From assembly GCF_964355755.1 (NCBI RefSeq), contig NC_092678.1, positions 13,116,922 to 13,180,921 of the forward strand: 64,000 bases of DNA, written 5' to 3'. The notes beneath the pieces were generated by a model, which was not told the origin of the DNA, ran no database searches, and saw only the letters and a program-made list of their open reading frames with translations. This document shows, one piece after another, positions 1 to 64,000 of the stretch (within the stretch, counting starts at the first letter, position 1; every line of letters starts with the position of its first letter). Source of the DNA: Antedon mediterranea. Taxonomy: Eukaryota; Echinodermata; Crinoidea; Comatulida; Antedonidae. The position numbers were made by a program, and so were the translations under genes.

Positions 1-1605
1 AAACATCACTCCAGATGTAAACTGCCGAAATGGATCCATGCCTCATGTAAAACGCCTCACGTGCATACCCTTAAAAAAACATTACTCCTGACCTAAACCG
101 GCAAGATCTAACCACCATCATGTGAAACGCTTGACGTGCATAACCTACAAAAACGTCACTCCAGATGTAAACCGCCAAGATCTAACCACCCTCATGTGAA
201 ACGCCTGACGTGTATACCCTTAAAAAAACATCACTCCAGATGTAAACCGCCAAGATCTAACCACCCTCATGTAAAACGCCTGACGTGTATAACCTAAAAA
301 CAAACATCACTCCAGATGTAAACCGCCAAGATCTAACGACCCTCATGTAAAACGCCTGACGTGTATAACCTAAAAAAAATATCACTCCAGATGTAAACCA
401 ACAAGATCTAACCACCCTCATGTAAAACGCCTGACGTGTATAACCTAAAAAAAACATCACTCCAGATATAAACCGCCAAGATCTAACCACCCTCATGTTA
501 AACGCCTGACGTGTATACCCATAGAAAAAACATCACTCCTGATGTAAACCGCCAAGTTCTGAACACCCTCATGTGAAACGCCTGACGTGTATACCCATAG
601 AAAAAACATCACTCCTGATGTAAACCGCCAAGATCTAACCACACTCATGTGAAACGCCTGACGTGTATACCCATAGAAAAAACATCACTCCAGATATAAA
701 CTGCCAAGATCTAACCACACTCATGTGAAACGCCTGACGTGTATACCCTTAAAAAACATCACTACAGATGTAAACCGCCAAGATCTAACCACACTCATGT
801 GAAACGCCTGACGTGTATACCCATAGAAAAAACATCACTCCTGATGTAAACCGCCAAGATCTAACCACACTCATGTGAAACGCCTGACGTGTATACCCTT
901 AAAAAACATCACTCCAGATGTAAACCGCCAAGATCTAACCACACTCATGTGAAACGCCTGACGTGTATACCCATAGAAAAAACATCACTCCAGATATAAA
1001 CTGCCAAGATCTAACCACCCTTATGTAAAACGCCTGACGTGTATAACCTAAAAAAAACATCACTCCAAATGTAAACCGCCAAGATCTGACCACCCTCATG
1101 TAAAACGCCTGACGTGTATACCCTTATAAAAAACCCATTAATCCTGACATAAACCGCCAAGATCTAACCACCTTCATGTGAAACGCCTGACCTGTATACC
1201 CATAAAAAAAATATCACTCCAGATGTAAACCGCCAAGATCTGACCACCCTCATGTAAAACGCCTGACGTGTATAACCTAAAAAAAACCCATCACTCCAGA
1301 TGTAAACCGCCAAGATCTAACCACCCTCATGTGAAACGCATGACGTGTATACCCTTAAAAAAACATCACTCCAGATGTACTTAAACCGCCAAGATCTAAC
1401 CACCCTCATTTGAAATGCCTGACGTGTATACCCATAAAAAAAACATCACTCCAGATGCAAACCTCCAAGATTTGACCACCGTCATGTAAAACGCCTGATG
1501 TTTACACCCTTAAAAAAAAACATCACTCCAGATGTAAACCGCCAAGATCTAACCACCCTCATGTAAAATGCCTGACGTGTATAACCTTAAAAAAACATCA
1601 CTAAA
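1..1605. repeat. Tandem satellite, ~75-bp unit, ~21 copies
   Basis: About 21 head-to-tail copies of a 74-77-bp unit, starting at the window edge. Each copy carries AACATCACTCCAGATGTAA, then CCGCCAAGATCTAACCACC, then ACGCCTGACGTGTATA. Units differ by a few substitutions and by A-run length, so several subtypes (CATGTAAAAC or CATGTGAAAC) alternate. The array decays at about 1,600. Reading frames across it are repeat-encoded and have no support as genes. Confidence 0.95.
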
Positions 1606-1917
1606 ATGCCTCTTTATTAAAAAAAAATTGTGTACAAAAGAATTTAGAGATTTTACTGTGTAATTTGAACTATCCCCCACTGATAAGAAAGTGGTTATTT
1701 TCAACAAGCTTGTGTAACACAAAGAAAATCCCAAAAATTATGAAACATAGGGGAAACTATAGATCGATGATTATTGGAATGTATGATCAATATAAATTTC
1801 TTGCCCGCACCTGGCCTTTAAGTATACACAGTTTAAGTGTAGCATTGTGTAATTGTTATATTATTTGGCTTTAACTATGACTACATTCAGACATGGTATG
1901 GTGTAGTTGAAATATAG

Positions 1918-2456
1918 CAACTATAGCAGCTATAGCTGAGGTTTCAGGCAAGTGACCAATGTGTCACAGTAGGATAGTGATATAACAGCTATCCCAAGGC
2001 TATGTGCAGCCTGTTTTGTATAGATGGTGTGAAGCAATTGCACAGGTATTTGTTTGCTGTTTATAATACCAAAGCTATCCTAAGGCTATTTTCAGCCTGG
2101 CTATATCAATTATAGCAACTGCAAGTTATTTCCATGCTATTTATGCTTTATAAAGTATAGCACTTACACAGCTATTGAATTGCTATTAATTGCTATTATT
2201 GCTGTATCATATATAGCAATTATACAGCTATTTGTTTGCTATTATTTGCTATTATTGCTGTATCAGGTATAGCAATTATATAGCTATTTGTTTGCTATTA
2301 TTTGCTATATTATTGCTGGATCAGTATAGCAATTACACAGCTATTTGTTTGCTATTAATTGGTATTATTGCTGTATCAGGTATAACAACTATAGCAGCTA
2401 TAGCTGAGGTTTCAGGCAAGTGACCAATGTGTCACAGTAGGATAGTGATAGAACAG
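1918..2456. repeat. 65-70-bp direct repeat, two copies 470 bp apart
   Basis: The block CTATAGCAGCTATAGCTGAG, followed by a GTGACCAATGTGTCACAGTA stretch, occurs at 1918-1987 and again nearly identically at 2387-2456. The sequence between holds the first degenerate copies of the next minisatellite. The stretch 1606-1917 shows no recognisable feature. Confidence 0.8.
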
Positions 2457-3134
2457 CCATAGCAATTACACAGCTATTTGTTTGCTATTATTTGCTATTA
2501 TTGCTGTATCAGGTATAGCAATTATACAGCTATTTGTTTGCTATTATTTGCTATTTTTTGCAATTACACAGCTATTTGTTTGCTATTATTTGCTATTATT
2601 GCTGTATCAGGTATAGCAATTACACAGCTATTTGTTTGCTATTATTGCTGTATCAGGTATAGCAATTATACAGCTATTTGTTTGCTATTAGTTGCTATTT
2701 TTGCAATATACACAGCTATTTGTTTTTTATTAATTGCTATTATTGCTGTATCAGGTATAGCAATTATACAGCTATTTGTTTACTATTATTTGCTATTATT
2801 GCTGTATCAGGCATAGCAATTACACAGCTATTTGTTTGCTAATTATTTGCTATTATTGCTGTATAGGGTATAGCAATTACACAGCTATTTGTTTGCTATT
2901 ATTTCCTATTATTGCTGTATCAGGTATAGCAATTACACAGCTATTTGTTTGCTATTATTTGCTATTATTGCTGTATAAGGTATAGCAATTACACAGCTAT
3001 TTATTTGCTATTATTTGCTATTATTGCTGTAAAAGTTATAGCAATTACACAGCTATTTGTTTGCTATTAATTGCTATTATTGCTGTATCAGGTATAGCAT
3101 TTACACAGCTATTTGTTTGCTATTTATTGCTATG
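2160..3134. repeat. AT-rich minisatellite, ~54-bp unit
   Basis: Tandem copies built from TAGCAATTACACAGCTATTT, GTTTGCTATTATTTGC and TATTATTGCTGTATCAGG. The unit is about 54 bp with shortened variants, roughly 15-17 copies. Frames here read as repetitive Cys/Tyr/Ile-rich peptides and are artefacts of the repeat. Confidence 0.93.
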
Positions 3135-4224
3135 ACCAATCCTGCGCCTTAGTGATGAGGGTATGAGTGAGCCAAAATGTTGGGTACGAGTTGGCATGGG
3201 TACGGGTTGACCTGTATCCTTCTAGCTAATCTTACTAGGCCTAGTAGAGTAGGTCTACGCTACCCAGTCCGGCTACAATATGGTATTCTGTTTATAGCTT
3301 TATTGATAGCTTGGTTCAAATCTGGGTTGGGACGGCTTTTTGTCATTCTAAAACAGATTTCCTTATCATAATAAAATAATATATGAATTTAACTGTAATA
3401 TTGTATACATAGTATTAGTAATTGCAATTGCATTTATTATTATATATTATACGGTTACCCCTTAATTATACTATAGTATAATTTCCTTGTTATATTTTAC
3501 AATATTTTCTTCACAATTCAACAATTTTGTCTTTCACAGCACAAATTATCGTACTGAATCATCACACACCAAGTCTCATACATCTCTACTGTATTTCTCC
3601 AAGCTACACCAACTACATGATATTTTCTTGAGGCTAAACTACAGTACACGGTATACTGGTACTACCATCATTCCTGGCCCGTCAACCTGGACCACATTAC
3701 AGTATGGTCCAACACATAAGTACAGTCATACTACTGATTCTAAATAGTATATTACACCCTGTGGTCAAGACTTTATTTGCTCTTATGCTTATTTCCTCTA
3801 ACATACAGAGTACGTAGGGCTTCCAATTTGCTTTTATACCTGTTAATTAAAAAATCGTTTATGCCTATTGTTGCATAAAGTATCAAATTTAGACTGTAAA
3901 TACTGGGATGATCACCCTAAATTTTCTTTTTCAATTAACAATTTTATATTTCACAGTTAGAAAAACGCACTAAAGCATCATATAGAGATTTTTTATTCAT
4001 AACTGTTAAATTGCATCCCAATACATGGTACCTATTGGTATTATATCTAAAAATACAAAGGCGGCCAACACAGATAGTTTGATATATATACAGTACTCAA
4101 CTCAACTCAACTCAACGTAAACATTTATTTTCTTTCTTTCATTCAATAATAAAACAAATGAATAAGGTATTAAAAAAAGTAAATACGAGTTACAAATAAT
4201 ACATTTCATTAATATAATATATAA

Positions 4225-4660
4225 ACACGACAGGCAAAGAACATTAGTTCTAAACCGCCCGGTGATATACTGAAATTTTAATTAATTAATTTGAAACAAT
4301 AAAGATGAGGAAATATAATATAAATATATAGCCCATATAGACTATTTTTAGTTACACACATATATAAATATACATATTTATACATATAAACAAATCAGGC
4401 AAAGAACATTAACATTAATTTAATTATTTTATTTATTTGTATATATATGCATATATGTACACACACACCTATATATATGTATATATACATATATACATAC
4501 ATACATACACACAAACTCATCAGACAATAAACATTAATTCTAAACAGCCCGGCGATATACTGAAATGTTAATTAATTAATTTGAAACGATAAAGATGAGG
4601 AAATATAATATAAATATATAGCCCATGTAGACTATTTTCAGTTACATATATATTTATATA
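4225..4660. repeat. Internal ~135-bp duplication and AT microsatellites in LINE 3' region
   Basis: A block containing CAGGCAAAGAACATTA, CGATATACTGAAAT and AAAGATGAGGAAATATAAT occurs at 4225-4360 and again at 4500-4660. The interval between holds (TA)n and (CATA)n microsatellites. Confidence 0.75.
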
Positions 4661-4744
4661 TAAATATATACAATATTTATATATAAACAAATCAGGCAAA
4701 GAATATATAAATATATATATACAAATATATATAAATCCAAAGGC

Positions 4745-4866
4745 AAATAACTGGAAAAAATGACAATGCTGTGGGTATCAGTGGCTGGATCTCCATGAAG
4801 ATACAAAAAAAGCGAAAAACTAAATCAAAACGATAAAGTAAACAGCCAGAAAAGTTAGCAGAGCTA
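4745..4866 (+). repeat. Fragment of a dispersed ~160-bp repeat (shared with 55.3 and 56.2 kb)
   Basis: Starts near TGACAATGCTGTGGGTATCA and ends at AGTTAGCAGAGCT. The same sequence occurs at 55240-55400 (inverted) and 56105-56262 (same orientation). This copy stops just before the hammerhead-like core seen in the other two. Confidence 0.8.
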
Positions 4867-5207
4867 TATACATACACACACACATACATATATACAAATC
4901 AATTGTGTTGCATAGCACTGTGTAAATATATATAAATAAATAAATAATTTTATTTTTTTAATATATTGATAACATCAAATAATACCTTATGTAAAAAGAA
5001 CTGCAACATGTGGAAAAAAAGATGGCAATCCACGAAAGGCAAGCCTGTGATGTGGAAGCCCACACAATGAAGTAATAAATAAGTTAGACAGAACAACAAA
5101 CACACAGGTACAGAACAAACTTACAGGACACGAATCACAACACAAACAGACATGAACAAACAGAACATGCACAGACACACCCGAACACACATCACCAGGG
5201 GAAAACA

Positions 5208-6768
5208 TTAATATTTAGAAATGAGGAAAGATTTGAATGTTTTATTAAATAAAAATTTAGTAGCCGAATGTTTAATTTGAAAAGGAATTTTATTCCAATT
5301 CATGGGACCAGTATATCTGATTGAATGTTTAAAGGCAGTGAGTCTTGGTTTTGGCAAATGTAGGTCTTGTGCAATACGAGTATTATAATTATGAACTTCG
5401 TGATTAAATTTGAAAAGATGAGATGAAGGAGAATCAGCTGTCAAAGAGTCATAAATAAATGACATTTGTTGAAAAAGATTGATATCAGCTAATTTAAGAA
5501 AATTATGTACGGAAAAAATAGGGGAAGTATGAGAAAGACGATTCGAATGGGTAATAAGCCTAATGGCCTTTTTTTGTAAAATAATAAGTCTATCAATAGA
5601 TGTCTTGTAATTATTAGCCCAAACAATATTGCAATAATTTAGGTAGGGCAAAATAAGAGAACAATATAATAAACGCAAAATTGTTAAAGGGATATAGTGA
5701 GAAAGCCTATAGATAATTCCTATATTTTTTGAAACCTTCGAAGCAACCGAATCAATATGACATTTCCATGTTAATTTAGAGTCAAGGAAAACTCCAAGAA
5801 ACTGGACGGTATCAGTGAGCGGAATATTAATATTATTTAACAAAATTAAGTTATTTCCAAGAATGAAGGATTTGTTAGGACTGTGAAAAATAATAGCACT
5901 GCATTTTTTAAAGTTTACCGAAAGTTTATTAGCTGAAAAATATTTTAAAACAGACTTAAGTTCGTTGTTAACAACATCAAATAGTGTATTAATGTCACTA
6001 TGCGAATATAAAATAGTGGTGTCATCAGCATATAAGAAAGACGAGAGAATGGAGGAATTATAAAAATCATTAATATAAATTATGAATAATAGAGGGCCAA
6101 GCAATGACCCTTGTGGAACGCCACACGAGATGGATCGGAAATCCGATGTACTATTATTGAATTTTGTGCACTGAGTGCGGTCAAGAAGATAGCTCTTGAA
6201 TAAATCAAGTGCAATCCCTCTAACGCCATAGTGAGAAAGCTTAGATAACAAGATGTTGTGGTCAATGGTGTCAAAAGCTTTCGATAAATCAATCAGAATT
6301 CCCATGGATAATTTATTTTCTTCAAAAGCATCTAAAATATAGTTAGTCAGCTCAATAAGTGCCATTGAGGTGGAGTAGCCTTTTCTAAATCCAAACTGAT
6401 GCTGAAAGAGGACATTATTCTTTTGAAGAAAGGAATAAGTTCGATCATATAATTATACCTAATGCGTTCAAATAATTTCGAAAAAATAGAGAGAATAGAA
6501 ATAGGGCGGTAGTTGCTGATTTCAGAGGTGTTACCGGATTTAAAGACGGGAGTTACAAAAGCGCGCTTTAATTTGTCTGGAAAAATACCGCATGAAATCG
6601 AAGAATTAAAGATATGACAAAGGGGTTGGAAATAAAATATGCAGATTGTTTAATAACAAAAGTATTAAATCCATCTAAACCAGGAGCTTTGTTGTTGCCA
6701 AATGAGGAAATAATTTTGAGAATTTCATTTTCATCAACTGGGTTTATAAATAGAGACTGCGCAACGGA
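5208..6768 (-). pseudogene. LINE reverse transcriptase, frameshifted
   Basis: The longest open part is 385 codons (5208-6365). It shows reverse-transcriptase motifs in order: LIDLSKAFD (residues 24-32), GVPQGS (82-87) and the catalytic FLYADDT (about 110-116), then a thumb region and a C-terminal NYNTR motif typical of CR1/L2-like LINEs. Upstream on the same strand, other frames continue the protein: NNKAPGLDGF near 6690, NYRPISIL near 6500 and HQFGFRKGYST just before 6365. At least two single-base frameshifts separate these pieces, so it is inactive. The endonuclease domain is missing, as expected for 5' truncation. Confidence 0.9.
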
Positions 6769-6929
6769 ATACAGTACTCTCTTATAAATAGATGTATCTC
6801 TACAAACTACTCCAACTACCTAATCATAATAATAGTACTATTAGCATACTACTGTACACTTTGTAGACAAGAAATAAATTGTATCCACCTAGAGAAAATA
6901 TGGTAGTACAGTCGATCGTCCTCTCACTG

Positions 6930-8652
6930 GCCAGTGATGTTTTTAAGCAAAATTCTATCATAACCCTAATTTTTAATGTTCAATGTGTTATTTATTGAAG
7001 TGCTTTGAATACGTTGATGGAATTTGGAGGTATGAAACTTTGTTAGGAGTAGAATCAGCTTCAAGCATTAAATGTTAAAAATATGTTTATATTACTCATT
7101 AATTAATAATAATTATTAATAAATTAATAGAAAACTAGAGAGGGTGCTTTTCGACCAGAAAATGAATGTTTTTTTATGTGTGTTATTTTTCCGCTCGAGT
7201 TTATTCAATGTACTGTAATATACACTGTTACATACTATTTTATTGGGAAGTAATTATTTCTGTGTGAATCTTCATGAAGTTGTTTGAAAGCCTATACTCT
7301 TACTTCTTTATACATATAAATACACCTCGCATCACCAACCTCCAACACACCATATTCTGCCCACACACACTTCATCTCCTGAACTAACATAGTACAGTAT
7401 AATTCAAATCAATTGTTTTGAATGTTTTTTATTAAAATCAATCTGCCTCAAAAAATATTATAATAGTAACAATAACAGAAAGGTAGATAGGTATTTTAAT
7501 AATTTTTAAATAAAAAAATGTAAAAAAAAAAAAGAATAAATGTTTATACATACATTATAAAAGTAATACAATAACTACTATTTTAGTAATGCATACACAA
7601 GTACAGAATATCAGAAATCCATGAATTATGTGTCTCAATATGGCATTATTAGGCTAATTTGCTTTGAAAAAAAACATCAATGCCATTGGCCTATACAAAA
7701 ATACAATGCAATAAGACAAAATAGATACATAAACAATTAATACTAATATTGGTAGGCATAAAATAATAGTGTATATAAACTTTCCTTAAATATAAACAGT
7801 ATAGTGCCTTACCAATTTATTTAATACATAATATATGAACTATATTACCACAAAATAAATATAAATGAATTTATAAGGACATGATGATTATCAAAAATAG
7901 TCAATATAATTTAATATTATGTTCATATTATTATAATTATTATATCATAGAGATTTTCAAAAACATAGTTTGATAACATTTAGTTTCTGTTAGATATCAG
8001 ACCTTTAATATTTGGAAATAACCTATAACAACTATAAAACATTCTTCTTTTCAACGCAGTATGCATATGTAGATACAGTACACATATAGTGTAAGAACAC
8101 AATTTCAATAATTTCTTTGTTAGCTATCAACCTAGGGGTTAAGTAATTAGGAAAACATTGGTTTATTTTTATATAAATTATATGTACAGAAATTCGTTCT
8201 TCTAGCCTCAGATCATTCCTGAAGTTAGACATAAATCACCCAAATTAGTATTAAGTAATGGATATTAGATGAAGTACAGTACAAATACATGTTTCAGGAG
8301 GATAATTTATGTTAAAAAGGTGATAATTAGTTTAAATTTTACCCCGATGAACTTTATTCAATTACCAGGTTGAAGTATGGTGAAAACACTACTATATGGC
8401 AGAATAAATGTACTCATGTAGAACACAGTCAGTTCTACCAAGGTTAGAGGTGTGCTACAATTTTAGATAAGTGGAAACATGACTTTTTCAATATAGTAAA
8501 CAGCATTATAAATACAATTTTAAAAAGATGAGAATGCAAATAAATATTAGATTCATAGTCCTCATTATGCACAATGATTTTCTACTATCACACATATTAA
8601 AATATAAAAAACAATCATGTAGCCTTTAATGGATTTACACGGAGGTGCCACA
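6930..8652. other. Spacer of the large inverted repeat, no gene recognised
   Basis: AT-rich sequence between the two arms. Short reading frames here, such as a 66-codon frame at 8032-8232 on the minus strand, show no family signature and no splice context. Nothing else was recognised. Confidence 0.6.
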
Positions 8653-9155
8653 AGTCCCTCGGCCTCACGTCAACTCGGCCAAATTAAAGTATGAAACGCA
8701 AAAAGTGCAAATGAATGGGACAAAATCAGTCTAATGAACAGAAGAAAAATAATAAAAACGAAGTAGGCCTACTCATGTTATAGGGATGAATATTAGTATG
8801 AATGTGAATATTATATGCACGATTCAAAATAACGCAAATATTTCGCAATTTGAACTGCACAAGCTTGTTTATTTTGAAATTGCGCAATTTTAATAACATG
8901 TTATTCTTTTAATGCGTTACTTGCATTATTCTTCTTCTGTTCATTATACTGATTTTGGTTGAAGAAAATAATTTGCACATTTGTTTATTATATCAGTCCT
9001 ATTTATTTGGACTTTTTGCATTCCAAACTTTAATGTGGCCGAGTTGATCGATTAGGTTTTGGCCGAGTTAACGTGAGGCCGAGTTGACTTGAGGCCGAGT
9101 TGACTTGAGGGCGAGTTGACTTGGGGCCGACTTGAATTTAGCCGAGGTGGTTTAG
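8653..9155. mobile_element. Foldback/MITE-like inverted repeat with GGCCGAGTTGACTTGA minisatellite
   Basis: Left arm 8653-8765 (GGCCTCACGTCAACTCGGCC, then AAATTAAAGTATG) is inverted at about 8930-9085, with one ~50-bp insertion in the right arm. The right end carries about five tandem variants of a 16-17-bp unit, GGCCGAGTTGACTTGA (9030-9140). No coding region. Target duplication not resolved. Confidence 0.7.
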
Positions 9156-9299
9156 AGCCTTTGATTATAATAAATACAACAGTATTATTAGTTTTTATAA
9201 TATTGAACATTTTAAATTTATTCTACTCTTTTTCCTCTTGTTATTTCTACTCTGAAAGACCTACGAACCAAAAAAATAAAATGGAATAGGAGTTTGGTT

Positions 9300-9540
9300 G
9301 AAGAAATCCTTTGCACATTTGTAGAATACCTTTTGCATATTTAACGTCAAAACTCATCGTTTTTACATTTAACGGCGTGATGTTTGCACATTTGTGGGTT
9401 ATGAATGTTTACAGATTTGCACATTTGAAGGTAAAATGTTGGCACAAATGTGGTTGTTTGGACGTTTGAATGTAAAATGTTTGCACAAATGTGGTTGTTT
9501 GCACAAATGAGGCTTTTTGCACATTTAACGGCTCCACAAG
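9300..9540. repeat. Minisatellite of TTTGCACAAATG-type units
   Basis: Irregular tandem copies of TGTTTGCACAAATGTGG and TTTGCACATTTAACGGC. A minus-strand frame of 67 codons repeats a CANNHICAN-like pattern only because of this repeat. Confidence 0.75.
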
Positions 9541-10772
9541 GTCTATTCAAATAAATTTAAATAAAAGGGTCGTAATATGTCTTTGTCACTCTCCAGTTCG
9601 TGGAAAATGAAGTTAGGATTCCATCATTTCAACAACAAACAAAATTCAAAATATCCTGCCAGTTTGCGTACAAGAATACAACCTGCTTAGTTTTTAATAC
9701 GAGTACTGCTTTCTATACACATAACTTTGATTTCTGCTAAAAAAAAAAATCTCTGTAATAATGTACTTTAATTACTGTAATAATCTAGGCGTAGATTATG
9801 TTGACCGGATCAGTGAGAGGACGATCGACTGTACTACCATAAGTCCTCTAGGTGGATACAATTTATTTCTTGTCTACAAAGTGTACAGTAGTATGCTAAT
9901 AGTACTATTATTAGGATTAGGTAGTTGGAGTAGTTTGGAGAGATACATCTATTTATAAGAGAGTACTGTATATATCAAACTATCTGTGTTGGCCGCCTTT
10001 GTATTTTTAGATATAATACCAATAGGTACCATGTATTGGGATGCAATTTAACAGTTATGAATAAAAAATCTCTATATGATGCTTTAGTGCGTTTTTCTAG
10101 CTGTGAAATATAAAATTGTTAATTGAAAAAGAAAATTTAGGGTGATCATCCCAGTATTTACAGTCTAATTTGATACTTTATGCAACAATAGGCATAACCG
10201 ATTTTTTAATTAACAGGTATAAAAGCAAATTGGAAGCCCTACGTACTCTGTATGTTAGAGGAAATAAGCATAAGAGCAAATAAAGTCTTGACCACAGGGT
10301 GTAATTCACTATTTAGAATCAGTAGTATGACTGTACTTATGTGTTGGACCACACTGTAATGTGGTCCAGGTTGACGGGCCAGGAATGATGGTAGTACCAG
10401 TATACGTACCGTTTACTGTAGTTTAGCCTCAAGAAAATACCATTTATGAGTAGCTTGGAGAAATACAGTAGAGATTTATGAGACTTGATGTGTGATGATT
10501 CAGTATGATAATTTGTGCTGTGAAAGACGACAAAATTGTTGAATTGTGAAGAAAATATTGTCAAATATAACAAGAAAATTATACTATAGTATAATTAAGG
10601 GGTAACCGTATAATATTATACAAATAATGAATGTTTATGAGTGTAATGGTACAAATAATGGCACGAGGTGTATGATGAAAGGTTATATTTCAACGAGGCG
10701 ATGAGCCGAGTTGAAAAACAGTAACCAGTCAACTCTCCCAATACCGGACACCCTTGGGCGGGCATATATTTT

Positions 10773-11257
10773 TTTTTTTTTTCTCTTTTGTGGCGCAAAC
10801 ACCACTTTTATTCACATTCATATTATCTCATATTACATAAAATCGTATTATTTAACTTGTAAATGTCGTTACAGTTCATAAGTAACATTTTTACATATAT
10901 GAATTCTGTATTACTCCTTTTTTCATTAATTTTCTTATATTTTGTTATACACTTGACAGGATCATCATTATCATCTATCCCGTTTTAAAATAGTTCACAC
11001 ATTTTCATTTGTTTGTTTTCATTTTACAACCCGGATTATACAATATATTTATATACATGATAAAAAAAAAAACAATAATAGCTCAGTACCACCAGTAACC
11101 CGTATCACTGTAATTCTTTTTCAGTTAATCGTATCAAATTAGAAATTATACTATCATAATCTTATTTCTTAAAGCTACCCATTTTTCTATACTTGTTTCT
11201 TTATTGTTATATGTTTCACATTCAATGTTATATAACATATTGCTTTTAAATGAATTC
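10773..11257 (-). mobile_element. 5'-truncated Tx1/L1-like LINE with 17-bp target duplication
   Basis: Flanked by perfect copies of GGGCGGGCATATATTTT (10756-10772 and 11258-11274). On the minus strand it encodes the last 36 or so residues of a LINE ORF2 (including NIECETYNNKE), near-identical to the end of the 38.5-41.4-kb element, then the same 3' untranslated region and a poly-A tail (T-run at 10770). Confidence 0.93.
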
Positions 11258-11796
11258 GGGCGGGCATATATTTTCCGGTTTTTGGAAAGTCCGGTTTCCT
11301 GAAAACATATTTTTAAAGTCATCACGTTGTCACTGAAAATGCTTTGAATCACCGGTCCGAATGCTGCCCGGTACGGTCTAGCGTAGGGAAGGCCTAGGCT
11401 ATGATTGTGTCAAGCTAGTTTAAATAAATACTGATAGGCCTAGGCCTACTTTATTAATATTAAGCTAATTCAATTTACCTTTTTTAAAAGTTACATTATT
11501 TACTGTACCAATAAAACATGTTACAGTAGTAAATTATTGTTTCTGAATGTGTTTTTAGCGGCAAAAAGGCCTAGGCTAGGCCTACGTACGTACAGTGAAC
11601 ATAATTTAAGTCAAGTTCATTCTGTTTACGTTTTGCCATAATGATTTCCAAATTTATAATGATGCACATTTTTAGTGAAACATTCCTTTTTAAAGTCCTA
11701 TTGCAATTGTGAATTTAACAATAATTTAAACAAAAGAAAGACACAAAGTGGAATGTAAATTGAACTTTATTAAAAAACAATTCATATGCTAAAAAA

Positions 11797-11820
11797 CAGG
11801 GAGTTGTTAACAACTCCCTG
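11797..11820. repeat. 24-bp perfect palindrome
   Basis: CAGGGAGTTGTT and its exact reverse complement abut with no loop, inside the CCGG-type transposon. Role unknown. Confidence 0.85.
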
Positions 11821-12399
11821 CTAAAAACAATAGACATTAAGACATAGCGCCTCACCGCAGTTCGATACGCAACAAAGCATCGTGGGTTAACAATGAACTG
11901 ACCTGTCAATCACAGTGTAGCAATCCATGGCAACATTATTTGATCGTACAGTAACTTCATGCATGGTCCGGTCAGGGTATGGTTAAAAGCTTTTGTACAT
12001 TGTGAATGTATTGAATCCGAGTCAGCGACGACGATGTTACGTTGTTTTTGTAAATATTTGGAGTTTTTTAACTGTCAGTCCGGTTTTCAGACGCTAATTT
12101 TCTTGTTTTGTACTTCATAATTTGTCCGGATTCCCGAATTGGGTGTTCCGGTTTTCATAATAAATTACAGTACATTTAGAATAGGGACAAATTGGGCCCT
12201 CCAAAAAAGTCCGGTTTTCCGTGAATTCCGGTTTTGGGAGAGTCCGGTATTGGGAGAGTTGACCTTTCATCATTCACCAAGTGCCATTATTTGTACCATT
12301 ACACGAATACAAAACATTCATTATTTGTTTTATATAACACCTAAATAAATTCCTGTCATTTGAATCAAATAAGGTAGCCCGGGCCTAGCCAACCCAGGT

Positions 12400-12665
12400 A
12401 AAAATTCCAGTTGAAGACCAGTTGGGAAATTTCCCAGTTGGGAATTTTCCCTGTTGTGAATTGAGACAATTACCAGTTGTGAATTTCCCAGTTGTGAATT
12501 TTCCAACTGGTCTGATAATCCCAGTTGTAAATTTTACCAGTTGTAAATTTCTCAACTGGTCTGATAATCCCAGTTGTGAATTTTCCAACTGGTCTGATCA
12601 ATCCCAGTTGTAAATTTTCCCAGTTGTACATTTTTCCCAGTTGAGAATTTTCCCAACTGGTAAAT
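12400..12665. repeat. CCAGTTG subterminal array, left
   Basis: About 14 copies of CCCAGTTGTGAATTTTC-like units in both orientations, adjoining the left TIR of the 4.6-kb element. Such iterated subterminal motifs are commonly transposase-binding sites in DNA transposons; that role is inferred here. Confidence 0.85.
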
Positions 12666-13136
12666 TTCAGTACAAAAACAAATTACAAAAACTACAGAAC
12701 TTATTGTTTAACTGTTTATTTTATTAACTTTAATATTTACAATTACAGTAGTTACTTTCAATTCTGCAGTACTGTAGTTAATTACCCCACAAAAGTCTTA
12801 ACGACCTGCATAACCCCTACATCTACACAAATGTCAGCATATCCCTGCCGTTTCCTTTTTACAGGTCCATGAAAATGGAGATCTAGCATTTATTCAGTAA
12901 TATATTTATGAAGTTATGGCCACCTTCTTTATTTAGTCATGTTGACAAAATTAGTCCTGAAAGAGAAAAACCAAAACAAATTGATTAAATAAACAATATA
13001 CTGGTAGTACAAGGAATAAATCAAATTCAAATCTCAAGTATCAATTTATATACTGTTTTACTGAAAAAGGAAGATGGAATCATATATTAATAGAAATGAA
13101 AGAATGATTATCCAAATTATGTTCTCTACAAGCAAT

Positions 13137-14385
13137 AGAGAGAAATGGCGAACCGCGATGACGTCACTCAAATTTATTTTTATTTTATTTTTATTTTATT
13201 CAATCAAAACCAACAGCGATAAATACCGCCACTAACAGGTTTGAAACATAAAACAATACAACATCAAAAACGGTTAACAATAAAATACAGATAAAATATA
13301 TATATAAATATATAAAACATAGATTGGCATGCCATAAACAATTTCAATTAAAACAGGTTATGCAGGCTGTTCAAGAAGTGAACACATCATCGTCCTCTTA
13401 AAATAACCAAGTCTATCATTAAAAATATCGATATGATTGCTATTTAGATTATTAAATGTATAAGGTAGTCTATGAAAAAGTCCCCTCTTAGTACAGTCGA
13501 CACGGCTAAAAGGAATATGCAATAAATGTCTATTTCGTGTACGACCAGGAACATTTAAACTAAAAACTAAAATTTCACCGAGTGGGTATAGATTGTAAAC
13601 AAACCATTTCGCCACATGTTTTTGTATGGGAAATTCCGATGGGTTGAGTTAAAAAGGAAGGTAGAAAAGAACGTTTAAAACACACATAATAGCAGTATCT
13701 TTTTTTTTTTGCAACACCCTTATCAATTTTAATGTTATATGGGCAAATCTTAACATATTTTATTTTAATTTGGATTGAATTAAGACGCGTTTTTGTTATA
13801 TACTGTACCCAGCTCTAGGCCCTAGATAGTTGGCATGTATGCTGTAGTACCTCGAGCCTAGCACGGATTATCGGTTATTATAATAATAATAATATTGGAA
13901 ATTCGTTATTGCGTACTGTACTCACTACTACTACTTTAGCTAGGGTGCTGCTAGGCGTCTCCTAGCTAGGTAGTAAGACTAAATAGAGCCTCTCTCTAGT
14001 AGATGTAGGCCTAGCATTAGTTTCAGTTTGACAACTGCCATTTTGTTATGTGGCTAGTGATGCTTCCTGCAGGGGGGCTACCGCCAGTAATGATGCTTGA
14101 TAACACCATTCTACTATAATACTATAGGCCAAGTCTAATGTAGACCTACAGATATGAGATATTTTTAGGAATATGATTGTGAATGATGGATGACTTTTAT
14201 ACATATTTCATTGTTTTATTGTGTAAATACACAAATACAACAAGAATTATGAGCGTTACAGCAACAACATTGGTTAGACAACGCCATGATTCACGTGTAT
14301 AAACATAGGAAATGTGTCGCCCTCAACGGTTTGTTATGATTTTATACCCACTCGGATTTTAGACGTCGGTTCGCCATTTCTCTCT
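13137..14385. mobile_element. AGAGAG-TIR element copy A (ISL2EU-like), AT duplication in AATT target
   Basis: TIR AGAGAGAAATGGCGAACCG at 13137, inverted at the right end 14385. AT flanks both sides (13135-13136, 14386-14387) within an AATT target. Homologous to copy B at 35196-36034 apart from one LINE insertion (13176-13569). A 2-bp AT duplication is, as I recall, the habit of the ISL2EU group of the PIF/Harbinger-ISL2EU-Spy superfamily; the assignment is inference. No transposase is encoded. Confidence 0.85.
13176..13569 (-). mobile_element. 5'-truncated LINE fragment sharing its 3' tail with the 5S SINE
   Basis: Flanked by AAATTT (13170-13175 and 13570-13575); copy B of the host element shows the empty site. 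On the minus strand it encodes a reverse-transcriptase C-terminus (contains VPGRTRNRHLLHIPFSRVDC), then a 3' region ending GGCGGTATTTATCGCTGTTG and a TTTTA-type tail. The same tail ends the 5S-derived SINE at 31622-31980. Confidence 0.88.
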
Positions 14386-15258
14386 ATTGAAGATGAGTAT
14401 CATTTCACTTTAGTTTGTCCCTTTTATTCAGATATTAGAACTAAATATATTTTCATTTTATACAAATAACCCCTCTAAATTAAAATATATTTATCTTATG
14501 TCTACTACAAATATCTCATTATTAAGCTTGGAAAATATATATATTTTTTTCATTTTAACGTAGAACAGATAAGTATACATAAATATATTTACCCTTCAAA
14601 TTGTACTGCTGTACTTTTTTGGTTGGTTTATAGCCTTGTTGGTTGTATTCAAGTAAACTGGAAATCACCTGCAATTGTGTATGAAAAAAATTGAAGGAAA
14701 ATTAAAAAATATAGGATATTTAGTTTAAGGAAACGGAGACAGACTAAAAGTAAAACAGCATGGATTAGTTTGCTTTATTATTAGATTAGTAGGCTAGCCT
14801 AGGCTTAGGATATGTTAAAATAGCAGCCATGCATGTCATCACGACACTAGCTAGAGTAGTGATAATACAACATGCAGAACAGTAGTACTACTGTACCTAG
14901 TTTGGGCCTACAACTACTAGAGGCCTAGGGCTAGACTTTAGAGGCCTAGGGCTAGACTTTAGGCCAAAATAACAAAAGTGATCATGAATGAATGGAAATA
15001 AATCTCGTTTGTGTGGTAATGACATGTAGGCTAATAATAGGTTAATAATATAGTATTGTTGGGCTTTGTTTCTAGCCTACTATAGGCTAGTACTATGTAG
15101 AGGCCAATAAGACAATTTGCGGTCGTACACAGCCATGTATTGTAATCAATCAGCTAGCAAGGTGGGGCAAGCCAAGGCTGAAGCGCCTAGCTTACTAGCC
15201 AGCATGCAGCGAGCGGCGAGGCCTCCATTTTGTTGTCGATCTTTGATCATAGTTTGTA

Positions 15259-16011
15259 CGCCGTGGTTAGGATTCCGGCACCGGAACTCAACTGCCCAGC
15301 GTTAGGGAATCCGACACGCTATTGCGCATGCCCAGAGCGAGGTAATCGGCGACTCTATACATCAACAACAGCATGCAGCGATGGATCATTTCATGCTGCG
15401 CCACACACGGCGAACTAGCCTAGATGCCTACTAATACAGTATCCACTAATCTAGGCTAGGGCTACCAGTTAGACGTGACCAGTGGGCCTATTTATTTTGT
15501 AATTAAAAAGTGGTTGCTTCATTCATATATAAACTTCATATCATTATGAATTATATAATTACATGACTAGTTTTATGATTTTTCATAACGCATTATACTG
15601 TACATAACAACATGCAATCACAAGTTGATTTGTTGACGGCAGCCACCGCGTGGATGTGAAAAAACTGTTCGGAAAGTCAGGGTCGCAACGCTAAAAACAG
15701 CATTACGATTCTTAGATAGATACTGATACTTATTAATATCATCATAATTATTTTAACGCGTGGCGTAGTGGTATTTTAATTATTAATTCATGTATGGCAT
15801 AGGCCAAGTTTCATCCATCGCTCTCTCCGCCGCGCAAGGACTATCTAGGCTACAGTAAATCCATATAACACTCCGACTCTCTCGGTGGTGTGGTGTGTGT
15901 GGCACGCGCAAGCTATAATTCACTTCCCAGAGCTATGGGCATGCGCAATAGCGTGTCGGATTCCCTAACGGTGGTCAGTTGAGTTCCGGTGCCGGAATCC
16001 TAACCACGGCG
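15259..16011. mobile_element. MITE with ~86-bp TIRs and 9-bp target duplication (MULE-like)
   Basis: TIRs start CGCCGTGGTTAGGATTCCGG and stay paired for about 86 bp (15259-15345 with 15925-16011). TAGTTTGTA flanks both ends directly (15250-15258, 16012-16020). A 9-bp duplication with long TIRs is characteristic of Mutator-like elements. The 590-bp interior has no gene. Confidence 0.88.
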
Positions 16012-16554
16012 TAGTTTGTAGGCCTATGCCTATAGTAATAAGAGATAATAATAGACATAATATGTCAGGCCTACCTTTTATAAAACAGCAAGATTTGTGC
16101 CTCATCCTTAATTTGATGCGATTAGCCAATAATACCCATTCTAGACCTGGCATCTCTGTGCTGCGTGATCGCCGATTTTGCCGCCGAGCTACACTGGCAC
16201 GCACAAAAACAAAGGGAGCCGTTTTTGGCTGTTGGCTTGCAGTTTTCTGATTGGTTGTTTACGGTCTGCCGGCCTATACGACGCATGCTCCATTATTTTC
16301 AAAAAGTTGTGCAGTATTTCTTATTCTTTACTCGATTTTATTTGATTTAATTTAAATAATTGTTTGTTGCAATAATATAGGATTACAAATAATAATATTA
16401 ATTATATTTTGAATGGTAATTACGGACCATGCTTCTATTCCCGTCACCTCAACCCAGAACACCCCCCCCCCACCTCTCCCCTGGGTCCTCTCCCGTACTC
16501 CCACGACGTACACCCAGCCATCCGCTTTCGCTCTTCTCCGAATTCCCTTGGTTG

Positions 16555-17000
16555 TTAGGAAAAAAACTAGTTGCAAAACCAATTGAAACAACCAGTTGCC
16601 CGGTTGAAAAACCGATTGGACCAGTTGACAGTTGAACTCAGTTGAGCTTTGGGAATACCAGTTGGCCAGTTGGAAAAACCAGTTGACCTGTTGAAAAACC
16701 AGTTGACCAGTTTGAAAAACCAGTTGACCAGTTTGAAAAACCAGTTGACCAGTTTGAAAAACCAGTTGAAAAACCAGTTGACCAGTTTGAAAAACCAGTT
16801 GACCAGTTGAAAAACCAGTTGACCAGTTGAAAAACCAGTTGACCAGTTGGAAAAACCAGTTGACCAGTTGGAAAAACCAGTTAGACCAGTTGAAAAACCA
16901 GTTGACCAGTTGTTAAAACCAGTTGAACCAGTTGGAAACCAGTTAGACCAGTTGAAGACCAGTTGGACCAGTTGAAATTTCCAACTGTTCTCAACTGGAA
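16555..17000. repeat. CCAGTTG subterminal array, right
   Basis: Roughly 30 tandem copies of CCAGTTGACCAGTTGAAAAA-type units adjoining the right TIR. A 154-codon minus-strand frame over it (Trp/Phe-rich repeats) is produced by the repeat. Confidence 0.9.
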
Positions 17001-19060
17001 TTTTTACCTGGGAAGGCTTAATACATTTCATTCACATTGATAAAAAACAGTAACATTTGGTTTTTAATACATTTATATTAAATGTTATATTTATATGGAT
17101 TTCACAAACACTACTTTTGTGTTAATTATGTCAACAAACGACCAAATAATTCTAGGCCTAGCAAGGCTAGAACGCGTAGGCTAGGCCTAGCTTAATACTA
17201 TCATGGCCTAGGCTAGACCTCTCTAGGCATAGCTTGGCTGAAAGGCAAAACTTCGACAGACAATTGGAACTTATCTAGGCTAATTAATGGTTTTTCCAAC
17301 AATTCCACGTCTTGTAGGGATGTCCCCATTAATTAATCAAAATCCTAAAAACGATCTAAAGCTAATTTAAACGCCTTTTTGAATGAAATTAGTACATATA
17401 TGTCCAAATCGTACACAAATATCTGCTGCTGTTGCATATTTTGCGGTGGTGTTTACAAATGAAACTGAGACCAGACGACAGGTGGCGCTGTTGTATTTCA
17501 CAGTACAGAGCCATATCATAGGATAATTTGTGTACTAGACTCTTTTTCATCCGCGAGACGTTTTTTTTTTCGTACACAAACATTTTTCAAAAAGTACTAT
17601 TAAACGATCGTTTAATAGTGCGTACTATTGCACGCCATGTGACCCACAATCGTCCAATCAAATGACAGGAATTTATTTAGGTGTTATATAAATAATAATA
17701 AATGCAAAGGCAATTACTAATACTATGTATACAATATTACAGTTAAATTCATATATTATTTTATTATGTTAAGGAAATCTGTTTTAGAATGACAAAAAGC
17801 CGTCCCAACCCAGATTTGAAACAAGCTATCAATAAAGCTATAAACAGAATACCATATTGTAGCCGGACTGGGTAGCGTAGACCTACTCTACTAGGCCTAG
17901 TAAGATTAGCTAAAAGGATACAGGTCAACACGCACCCCACAGCTGTTTCAAACATACGAATTAAGTCATGCGCCCTCAACGTTACAAGTCGTATCGCTGG
18001 AGTAACAATACATAAACAATTACTTACAAATCCACGTGTGCAGAGTGGAGTCAAACGTCATTTAAAGACATGTTTTAAACAGCCAATGAGAATGAGATAA
18101 AAAAATAAAGGGTCGCTAAAAATATGAATATTCATTAAAGAGTCCCTGGATGAAACAAGCACGTTGTCGTTTTGTTTTTAAGAAGGAATGTAACGCTGAA
18201 AATTAATGGAAGGGTGGACCATAAATTACAAGCATAGACCCATTGACGCACGTGAGTGACATTTCCAAATTAGGTACATGTTTGTTTGTCCGTATCTTTA
18301 AAAAATGTAATTTTCACTCTAATTCTTTGGTACTGCATGATAATTTAGTTATCTGTGAATGTTATAACATAGTAATGGTCGAGAGGTGATGGTTGAATTT
18401 TTGAGCTATGGCCGTTTCAAATTGTGTCATTTTTAGGCTTAGGCTTATGTCTACTCTAGTTGCAACACTGCCTTTCATGTGACAGCTGACCCAAATGAGT
18501 TTGGAAATGTTACATTATTTTAATTATTTAGGCCTGGCTGGGTAGGGTAGGCATATACCAATATTATAGGCCCTATTTTTATTTTAATACTAGGCCTAGG
18601 CCCTTGCTAGACCTGTGTTCTCTAGCAGCCTACTACAGAGAAGCAGCTTTCCGGCTTAGTTAGCCTGGCCTTGAGTAGGCTAGCCTACTAGCCTAATAGG
18701 TATTAGTAGGCTACCTAATTAAAATTAGGCCCAGGATCTACGCCTAGGCCTATATATTTTTAATATTATTTAATTATTATAATTAATTTTAGTTTTATTA
18801 AATTTACAGTATTCATTACAAAAACTGTAAATTTAATATTATGAGGATTATATATACCCTATGTAACATGTATGCAATAGGGAATATTATAGGCCTATAT
18901 GTATGTAATAATTACAATATAAATAATGACAAGCATCATATTAACATTCGGTTTTGCTCATCACTGCATATTCAAATTAGTATGCAATCATATTAAATTT
19001 AATAAGTTAAGTTAATTTTATAAAATTGTTATAATAATTATTAATGTTATACTATTGTAG

Positions 19061-19126
19061 ATACATATATAGAGCAGTAACCTGAAGTGGCTAAGCAGAT
19101 TTGGACCATACCTACCATCTATATAG
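19061..19126 (+). other. Exon-like segment 1 of 4, non-coding
   Basis: Preceded by a pyrimidine-rich stretch ending TAG and followed by GTAAGA. All three frames contain stops, so if spliced it would be untranslated or part of a non-coding RNA. Confidence 0.4.
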
Positions 19127-19682
19127 GTAAGATTATTTTGCTGTTCAAGAAGTAGCAAATATTAAATTGTGTACCATGCTATTAATTTGTAATATTAACA
19201 ATCAATCACTACCACTGGCTGGGTAGGCTAGGCCTATATCATAGGCCCTATTTTTATTTTAATATACTAGCTAGACCTGTGCTCTCTATCACTAGCAGCA
19301 GCCTACAGAGAAGCAGCTTTCCAGCTTATTTAGCCTAGCCTAGAGCAATTAGGCTAGGTATAAGTAGGCTACCTAATTAGGCTAGGCTCTACGCCTATAT
19401 AGGCCTATTATTATTTAATTATTATTAATTTTTGTTTAATATATTTACAGTATTTATTTAAATAATGTTTCTTATGAGAATACCTGGTTATATATACCCT
19501 ATGCAATGACATAAGGCATATATGCCTACCCTGTATGTAATAATTACAATTATTATAAATAATGAATTTTAACATTCGTTTTTGCTCATCACTGCATATT
19601 CAAATTAGTATGTATGCAACCATATTAAATTTAGTAAGCTAATTTTAAGTAATTCTTATAATAATGTTTTACTATTTTTTAG

Positions 19683-19766
19683 GTACATAGCGGCAACCCG
19701 AAGTGGCAAAAACATTTTAAACAGATTTGGACCAATACCTAGCAGCCTACCATATATATACAGTAG
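19683..19766 (+). other. Exon-like segment 2 of 4, non-coding
   Basis: Acceptor ACTATTTTTTAG and donor GTAAGT flank a segment containing AGCGGCAACCCGAAGTGGC. The splice-like signals are conserved with copies 3 and 4, though the segment length varies (66-86 nt), arguing against coding. Confidence 0.4.
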
Positions 19767-20325
19767 GTAAGTTTATTTTATTGCTCAAGAACTAGTAAAT
19801 TTTAAATTGTGTTTACCATGCTATTAATTTTCAATATTAACAATCAATCACTACCACTGGCTGGGTAGGCTAGGCCTATATTATAGGCCCTATTTTTATT
19901 TTAATATACTAGCTAGACCTGTGCTCTCTAACACTAGCAGCCTACAGAGAAGCAGCTTTCCAGCTTATTTAGCGTAGCCTAGAGCAATAGGCTAGGTATA
20001 AGTAGACTACCTAATTAGGTCTAGGCTCTACGCCTATATATTATTATTTAATTATTATTATTTTTAGTTTTAATATATTTACAATATTTTATTTAAATAA
20101 TGTTTATTATGAGAATACCTGGTTATAGTATATACCCTATGCAATGACATAAGGCATATATGCCTACCCTGTATGTAATAATTACAATTACAATATTATA
20201 AATAATGAATTTAAACATTCGTTTTTGCTTATCACTGCATATTCAAATTAGTATGTATGCAACCATATTAAATTTAATAAGCTAATTTTAATTAATTCTT
20301 ATAGTAATGTTTTACTATTTTTTAG

Positions 20326-20411
20326 GTACATAGCGGCAACCCGAAGTGGAAAAATCATTTTAAACAGATTTTGACCAATACCTATACCTATACCTACCAT
20401 CTATATTATAG
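20326..20411 (+). other. Exon-like segment 3 of 4, non-coding
   Basis: Acceptor ACTATTTTTTAG and donor GTAAGT are retained. The segment carries the same GCGGCAACCCGAAGTGG core. Confidence 0.4.
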
Positions 20412-20977
20412 GTAAGTTTATTTTACTGTTCAAGAACTAGTACATTTTAAATTGTGTTTACCATGCTATTAATTTTCAATATTAACAACCAATCACTACC
20501 ACTGGCTGGGTAGGCTAGGCCTATATTATAGGCCCTATTTTTATTTTAATATACTAGCTAGACCTGTGCTCTCTTGCACTAGCAGCCTACAGAGAAGCAG
20601 CTTTCCAGCTTATTTAGCCTAGCCTAGAGCAATAGGCTAGGTATTAGTAGGCTACCTAATTAGGCCTAGAGGCTCTATGCCTATATATTATTATTTAATT
20701 ATTATTAATTTTTATTTTTAATATATTTACAGTATTTATTACAAATAATGTTTATTATGAGGATACCTGGTTATATATACCCTATGCAATGACATAAGGC
20801 ATATATGCCTACCCTGTATGTAATAATTACAATTATTATAAATAATGAATTTTAACATTTGTTTTTGCTCATCACTGCATATTCAAATTAGTATGTATGC
20901 AACCATAGTAAATTTAATAAGTTAATTTTAATTAATTCTTATTATAATGTTATACTATTACTATTACTATTTTTTAG

Positions 20978-21058
20978 GTACATATATAGCGGCAACCCAA
21001 AATGGCTAAAACATTTTAAACAGATTTGGACCAATACCTATACCTACCATCTATATAG
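20978..21058 (+). other. Exon-like segment 4 of 4, non-coding
   Basis: Acceptor ACTATTTTTTAG and donor GTAAGT are retained. This is the last copy; single-copy sequence follows from about 21,145. Confidence 0.4.
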
Positions 21059-21674
21059 GTAAGTTTATTTTACTGTTCAAGAACTAGTAAATTTTAAATT
21101 GTGTTTACCATGCTATGAATTTGTAACTTTAACAATCAATCACTAACACATGTACAGTACAGCAGTAGTACTATCAATCAATAGTAATTAGTTAGTAATT
21201 GAAATATAGACATACTATAGTATTACTTTTACATATTCATTATCATTAGGCATTGTTAAAAGGAAATCAATACAATGCAATATTCCTTTAACATTTAAAA
21301 ATGTACAATATTTTATGATCATTAATGTTAATGAATCATTCTTTGTTGGCTTTCTTGCATTTGTTGGGTTTTATTATTTCATTTTGTATCATTGGAGATG
21401 TGAAAATCAGATGAGTCTAAGTTTGACTCTAATCCACACTGCTGTTTTGTGACGGTTGAGTTTGGCATGTATTAGCTCCCCGCCTTGCTCAGAGACCCCC
21501 TTCCATTCTCTCATGAATGCAATAGCATGGTGCTCAAGCATATGTAGCTTAGGCTGTATTACACCTGGTGCAATATGCCTGTATTCTGCTAAAAATACTT
21601 GTATGATATTTTTATGGAATTAAAAAATACTTAATTTACACATTAATACATTTTATAATTTCAGAAATTTTGTG

Positions 21675-21755
21675 ATGAAAAAGTCAATCTGTGGTGACTG
21701 TAGAATGGACCCAAGATCTGACTATCTTAGACATTTAAATAATAGAAAGTTCTGA
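21675..21755 (+). CDS. Possible 26-residue zinc-finger-like reading frame in element F
   Basis: An acceptor-like ATAATTTCAG ends at 21664, and the first downstream ATG (21675) opens a frame containing CGDCRMDPRSDYLRHL. The Cys-x2-Cys ... His spacing resembles the start of a zinc finger. The frame ends after 26 residues. It may be the remnant of a transposase first coding exon fed by the four upstream exon-like segments, or chance. No family was recognised. Confidence 0.2.
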   Translation: MKKSICGDCRMDPRSDYLRHLNNRKF

Positions 21756-23216
21756 CAATTTTGTTGAATAGAAATATACAATGTATGATGTAATCTTAAT
21801 TGAAAATTGGCGCTTTTTAAACTATGTATATAAATTAGGATGAGGAAACAGTTATTTGATTATGAGGTATGTTCATTTAATTAAATTTGTTAGTATAAAC
21901 TTTCAAAAAGAGTGAAGATATAAAGAAGAAAAGCAGATTATGGAGCAGCTGTACCAGACAAAAAACTGTTCCCTTAAACGCCAGTGTGTTCTTTCACTTG
22001 TGAATGTAGTTTTGGCCCAGGTCATAGTTGTTGTTAAAGTGTAGCATGCCAAGCAATTTGGTCCATGCCCTGTTAATTTAAATGTTAGCGTGGTAGTATA
22101 CAGTATCCATTGAAAATTCGCGAATGGCAGGTTGTATAAATGTATATAGGTTGTAATTTTACATTTGTTAGATTTAGTGCAAATTTGTGATGGTTTTCAT
22201 ATTTTTTAAGTTGTATTTTTTATCCTTTTCTTTAAATTTTGTTCCACAACAGAAGCAAGTAGAACGTAAAGCCTTTTCGTGAAACTGTGTTGCCTACAAA
22301 AAAGAAAAGAAATTTTAATTTTACCAACCTTTAATGTTATATTATATTTATCATACAGTAGTTTGAGTATTTTTGTATAGGCTTTAATTTTAAGGGCCTA
22401 GCTAGGCCTGGTAGTTAGTAGTTTTACTAAATTTTTACATTTATGATGAATTATATTCAGTTGAAATAAATACAATGATAATAATTAAGCTTATTATTTA
22501 TTCTATTGTAAATTAAAATGATGTATAGTATGATTACACTACTTATACGTACCAACTAGGCCTAGCTACAACCTAGGCCTAGTTGCGTACAGCCTAGCGA
22601 GCGGTTATCAGCCGCGTTCATCGACCTCTCGCCAAATACGCTGTTTCGCATTTAACAAAACAGTCGAGTTTTTAAATGAAAATTTCTTGAGATTTTCACC
22701 GTCACCTCCTAACAATTCAATGTCTCATGTAAGCATATATAATCAAACTTTTACCTAGATTTTCCAAGTATTTATGAAAATTACGAATAAAAACAAAAAG
22801 TGTACAATTTGACAAGCATTTTTTCAAACTTTCCATTGTTTACATTTGCTAGGCCGATCGATGTTAATTTTTAAAACTTCCGGGTGTAAATAATTTCGTA
22901 AACTTGTTGTTATGCTTAATTACTTACTATTTCCAAAAAATCGGTAATTAAGAATCTTATTTTCTAACAAATAGTATAAAAATGGTTTTATAATATTTAT
23001 GACGAAATTGATTAAATTAATTTAAAGTGTAGTTATAAAAGTTGCAAATGTCGCGAAAGTTGAACGAGATTCAACCACTCGCGCGGCGTCACGCTCAGGC
23101 ACATATCGCCGTCTGACAATATTGAGGGCGCTTGACTTTTTCTATTTATTTTACATTGGTTGAAACAGCTGCCATGCCAACTCGTACCCAACATTTTGGC
23201 TCACTCATACCCTCAT

Positions 23217-24289
23217 GGGCTGGCTCGTACTCATCATGGGCTGGCCCGTACCTATGTTTAATGCTGTTAAAAGTATATTTTTATTACATACGGGTTGGTT
23301 TAGGTACGGGTTAGCCCAGGGTACGAGTTGACCAATTATTTGGGTACGAGTTAGCTAAGTTGGGATGCCATGGGTACGGGTTTACCAGCACCCTAGCTAG
23401 AAGAATACGGATACTGTAAAGGTCAACCCGTACCAATGTCAACCCGTACCCATCATGGATGGGCTAGAATACTACTTACAGGTTAGGTTAGCCTAGCTGG
23501 GCTAACCCACCTCAGCTCTCACATTTCCTGAAAAGTAGGCCGAAAACGCGACCGAAATTACGGGAGGCCTAGCTAGGCTTACTTAATTTAAAATGAACTC
23601 TAGGCTAGGCCTAGTTATAGTGATGCGTAGTAGGCTAACACCGCTGGCTCTACGAGGCCGGCCTTTATATGCTCATATGATGGCTTTTTTTTGGCGTACC
23701 CAATGTAGGCCTATGCCTAGCTAGGCCAGATTTTCCATTCCCGCAGACCTGTAACCTATGTTCTTCTAGTAAGGCTAGTGGTTGTACCCTGGTCGACTCG
23801 AATCATGTCAACTCGTACTTAACTTGAGTAGTAGTAGGCCTAGCCTAGCTACGATGTTGAGTATGCCTGCAAAAAAGGTAGATGAGCTACTAAACTAAAC
23901 GTAATTCGTATAATCAATAACAATAACTGACTAGAAGGCCAACAAGCGGAGGAAAACGCCTTGCATGGCAATACGATAAACCTGCTACTATTGTGGTTGC
24001 CGAGTGGATTTTATATTGAATACATTATTATAACGTTACAAATTGTCTCTAGATAGGAACCTAATGACAGCGATATCGTGTATTAAAAGTACTTAATACA
24101 GTAAGACAGGTCTCTGGCAGACTGTCGACAGTCTTCCACACTGAGTGTACTAACAGATACATAATCGGGTGGTTCTCTCGAGCAAGCATGTACATTGAAT
24201 TACATTATGGCACTGACAACACACACGAAACGGTACTGTAACGGTTACGCCTAAAATGTTATAGTCTACACTATTTGAATTATTTTGAA
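23217..24289. other. Unique sequence with scattered GGGTACGAGTTGRC motifs, no gene
   Basis: Between 23,217 and 23,470 the motif GGTACGGGTTGACC / ACTCGTACCC recurs in both orientations about ten times. The rest is TAGGCC-rich with no recognised gene. Confidence 0.55.
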
Positions 24290-25059
24290 TTATTGAACTT
24301 TAGAGAATAAAAAAAGTTGATTATTTAAAAGAAACATCAAATTCCACCTCTATTGATAATGGATAATGCTACTAAGGATAATAACTTTCATTTCAGTATA
24401 TACATTTTTATTAAATTCATACATTTTGATGTTAGTCTATTTTTATATTTTGTTCTTGCTTTTTTAAATTCGATTGTTACGGCATTTAATCAGTTCGTCA
24501 TTAATATAATTATTTGGCTATACTAAATACTATAATGTATAGTGTACTCTGAAAATTATACTGTGATAGGCCCTACACTAAGACCTGAATGTCATTGAAT
24601 TAGTAAATACTTTAAATTAGCCCTCTATAACGGATTAGAAAAGGTAGATATAACATAATGTTATTCACTAAATAATAATATTATTATATTATATTAGACA
24701 TAATATGGCTAAATGATTGTAGGCCTAATATGCTGAAATGCCGTGTTGTGAAATAGATATTTTAAAACTGTGTCCCTACTAAGGGAAAATTGAATTAAAA
24801 ACGTTTAATCTAACAATTAAAAGTGCCTTGCCTTATGTAGAGATCAAATCATGTATAAATTAATAATTAAATGTAATTAAATAAACCATGTTTACGTTTT
24901 TGAATTATTTACAAAAGCTAAAATAAGGTTTTTACATCAGTTTAGGCTACTATAAATTATTATCACTTATTTGTGATTCTTCTTTTGCATTATAAACAGA
25001 ATAATTTGATTTTAAAATAAGGTTTTTAATACTGTTCTACGACACTCACACTAAAATAA

Positions 25060-25106
25060 TTTCCGTAATATTTTCGGAGAAACCATTCTCCGTCCTCAGC
25101 GGGTGT
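25060..25106 (-). ncRNA. Hammerhead-ribozyme-like motif of the Penelope fragment
   Basis: Minus strand: CTGAGGA (25093-25099), stem II GGAGAA/TTCTCC with a TGGT loop, GAAA (25072-25075), a two-pair stem III with a TA loop, then TA as the cleavage dinucleotide and CGG, which pairs with CCG before the core for stem I. Penelope elements are known to carry such ribozymes; activity here is untested. Confidence 0.7.
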
Positions 25107-25180
25107 TGGCTGATGGACGACTGATTGACTCCCTACTTCTGGACGCAGATGGCGTCCTACTATGTGTTTCTAGTAGAGAG

Positions 25181-25625
25181 TCATAGCATTTTGAAAGTTC
25201 TCGGCCCACGTCTCTGTTTAAGGTTGGACTGGATTCTCTCTATATAATTAGCCTCCCGTATTTTCCTGGGAATTAATTTGTCCTCTCGACATAAAACCTT
25301 TACGTTGGATTTATCAAGTTCATGGCCTGTGGTTTTTAGATGTTCAGCAATGACAGACTGATTGGAGGGGGTTATTGCAAAATGTTCTTTGATGTGTTCC
25401 CTCAAAGTTCTCTTTGTTTCGCCTACGTACACTTTGTTACAGCCTTTACAAGGAAGACGATAAACTACTCCTGATTTGTCCTCAATGGATACTTTGTCCT
25501 TGGGTGCGACAAGAATTTGACGGAGTGTATGATGTGGTTTGAAGGCGGTGGGGGTGCCGTATTGTCCATAAACCCGTTTAAGTTGCTCGGATATACCTTT
25601 AAAAAAGGAATCACCACAGGAATTT
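25181..25625 (-). pseudogene. Penelope GIY-YIG endonuclease C-terminal domain
   Basis: The frame reads GVVYRLPCKGCNKVYVGETK, with a CxxC motif between the GIY-like VVY and the YIG-like YVG, then TLREHIKEH and a final RKIREANYIE segment. This matches the C-terminal endonuclease of Penelope-like retroelements. A one-base frameshift lies near 25,605. The region upstream (reverse transcriptase) is absent. Confidence 0.9.
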
Positions 25626-26311
25626 TTCTAGAACTAGATGTAGGAAGATCTGGATTTGAATTCGATTAATTTGATTACTTTATATTATTATCGATAGGGC
25701 CCTATCTAAGATGTTTATGTGAGACTGCCTATTAATTACCACGACGCAATCGCGGCGAATACCGCGTATTTTATAGTCATTGCGTACGATTATTGTTCAC
25801 ACGAAATTATGAATATGCGTCAAATATCGTTTATAGCTGTTTGTATGTCGTGTTTTACTATTACTTTTTCAACCTGGAACATCCGAAACTGCATATTTTC
25901 AAATATCAAACTAACAATTTCAACCATCTGATCACGTAAACAATGACCAAATTTGTGTTCAATGTTGTTTGTTCAAGAACATCTGAAATATTGAACTTAA
26001 CATATGTATCAGAATCCATGAATTCTCTTCCACAGCACATGTAATTTCTTCAACGTGCCATTATATTATTTTTAGTCGTTTCTTCTTACGCCAAACTGGA
26101 GTATCTGGTATAAATCACATAATCAACTTCTCCTACTGAGACTAAGACCAGCAATTCTTGCAAACAATAGTTTACTGGGAAGAAGCGACATAACCAAGAC
26201 GTCATTACCCGAACTAAAACCTATATTCTCTTCTTTTCTATTGAACATTTTCTTTATTTTAACTTGATCATTTACAATATTTCTGTTTGTCATCTCACGT
26301 GCACGATTTAA

Positions 26312-26509
26312 CTAATCACGAAATGCAGACACATAATCAAGTATTGATACAGACTCTTCTACATTCACTAACAGTCTTTCTTTAACCATTTTGAGAGTGC
26401 CTTGAACTGAATGACCATACAGCAACTCAAATGGCCTAAACCCCAATGAATCACGAACAATGAATAATATATATGGTTTTATTGGACAAAGATTGCATAT
26501 AGACCGCAT
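26312..26509 (-). pseudogene. Integrase C-terminal remnant (gypsy family)
   Basis: 65 codons containing RDSLGFRPFELLYGHSVQG, the conserved region after the integrase core. The DDE core itself is absent. The reading frame stops just beyond. Confidence 0.7.
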
Positions 26510-26744
26510 ATGATTGAAACAGGTGTGATAATTATTTCTCTAAACACCACCGTGCGTTCGTCTTCAACAAGTTTACACAAAACCGGTTCCAAAACATTCC
26601 CAAAATGTTGACATCCCAGACCGAAAGACTCGAAACGACAATGACATCAAAATCGCTACTGATAATATCCGCAAACAAACATGAAGTGATACTTTCTTAT
26701 AACTCCCTTTAACACCTTGAATAAGAATAAATCAACTTTCACTT

Positions 26745-27032
26745 TCATCCACTCCACTTGTTGCTTCTTTCAACATGACCGTAATTACCAACGTGGTTTG
26801 AAGCGATTTTATTATCTTCATTAGCAAACAACAAATTTACTACTACTACTTTTTTTACTTTGATTTTAAAATAATCTGATTTTGAAACCAGTTTGGTATC
26901 CACTACTCTGTACGTGAGTATATACTTATCGGTAACAGAAGCCGCTTTTGTTAAAATGTTCTGCTCCTCTAGATGAGTACGAACTTCGGTAAGGAAAACA
27001 CTATTTAAACTCACGAAGCTTTCCAAATTCAC
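26745..27032 (-). pseudogene. gag-like remnant (gypsy family)
   Basis: 95 codons containing FLTEVRTHLEEQ and a downstream Ala-Ala-Ser-Val-x-Asp-Lys-Tyr run, which resembles the SCAN-like C-terminal gag region of vertebrate-type gypsy elements. An adjacent frame (27029-27229) carries the preceding part out of phase. It is broken and has no zinc knuckle. Confidence 0.5.
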
Positions 27033-27281
27033 CGTTTACTCCTTCCGAACTGCGACATCAAAAAAGAATATGCTTCTACTTGCAACTTTTGTAAACGTTT
27101 GATCGTAATGTTTACCTCAGTTCCTAAATTTCTGCCGATACGTACAACATGTTCAGGCTGTATATCTTTAACTTGTATTATAAGCTTCATTATTCTAATT
27201 TCTTTATAGGATTGAACACACCACTTCAAGTATATCTAAAATAAAATAACGTATAAACTTCATGATCAATATTTATTTGAA

Positions 27282-27355
27282 GATCAGATACACATCGCTG
27301 CATGTAATATCTGAGTACAAATAAATCTACCTTAGAAATTAGCAATAACATAATA
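27282..27355 (+). pseudogene. Decayed ankyrin-repeat exon
   Basis: Aligns with the intact ANK exons downstream: ATCGCTGCATGTAATATCTG, then CAAATAAATCTACCTTAGAA. The intron motif GTATAAACTTCATGAT precedes it as in the real exons. Stops and indels break the frame and no donor remains. Confidence 0.75.
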
Positions 27356-28769
27356 ATGTCTGCAGTATATGCACGTCAGTTGGGAGTGAAAGAGCATATA
27401 TTTAAAAAAAAACAGAGAAAAACAGACTATAAATTGATTTTCTTTCTTGTTAAAAACAGGGACTGACACTACTGCTTCTATTTAGTGTAGGCTACGACGC
27501 ACTTAAGTGATCTTAATGGTCTCAATGCAATTGCCACACCAGAGTGGAGAACAATACTACTATGATAATATATACAGAGGCAACATCAGTAGATCATTTC
27601 ATAAATGTTCATTTGAGTGAATTGCTTCTAATAAAAAAACATTTACTGCCCTTGCATGTTGGCCTCATCATTGAAATCACACTTGTATGATTGTACTTAC
27701 ATGAATAGGCCTATGATCTGAATCACAAACATTTCTATTTCACTTTATTTTTGTGTCATCTATTATTAAATGATAGACCATACTGCAAACGAGTTTCGAT
27801 TAATGCAAGTTAAGTGCACTAACAAGAACAAATCTATCTATTTTGTATGGAAGGCTGCACTCAATTTTAAGTTTATCTGGAGATATTTAGCTTTTAAAAC
27901 GTATTCACGGAATTTTTACTATGTTTAAAATTAATTTAGTAATTAAATAGTATATAGTGTATGGTAATGATAGTTTATTATTATCGGTCTTATCATATCT
28001 TTATTACGTTTTACTAAGACAAGAAAGGCGTATCATTATTTTGGTCACATGATCGATGTAAACACGTCACCCGCGGAGCTACAAATTGGAAGGATGGTCA
28101 TTCCATATTAAATTTACGGCGAAATTATGTTTCTTTGTCTGTTTTTGACCCCATTTAAAAATTAAATGTTTTGGTGTGATGTTACTTACAAAAATGTCAT
28201 CCAAATAATCAATAAATAAGGACAAGAATGAATTATGACCGGAAGAACACGCCGCGGAATGTTCAAACGTTTCTATTCCAGTACGAATACTAATTTCAAT
28301 TACAACGTAACTATCTCATATTATTGCATCTTGCATAACACTCAACATCTCCTTACCACAATACTAATTTATGGTATATGGTACTGGTATTTGTTACGTT
28401 TAATAGTCCTTTTATAATACACTGGCTTCGAATGTTGATAATTTTATTTTATTTTACAAACAAATTTAAGTAAACTTACCAATTTGATGTTTACCACTTC
28501 GAGTGAATATTTTGAAAACATTCGAAAGCACATACATATGTGTCTTTGCTATACTAAAATAACTTCCCAGTTGGCTACATCATCATCGGAATCACTCCGG
28601 AAATAAGGGAATTCACAGAAAATTGATATTTTTCAGTCTACGTTCACAGCATAACACCAGCAAAACATTTCATTTCAATTTCTTTGAGTATTATTTATCA
28701 TTGCAAAACTAAAATGATTTGCTGCAATAACCTGTATGATTTAACTTCATGATTATAATTTCTTGATAG

Positions 28770-28874
28770 GACGGAAACACCCCGCTGCATGAATATATGC
28801 GTTCAAATGAACCTACCTTAGAATTAGTGAACTACCTCACGGAACAAGGTGCATCCGTATCAGCACTAAATAAG
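28770..28874 (+). CDS. ANK exon 1
   Basis: Bounded by TTGATAG and GTAATA, phase 0 at both ends. Encodes 35 residues starting DGNTPLHEYMRSNEPTLELV, a typical ANK helix-turn-helix (TPLHE in helix 1, LVNYL in helix 2). Preceded by about 780 bp of intron homologous to the intron before exon 6 (37.41-37.90 kb). Confidence 0.9.
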
Positions 28875-31800
28875 GTAATATGGGCTAGAGATAATTTATA
28901 TGATTACACCTAACGTACGTATGATCTGGGCCGGAAACAGATCTTATCCACTTTATTTTATTTATTTTGATTGAGTTATTTATACTTACTTGCTGCAATA
29001 AATATTTAGTAGTAATTAAAAAAGATCCTACAGTTATTGTGATATTGGTATATTGTTCAATGAAATTATTAATTTACCTATGTTTTATGTGGACATGTCA
29101 TTATAAAATGGTTGAATTTAGGATCATGACTGAAAGCAATATATAAACTACACGGGCGGTTATGATTTCTTTTATCACTAAAACTGCAAAATAATGGGAA
29201 TGCACATACAATTTATATAATTAATTCGGTCTACGTTCACAAAATATGCACCAGCAAAACCTTTTATTTTAACTTCTTTGTGTATTATTTATCATTACTT
29301 TACTATAATTATTTGCTGCAATACACTGTATGTATAAACTTCGTGATAATAATTTGTTCTCTATAGGACGGAAACAGCCCGTTGCATGAATACATGCGTT
29401 CAAATGAACCTGCCTTAGATGTAGTAAACTATCTCACGAAGCAAGGTGCATCAATAACAGCACTAAATAAGGTAATATAGGGCTACAGATAATTTATATG
29501 ACTAGATGGTACGCTCGCTTCGCTCGCGTACCATCTAGGTCGTGCCCACAGATGGTTCTCGAATACATAATAATTTCAGCGTTAAAAAACTGGCGATTTC
29601 AAATGTACGTACCGCAGGACAATAATACATGTCGTTTACAGGAACGAATAAATAGAGACTGTGATTTATGTACTGAACTAAAATTAGCACCCTGGGAATT
29701 ACTTCCGAAAGAAAAACTTGTCACAAAATGAGTCAAATTTAAACAAACTTAATTTGTGTTTTGTATGTAACATTAGGGTTGAGGGATGGGAAAGAGGATG
29801 GGTGCAAAGAGGAACAGTTGTTAAATATATTCTTTATCCATGTAGTAACGAAATATTAATTGTTTTCATGTTTTACAAATAATATACCACTAAACACAGT
29901 AAAACATTGTGATGTAATACTTTGTTGAAACTATCACCGTCCTAGTCGATTGAAATAGTATAGTACATGTAACGATACATCACTACGACGTTTATAATAT
30001 GTTTATATAATGTATAACAATTTGTGAAAACCACCCCTATTCGTGGCAAATCATAAATTCGACTTAATCGTCAATAAATATTAAATTATCTAACTCAACT
30101 TAATTAGTAGGCCTAATGGTTTTCAATTGTTTCTTAGAGTTAATTCATACTTAAGTTGGTTCCTAACCCTACCCACCAAAGTTGTTCTGCGTTTAGGGCA
30201 TGTGATGCACCGTAGGCCTATCTTCTACTGGCTTTACAACGCTACTCATGCCAGTGGGGGAAGGGTGATGATGTCACGTGGGTGGTTTAACTGCAATAAT
30301 AAAGATTTGTACATAATATACGGCGACTGAAAACGCTAGCTCACTATCCGTTAAAAAAAAATCTATATCCAACCTCTGCAGCACAGATTGAAAAAAAAAT
30401 GGATCGAATTTCTGTTATGAGTATACAGTACTTGCCTTTACGACGCCTGAGGGAATAGACACTTGTGGAACAGAGATTGGAATGTTCCATTCATTTCAAA
30501 TCAATACATTGGCATAAACGTATATTAAATCTATCAAAATAGTATTTTTTAAAGAAAATTGGCCTGTCTTCAACATTATGATACTGTACTCGAGCTGTTC
30601 AACCGATTTTCAGCTATTAAAAACAATTATCGTAGGAGGAGATAGGAAAATGCGAAGCCTCCTCGCATTTTTGTGGCGGGTATTTTTCAAGATGGACATC
30701 CATTAGACAGTGTATACCATGATCGGAAAACACCCCTATTTGAGGCAAATCGTTGAACCTAAATTCGTTTTAATCGTCAATAACTAATTATCTAACTTAA
30801 TTTAATTAGTTAACAGTGTTACATCAGGTGGTTAAAATCAGTACCGAAAGTACGAACCAACTTTATATACCATCGAGTAAAAATTCTAAAAGTAAGGCGC
30901 GATTTACCGAATTTAACCCTTACGTAAATTTATATATAGATTACACCTATAACGTACGTATGATCTGCAACGCACAAACATCTTATCCACTTTATTTTAT
31001 ATCATATTACAATTGATTGAGTTATTTAGAATTACATACTGCAATAATTATTTAGTAGTAATTAAACAATAGTATACAGTAAAGCTTGGTTCCCACTAGA
31101 ACGTAACGCAAGGACGTAAACGCAACGCAAGCGTTTTAACCAATGATAAGCGAAGTTATAGACAGTTAGCATTCACAAGCGAATAAGCCATCGCTTGTGA
31201 TGGCTTATTCGCTTGTGAATGGTCAATTCACTTGCGTTGCGTTACGTCCTTGCGTTGCGTCGCTAGTGGGAACCACGCTTTATTGTGAAATTGGTATATT
31301 TTGCAATGAAAGTATTAATTGAACTATGTTTTATGTGGACATGATTGAATTTAGAATCATGACTGAAAGCAATGTTCACGTTAACCTGTATGTAAACTAC
31401 ACAATTATTTTTTTTTTATCAGTAATATTGCTAAATAGTAAACAATTGATTCAATTCCGTCTACGTTCACAGCATATGCACCAGCAAAACCTTTATTTCA
31501 ACTTCTTTGTGTATTCTTTATCTATAACTATAATTATTTGTTTCAATAACATTTAAGTATACATTGATTGAGTTATTTAAAATTACTTGCTGCAATAATT
31601 ATTTAGTAAATTAAACAATATTATACGGCTTTACCACGTTGAAACACCGGTTCTCGTCAGATCACCGAAGTTAAGCGACGTTGGGCCTGTTTAGTGCTTG
31701 GATGGGATACAATCTGGGAATATCGGGTGCTGTATATTTAGCTGGGGCCCATCAAGCATTTAAAATCAGCATTGCTGACAATTATGGCAGCCGCTGAATC

Positions 31801-34800
31801 TAGTATTTGCCTTTCTTCTGGTGAAGGTGGCCACAGGACGAGAGAAGCCCTTGATCAATGTTAGGCCCCATCAAAGTGCTTTAAACAGTCCTGGCTTTGT
31901 TAGTATCAAACATGTTAGTGGCGGTAATTATCGGTGTTGGTTTCGATTGAATAAAATGAAATAAAAATAAAATAAAAATACAGTTATTGTGAAGTTGGTA
32001 TATTTTGCAATGAAATTATTAATTTACCTACGTTTTCTGTGGACATGTCATTAAAAAAGGGTTGAATTTAAAAGCATGACTGAAAGCAATGTTTACATTA
32101 ACCTGTTGTATAAACTTAACCATTATGATTTTTTCCATTAATCATTGTAAACGAGAATCCACAGACAATCGATACAATTGAGTCTACGTTCACAGCATAA
32201 TATGCACCAGCAAACCATTTTATTTAAAATTGTTGTTGATTATTTATCATTACTTAAATATAATTATTTGCTGCAATGATATGTTTGTTGTATAAACATC
32301 TTGATTATACATTTTTTTTATAGGACGGAAACAACCTACTGCATGAATACATGCGTTCTAATAAACCTACCTTAAAAATAGTGAAATATTTCACGAAGCA
32401 AGGTGCAACAGTATCAGCACCAAATAAGGTAACTTATAAGCACATGGTATTTTTCAAAAGGTAATCGAGAAGAACTGAAACGTGTTCAGAAAGAGAACTG
32501 AAGCTTGTTATAAGTTAATACAAACGAAAAATTGAAAATAATGTTGTCAGTAATGACATGAAAAAGGTTTGGACAGGAATGCGGATAAAAATTGGTTATA
32601 AAGGATCGAATATGAAGAATAAAAACTATAAATTTGATAACATCAATAGGTTATGCAAATAGATTTGGCAATATTGATTTAAAAAAAAAACAAGATTAGC
32701 TATTAGTTAGCTCGTAGGATTTTGATATTTTGAATTTGACCTATTCTAATAGGTCAACTTCATAATCAAATATTTCCTGTTCATTAGTTAAAACTAATGA
32801 ACAAGACGTCTTTGAATTATTCCGAAAGTTAAAACATTCCAAGGCACCAACCCCTGATAGTATACAATCCAAGGTACTTAAAGCATGTTGTTTTCAAATA
32901 TCCTGGTGTATTTACAGTCATTTTTAATACAAGAACATTTTTTTTTAATTGTGTTTCTTAACCAATTTTATATTTTAATACGTCCTTGTAAAACAATCAT
33001 TTCATCAGACTTTTTCTGGCTTTTGTAAATATTTTATATATTAGATTAAAAAAAATAAATATGATGAAAATAACACAGATCAATTAAAATATATTGACTT
33101 TACTTCTTTTTAAATGACCATCACCTCTCTTAAGCGACCACTACCCCTTTATTTAATATAGTGACCACCACTTTTAAAGAACCACCACCTCTTGTAAGCG
33201 TCCATCACTTTTAAAGGATCACCACACGTAAGAAAGATGGTTTCTTACGATATATGTGTCACATTATAGTTTAAAGGACATTGGAAACCATAATCAATTT
33301 GCATTGCAACTTATGATTTAATTAGGATTTGCTTGTTAATTAAGATTGTTGATGCATGTTGTTTTTTTATATCGGGAGTCCTTATTGAAACAAGCTCTAG
33401 AGCTTATAGAGTTATCATCTTGCTCTCATCCTGCAATTTTATTATATGTTTTTGTAATACAGTATTGATATAAAACAAACAGACGTTCTGTCATTCTTTA
33501 TAATTGTATGAGTAAAAAGTATGAGTATTCCTGTATCTGAAGTGTTTTGTAAACACAATATGTCTTATAATATTCATGTTGCATCTGCCACAAAACAACA
33601 ACAATCAATCATGTTATCAGTTGTGTCTAACAAAAAGAATAAGAATCCTAATTATCCTTATTATTAAAACTTCATCAGTTTGGCATTAATGGTACTTTAT
33701 TCTCATGGTTTAAAAGTTATCTTGGCGGTAGGTTGCAGAGAGTAGTAATTGATGGTGCCACATCCAATTCTCTCCCAGTCATCTCAGGCGTGCCTCAAGG
33801 TTCCATTCTTGCCTCCCTGCTGTTCAATATATTTGTAAATGAAATACCAAATCTCTTTCAAAATTCCTACTGTCTTATGTTCGCTGAAGACCTCAAGATT
33901 TACAAAATTATTACCACCACTGAGGACTCCGTTGCACTTCAGGCAGATCTGGAAAGACTCAGTACGTGGGTTTCCGAATGGAAAATGTCCCTGAAGTCCG
34001 AGAAATGCAAAGTCCTGTCTTGCTCTCTTAAGAAAAACCTATTAGTTTCGCTTACTCTGTTCAAGAAGAAGTCATTGAAAGTGTAAACTCTTATCGGGAC
34101 CTCAGCATTTTCATCGACCGTAAACTGACATTTATTTCACACGTTGATCATGTTGTCAGAAAGGCCAAAAGGCTGCTTGGGCTGATGTGGCGCAATTGCA
34201 AACATTTCTCTCCATACACCAAACGTGCACTTTATCTTTATCTTTCCCTCATCCAACCATCTTTCAATTTCTATTCAATTATTTACAACTCACTCTCTGT
34301 TTCTCAAGCCTCCAGAATAGATCGGACCCATAACAAGTTTTTGCGCTTTGTCGGCCCAGGAGCCAACCTGCCTCCTATTGTTTCCCCGACATCTAGGAGA
34401 GCAAGACAGGATTTGCAATTCCTGTATAAATTTCTTACTTCTAAGTTTTATTGTAATCTTGTTTCGTTTTTAGTCGGGTGAAAGCGACTCTATAGTTCAC
34501 TATGTCGGTCGGTCGGTCGGTCTGTCGGTCTGTCGGTCTGTCTGTCGGTCCGGTATCACTATGCGTTTTATCGCTTTCTGACCTTATCTTGATATCAATT
34601 TAATCTAGCTAAGTTAATTTTTCACAGTATATTCCTTATGGCCAGGAATCGATGTGGTTATGTTTTCATGGTGCGCAATAAAAAATTACGCGGTCTACGC
34701 ACGATTTAACGAAATTATGTTTGTAATCATATCTTCACAACCATGAATCACAATTAAATAGAATTTGGTACTAAAAAATTTCAGGGCATAAATCATCATA

Positions 34801-37800
34801 TGGCAATACAATTACGTGCGTAGCGCATGTAACGCATGCGTACGCGCGCATAAAATTTTCAAAATTTATTTTCGATGAAATAAGAGTACGTTTCAGGCAA
34901 TTTGAAGCGTTTACAAAATTGCCATGAGTCACAAAGCCACAAAGTTACGCGCGCACGCGCATTTAAAATTTTAAAAAGCGCAAAATTCATTTTTAATCAA
35001 CTTTCTACGCGTTTCTTGTCATTTTGAGCATGTCAAAAATTCCCATACGCGCGCAAATTTTTACACGCGTGATGCGCACGTAGCGTTAAATACATACTTT
35101 TTTCGCGTGATTTATGTTTTTGCAGCCTTTTCTAATAATTTTACCATCTTTTAAACTATTTCGACTTAAAATTACGTCATACGATCACGTCGAATAGAGA
35201 GAAATGGCGAACCGCGATGACGTCACTCAAATTTCACCGAGTGGGTATAGATTGTAAACAAACCATTTCGCCACATGTTTTTGTATGGGAAATTCCGATG
35301 GGTTGAGTTAAAAAGGTAGTTAGAAAAGAACGTTTAAAACACACATAAAAGCAGTATCTTTTTTTTTGCAACACCCTTAACAATTTTAATGTTATATGGG
35401 CAAATCTTAACATATTTTATTTCAATTTGGATTGAATTAAGACGCGTTTTTTTTGTTATATACTGTACCCAGCTCTAGGCCCTAGATAGTTTCGCTGATG
35501 CTGTGTAGTACCCTCGAGTAGGCCTACTCGAGCGAGCCTAGCACGGATTATCGGTTATTATAATAATAATAATAATATTGGAAATTCTTTATTGCATACT
35601 GTACTACTACTACTTTAGCTAGGGTGCTGCTAGGCCTCTCCTAGCTAGGTAGTAAGACTAAATAGAGCATCTCTAGTAGACGTAGGCCTAGCATTTAGTT
35701 TCAGCTTGACAACTGCCATTTTGTTATGTGGCTAGTGATGCTTCCTGCAGGGGGGCTACCGCCAGTAATGAATACTTGATAACACTATTCTACTATAATA
35801 CTATAGGCCTAGTCTAATGTAGACCTACATATATGAGATATTTTTAGGAATATGATTGTGAATGATGGATGACTAAATACACAAATAGAAAAGAATTATG
35901 AGCGTTACAGCAACAACATTGGTTAGACGACGCCATGATTCACGTGTATAAACATAGGAAATGTGCCGCCATCAACGGTTTGTTATGATTTTATACCCAC
36001 TCGGATTTTAGACGTCGGTTCGCCATTTCTCTCTATTGGATAATTTGCGTACGTTTTTGATGAAAAAGTTAAAAAATTCGTCAAAATTATGCCTTTTTAG
36101 TCGCGTGGACGCGACTATAGTTCACTATGTCGGTCGGTCTGTCTGTCGGTCTGTCTGTCGGTCTGTCTGTCGGTCCGGTATCATTATGCATTGTAGCACG
36201 CAACTTAATGGCTGTTGGTCTTGTTTTATTTTAATGTTCCTTTGTAATCTTCGTAGTAAACCCCTTTTTTCATGTTAAATTTTCTCGTGTCAATGTTTGT
36301 AAATATGGTATTTTCTGTAGACTCTCGTCTTTGTACAATTCATGTTTTAAAAAAAAATTATTCTTTAGATATTTTTAACTGGAATTTCTCTCAATTTAAA
36401 TGTATTATTAATGAAATTATTTAAATAATCTTATTTACATTTTTGTATATATTTATATTGGCTTATATTTATAGTTTAGTTATTTTATTTTCAACCTGTT
36501 ATTGGTGTTTTACACTGTTGGCTTGAAATAAAGAATTAAATTTGAATTATATTTCATGTGTATGATTTATTCACAGAATGGATACACACCGATAAATATT
36601 TATCTGGATCGTGGTGATGTTAAATTAGAGATATTGTACTGTCTGATAACCAATGGTGAATCACCCACATTACCAAAAAAGGTAATTTGACAAAAATGTA
36701 AATTTCAATAGTATATCATACTGATGCTTAATGATAATTATTATGTTTTTCTTCGTTTTTTACTTCCAAACGTAAGAAGGTATTATACTACTGTATATGT
36801 TAATTATTATAAACATGATGCAACTTCTCTTGGTATAAATAATACATTTTAGCGACTTTCGATTAATTTGATTTAAAAATATTTATTTATTAAAAATATA
36901 ACATTTTTTTTTTTTTAGGAAGGAAGCAATGCTCTACATATACATCTAAGTGGTAGATATGTTAAACCTACGTTAGAAATAGTGACTAATCTCATTAAAC
37001 TTGGTGTATCTCCAACATTACCGAATAAGGTAAAGTACATAAGAGTGGTCATATATTCCCGTGATCTAACATTGTATAATTATCGGATGGGACTCAAACA
37101 CACCCCAGATCACTAGTGTTGTGTTCATAACTCTATACCTGCATCAGAGTGGTTACAGCAAGCAAATACAGTTGGACACCTCTAACGTTTGTGGTACCGA
37201 GATTAAATCTCTAAATATGAAATGAAAATATATATTTTTTTAATTATCCGCATCGTTTGTTTAATTTAATTTTTTATTGTATAAAATAAGTACGTATGAT
37301 TTATAATGAACTTGAGAGAAAAGTGCCATACGTAAGTAAAGTAGTAAAGTCGAAACCTAATGCTAACAGCCTTGGTGCCCATCTCTATTTCTTTAGCGTT
37401 TTGGCCAGGCTTATCGGGCTTATCACATCTTTATTACGTTTTACTAAGGCAAGAAAGGCGTATCATTATTTTGGTCACGTGAACGATATAAACACGTCAC
37501 ACGCGGAGCTACAAATTAGAATTCGGGGAGATGTCCTATCAATCATCATTCAATATTACTGCGAAATTATGTTTGTTTTTCTGCCTTTGACCCCATTTAA
37601 ACATTTAACTTGTTGGTGTGATGTTAATTACAACAATGTCATCCAAATAATCAATAAGGATACGAATGAATTATGACTGGAAAAACACGCCGCGGAATTT
37701 TCTAAACGTTTCTATTCCAGTACGAATACTACTTTTAATTACAACCTAACTATCTCATATTGCATCATGCATAACACTCAACATCTCCTTACCACAATAC

Positions 37801-40800
37801 TAATTTTCGAATAGATTCCAATATATTCATGGAATGAGCTACTGTTATTTTTTAAGTTTAATAATAAATTTCGTCATAATAATTTTTTTTCTCTATATAG
37901 GACGGAAACACCCCGCTGCATGAATACATGCGTTCAACAAATAAACCTACCTTAGAAGTGGTAAACTATCTCAGGAAACAAGGTGCTTCAATAACAGCAC
38001 AAAATAAGGTAATAGAATTAAGCTTGGTTCCCACTAGAACGTAACGCAAGGACGTAAACGCAACGCAAGCGTTTTAACCAATGACAAGCGAAGTTATAGA
38101 CAGTTAGCAATCACAAGCGAATAAGCCATCGCTTGTGATTCACTTGCGTTGCGTTACGTCCTTGCGTTGGGTCGCTAGTGGGAACCACGCTTTACGCATA
38201 TAACGTACGTATGATCTGCACCGCAAATATATCTTATCCACTTTATTTTGTATCATATTACCATTGATTGAGTTATTTAGAATTACTTGCTGCAATACTA
38301 TCTATATTATCTTATTTTAGGAACAAATGTAAGTAATTTTACCAATTCGATGTTTACCACTTCGAGTGAACATTTTGAAAACATTCAAAACACATACATA
38401 TGTGTCTTGGCTATACTAAAATAGCTTCCCAGTTGGCTACATCATAATCGGAGTTACCCTGGAACCATCAACTTCAACCAACAAACACATAAAAAGTTTA
38501 ATTACTAAAGATGGGAGCTTAGCAACGAGCCCAATTGATATTTTAAAGGAACAAATACAACATTTCGAAGGTTTATACGCAAAATTCTATTATAAACAAG
38601 CTTTCAGAAATAGAAAAAGAAAATTGTGAAGGTTACGTCACTATTGATGAATGTAAAAAGGCCATTTCAATGATGGAAAAAAATAAAACACCTGGATCGG
38701 ATGATCTAAGTGTTGAATTTTATGTGTTCTTTTGGAATAATATTAAACATTTAATTTGCGATGCGTTAAATGAAAGTTATAATTCTCAAGAATTATCCTT
38801 TTCGCAAAAACGAGGTGTAATCACCCTTTTGTTCAAGGATGGAGAAAGAGAAAATTTGAATAATTGGCGTCCCATTACCCTCTTAAACACCGATTACAAA
38901 ATTCTTGCACATGTATTAAGTAACAGACTTAAAATGGTTATTAAATCAATAGTAAGTTCAGACCAAAAAGGTTATATAAAAGGCCGTTTCGCTGGTGAAA
39001 ACATTCGGTTAATAGAAGACCTGCTTTATTATACAGAGTGTAATGATATCGAAGGGGCAATAATTACCGTAGATTTTAAGAAGGCTTTTGACTATATTAG
39101 TAGAGATTTTATGTTCAATGTTCTATAAACGTTTAACTTTGGAATGTTCTTTTGTAACTGGGTAAAAGTATTATACAATAACGTTGAATGGGTCACAGTT
39201 AACAATGGTTGGGTTTCAAACAATTTTAAAATGGAAAGAGGTATTAGACAAGGTTGTCCTCTATCTGCTCTGTTATTCATTTTAGTGGTTGAAGTAATGG
39301 CATCTAGAATAAGAAACAGAGATGACTATAAGGGTATTAAACTTCCAAATAATGAAAATAACATAGAATAAGCCAATTAGCCGATGATACTGTTTTGTAT
39401 GTTGGTAATGACAAAAGTATTAAGTCAGCAGTCAGTGTAATTGAACGTTTTTGTGAAGTATCTGGAATGACACTAAATAAAAAAAAAACCAATGTTTTTT
39501 GGATTGGTAAATGGAAGAACAGAATAGATAGACCTTTAGAATTAAATTGGGTAAAACACCCGATCAAAATTTAAGGCATATATGTAGGGTATAATACAGA
39601 AGAATGTACCAGAAAAAAACTGGGATGTTAAATTAATAGAGCTAGAAAAGACTTTAAAACAATGGAATGCTAGAAATCTCTCAATTTTTGGTAGAATAAT
39701 AATCCTGAAAAGTCTTGCACTATCTAAATTAACATATGCTGCAAATATCACTGATGTTCCAAAATATGTATATACACAAGTTACAAATCTAATATATAAT
39801 TTTATTTGGAACAATAAAAGGGAAAAGATAAAAAGAAAAACTATAATTGGTGATGTTGAGATGGGAAGCATTAAAATGCCTGATTTTACTCTTCATGTTA
39901 ACGCACTCATGTGTGGCTGGTTAAAAAGAATTATGAATGATAATGGTGCTAAATGGAAAAATATTCCAATGTATTATATTAAAAAAATATGTGATGTTAA
40001 TGTTTTACTTAATATGTCATGTTATAACATTATTGATGTTAATTCTGATAAAATTCCACTGTTTTACAAAAATATGATAAAAGCCTACATATTATAACAG
40101 AATCTCAAAAAAAAAACTTGAAACTTATAACGATATAATGAATGAGCAACTGTGGGGAAACCACTACGTTAAACTAAAAAAAAAATCGCTTTTCTACAAG
40201 CATTGGATTGACAGTGGCATTATCAGTATTAAAGACATTGTTAATAAGAAAACTTTTTTAACATCAAACGAAATACTGGTGAAACTACAATGTAAAACAA
40301 ACTGGTTAGTGTGCAAATACAAATGAGTATTTGTGCATTATTAAGGCAATACCAATTCAATGGAAACGTATTATTAAGGAGGTAGATATTTTCAATTGTG
40401 ATGATAATGATGAATTAGTTGGGACCAAGTATGAGATTAATACTACCAAACTAATATACTCATGGTTTGTGAAAGAATATTTCATTATTCCAATGTCACA
40501 ACTCAAATGGGAAGAGTACTTCAATGATAACAACATTGATTGGAAAACCTCTTAGTTACGGAAAGTATGTAAAATGAAAGATAAGAAACTAGCACAATTC
40601 AATTATAAGATGTTACATAGAATACTGCCTACCAACAAACGGCTGTATCAGTGGAAAGTTAAGGAAACACAAACGTGTGACAAATGTGGAGAAATTGAAA
40701 ATGAAAATCATTTGTTTTTTAGTTGTAGATTTATTCAGAAATATTGGAGGAAAATGCTTAGTATCTTTGTAAGTTTAAATCACAATAATATATCATTTAA

Positions 40801-43800
40801 ACAATTAATACTAGGAACGGGAGATAAGCTAATAGATTATATTTACACTTTTGCAGCATTTTCTATTTATAGAATAAAAATGTTATCTGCACTAAATAAG
40901 CCAGTGGGTAAATCTTTATGGAATTCATTTAAAAGCAATATGTTATATAACATTGAATGTGAAACATATAACAATAAAGAAACAAGTATAGAAAAATGGG
41001 TAGCTTTAAGAAATAAGATTATGATAATATAATTTCTAATTTGATACGATTAACCGAAAAAGAATTACAGTGATACGGGTTACTGTTGGTACTGAGCTAT
41101 TATTGTTTTTTTTTATCATGTATATAAATATATTGTATAATCCGGGTTGTAAAATGAAAACAAACAAATGAAAATGTGTGAACTATTTTAAAACGGGATA
41201 GATGATAATGATGATCCTGTCAAGTGTATAACAAAATATAAGAAAATTTATGAAAAAAGGAGTAATACAGAATTCATATATGTAAAAATGTTACTTATGA
41301 ACTGTAACGACATTTACAAGTTAAATAATACGATTTTATGTAATATGAGATAATATGAATGTGAATAAAAGTGGTGTTTGCGCCACAAAAGAGAAAAAAA
41401 AAAACTTCAAACAATATGTTCTAACCAAATTTAAAAAACCGCACAAATACACAATTGACGCGTATGCTTATAATGTGGGCTGAAATTGTTTAGTACGCAA
41501 ATTACGTAGATATTTGATATACTTTTATGTTTATAGGAAGGAAAAACAGCAGTATCTGTTTTAGAAGAAAATGCGCAGATAGAACAAACAGAAAAACACA
41601 TGATTTTAGAATATTTTGACAGTAAGTTAAAAATACCATATCAAACTAAATTAAAGTATATTTAAATTTAAAGTTTTACATACAACCATGAATTTGTAAA
41701 CCTAAATGATACATGTATGTTATGCGTTTTTTTAATTATTTATAATTAGAACTGCTAGTTCCTCCAGAAATATTTGCCATGGGTAAAGAGGCTATTAAGA
41801 TATATAAAGATGAATTGAAAGATGGTAAAATTGCAGTTGTGAATTCAAGATGTATGTTTCTTGGAAAGGAAGGTGCTGGCAAGACAAGCTGCGTAAAGTC
41901 CATGCTTAGAGAGAGGTAAACAAAATACAAATTACACAAATTAACATCTTACCCTACTGAAAGAAAACGAAATAAAATAAAATATAAAACATATTAGGCT
42001 AATATTTTTAATCAATTATTTCAATGTAAATATATACGTGTATTATGTTTACTAATGGTTATAATATACAGATTTTTTTTATTTTTTTTTAATTGTGTAT
42101 TTGTATCAACTAGTTTGATAATTTAAATTCGTGTTGGATGTAATGGATAAAAGTATTTTGTTTTAACGTCAACGTACATGTTTACAATAGATTCAACCCC
42201 AATGAACCATCGACGGATGGTATAGTTACAGCCACCGTGTTTAAAGCAACTGGAGAGAGTAAATGGAAGAAGATTAAAGAGGAAAACGGTAAAGATAATG
42301 TGATTACTCAAACTCTAAATGTTTGTCTTACGTTATCATCATTATTTATATTTCTTTAAAATTGATAACATCTGTATCTGGAATTTTGGAATTGTTTAAA
42401 AGACATCACACGGTAATAGGCATACAGGTTAAAATTAATTCCTTTCTCATAAACTCCTAACAATAACTTTTTATGCGATACCGTATTAATTCTTTGCCAA
42501 TTTGTTTATTTGTACAGATACTGAGCTAACCAAGAAAATTCGTAAAAATGCATTAGTGAAGAGAGTTGACAACGAGTTAAAACAGGGTATGTACAAAAAA
42601 AATAATTGAACCTTGTTTAACACTTGAATGCATCATTCACCTTTCATTTATAAATGATGATAAACGAGACTGTAGATTCGATATTGTGGAATAAAACAAT
42701 ACCCTAGACGATAGTATAAAAATGCTGAAATTCAACAGTTTTATTTACGATCACCATGAGATAAAAAATTACATGATTAATATCAATTTAAAATATTAAA
42801 AACATTAAACATTAGACATTAAAAAGTTACAAATAAAAAGTACCGGCAATAGTAAATTATAGGATAGGATTTAAATAAAAAATGACATAATATAAAGAGG
42901 GTAAAATAGATTTACAATAATGATGGGTAATGCTTCTATTGTATCGCTCGAAAATATGATTTCATTATTTTTACAGCTGCAATATGTTCTCTCGATTTCG
43001 TTTTGTCGACATTATATTTTTTTCTCAACATCATTTCATTTCATGTTATTTTCGTGACCTTAAAAAAAAATAATTATTTGTAATATAAGTTTGAAATATA
43101 AGACTTCTCTCGAATAATTTCTTTTTATTTTATTAACATTTGAAAAAAAAACAAGCATCCGTGAAAACCCCGGACAGCAGATTAAATTATTTTTTTGTGT
43201 TTTTGTTTTATCCTGTAATAGAAATCAGTGAAAACCGAAGCTCCTTGAAAAAAATTAAAGATTTTGTAAGAAGTAAAATAGGAAAAGATGATTCAGAGAG
43301 CATTCCAAATGAAATAACTAGCATATGGGACTACGCTGGTCAATTGGACTACTTCATAACACACAGGGTATGCTTATCAATATGTCAATTATTAAAATAA
43401 GTAGCATACTAACGTGTGTAAACAGGATGTACATTGCATTTGACATTATCCTTAACATCAGATAGGCGTAATGTCGATATTACTGTTACCAAAATTGTAT
43501 ATCCATACCAGCCTATTTTCTGCCGTAACGTAACCATTCCATTCAATATGATTAATAATTCTTCATTATTATACTATATCGTGGTCAACACAAGCTTAAT
43601 GACAAACACATGTAAATGTTATGAAATCTTTGACTATGTAAAAATGCTATTATATACATATTAGGTTACGTAAATATTGCTGTAAATATTTTTCAAAACG
43701 TAGTTTGCTTTGTCTTAACTGCAATGAAACGATTATAATATGTACCATTTTAACATTAATCAGTTTACATATACTCGTCTCAGAATACAATATTTCCGAT

Positions 43801-46279
43801 AGCATTGCGTCGACAAATGATATGATATAGTCAAATATACATATAAATTCAACGCCAAAAATATGCGAAAGATGTTCAGAAGGAACTTTAAAGCAGAAAA
43901 TAATGAAAATTCTCGTATTCATAATTATTACATTTCAGATATATTCTAATTGTCGTTTTGGCGATTGAAGCATTCTCCGTCATAATCGATCCTCATAGTT
44001 GCCAAAAATATCATAGACCACCATGCACCTACCATAAACAAGATCTTAGTAACAAGGCCATATACATGGCTGCAGTCGCGTGCTCAAGTTAGTGTTTACC
44101 GACCAACCGACATATACCCCTTTTACACCACCAAGCTTATAACAAACCCGTGTTGTGTCTGCATACATTTCCTTTTCACACCTGATTCATAAAACGGGGA
44201 TGACACGGGTTGCGTGTATTTACGCTGCAAAATACCAACCCATGTAAATGTTCTAGATCAATCGAAATATCTCCCTCTCACGCATGAAGAGACGCCATAG
44301 TAACGGTTTGCTGATAATACCTCCCACAATTTTGTTTTATGGCAATACACACACAAATTACGTCTACTCGGGAAGAATAATATCTTGAAATAAAAATGAA
44401 TAACAAATAACAATAAGTTTTAATTATTAAATAAGCGAATAAACAAAATCAATCTTATCCTAATTTTATTTAAATTAGATACTATAGTGGGCGAGGATAG
44501 TAAACAAACGAGTAAAGATACGCTGAGCGTTTTACACCGCAAACACAGGTTCATCCTGGGTGCGTCTCCCGGGTTGACTTGAGGGAGAATGCTCCAACCG
44601 CCCCAAAATGAGATTCCAAAAATCATTATATCCTACATGAATTGTCTGTGTTTTGTTCAGTTTTTCCTCACAAATACAGTATCGTACTGCGTTGCGTTTA
44701 GTGCGTTGGATAAATTAGACGAACAAGCTAAAATACGAGATCCAGCATTGGTAAGTTTACTAAGTTAGATTATGCTATTATATTAAAATGTAATATTAAT
44801 AGTTTAATAATAATGTACGTTGGCTATGTTATACAATAATAGTATAATATCCTTTTAAATCCATTTTACATTTAAATTTAGGGTCCGTTAGGATTGACTA
44901 ATTTGGACATAATTCTGTTCTGGGTAAGGTCAGTATATGAACATACTGTGGCACAATATGCTTCAGGAAACACCATTTCAATTGATGGCAAAGTGATAAA
45001 ATCGCCTCCCATCAGTTTGGTTGCTACTCATATAGACAAATTGCCAGGGAGAAGAACATCAGAAAAGCTGAAAGAGGTAATAGCCACAATAAAATAGACA
45101 GATAGAAATATAAATAGATATTGATTATTTCTGTCTACTAGATTATAACAGTGTTTTAATGAAGTAGCAGTATGTAAATACATAATTAATATACAGGTAC
45201 TATAAAGAGCAATGGTCCTAACGTTGAGTATTACAACATGCATAAATATTATACTATAATATAAAAACAAAATTCCTGCTGGCTTTTTTTTGGGAGAAAA
45301 ACAAAGTGTATACATTTGTGAGTCGTTAAAAATCATCAATACATACTGTTATACGTTTGATTAACGGTTTCACAAGACAATTGAAATATTAGGCAAACAT
45401 CTATCACATCAATAAAAATAATAATACCATAAAAAAAGTGTAAGTAAGTAATGATTAGTGCCGGGATTAGTGCTTCAACAAACACAAAAGTGTATAATGA
45501 TATTATGATAAGAAAATTATAGGTGTTTAAATGAATGGTTTGTGTTGCAGGCTATGTACTAAATTGGACAGCCAACTGTTTATCGACATGTTTTTAGACT
45601 TATAGCTTGAATAGTGTGTGTCCGCAAATATATCTTTCTCACAAAGTGTTTCAATTCAATTGTAGTATTGAACCGTATTTACTGTATTATGTAAATATTC
45701 AACCAAACGGTTACATTGGGTTTTTTCAGTATTGACACGACCGTGGTTGTAGGCATAGTATGTATAGACATAGGACATCTCACGTAATATCAGTTATTTA
45801 GCTTCGTATCATCTGGACCGCTATGCAGTGCATGTAGGCTTACATACGATTTCTCATTTAAAAATATTAATCCACTGAAACATTGAACATTGAATTTTGA
45901 ATTGACAGACTTTAGCAGTAGGTATGGTTGGCAACATTAAACACACACTGCAATATATTACAGTTAAAAGGTATTCATTTTTTATAAACGTAAACTGTAA
46001 CAATATAAATACAGGTACTGTTATTATTTGAAGGTTCAGAATATGTATCAGACCATTTTTGCTAAAATGGAAAGAATGGAATATGCCGAGCATGTAGATC
46101 GTGAAATGTACATGGTCAACAACACGGTGAAATCACACGAAGGTATTGAGAAACTTAAGAGAAACGTTGTGAAATACATGGATGTAATAGGGACGAAGGT
46201 AATTCCTCTAAAGTGGCTTGATTTTCAGGAAAGATTGCAACAAATTGGAAAAACAAGACTGTGCATTACATTTAATGAG
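28770..46279 (+). CDS. Ankyrin-Roc-COR protein gene, 14 exons, both ends missing
   Basis: Exons: 28770-28874, 29367-29471, 32324-32428, 36577-36681, 36919-37029, 37901-38008, 41537-41621, 41750-41915, 42191-42288, 42518-42586, 43222-43367, 44661-44750, 44882-45076, 46034-46279. They join without a stop to 1734 nt (578 codons). Six ANK repeats come first (residues 1-213), then a linker, a Roc GTPase domain with P-loop, DYAGQ and THID motifs, and the start of a COR domain. Roc-COR proteins are cytoplasmic, dimerising GTPases; ANK repeats bind proteins. All ANK exons are phase 0-0, so gain or loss keeps the frame. No initiator, upstream domain, COR end, kinase or death domain was found, so it may be incomplete here or a truncated gene. 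The introns are crowded with transposons. Confidence 0.88.
29367..29471 (+). CDS. ANK exon 2
   Basis: Bounded by CTATAG and GTAATA, phase 0-0, 35 residues starting DGNSPLHEYMRSNEPALDVV. Its downstream intron holds a Helitron 30 bp after the donor. Confidence 0.9.
29502..30940 (-). mobile_element. Non-autonomous Helitron, copy A
   Basis: Read on the minus strand it starts TCTATATATAAATTTACG and ends with a hairpin (GATGGTACGC/GCGTACCATC) and CTAG. The host bases are A before and T after. The same intron in the preceding unit (28,875-28,925) and at 60,291-60,345 lacks the insert and reads ATATGATTACACC. No Rep/helicase frame; a 77-codon frame at 29498-29731 shows no family motif. Confidence 0.95.
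31083..31279. mobile_element. Harbinger-like MITE, copy 1
   Basis: TIR AGCTTGGTTCCCACTAG, inverted at the right end, with CGTAACGCAAGGACGTAA-type subterminal sequence. Right flank TTA; left flank TAA where the empty paralogue has TTA, so one base has changed since a 3-bp duplication. The centre is a long hairpin (TTCACAAGCGAATAAGCCAT). Confidence 0.85.
31540..31580 (+). other. Junction where an ANK unit lost its exon
   Basis: Sequence that normally lies upstream of an ANK exon (CAATAACATTTAAGTATAC) is joined directly to sequence that normally lies downstream of one (ATTGATTGAGTTATTT). The exon and its splice sites are absent while both intron halves remain. Confidence 0.7.
31622..31980 (+). 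mobile_element. 5S-rRNA-derived SINE (SINE3 type)
   Basis: 31622-31740 is a recognisable 5S rRNA copy: ACCACGTTGAAACACCGGTT, GATCACCGAAGTTAAGCGAC and the box C region CTTGGATGGGATAC. A body of about 240 bp follows, ending GTGTTGGTTTCGATTGAATA and an AAATA-type tail. That tail is shared with the LINE fragment at 13176-13569. Internal 5S promoter boxes would allow RNA polymerase III transcription. It sits in the intron between ANK exons 2 and 3. Confidence 0.93.
32324..32428 (+). CDS. ANK exon 3
   Basis: Bounded by TTATAG and GTAACT, phase 0-0, 35 residues starting DGNNLLHEYMRSNKPTLKIV. The usual TPLH is NLLH, and the tail ends SAPNK instead of SALNK. Confidence 0.88.
32445..32960 (+). pseudogene. 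LINE ORF2 fragment before the reverse-transcriptase core
   Basis: Broken frames include REELKRVQKEL, NDMKKVWTGMR and, at 32,805-32,900, FELFRKLKHSKAPTPDSIQS, which corresponds to the KAPGPDGI motif at the start of LINE reverse transcriptases. Several stops and frameshifts. It may belong to the same insertion as the fragment at 33.65 kb, but the region between is unrecognised. Confidence 0.65.
33110..33230. repeat. Degenerate TTAAGCGACCACC-type repeats
   Basis: Irregular copies of CTTAAGCGACCACTACCCC and CTTGTAAGCGTCCATCAC. Related-looking sequence occurs at 51,260-51,360 and 51,510-51,560. Confidence 0.45.
33650..34464 (+). pseudogene. LINE reverse transcriptase, mutated active site and frameshift
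   Basis: Frames read QFGINGTLFSWFKSYLGGRL, then SGVPQGSILASLLFNIFVNE, then MFAEDLKIYK. The catalytic FADD is changed to FAED. A frameshift at about 34,080 separates this from a C-terminal part (34,090-34,460) with RKAKRLLGLMWRNCKHFSPY and a THNKFLRF motif. Inactive. It sits in the intron before ANK exon 4, and probably ends with the AATAAA-containing 3' region at 36,227-36,545. Confidence 0.88.
34465..36219 (+). mobile_element. Dispersed repeat with direct GTCGGTCTGTCGG ends, copy 1
   Basis: Starts TTTTTAGTCG, then a CTATAGTTCACTATGTCGG block and GTCGGTC tracts, then a body with GCGTACGCGCGC-type motifs. A second copy of the start block (36,091-36,185) forms the end, so the ends are direct repeats. 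Homologous to 62,215-63,066; copy 1 differs by an 839-bp insertion. Class unknown. Confidence 0.75.
35196..36034. mobile_element. AGAGAG-TIR element copy B (ISL2EU-like), AT duplication in AATT target
   Basis: TIR AGAGAGAAATGGCGAACCG and its inverse. AT flanks at 35194-35195 and 36035-36036. The homologous repeat at 62.93 kb shows the empty site CGTCGAATTGG, which fixes the duplication as exactly AT. Confidence 0.9.
36227..36545 (+). other. Probable LINE 3' end, separated by a later insertion
   Basis: AT-rich sequence ending GGCTTGAAATAAAGAATTAA, a polyadenylation-type end, directly before the intron homology preceding exon 4. It may continue the LINE at 33.65-34.46 kb across the inserted repeat. 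Confidence 0.5.
36577..36681 (+). CDS. ANK exon 4
   Basis: Bounded by TTCACAG and GTAATT, phase 0-0, 35 residues starting NGYTPINIYLDRGDVKLEIL. More diverged than exons 1-3 and 6, with TPIN in place of TPLH. Confidence 0.85.
36919..37029 (+). CDS. ANK exon 5
   Basis: Preceded by a T-run and TAG, followed by GTAAAG, phase 0-0, 37 residues starting EGSNALHIHLSGRYVKPTLE. A decayed paralogue with matching intron lies at 59,142-59,245. Confidence 0.88.
37901..38008 (+). CDS. ANK exon 6
   Basis: Bounded by CTATATAG and GTAATA, phase 0-0, 36 residues starting DGNTPLHEYMRSTNKPTLEV, one residue longer than its relatives. The next intron carries a Harbinger-like MITE and a Tx1/L1-like LINE. Confidence 0.9.
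38021..38191. mobile_element. Harbinger-like MITE, copy 2
   Basis: Same TIR (AGCTTGGTTCCCACTAG) and subterminal sequence as copy 1, shortened in the central hairpin. Perfect TTA on both sides (38018-38020, 38192-38194). Confidence 0.88.
38478..41402 (+). mobile_element. Tx1/L1-like LINE, 5'-truncated
   Basis: AACTTCAA flanks both ends (38470-38477, 41403-41410). Carries most of ORF2 from just before the reverse transcriptase, a 3' untranslated region and a poly-A tail. It lies in the intron between ANK exon 6 and the linker exon, in the gene's orientation. The fragment at 10773-11257 is a shorter copy of the same subfamily. Confidence 0.92.
38670..41032 (+). pseudogene. Tx1/L1-like ORF2 protein, frameshifted
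   Basis: Pieces in order: NKTPGSDDLSVEFYVFFW, SQKRGVITLLFKDG, NNWRPITLLNTDYKILA, KGRFAGENIRLIEDL, VDFKKAFDYISRDF (motif A), RGIRQGCPLSALLFILVVEV (motif B), then ADDTVLYVGND in another frame near 39,383-39,415 (motif C, intact). The C-terminal zinc knuckle CDKCGEIENENHLFFSC is at about 40,675-40,730. At least four frameshifts or stops (about 39,128, 39,371, 39,570, 40,097-40,140, 40,555) inactivate it. Confidence 0.92.
41537..41621 (+). CDS. Linker exon between ANK and Roc
   Basis: Bounded by TTATAG and GTAAGT; 85 nt, phase 0 in and 1 out. Starts EGKTAVSVLEENAQIEQTEK, the degenerate first half of an ANK repeat, which caps the array. Confidence 0.85.
41750..41915 (+). CDS. Roc exon 1 with P-loop
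   Basis: Bounded by ATTAG and GTAAAC, phase 1 in, 2 out. Contains SRCMFLGKEGAGKTSCVKSM, a full GxxxxGKT/S nucleotide-binding P-loop preceded by a hydrophobic strand. Confidence 0.93.
42191..42288 (+). CDS. Roc exon 2
   Basis: Bounded by ACAATAG and GTAAAG, phase 2 in, 1 out. Encodes NPNEPSTDGIVTATVF; the STDGI segment is the usual Roc switch I region. Confidence 0.9.
42518..42586 (+). CDS. Roc exon 3 (insert region)
   Basis: Bounded by TGTACAG and GTATGT, phase 1 in, 1 out. A basic helical stretch containing TKKIRKNALVKRVDNELKQ. No motif; included because phases match and splice sites are good. Confidence 0.78.
42600..43220. other. Intron, no feature recognised
   Basis: AT-rich intron between Roc exons 3 and 4. 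A frame starting at 43,140 runs into exon 4 but lacks coding character before the TAG acceptor. Confidence 0.5.
43222..43367 (+). CDS. Roc exon 4 with DxxGQ
   Basis: Bounded by AATAG and GTATGC, phase 1 in, 0 out. Ends with TSIWDYAGQLDYFITHR; DYAGQ is the G3 motif that contacts the gamma phosphate and Mg2+. Confidence 0.93.
43368..44660. other. Intron, no gene recognised
   Basis: Intron between Roc exons 4 and 5. Around 44,150-44,580 the sequence is less AT-rich and carries possible MITE-like stretches (ACCCGTGTTGTGTCTG, CGTCTCCCGGGTTGACTTGA), but no clear TIR was found. Confidence 0.4.
44661..44750 (+). CDS. Roc exon 5
   Basis: Bounded by TTGTTCAG and GTAAGT, phase 0-0, 30 residues starting FFLTNTVSYCVAFSALDKLD, the strand after G3 that in Roc domains usually reads FLT...YLVVF. 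A downstream AG (ATACAG) would give stops, so this acceptor was chosen. Confidence 0.85.
44882..45076 (+). CDS. Roc exon 6 with THID
   Basis: Bounded by AATTTAG and GTAATA, phase 0-0, 65 residues. Contains ILFWVRSVYEHTV and SLVATHIDKL; THID is the G4 guanine-specificity motif. Confidence 0.92.
45077..46033. other. Intron before the COR exon, nothing recognised
   Basis: AT-rich; short frames on both strands show no family signature. Confidence 0.5.
46034..46279 (+). CDS. COR domain, first exon
   Basis: Acceptor TTTGAAG and donor GTAAAT, phase 0-0, 82 residues. Contains VIPLKWLDFQERLQ, the early COR signature (a proline then a W and F/E pair), followed by an acidic donor-proximal end. An upstream AG (ACAG at 46,015) gives a stop and was rejected. 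The rest of COR was not found in the window. Confidence 0.82.
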
Positions 46280-46319
46280 GTAAATCTTGATTGTGCTTTC
46301 ATGGTATAATAGCAATATC

Positions 46320-46884
46320 TATTTTGCTACTCGGAGACTGCGGCAATTAACAAACTCATAGAATAATAAATAAAGACGCATACAACATAAGTTCTGGCTT
46401 AAATAGTTTAATTAGTAAATGAACATTCACCCATGTAAAACTGCACATAAAAGTCATAAGCAAATATAAGTTATATAGCAATAATTTTCCAATTCTAAGT
46501 AAGCACAACAGGGATGCTCAGAGAAAAATAGCCCTATTGCCATAAGTGTCATAATATTGGGCGGGAGGGAGGGAAAATTGTCTTCAACTTAATGTGATCG
46601 TGTTAAAAGAGAGGATGCTTGATCAAAGAGGTCGAAAACCCGCCCTCTCCGTTCTCAAAATAGAATTGTGTTTCCAACCCAATTCTTGATTTTTGCTACT
46701 CGGAGACTGCGGCAATTAACACACTCATAGAATAATAAATAAAGACGCATACAACATAAGTTCTGGCTTAAATAGTTTAATTAGTAAATGAACATTCACC
46801 CATGTAAAACTGCACATAAAAGTCATAAGCAAATATAAGTTATATAGCAATAATTTTCCAATTCTAAGTAAGCACAACAGGGAT
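46320..46884. repeat. 190-bp direct duplication
   Basis: 46,320-46,515 (from TTTGCTACTCGGAGACTGCG) recurs almost unchanged at 46,694-46,896. A unique stretch with GGGCGGGAGGGAGGG lies between. Confidence 0.9.
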
Positions 46885-46962
46885 GCTCAGAGAAAAATAG
46901 CCCGCGGCAGGTGCCAAGGCACCGCCAAGAGCAGCCCACCAAAGAGCAGGAAACAAGGCAGA

Positions 46963-47190
46963 ATGTTCACTTACTCGCATGAAACTGAGATAAAAAAAAA
47001 CAACCAGGACTCCCTGGAAGAGTCTCCAAAGAGACTGATAGGTACAAAAATCACAATTAATACAACGATGCTCCCCATGAAAGTATACGCAGATACTTCA
47101 TGGCAGTATGTTGAGCATCAGCACCTTCCACCCAAGGCTAATCCAAGGGCTCCACTACCGTGCACTGCAATGGGAGCAAAGTTGTACTAA
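46963..47190 (+). CDS. Unrecognised 75-codon reading frame
   Basis: Directly follows the second duplicated block. The frame is open upstream to about 46,902. It is Pro/Lys-rich in its second half (HQHLPPKANPRAPLPC). No domain recognised; it could be a transposon remnant. No splice or polyadenylation evidence. Confidence 0.25.
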   Translation: MFTYSHETEIKKNNQDSLEESPKRLIGTKITINTTMLPMKVYADTSWQYVEHQHLPPKANPRAPLPCTAMGAKLY

Positions 47191-47499
47191 CACATCGCCA
47201 ATAAACAATACTGACAGAAAAAACAAAAACGCATGGATGTGAGTTATAATGTAAATGTAGATTTTTATTATGTTGTTGAAAATTCGTAGAAATATAAATT
47301 ATTCAAAAAAATACAATGATACAGCTGGCCACCTCTTGAACTTGATGAGGGAAATCCCTGTTTTCAGTTTTTGACCGCCCATTTGGAGATCTAAAAGTAT
47401 GATGCTTTTTGATTGGAGTTTCCGTAACAACCTGAGGTGATTGTCAATTAGATTGCCAAGGGCTTTAGGTTGTCAACAAATCATGTCCCAGGTTAAGAT

Positions 47500-47742
47500 A
47501 AAATATGATAAGATAAATCTTTATTGTCATGAACACAACAAGGCGAGCATGAAATTGGTTTTCCTTGATGCTTAAAAACACATACAATATATAAAACATT
47601 AAAAATATCAATACAATACATTAAAAATATATACAGTTGTAAACAAGTAAAACAAACTATCTTTGAAATGTTGAGTTGGAAACATGAATAGAGTTGTGGA
47701 CGATGTCTAGAACAGAATTAGTGACCTTACAGAAACTTTTTA
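47500..47742 (-). mobile_element. LINE 3'-end remnant
   Basis: ATAAATCTTTATTGTCATGA near 47,515 is, read on the minus strand, the kind of 3' terminus seen in L2/CR1-like LINEs. No coding part remains. Confidence 0.4.
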
Positions 47743-48351
47743 TTTGAACTCATTTAAACAAACCCAATTTGTGTTTTGTATATAACATTAGGGTTGAGGG
47801 ATAGGGAAGAGGATGTAACGATACACCACTACGAAGTTTATATTGTTTATAATTAATTATTAATATAAACGTTGAGAAGCAGCTGTCAGTAATACAGTTT
47901 CTTATTTGTATATTATGTGTTTATATATCCAGCAGTAGAGCATACCCACGGTAACAGTAATACATGTTCTTTGTATATGTGTTTATATATCTAACAGTTA
48001 ACCACATTCACCGTAAGAAAGTTTCGATTCAAATGGCGACCAAAAATGGTTAATACGTATTTACAATAATGTCAAAGTTTTGCAATATCTCAGTTTTAAG
48101 TTTATTCTCCAAGGGCTCATAAATTTACCTACTTGTGTTAAACCAACACCCCTATTTGGAGCAAATAATTAAACCTAAATTCGTTTTAATTGTTAATAAC
48201 TAATTATCTGACTAAATTTAATTAATAAACAGGGCTACATCAGGTGGTAAAAACCAGTACCGAGATTCTAACCAACTTTATCATCGAGTAAACATTCTAG
48301 GAATAACGCACGATTTACCGAATTTTTTCCTTACGTAAATTTATATATAGA
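47743..48351 (-). mobile_element. Truncated Helitron, copy C
   Basis: Shares the 5' terminus (minus strand TCTATATATAAATTTACG, ending 48,351 with T following) and internal blocks (CCTGATGTAGCC-type sequence, ACATTAGGGTTGAGGGAT) with copies A and B. The CTAG hairpin end is missing and the middle is deleted. Confidence 0.85.
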
Positions 48352-48479
48352 TTATTATTGATCAACAGGTATTTAATCTATACAGTAATGGAAAAAAATA
48401 TGAAAGAAAATTATCATAATCAGATTCTTCAATGAACACATGTAATTCCGACAGTTTGAAAAAGAAAATTGATCGTGCA

Positions 48480-48835
48480 AATAATGTTTACGTTTCAACA
48501 TATTTTTATTTATTACATATTTCTATGGTATCAAAAACATATTTTTAATAAACATTTGATTTAAAATTGTGTATTTATATTATACAATTAACTGGTGAAA
48601 CAATGGGCATGATGTGATTTATAATTAAGAGCTATGTTAGATTTTGTGTAATTTTGCGATTAACCAACACATTTTTATTTTGTTACACGTTTCCATGATA
48701 ACAACAAAAACATATTTTTCGTGTTTTATTAAAAATTGTGTATTTATAGTATACAATTAAATAGTGAAAACAAAAAATGGGCATTATGTGATTCATAATT
48801 AAAGAACTATCTTTGATTTGTATGTATTTTTGCGA
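48480..48835. repeat. ~180-bp tandem duplication, AT-rich
   Basis: Two diverged copies of a block with TATTTTTATTTATTACA, AAAATTGTGTATTTATA and GGGCATGATGTGATT. Confidence 0.75.
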
Positions 48836-49076
48836 TAAAACGAAAATTTTTTTATTTTTTTTATATTTTTTTTCTCTTTAACATATTAACATGTAGAATT
48901 TGTTTTTCTTTTCTTCTACCTCCTATGTATATTTCATAATTTACATCATTGACCTTTTTTTGTAACAGTGAAGGGGCCTTGCCATTTACTGTCTAACTTA
49001 CTATTTCCTACTGGAAGGAATATCAACACTTTGTCCCCTTCTACAAATTCTCTATCAATAGCATTCTTGTTATAAT

Positions 49077-49875
49077 AGACACGTTTCGCGCTCGCGACCA
49101 ATCAGAAATAGTGGGTATAGATTTGTAAACAAACCGAACACCTCTCCCCTAGTGCGTGTTGAAGCATAGCGAAATGGCGACTGCCGAGTGCTTTTGTTGC
49201 AAGGTGCATCATAAATGTTGCCTATGCTGGATAAATTGTGAATTTAACTACACAAAATCACTGAATAATATTCCTGTTTTTAATTTTCAAACACTTGCTG
49301 AGTGGTTTGCGTCGGCTCCGAAGGATAGTGGCTCAAAATCTTGGAAATTTTTCAAGGAAAGGTACGTCCACGAAGTGCTCGTGGCTCTCCGCCCGCCCGG
49401 TGGCGTTGCCTGATGCGGTACTTCGTCTACTAGGCCTAGGAGGCTTGGGTGTCTGTTTAGGCGCCGAAGAACATCACATAATACATGGAAGATGCAATAG
49501 GAGCATGAAGAAGAATGAAAGATAATAATTAATATATTTACGCAACATTTGTAAATAAAATCAACAGTTAACATGTATTAAATGCACTGTAATATATATG
49601 TGTCAAACCAAAAATGACAATACATAAATAAAGTCGATGATTCCGAACCAAATGCCCAAATAATTCTACAGTGAATATAAAACATAAGTTTAGAAAATAA
49701 ATAACATCCTTACCATGCCATTCCATCAAAAGGCTAGTTTTGACGATTGCTTTTTAAGATGATCATCTCTCAGTTCTCCCATGCTTTAACATACCTCTCG
49801 CTGTGTTTGTTTACCATTGTATACCCACTAAAAGGTAAAACTGACGGTGACCTCGCGAGCGCGAAACGTGTCTCT
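49077..49875. mobile_element. ISL2EU-like element copy C with a mini-gene, AT duplication in AATT target
   Basis: TIR AGACACGTTTCGCGCTCGCG on the left; the right TIR has two extra bases (AGAGACACG...). AT flanks both sides (49075-49076, 49876-49877). Removing the element and one AT makes the gypsy integrase frame continuous. Shares GTGGGTATAGATT..GTAAACAAACC subterminal sequence with copies A and B, so it is a related family. Confidence 0.88.
49174..49361 (+). CDS. Cys-rich first exon inside element copy C
   Basis: ATG in a GCGAAATGG context, then MATAECFCCKVHHKCCLC and SKSWKFFKE, ending at a strong donor (AAG/GTACGT). The Cys/His cluster (C-x-CC-x3-HH-x-CC-x-C) suggests metal binding. A second open stretch near 49,490-49,520 reads HGRCNRSMKKNER, which resembles, from memory, the end of proteins encoded by ISL2EU-type elements. 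The middle of such a protein would be deleted. It could be a remnant or a small expressed protein. Confidence 0.45.
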
Positions 49876-50447
49876 ATTGTGGGACATAATTTCTTGTTGT
49901 TCAAGTTTGTTTACATTAGCATCTTTCATTAATTCCTCCATTTTTTTTCTTTTGTCTAACATGTATTTGATAACATCAGTAGATGTTTCTTCATCTTCTA
50001 CCCAATTACTTTTAAGTAAACTCAAGGGTCCCCTCACCTCTCTACCATAAAGCAATTTAAAAGGTGAATGGCCCGTCGCTTTACTAGGAACTTCTCTGTA
50101 TGCAAACAGAAAGGGGGGTATGTAGTTATCCCAATTTTTTCTTTGCTTAACTGTAAGTGTCCTTATCATATTTTTCAATGTACCGTGAAATCTTTCAACA
50201 AGCCCATTGCTTTGGGGTGGTACACTGTAGTCTTTAATTGATTAATCCCCAACATACTACATATAGATTGCATAATTGAAGACATGAAATTAGTTCCTTG
50301 ATCATTTACAATCTCTTCGGGTAATCCTACTCTAGTAAAGACTTCTATTAGAGCCCTGGCTACTGTTTCAGCTCTAACATTGGGTAACGGGATAGCATCC
50401 GGATATCTCGTAGCATAGTCAATTAATAGGCGAGCACAATGCAAAAA
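49876..50447 (-). pseudogene. Gypsy integrase core, frameshifted
   Basis: Shows two of the three catalytic acidic positions in one frame (DYATRYPDA and VNDQGTNF). The third lies in the next frame (GLVERFHG) because one C is missing in the run at about 50,216. Downstream are WDNYIPPFLFAYREVPSKAT and FKLLYGREVRGPL, typical of the integrase after the core. Inactive by frameshift and by the element inserted at 49,876. Confidence 0.9.
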
Positions 50448-50460
50448 CTTTGGTACAAAT

Positions 50461-51728
50461 CTCCGCCTTGGATACCTACCTTATCTATCTGAGATGTACC
50501 GCGAAACGTAGATTTGATAACATTAGTGTTCACAGCGACGCTATTGTTCCATATTTCTGTCTTAGGAAGATATTATAAAGAGTTTTTTAACACAATTTAT
50601 GATTTCAACATTAGATTTTCATCTCAATTTTAATTCTTCCCGGTCAAAGTAATTTCCGGGTTTAAGATAAGTTCACCTTGCAACAACCTGGTTTCAAATA
50701 TTTTCTCTCTTTTATACACAAGGGAGCAGTTAAAATAATAGATTTGACCCTAAAGGTGACTGGAAACAGGCACTTTCCATCAATCAATAATACAGTGTCC
50801 CTTTGGAAGACCAAAAAAAAACCAGATATAGTAGGACTGGAACTTAAGTTGGCCATTAATCATAGCCATTTCAGTTTTTTGTTTATTTTTAAAAATACCG
50901 CGCGTGTGTGAAGGTACAGTAGTTAAATAATAAGAATTATACTGCAAATTAATAAAGATCAAATTAAATATACGCCATAAAGAATCAGAATATATTGTGG
51001 GGAATAGTATTATAAAATTACATAGGGAGATTTGATGATAAGACATTTTTCGAGTGAAATCCCGATAGCTGAGTTTTATTGAGTAAGCTTGCAGGAATAA
51101 CTGTAGGCTATCTTCCTGTGTCCCGTTAGGACCGAGATGTCTGCCCATGTTGCAAGCCGTAATGTCTTCTTTCTTGGGCCCACTCTGTCACGGCAGTTAG
51201 TTTCAAAAGATGATTAAATTAAATAATGTATTAATAATTATTAGGATGGTATTCATTTGAATAAACGCCTCTCCAATTAAACATCACTTTGAATGATAAC
51301 CACCCCCCTCCCCAACCCAACCCAACTATCTAATAAACGTCCATCCACATATTTATAACAACACAATTATACTATTTGTAGTAGAATTCACCGCACTGTT
51401 ATTTACAATTTACCAAGCATTTGTTATTCTTTTTTAGCACTTTTCATATCTATTAGAGGATTTCATTTGATTTTAAATGTTACCATATTATTAAAACTAC
51501 AACATTTAACATATATCCCTCGAATAAGCACCTCCCTCAAATGACCTCCGCCTCCCCAAAGGGCCCTACCAAACAATAACAACTGTACTTTAAAATGTTA
51601 TTAATCATCTAAAACACTGTGAAACAAAGTAGTTTAGTTTTACGAATTTCAAGCATTTTCAATAATGGTAACCGACAGAAAACATATAAGGAGAACATTA
51701 TTATTCCGAGAACCATCGTATACACTTC
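50461..51728. other. Intergenic, no gene recognised
   Basis: Contains several short overlapping frames on both strands (50,662-51,148) without family signature, and degenerate ATAAACGCCTCTCC-like repeats at 51,255-51,350 and 51,520-51,560. Confidence 0.45.
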
Positions 51729-51765
51729 CTAGAGGGGGAGCGAGCGAAGCGAGCTCACCCTCTAG
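51729..51765 (+). mobile_element. Helitron-type 3' terminus of a second family
   Basis: Hairpin arms GAGGGGGAGCGAGC and GCGAGCTCACCCTC followed by TAG (CTAG at 51,762-51,765) and a host T. Only the end was recognised; the 5' terminus was not found. Confidence 0.5.
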
Positions 51766-52189
51766 TAATAGTAAAGTTTTGTTTGTAATTAGGATACTTT
51801 ACACTTGTATGTTGGCTTGATGAAGTGACCCCCAGACTGTGACAGAAATTGAGTCTGTTTCATATCAAAGTATGAAATATTGTTTATTTTAATTCGAATA
51901 CAAAAGTTATTCACTTCTGTAAAAAATATTTATTCACGTATAAAAAGAGAAAAGAAACGTTTAATTATAACCCAAAAACCATTGTCTGACAGACAATTTA
52001 AATATTTTTTGCTTTAAATTACATTTTTTCAGGTAAATAATTGTTTGGTTAAGGTGAATAACTATTATGTGACAATAAAATGACACATTAAAAAACAAAT
52101 TTGAAATAAAACAATATTTTTTTTAGGGGGACAATATATCTTTCAAAAAACGAGCAGCGTTTTTTGTAAGAAATATTTCTTGTTAATTA

Positions 52190-54055
52190 TTGAAATTTAG
52201 AGAATAATTAATAAGGTGATTATTAAAAAGAAACATAACATTTCACCTCTATAAATAGATAATGAAAAATGCTACTAAGGATAATAACCTTCATTTGTGT
52301 ATACACATTTTTATTAAACAATTCATACATTTTGATGTTAGACTATTGTTATATTTTGTTATACTTTTTAAATTCGATTGTTACGGCATTTAATCAGTTC
52401 GTCATTAAATATGTTTGGCTATACTAAATACAATACTGTATAGGGTAGTCTGCAAATGTTACTGTGATATGCCCTACACTAAGACCTGAATTAGTAAATA
52501 ATTTAAATTAGACCTCTAATACGGATTAGAAAAGGTAGATTATTATAACCTAACGTTGTTCAATAAATAACATATTAGACATAATATGGCTAAATGATTT
52601 TAGGCCTAATATGCTGAAAAGCCGTGTTGTGCAATGGATTTTTTTTAAACTGTGTCCCTACTAAGGGAAAATTAGAGAGATCAAATCATGTATAAATTAA
52701 TGATTACATTTAAATAAATTAACCAAGTTTAAGTTTTTGAATTTTTTACAAAAGCTAAAATTATGTTTTTACATCAGTTTAGGCTACTATAAATTATATT
52801 TTGCAACTTATTTGTGATTCTTCTTTTGTATTTGTAACATAATAATTTGCTTACTTTATATTATTATCAATAGGGCACTATCTAAGATGTTTATGTGGTA
52901 CTGTCTATTCATTACCACGACGCAATCGCGGCGAATACCGCGTATTGTATAGTCATTGCGAAAGATTATTTTTCGCGTGAAGTGACGAATATGCGGCGAA
53001 TATCGTTTAGCTGCTGAAAAGTACGCCGTCAATAATATTCACACGAAGGATTCGCCGGTTCGTGTGATGAGCGACGATACAATCATTTTTATTTTGCAAT
53101 ATCTTCATCTTAAATGGATTTGCCCTATATTTTCTGTTTGTATGTCGTGTTTCACTTTTATTTGTTCGACCTGAAACATCCGAAACTGCTTATTTCCAAA
53201 TATCAAACTAACAATTTCAACCTTCTGATCACGTAAACAATTAACAAAATGTGTGTTCAATGTTTTTTGTTTCAGAAAATCTGAATTATTCAACTTAACA
53301 TGTATCAGGATGGATTCTTTCCACATTATCTTTATTTTTTATCGTGTACAGTTTCAACATGTTAAGTCGCTTCTTCTTACACCTATCTGGAGTATCTAGT
53401 ATCTATCACATAATCTTATTCTCCTACTAAGACTTTCTAAGGACCAGCGATTCTTGCAAACAATAGTTGACGGGGAAGCAACATAACCAACACGTCATTC
53501 CCCGAACTAAAGCCCACATTCTCTTCATTTTAACTTTAGCATTTACAAGATTTCTGTTTGTCATTTCACGTGCACAATTTAACTAATAACGAAATTCAGA
53601 CACATAATCAAGTATTGATACAGACTCCTCTAAATTCCCAAACATTTGAGACTATTTTGAGAGGGACTTAAACTGTTTTTTGATCAAACCGTTTGACCAT
53701 ACAACAACTCAAATGGGCTAAACTACAAGCAATCACGGACCATGAATAACATCTATTGTTTTATGCCATAGATTTTGCCACCTCACATGGTGGAAGAACG
53801 TGTGATCATTTGTTCGTCTTCAAGAGGAATTATGCACACAACCGGTTCTACTGCCATTCTCCGGCCAAATAATTTCCAAAATTATATTGACACCCCAGAA
53901 CGGAAGATTCAGAACGACACCGACAACAAAATCGCCTCTAATAATATCCGTTCCAGCCCGAACAAACATGAAGTGAGACTTCCTTATAACCCCTGCAACA
54001 CCATGAATAAGCACACTTGCTCCAGCAGAAGACTCGTCCGAAAATGACAATGCCG
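52190..54055 (-). mobile_element. Decayed Ty3/gypsy-type retrotransposon, copy 2
   Basis: Direct repeat of 24,290-26,730, lacking the Penelope insertion. A 76-codon minus-strand frame (53,820-54,050) reads RGDFVVGVVLNLPFWGVNII, matching the region around the aspartic protease of gypsy elements. The integrase piece at 53,580-53,760 is more degraded than in copy 1. Confidence 0.65.
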
Positions 54056-54499
54056 ATTCTAATAATAATAGTAAATTGGCCTCAAATTGCCCCTATAAAA
54101 ACATTTTTGTGTACATTACATATCTCTTATACAGTTTAACATTGTATATTGTTCTGTTTTATGATGAATTAAGTGAACATATATAGCATATAAATATCGA
54201 AGTCGAATTGTAACACTCGCCCGAAATGTTCATTCATTTTCTTGTTCTATCAACAAATACATCGAAGTACAATATAGGCCATCGGGTGAAGAATAAAACA
54301 GCCACTAGAAAACACTTTTCGCTCCAACCTCTTTAGAATAAAAAAAAATAGTCCTAGAAAAATCTATTAACATGTTCTAAGTAATAATATGAACAGTTTC
54401 ACCAAGATATAGTATTGGATATGCACACTTATCTTGATGAGTATATATAATGTTGAATATGTGTAACTATTTACTATTTCGCTTAGGGACTTGTTCCCC

Positions 54500-54990
54500 T
54501 GGACAATCAGCTGCAATTGAGTGCTCATCAATTGCTTATTTGCAAATATATTTTCCCCTGTAAGTTCTGCTTAAGCTGCTTATTTTGCATTATAAGGTGC
54601 AATGTTTTGCTAATTAATTGCTAATTGGCAATGATTCTTTTCCCTGTGAAGTCATTGCTTAAGCTGCTTATTTTGCTGAAGCATTTTAAGCTGAAATATT
54701 GTGCTGATTAGTTGCTAATTTGTAACGATTTCTTTCACTGTGAAGTCACTGCTTAAGCTGCTTATTTTGCTGAAGTATTTTAAGCTGCTATGTTTTGCTG
54801 ATTAGTTGCTAATTTGCAACGATTCCTTTCAATGTGAAGCCACTGATTAAGCTAATTATTCTGCTGAATCATTTTAAGCTGTAATTATTAGGTGAATAAT
54901 TGCTAATTTGCAAAAGATTGCTTTCCCTGGTAAAGCACTGCTTAAGCTGCTTATTTTGCTTAAGCATTCTAAGCTGCAATTAATAATGTG
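54500..54990. repeat. GCTTAAGCTGCTTATTTTGC tandem array, left arm
   Basis: About four or five units of ~110 bp containing GTGAAGTCACTGCTTAAGC and TTGCTAATTTGCAACGATT. The same units occur inverted at 57,780-58,810. Confidence 0.85.
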
Positions 54991-55049
54991 CAAAGATTCA
55001 TTTCATAGAAAAAAAATCAAGATCAAATAAGTTAAAACTGCCTCAATAT

Positions 55050-55103
55050 AGATTTATTTTAACGACATGTTTCGGGCATAGCCCATCATCAGGTGAAAAT
55101 AAT
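55050..55103 (-). ncRNA. Hammerhead-ribozyme-like motif, best formed
   Basis: Minus strand: CTGATGA (55,086-55,092), stem II GGGC/GCCC with a TAT loop, GAAA (55,070-55,073), short stem III (C-AT-G), cleavage trinucleotide GTC, then stem I in which TTATTTTCAC pairs with GTTAAAATAA through 2 + 7 base pairs and one mismatch. All conserved core bases are present. Class I-like, with a stem III so short that it would favour a dimer. Confidence 0.75.
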
Positions 55104-55233
55104 TGTAACAAAGGATAACATATATAAGTCACAAAATTACATAATAAAACAAATCAGCCAACCAAAGATGTTAACAAACAAAAGGCATAGTTATAACATA
55201 TATATTACTCTGACATTTTCCAAATTCCTTCAC

Positions 55234-55275
55234 TTGCACTGATGAAGGGCTAGTGTTGCCCGAAAGCTCTGCTAA
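55234..55275 (+). ncRNA. Hammerhead-like core in the dispersed ~160-bp repeat
   Basis: CTGATGA (55,239-55,245), stem II GGGC/GCCC, GAAA (55,262-55,265), then GCTC with cleavage expected after TC, and a 3-bp stem I (GCA/TGC). Weaker than the 55.07-kb motif because stems I and III are minimal. Confidence 0.5.
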
Positions 55276-55405
55276 CTTTTCTGGCTGTTTTACTTTATAG
55301 TTTTGATTTAGCTTTTCGCTTTTTATTTTTGTATCTCCATTGAGATCCAGCCACTGATACCCACAGCATTGTAATTTTATTCAGTAATTTGCCTTTGGAT
55401 TTATA
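55234..55405 (+). repeat. Dispersed ~160-bp repeat, copy 2 (hammerhead orientation +)
   Basis: Contains TTTTGATTTAGCTTTTCGC and CCAGCCACTGATACCCACAG. It is the inverse of the copy at 56,105-56,262 and of the fragment at 4,745-4,866. Confidence 0.88.
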
Positions 55406-55662
55406 TATACCATCGACGTCGGTACTAATACATCGGTATTGCTTTGTGGACTGTCTTTTGTTATTTTTTTTTATTCATGTCGTTTTTGTTTGTTTTTATC
55501 TTTGTTCTTCGTGTTAGCATCGCAATAAATCAAATCCAAGCTATAATGTGCACATTTTACAAGTGAATAAAACAAACGCAGTTTAAAACAAAATTCATTA
55601 TATCAATTTATTATAAATACTGTAATATGATATATTCACAATTTTTTTCATTTCTACCTATA

Positions 55663-55766
55663 AAAACGTGTGTATCTTTGTAACTTGTATGCATGATTGT
55701 ATGATTAAAGTACTGTACTTTAATCATTCAATCATGCATACAAGTTACACAGATAGACACGTTTTT
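55663..55766. repeat. Near-perfect ~100-bp palindrome
   Basis: Arms of about 50 bp (GTAACTTGTATGCATGATTG and its inverse) meet at AGTACT. Probably a small hairpin MITE; no target duplication resolved. Confidence 0.75.
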
Positions 55767-56104
55767 AAAAGAACCGAATATTTTATTTTACACGATGTAG
55801 TATCGGTGGTACTTTTAAAACATCCAACATTTCAATTATAGACAATTTACAAAATAATTGCTTTACCTGATTATATTGGATTATATATATATATATACGT
55901 AAACATATGTATTACTTATTAGGTGTTTCCAACGATATTACGATACTATTTAGCCTTTCTTTTTTATTTTTTTTATAAAAAAATAAGCACAAATTAGCCT
56001 AGGAAACATAGCCAAATATATTTTTTACCGTATGAAATGTTAATATGTAATATTTATTGCTTTCCGAGAACAGTACAATTTTTAAAATATATGAATGAAG
56101 ATAA

Positions 56105-56262
56105 ATACATTACTGAAAAAAATGACAATGCTGTGGGTATCACTGGCTGGATCTCAATGGAAATACAAAAAAAGCGAAAAACTAAATCAAAACGATAAAG
56201 TAAAACAGCCAGAAAAGTTAGCAGAGCTTTCGGGCAACACTAGCCCTTCATCAGTGCCAGAG
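56105..56262 (-). repeat. Dispersed ~160-bp repeat, copy 3 with hammerhead-like core
   Basis: Inverted relative to copy 2, 700 bp away. The minus-strand core CTGATGA (56,248-56,254), GGGC/GCCC stem II and GAAA (56,228-56,231) are unchanged, so the core is conserved between copies. Confidence 0.85.
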
Positions 56263-56559
56263 TATATATATATATCAATTATTTATTTTCTTATTTACAG
56301 AATAAATTAAATTTAATATAAATGTAATGAAAAAATCACGATTTTTAATACATAATTTTGGTTATACAGTATTATTTAAAAAAAAAATCTTTATTTTTAA
56401 TTTATGTGACAAACATAGTATTTCAATGACACAAGTTGCAGAATATTTAATTTTAACAATTAGACAGACCTACTTTACATACAGCACTTTCATGTTATAA
56501 ATGTGTCGAACATCACTATTAAACTTGTTACGTCGTAAATTATAATATAAAACAACGAG

Positions 56560-56625
56560 TAATTTATTTTATTTTTATTTTATTCAGTTGACAACCAACA
56601 GCGATGAAACCGCCACGCCGATAGT
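56560..56625 (-). mobile_element. LINE/5S-SINE 3'-tail fragment
   Basis: Minus strand: GGCGGTTTCATCGCTGTTGG and a TTTTA-type tail, the same end as the elements at 13.2, 31.6 and 57.9 kb. Confidence 0.75.
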
Positions 56626-57857
56626 GCGCATTTGGCGTTTCATAGAAAATAACGTTTTTCTGGAGGCGGCTCAACTTGGCCTAATCCTACTAGGTAGGCT
56701 AGTGAATGTGTTAAGCTTTCCAATTCTGTCGTTCTTGTGTTGATGTATTTACGATAACAATCGTGATGAAATCCAATATACAATATATGGATGCTTTGTT
56801 ATTATGTCTTCATATGATATATTAAAAATCTCCAGGCCTAGGCCTAGCTCGGATACTAGGCCTAGGCCTATGCCTAGGCTAGTTTATTAGCAACATCTTT
56901 GCAGATACCATCTAATTTACCAATACCTTGGTATAAGCAACTACCTTATAAAGTCGAACTTCTGTAATATTGGTAATGCCATTTAATCAGTAATGTTTTA
57001 CATGGTCATCTCTTCTTCCTCGGTCACATTTGCCTAGAAGAGATTACCTTCCTAAATGTACTTAACCTGAGAGGAATTTAATAAAGAACAAACATAATGC
57101 TAAATACATTATGACATGCTGTGAAGTTTAGCTTAAGCTGCCGAAACTGCTAATAATAATATATCATGACATGCTGTAAGTGTGTAGTGTTGCTTAAGCT
57201 GCTAAAACGGCTAATATTCTAAAATGTTATAACGTGTTGATTAAGCTGCTAAAACTGCATTAAAATTAAAGATACGGGTCAGTAATACCATAACATATTT
57301 ACCAATTTACACATTCATCAAATGTGTATTGGGATATAAATGAATTTATGGTGAAATCATTGTATTTTAAAAAAACAATTGAGCACCAGGAGAATCTTCT
57401 ACTGCTTTACACTAAGGTGTGAATATAGGAAGGGCAATTGATGCACACCCACACCTTGAAACAATTATAATTTTGACTGATTACATTATTGGATTACCAT
57501 TCTTGGACTTAAACACCTTGTTTACTGTATCAAATCATTAAGTAAAAAAAAAAACATTACTGAACAAAAGGAAGGAGTTTTTATATTTAGACAGGAGTTT
57601 TTATTATATTTAGGAAGGAGTTTTTATATTTAAAAAAGAGTTTAGGAATGACTTTAATATGTTTATAATTATTTATGTTTTTATTATTTAGGAATAACTT
57701 TTATATATTTAGGGACGACTTGTATATGTCTATAATTATTAAAATTATTTATAGGGTTAGGTTTTAATATTTATAAAAAACTTTTACAAAAGAAGCAGCT
57801 TAAGTAGAGACTTCACATGGAAAGGATTCGTTGCTAATTAGCAACTCATATATATTA

Positions 57858-58112
57858 GGAAGAACTTTGAAGGCATTTGAAATCAGCACTACTGACTCTT
57901 ATGAGAGCCCCTGCATCTAGTATCTGCCTCAGACGTATTGGCTTATGCCTTTCCTCTGGTCAAGGTGGGCACTGGAAGAGAGAAGCCCTTGATCAATGTT
58001 AGGACCAATCAAGGTGCTTTAAACAGTCCTGGCTTTGTTTATATCAAACCTGTCAGTGGCGGTAATTATCGCTGTTGGTTTTGATTGAATAAAATAAAAT
58101 AAAATTAAAATA
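57858..58112 (+). mobile_element. SINE body and tail without the 5S head
   Basis: Matches the 31,745-31,980 part of the 5S SINE (GAGAGAAGCCCTTGATCAAT, CAGTCCTGGCTTTGTT, GCGGTAATTATCGCTGTTGG). The 5S part is absent, so it is a 5'-truncated SINE or a headless variant. Confidence 0.88.
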
Positions 58113-58575
58113 AATATATTTAGGGACGACTTTGATATATTTAGAAATATTTATAAGGTTAGGTTTTAATATTTAGGAAGAACGTTTATATATTTAGGGA
58201 TGACTTTTATATATTTAGAATTATTATAATTATTTATAGGTTATGTTTTAATATATATTTAGGGACGGCTTTGATATATTTCGAATTATTATAATTATTT
58301 ATAGTATTATGTTTTTAATATTTAGGAAGAACGTATATTTAGGGTTGACTTTTAAATATTTAGAATTATTAGAATTATTTATATGGTTAGGTTTTTATTA
58401 TTTACGAACAATTTTTATATATTTAGAGACGACTTTGATATATTTAGAATTATTATAATTATTTATAGGGTTAGGTTTTTAATATTCAAGAAGAACTATT
58501 ATATATTTAGGGATGACTTGTATATGTCTAGAATTATTAGAATTATTTATAGGGTTAGGTTTTGATATTTATAAA
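58113..58575. repeat. AT-rich minisatellite, ~85-bp unit
   Basis: Repeated GTTAGGTTTTAATATTTAGG, TATATATTTAGGGACGACTT and TTAGAATTATTATAATTATT blocks; related units at 57,590-57,780 precede the SINE. Confidence 0.85.
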
Positions 58576-59141
58576 GAACTTTTATAAAAGAAGCAGCTTA
58601 AGCAGTGGCTTCACAGGGAAACGAATCGTTACAAATTAGCAATTAATCTGCAAAACATTGCAGCTTAAAATGCTTAAGCAAATTAAGCAGCTTAAGCAGT
58701 GGTTTCACAGGAAAAAGAATCTTTCAAAATTAGCAATTAATCAGCACAACATTGCAGCTTACATTGCTTAAGCAAAATAAGCAGCTTAAGCAGTGACTTC
58801 ACAGCATATGGATCTCTGTTCCCTTTATTTTCAACCAAACAGTGCAATTTAATTCAGCCTTTAACCCACCGTTATCACTAATTTTACTAATCCCTCATAA
58901 GATGAGTCCTCATTGAGAATGGGCCTTGAATAGTCCATTATAACATGGGTAGAATGTTGTCAACATGACATTTATCAAAGCAGTTGTTGTTCAAGTAATT
59001 TGAAAAAATGCACTCAGAAAAAATATTTAAACAAATTGTTTTTCATCTATATTATAAAAGTTATTACGCACTACAAAATAACAAATATCCTTTTTGCGAA
59101 CACATTCAGCCCTTCACGATAATGGTGGATTCCAAATCATC

Positions 59142-59245
59142 TAAATGTTCTACATGTACATCTAAGTGGAATATATGTTGAACCTACGTTAGAAATAGTG
59201 ACTAATCTCATTAGACTTGGTGTATCTCCAACATTACAAACTAAG
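59142..59245 (+). pseudogene. Decayed paralogue of ANK exon 5
   Basis: From TACATGTACATCTAAGTGG the frame reads LHVHLSGIYVEPTLEIVTNL and ends at a proper donor (AAG/GTAATG). The first ~15 bases of the exon and the AG acceptor are missing. The following intron matches that after exon 5. Confidence 0.85.
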
Positions 59246-59410
59246 GTAATGCACATAAGAGTTAGCCTATATTCCCGTGATCTATGTGTCGTGTAATTCT
59301 CGGCTGAGACTCGAACACACCCCAGATCACTAGTGGTATTTATAACTCTATACATGCATCAAAGTGGTTACGACAAGAAAATACAGTTGGACACCTAGCG
59401 TTCGTGGTAC

Positions 59411-59714
59411 GGTGAGGGCGTGTGGCGCAGTGTGTTGGACGTTGGACTACCGATCGTCAGACCTAGGTTCGAATCCAACTCTCGCCGCATTGCTTGTATC
59501 CGTAGGCAAGATACTTTACTTACGTTGCCTCTCTCCACCCAGGTGTATAAATGGGTACCCAGTTAGACACAACTTTGCGCTGGTTACCGGCTGCATTATG
59601 GGAGTATGTTGCCATACGTGTTTGATCCCAAAAAATACTGCTTGTAAAGCGCCTTTGAGCATGATTACTCATGAAAAGGGCGCTATATAAATGTGGTATT
59701 ATTATTATTATTAT
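59411..59714 (+). mobile_element. tRNA-derived SINE with (ATT)n tail
   Basis: Pol III box A (TGGCGCAGTGTG, 59,423-59,434) and box B (GGTTCGAATCC, 59,466-59,476) are present. The body includes ATGGGTACCCAGTTAGACAC and ends GGGCGCTATATAAATGTGG and ATT repeats. The paralogous intron at 37.19 kb lacks it. Confidence 0.93.
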
Positions 59715-60185
59715 CTAATCTCTTAATAGGAAACGAATTAATATACATATTATATTTGTTTAATTATCCGCATCGTTTTTTAATGAAATGTTATATTGTG
59801 TATGAATAATACGTGTTATTTGTAATGAAATTAAGAGAAAAGTGGCTTACGTAGGCCTACGTCTTCATTATTATGTAATAATATATCTTCATAAAGGCGA
59901 TTTACGACATAGCAAATTCACGGAGGTATCTTTCTTCGTGTTTAGTTCAAGTGTATAGTTAGGTTATCGTGCAGGCAGAACTAAAAGTATTTGCTGCAAA
60001 TTATTAATTTAACCAATAACAACTCCCTGATTTAACTATGTTTTATGTGGACATTTCATTATAAATAGTTGAATTTAGAATCATTCAACTTCTTTGTGTA
60101 TTATTTATCATTACTATAAAACTATAGTTTTTAGCTGCAATACACTGTATGTATAAACTTCGTGATACTAAATTTTTCTTTATAG

Positions 60186-60290
60186 GACGGAAACACCCCA
60201 CTACATGAATACATGCGTTCAAATAAACCTACATTAGAAATATTGAAATATCTCACGAAACATGGTGCATCAGTAACAGCACTAAATAAG
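60186..60290 (+). CDS. Intact ANK exon of the second array
   Basis: Bounded by TTTATAG and GTAATA, phase 0-0, 35 residues starting DGNTPLHEYMRSNKPTLEIL. Fully open and close to exons 1 and 3. No Roc or COR exon follows in the window, so it belongs to a partial array or to a gene continuing beyond 64 kb. Confidence 0.8.
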
Positions 60291-60790
60291 GTAATATTGG
60301 ACTACAGATAATTGATATGATTACACCTATAACGTACGTATGATCTACACCGCAACATTATTATCTTATCCACTTTATTTTATATCATATTCCAATTGAT
60401 TGCGTTATTAGAATTAGTTGCTGCAATAATTATTTAGTAGAAATTTAACAAGATCCTAGTTATTGTGAGATTGGTATATTGTGCAATGAAACTGTTAATT
60501 TAATTATGTTTCATGTGGACATTTATATTATAAAATAGTTTAATTTAGAATCATGACTGAAAGCAATGTTTACATTAACGTGTATGTTAAACTACACGAT
60601 TATGATTTATTTTATCAGTAAAATTGCTAAAAATATGATCCGAGACAATTGTTATAATTCCATCAACATATGCATATACACCAGCAAAACCTTTTATTTC
60701 AATTTCTTTGTGTATTATTTATATATATAACTATAATTATTTGTTTTAACCCTATAGTATTAACATAACATGATTATGAATTCGTTATAG

Positions 60791-60808
60791 AACGGAAATA
60801 ATGATTTA
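60791..60808 (+). pseudogene. ANK exon start cut by a Helitron
   Basis: After TTCGTTATAG the frame reads NGNNDL, the start of an ANK exon, and then meets the Helitron 5' end (TC at 60,809). No ANK sequence resumes after the element. Confidence 0.5.
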
Positions 60809-62123
60809 TCTATATATAAATTTACGTAAGGGCAAAATTCGGTAAATCGCGCCTTACTTCTAGAATTTTTACTCGATGGTATATAAAGTTGGTTCGTACT
60901 TTCGGTGCTGATTTAACCACCTGATGTAACCCTGTTTACTAATTAAATTGAGTTAGATAATTAGTTATTGACGATTAACACGAATTTAGGTTCAACGATT
61001 TGCCCCAAATAGGGGTGTTTTCCGATCGTGGTATACACTGTCTAATGGATGTCCAAAAATACCCGCACACAATAATACGAGGACGCTTCGCATTTTCCTA
61101 TCTCCTCCTACGATAATTGTTTTTAATAGCTGAAAACCGATTGAACTGCTCGAGTACAGCATCATAATGTTGAAGACAGGCCAATTTTCTAAAAAAAAAA
61201 TACTATTTTGATAGATTTAATTTACGTTTTTACAAATGTATTGATTTGAGATGAATGGAACATTCCAATCTCTCAGTCTGCCAGTTTGGTTTAACACAAG
61301 TAGGTAAATGTATGAGCCCTTGGAGAATAAACTTGCAATACTTTGACAATACTGTACTGCAAATACATATTAACCATGTTTGGTCGTCATTTGAATCGAA
61401 CATTTCTTACTGTGAATACTGTTAGATGTAAAAAAATATATACAAACATTTCTTACTGTGAATACTGTTAGATGTAAAAAAATATATACAAATAAACTTT
61501 ATTACTGTGATTGTGGGTAGGCTCTACTGTTAGATTTATAAACACGTAATATACAAATAAACTTTATTACTGACAGTTGCTTCTCAACGTTTGCATTAAT
61601 TAATAATTACAAAAAATATAAACGTCGTGGTGGTGTATCGTTACATGTACTTTACTATTTCAATCGACTATGACAGTGACAGTTTTAACAAAGTATTAAA
61701 TCGCAAATGTTTTACTATATTTAGTCACCGTTAGTGGTATATTATTTATAGGCCTATAAAAAATGAAAACAATATTTCGTTACTGACGTGGATAAAGAAT
61801 ATATTTAAAAATTGTTCCTCTTTGTACCTATCCTCTTTCCCATCCCTGAACCCTAATTGGGTTTCTTTAAATGAATAAAATTTGGACTCATTTTGTGGTA
61901 AGTTTCTCTTTCGGAAGTAATTCCCAGGGTGCTAATTTTGGTTGACTACATAAATCATTGTGTCTACTTATTCGTTTCTGTAAACGACAATGTATTATAG
62001 TCCTTCGGTACGTACATTTGAAATCGCCAGTTTTTTTACCCTGAAATTACTGTCAATTCGAGAACCATCTGTGGGCGCGGCACGACCTAGATGGTACGCG
62101 AGCGAAGCGAGCGTACCATCTAG
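60809..62123 (+). mobile_element. Non-autonomous Helitron, copy B
   Basis: Starts TCTATATATAAATTTACG after a host A and ends with the GATGGTACGC hairpin and CTAG before a host T. Same family as copy A in the opposite orientation. No Rep/helicase gene. Confidence 0.93.
61400..61575. repeat. Short tandem duplications inside Helitron B
   Basis: A ~45-bp block (CATTTCTTACTGTGAATACT...) occurs twice in a row and a further ACTTTATTACTG block twice. Confidence 0.85.
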
Positions 62124-62199
62124 TAATAATAATAATAATAATAATATTTCATTCTTTTAGGCCTATAGCGCATTGAGCAAGCTCTCTATGCGCTGAACA
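62124..62199 (-). mobile_element. LINE/SINE 3'-tail fragment with (ATT)n
   Basis: Minus strand reads GCGCATAGAGAGCTTGCTCA, GCGCTATAGGCC and ends in ATT repeats, a tail type common to tRNA-SINEs and RTE-like LINEs. Confidence 0.55.
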
Positions 62200-62214
62200 T
62201 TATTACCCTAGTCA

Positions 62215-63066
62215 TTTTTAGTCGCGTGGAAGCGACTCTATAGTTCACTATGTCGGTCGGTCGGTCTGTCGGTCTGTCTGTCGGTCCGGTATCACTATGC
62301 GTTTTATCGCTCTCTGACCTTATCTTGATATCAGTTTAATCTAGCTAAGTAAATTTTTCACAGTATATTCCTTATGGCCAGGAATCGATGTGGTTATGTT
62401 TTCACGGTGCGCAATAAAAAATTACGCGGTCTACGTACGATTTAACGAAATCACGTTTGTAATCATATCTTCACAACCATGAATCACAATTAAATAAAAG
62501 TTGGTACTCATAAATTTCAGGGCATAAATCATCATATGGCAATACAATTACCTGCGTAGCGCATGTAACGCATGCGTACGCGCGCTTAAAATTTTCCAAA
62601 TTTATTTTCGAAGAAATAAGAGTACGTTTCAGGCAATTTCAAGCGTTTACAAAATTGCCATGAGTCACAAAGCCACAAAGTTACGCGCGCACGTGTATTT
62701 AAAATTTTAAAATGCGCAAAATTCATTTTTAATCAACTTTCTACGCGTTTCTTGTCATTTTGAGCATGTCAAAAATTCCCATACGCGCGCAAATTTGTAC
62801 GCGCGTGGTGCGCACGTAGCGTTAAATACATGCTTTTTTCGCGTGATTTATGTTTTTGCAGCCTTTTCTAATAATTTTACCATCTTTTAAACAATTTCGA
62901 CTTAAAATTACGTCATACGGGCACGTCGAATTGGATAATTTGCGCACGTTTTTGATGGATGGTGGACGCGACTATAGTTCACTATGTCGGTCGGTCTGTC
63001 TATCGGTCTGTCTGTCTGTCGGTCCGGTATCATTATGCATTGTAGCACGTGACTTAATGGCTGTTG
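62215..63066 (+). mobile_element. Dispersed repeat with direct GTCGGTCTGTCGG ends, copy 2
   Basis: Homologous to 34,465-36,219 without the 839-bp insertion. Start block at 62,217 and second block at 62,960. Confidence 0.85.
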
Positions 63067-63290
63067 GCCTTGTTTAGGATCAAACACGTATGGAAACATG
63101 CTTCCATAATGCAGTTAGTAATCAGCGCAAAGTTGTGTCTTGATCTAACTGGGTACCCATTTCTACACCTGGGTGGAGGGAGAGAGGCAAACGTAAGTAA
63201 AGTACTTTACCTACGGATACAAGAAATGCGAACCTCGGTCTCACGATCAGTAGTCTAACGTCCAATACACTGTGTCACACGCCCTCGCCT
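63067..63290 (-). mobile_element. tRNA-derived SINE, 3'-truncated
   Basis: Reverse complement of the first ~220 bp of the SINE at 59,411: GGCGAGGGCGTGTG head, a mutated box B (GGTTCGCATTT) and the TGGGTACCCAGTTAGA body. It abuts the preceding repeat directly. Confidence 0.88.
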
Positions 63291-63600
63291 TATATGATTA
63301 GACCTATAAAAGTACGTATGATCTGCACAGCAAACATATTTAACATATTATAATGTAATGAGTTGTTTAAAATCATTTGGAAGTAAAATTGCACAAGATT
63401 CTAAAGTTTTAATGATATAAATGTCATTATAAAAAGTTTGAATTTAGAAACGTGACTGAAAGCACTTAACGATTATGATTTTTTTTCTGTAACCTTTCAA
63501 ACGAAAATCCACAGGCAATCGATATAAATGAGTCTACGTTCGCAGCGTATGCACCAGCAAACCCGTTTATTTAAAAATGTTGTTTATTATATATAATTAT
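63291..63600. other. ANK-family intron sequence without an exon
   Basis: Matches the introns around the ANK exons (ACGTATGATCTGCAC, GAGTCTACGTTCGCAGC, GCACCAGCAAA). The next ANK exon would be expected just after, but another repeat copy starts at 63,601. Confidence 0.7.
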
Positions 63601-64000
63601 AGAACCCCATAAATTTCAGGGCATAAATCATCATATGGCAATACAATTACGCGCGTAGCGCATGTAACGCATGGGTACGCGCGCTTAAAATTTTCAAAAT
63701 TTATTTTCGATGAAATAAGAGAGTACGTTTCAGGCAATTTTAGCGTTTACAAAATTGCCATGAATGCGCAGATTTTTGCGCGCGCACTGGGCGTTAAATG
63801 TTATTACGCACTCTTCTTGCCCGATTTTTGTTTTCTTTACTTACTTTTTAACTCGAAATTACGTTATACGAGCACGTCAAAAGTGACAGGCTACGCCGTT
63901 GTATATTTAAAAAAAATATAAATGTTTTTAAACATTTTAACATTTATAAACATGTTCAGCAATTTCGGTCAGTTGGTAGGTTGGTCGGTCGGTTGGTCGG
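63601..64000 (+). mobile_element. Dispersed GTCGGTC repeat, partial copy 3
   Basis: Starts inside the repeat body (AAATTTCAGGGCATAAATCA), is diverged and internally deleted, and runs out of the window in GGTTGGTCGGTCGG. Confidence 0.75.

Follow-up and report, generated by a model that had tools for sequence, protein, structure and literature searches.

An ankyrin-Roc-COR gene of Antedon mediterranea, probably truncated at its 3' end, belongs to a large family with ankyrin repeats on separate in-phase exons

The closest systems described so far are the LRR-ROCO genes of brown algae, in which each LRR is encoded by one 72-bp phase-2 exon and the exons are shuffled (Teng et al. 2024, PMC11378527; these genes are also the subject of Zambounis et al. 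2012, as cited in PMC11378527 and PMC4104024). According to the available parts of these sources, the concave-face residues of the algal repeats are under positive selection and the proteins are proposed immune receptors; in Ectocarpus, unit exons also occur in noncoding regions (PMC11378527) and the LRR-ROCO loci are mostly clustered (PMC4104024), and in N. decipiens the LRR-ROCO genes are dispersed (PMC11378527). In fungi, NLRs are reported to carry high-identity ANK, TPR or WD repeats in variable number, with positive selection mostly at concave contact positions and with concerted evolution suggested (Dyrka et al. 2014, PMC4986451). Among animals, Trichoplax possesses expanded ROCO genes, some of them with CARD or death domains, as far as the available text describes them (Civiero et al. 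2014, PMC4104024).

The locus analysed here, from Antedon mediterranea, resembles the brown-algal genes in belonging to an expanded Roc-COR family, in carrying one repeat per exon of fixed length and phase, and in the shuffling of its units, but the repeats are ankyrin (ANK) repeats on phase-0 exons of 105-111 bp instead of LRRs on 72-bp phase-2 exons. Four paralogs in the present family end in a DED-like exon, of which the available text of PMC11378527 makes no mention for brown-algal LRR-ROCO. The family thus works like brown-algal LRR-ROCO and is not a member of it, since repeat type and exon phase differ. With fungal ANK-NLRs it shares highly identical ANK repeats, a variable repeat number and, in some arrays, apparent selection at contact positions, whereas the switch is Roc instead of NACHT/NB-ARC and the one-exon-per-repeat layout found here is not described for fungal NLRs in the available text of PMC4986451. 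Human DAPK1 and LRRK1 likewise unite ANK repeats and Roc-COR in one protein. Both carry a kinase domain, while the gene described below is known only from its first ANK exon onward, and DAPK1 ends in a death domain where paralogs of this gene end in the DED-like exon. The human ROCO set comprises four genes (PMC11378527), in contrast to the tandem unit-exon clusters seen here. As in Trichoplax, ROCO genes have expanded in an animal, but the partners listed for Trichoplax in the available text of PMC4104024 are LRR, TPR and others, with ankyrin unmentioned, and that text describes no exon-unit arrays in an animal. A literature search, limited to the top-listed results and covering few subscription journals, did not turn up an animal ROCO family whose ANK repeats sit in unit-exon arrays. 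What we rate as new is that unit-exon ANK arrays occur together with the expansion of a Roc-COR family and, in some arrays, with contact codons that appear to outrun the introns.

The window, that is the whole stretch of 64,000 nucleotides analysed (C9:13116922-13180921, in a searched genome of 354 Mb and 18 contigs), contains the following features of the gene and of its surroundings, copy 2 being a close relative located downstream.

28770..28874, + strand: ANK unit exon 1, type D, phase 0-0 (splice model, HMM scan; identical in copy 2)
29367..29471, + strand: ANK unit exon 2, type D, phase 0-0 (splice model, HMM scan; identical in copy 2)
32324..32428, + strand: ANK unit exon 3, type D, phase 0-0 (splice model, HMM scan, intron match)
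36577..36681, + strand: ANK unit exon 4, distinct NGYTP type, phase 0-0 (splice model, HMM scan, tree)
36919..37029, + strand: ANK unit exon 5, distinct EGSN type, phase 0-0 (splice model, HMM scan, tree)
37901..38008, + strand: ANK unit exon 6, type D, phase 0-0 (splice model, HMM scan; identical in copy 2)
about 38482..41403, + strand: non-LTR retrotransposon remnant in an ANK-Roc intron (broken ORFs; gap in the copy-2 alignment)
41537..41621, + strand: linker exon, phase 0-1, from ANK array to Roc (splice model)
41750..41915, + strand: Roc exon with P-loop GKEGAGKT (splice model, Pfam, genome search)
42191..42288, + strand: Roc exon (splice model; paralogs)
42518..42586, + strand: Roc exon (splice model)
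43222..43367, + strand: Roc exon with DYAGQ, G3 (splice model, paralogs, 3dpu alignment)
44661..44750, + strand: Roc exon (splice model)
44882..45076, + strand: Roc exon with THID, G4 (splice model, paralogs)
46034..46279, + strand: end of Roc and first COR-A exon, ending in phase 0 (splice model, paralogs, exon search)
59144..59245, + strand: decayed exon-5-type unit (86% identity to 36928-37197; frame open, donor kept)
60186..60290, + strand: further type D ANK unit exon (HMM scan), probably from the array of the next copy, in its upstream part

The first-pass annotation had proposed six ANK exons of 105-111 bp, all phase 0-0 and ending in AAG/GTAA. All six bear this out: their lengths are, in order, 105, 105, 105, 105, 111 and 108 bp, each has an AG acceptor, phase 0-0 and the AAG|gtaa end, and together with the eight Roc and early COR exons they join into one open frame with a 578-aa product. 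The joined protein matches Pfam Ank at 80 bits and Roc at 38.5 bits, both above the curated cut-offs (27 for Roc), and its Roc exons carry GKEGAGKT, DYAGQ and THID (G1, G3 and G4), the motifs expected of a ROCO Roc domain and earlier said to look functional, in an open frame. Among solved structures, this Roc domain matches the bacterial Roc-COR proteins 3dpu (E 9e-7) and 4wnr (E 1.2e-6) and resembles LRRK2 weakly (best E 0.005). The expectation that the ANK exons lead directly into Roc-COR holds for Roc, which joins in frame; as for COR, the first COR-A exon alone was seen and the joined protein has no Pfam COR match. The same Pfam scan gave no NACHT or NB-ARC match at E up to 1. The 5' end of the gene was not found.

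An iterated HMM scan of the window and 18 C9 stretches, in which phase 0 and AG/GT were required by construction, yielded 70 unit exons above 50 bits, all on the + strand, while in a control, these sequences shuffled once by mononucleotide, a single match exceeded 5 bits, at 8.7. In a splice-blind check based on 67 of 94 matches (weaker or off-cluster rows were dropped), 56 of the 59 matches in the scanned stretches coincided with phase-0 AG/GT unit exons; the other three had no acceptor AG, and one of them also contained a stop. The shuffle control and the splice-blind agreement together indicate that the unit exons do not arise by chance.

The window also holds other features. A 5S rRNA-like sequence (31621-31738, Rfam 86.8 bits) lies in an intron of the gene, and integrase-like ORFs recognised by eye are found on the minus strand at 49828-50480, beyond the last Roc-COR exon, where they probably mark an LTR-type element. 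Self-similar repeat arrays of short offset occur at 1-1602 (about 75 bp), 2100-3133 and 18534-21149.

Genome searches indicate that the window gene is the 5' part of a member of a large ANK-Roc-COR family. Indeed, with a C4 P-loop exon as query, 86 matches were retrieved, 48 of which, at E 1.6e-17 or better, are spread over C3, C4, C8, C9 and C11. We sampled 16 of these 48 for upstream units with a phase-0 scan (11 on C9, five elsewhere), in line with the suggestion that ANK exons be sought next to Roc exons, and found unit exons on the same strand and 5' of Roc in every case. On C9, the nearest unit lies within 6 kb of the P-loop exon in 10 of the 11 genes and at 21.5 kb in the remaining one (B4), for which most of the gap was left unread. 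Between 2 and 14 units were seen in each C9 gene; as reading was confined to stretches, these counts are minimum values. The five stretches outside C9 (L022-L026; C3 twice, C4, C8 and C11) all have upstream phase-0 unit exons, each stretch with its own sequence type. Sampled family members therefore bear their ankyrin repeats on separate symmetric phase 0-0 exons.

The 3' part of the family gene is seen in the paralogs. When the later exons of the C9 paralog L020 are joined, COR-A scores 47.8 bits, above its cut-off, and COR-B 18.6 bits, under the cut-off of 27. The gene at C8:17.604 Mb is a further member with COR exons. In four paralogs (two on C9, one on C3 and one on C8) the COR exons are followed by an exon matching Pfam DED at 30.7, 30.3, 17.4 and 16.1 bits, all below the cut-off of 35.9. 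A bona fide DED assignment was discarded, as a profile of the four exons compared with solved structures was unconvincing (best DED entry E 0.59), and we call this exon DED-like only on account of these two results. Likewise, the matches of a Pfam Roc genome search were left out of the family counts, since many of them appear to be other small GTPases. Clusters of long open frames with Pfam Roc matches, many of about 950-990 aa, are present at C11:4.57-4.65 Mb and 17.54-17.60 Mb and possibly represent another, intron-poor Roc family.

Copy 2 lies about 58.6 kb downstream of the window gene and is 97.5% identical to it over the first 7 kb; later blocks are 95-98% identical, and aligned blocks reach window position 48891. 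Some 18.6 kb located between two alignable blocks (9087-27694) is nearly absent from copy 2. The retrotransposon remnant, which copy 2 lacks, was either inserted after the duplication or lost from that copy. Exon 46034-46279 is the last Roc-COR exon of the family found in the window copy: queries with the later COR-A, COR-B and DED-like exons had no match in the window, while control loci were matched, and they found nothing in the 10 kb past the last exon of copy 2 either. Among the matches listed by a genome search, in which 136 of 399 candidates were scored and the weakest matches fell outside the listing, COR exons appear at C9:13233633-13235210, a position 13.7 kb past the final Roc-COR exon of copy 2, and the interval from the window gene to copy 2 has none. 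We assign these COR exons to copy 2 by position. Since such exons were not found for the window copy, yet lie downstream of copy 2, the former is probably a 3'-truncated duplicate or relative of its neighbour, and with no later 3' exons found and its divergence from copy 2 it may be a pseudogene or encode a shortened ANK-Roc protein.

The more severe version of this outcome, in which the window gene is an untranslated pseudogene fragment in a duplicated, transposon-rich region, falls just short of an even chance. It is consistent with the failure to find the remaining COR-A, COR-B and DED-like exons, with the retrotransposon inside the gene and with the changes separating the two copies, 14 of which are nonsynonymous and one synonymous, about as without constraint (some 12 of 15 would be expected to be nonsynonymous by site numbers without selection). 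Moreover, exon divergence (0.87%) is not significantly lower than the noncoding divergence of 1.45% calculated from alignable blocks of >=93% identity only (p 0.06). Against it, the frame is open in all 14 exons of both copies, which differ in length by a single in-frame 3 bp.

The exon-plus-intron units of the family are copied in tandem and occasionally decay. In the window, the flanking introns of units 1, 2, 3, 6 and 60186 are homologous to one another, mostly at 77-93% identity, with one flanking intron common to units 1 and 2 (83%). Unit 4 has no intron match of this kind within the window, and in the window the intron of unit 5 matches only the decayed copy at 59144, which has no recognisable start or acceptor. 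The earlier view that the surrounding introns are homologous is consequently valid for four of the six units. A relic near 31280-31621 corresponds to both intron flanks of a unit, with no exon between them. Elsewhere, a 1.8-kb block is repeated at 95% in L001 and an NGYTP plus EGSN exon pair is present in three copies of about 91-92% identity in L002, both being higher-order repeats. On C4, exon and intron repeat together in tandem with a period of about 307 bp in L031 and L032 (10 and 7 units found) and about 327 bp in L033 (12 units), with self-matches of about 92-97% in these arrays, and on C11 the L034 array repeats with a period of about 525 bp. The window introns and these tandem repeats substantiate the proposal that whole exon-plus-intron units were duplicated. 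That symmetric units can be gained or lost was also anticipated and agrees with the differing unit numbers of the C9 genes; the regular tandem repeats of the other arrays lend support to this mechanism. In a tree of 67 C9 units, in which 12 of 58 inner branches are starred, the three unit types separate and clustering by gene is slight (43 changes, compared with 46.6 on average after shuffling; 11 of 200 shuffles gave a value this low).

Whether selection acts on the binding surface was assessed at contact columns which we take to be the DARPin positions and which were chosen after the alignments had been seen. For the 52 type D units of C9, pooled omega is 0.48 and contact omega 0.36, below 1 at p 6e-4 (codon model, exon tree only), and the EYMRSN stretch is almost invariant, with 50-51 of 52 units agreeing at each position. 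These observations give no sign of diversification in the window's subfamily, and diversifying selection there was rejected. The dN/dS comparison called for by the first-pass annotation thus speaks for conserved predicted contacts in window-type exons. The idea that the binding surface could vary between copies is not supported for these C9 units and finds support in some arrays of C4 (16.757 and 19.327 Mb) and C11 (20.646 Mb), and the same is true of the comparison with the concave-face selection described in brown algae in the available part of PMC11378527.

The array L033 (C4:16756700-16760999) comprises twelve ANK exons that appear to evolve faster than their own introns. Mean divergence of its whole introns is 3.0%, while pN and pS are 0.43 and 0.13 at contact columns and 0.055 and 0.032 at framework columns. 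For 20 C11 units, the corresponding values are 0.349 and 0.130 at contact columns and 0.082 and 0.106 in the framework. The C4 arrays L031 and L032 show little variation anywhere and no contact excess beyond a few changes. With ungapped columns, contact omega is estimated at 32 (intron tree) or 64 (exon tree) for L033, 27 or 14 for L033 and L039 together, and 8.1 or 3.7 for ten C11 units, the C11 fit being confined to L034 and L025 and to three contact columns; contact omega exceeds 1 in these C4 and C11 fits with p from 5e-3 to 1e-50. When the gapped loop columns are included, the values become 34 and 4.8, 22 and 8.3, and 10 and 2.9, respectively. All these fits use one tree per array, although the units probably recombine, and the exon-tree fit of L033 is ill-determined (scale 0.08, framework omega 8). 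Framework omega relative to introns is also above 1 (2.4, 1.1 and 2.8 for L033, L033 with L039 and C11), so homogenisation of or constraint on the introns is possible and contact omega would then be inflated. For all C11 units, exon divergence (0.136) is only slightly higher than that of the flanks (0.122 and 0.116), and for L035 by itself the exons fall below the flanks (0.118 versus 0.171 and 0.156). Taken with these qualifications, the contrast is between predicted contacts that appear conserved on C9 and apparently diversified in some C4 and C11 arrays.

No Roc was found within the 10 kb read downstream of L033, and its tie to a ROCO gene comes from its similarity to L039, with which it has a common unit type. 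In L039, about 5.8 kb separates the nearest intact unit from a Roc P-loop exon that follows it downstream in the same orientation, and the joined exons of this gene score 55 bits for Roc and 38.6 bits for COR-A. L038/L039 (C4:19317500-19331399, minus strand) represents a second, diverged Roc-COR gene type with ANK unit repeats of about 330 bp upstream. In L034 and L025, the nearest units precede C11 P-loop exons by about 2 kb.

An ANK repeat on its own exon is ordinary and known from ordinary ankyrins, and the arrays could accordingly reflect this common structure together with neutral unequal exchange and have no recognition role, a reading that also agrees with the conserved contacts of C9 and with the two C4 arrays devoid of a marked contact excess. 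We consider it unlikely, because neutral exchange does not cluster replacements at contact positions, whereas contact pN amounts to about 14 times the intron divergence in L033 and about three times in C11, and the fitted contact omega is significantly above 1. Still less probable is a partial duplication in frame, with exon 46034-46279 spliced to unit 60186 to give a double ANK-Roc/ANK-Roc-COR protein, which is formally possible since the former has a phase-0 end and the latter, itself a phase-0 unit, is the next intact exon of the family encountered on the + strand, but which would have to span a gap of about 14 kb with the integrase-like ORFs on the opposite strand.

Our preferred reading, which we hold to be slightly better than an even call as a whole, is that the window gene is a truncated copy within a family of ANK-Roc-COR recognition switches subject to unit exchange and, on C4 and C11, to diversification of the contacts. 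From what is known of ROCO and ankyrin proteins, intact members would act as intracellular recognition switches in which the ANK array binds a ligand, Roc and COR form a GTP-dependent switch and dimer, and a DED-like domain at the C terminus passes on the signal, which may lead to cell death or inflammation. Array length would change by unequal exchange at homologous introns with the frame left unbroken, and selection would diversify the predicted contact residues in some arrays (C4, C11). In the C9 cluster, where the predicted contact residues are held constant, diversity would chiefly reflect how many units of a few types are present and in what order. By analogy, we read the family as candidate recognition receptors, an animal counterpart of brown-algal LRR-ROCO and fungal ANK-NLRs. 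More tentatively, and at a likelihood that we place well below even, an animal may have evolved, independently of brown algae, recognition receptors on a ROCO switch with tandem symmetric ANK exon cassettes set in near-identical introns. Cassettes would be expanded or lost and, under strong selection, altered at their binding residues, so that receptor repertoires would differ between individuals; these repertoires could grow further if in-phase units were alternatively spliced.

If this reading is correct, animals and brown algae would have converged on a Roc-COR switch equipped with a repeat array of interchangeable exons. The way in which invertebrates diversify intracellular recognition could then be tested directly by comparing array length and contact codons across individuals, and L033, with exons that seem to outrun their own introns, would offer a sharp natural experiment in repeat diversification. 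While ROCO proteins are best known from Parkinson's disease (LRRK2), a role in recognition would be suggested for one branch of them.
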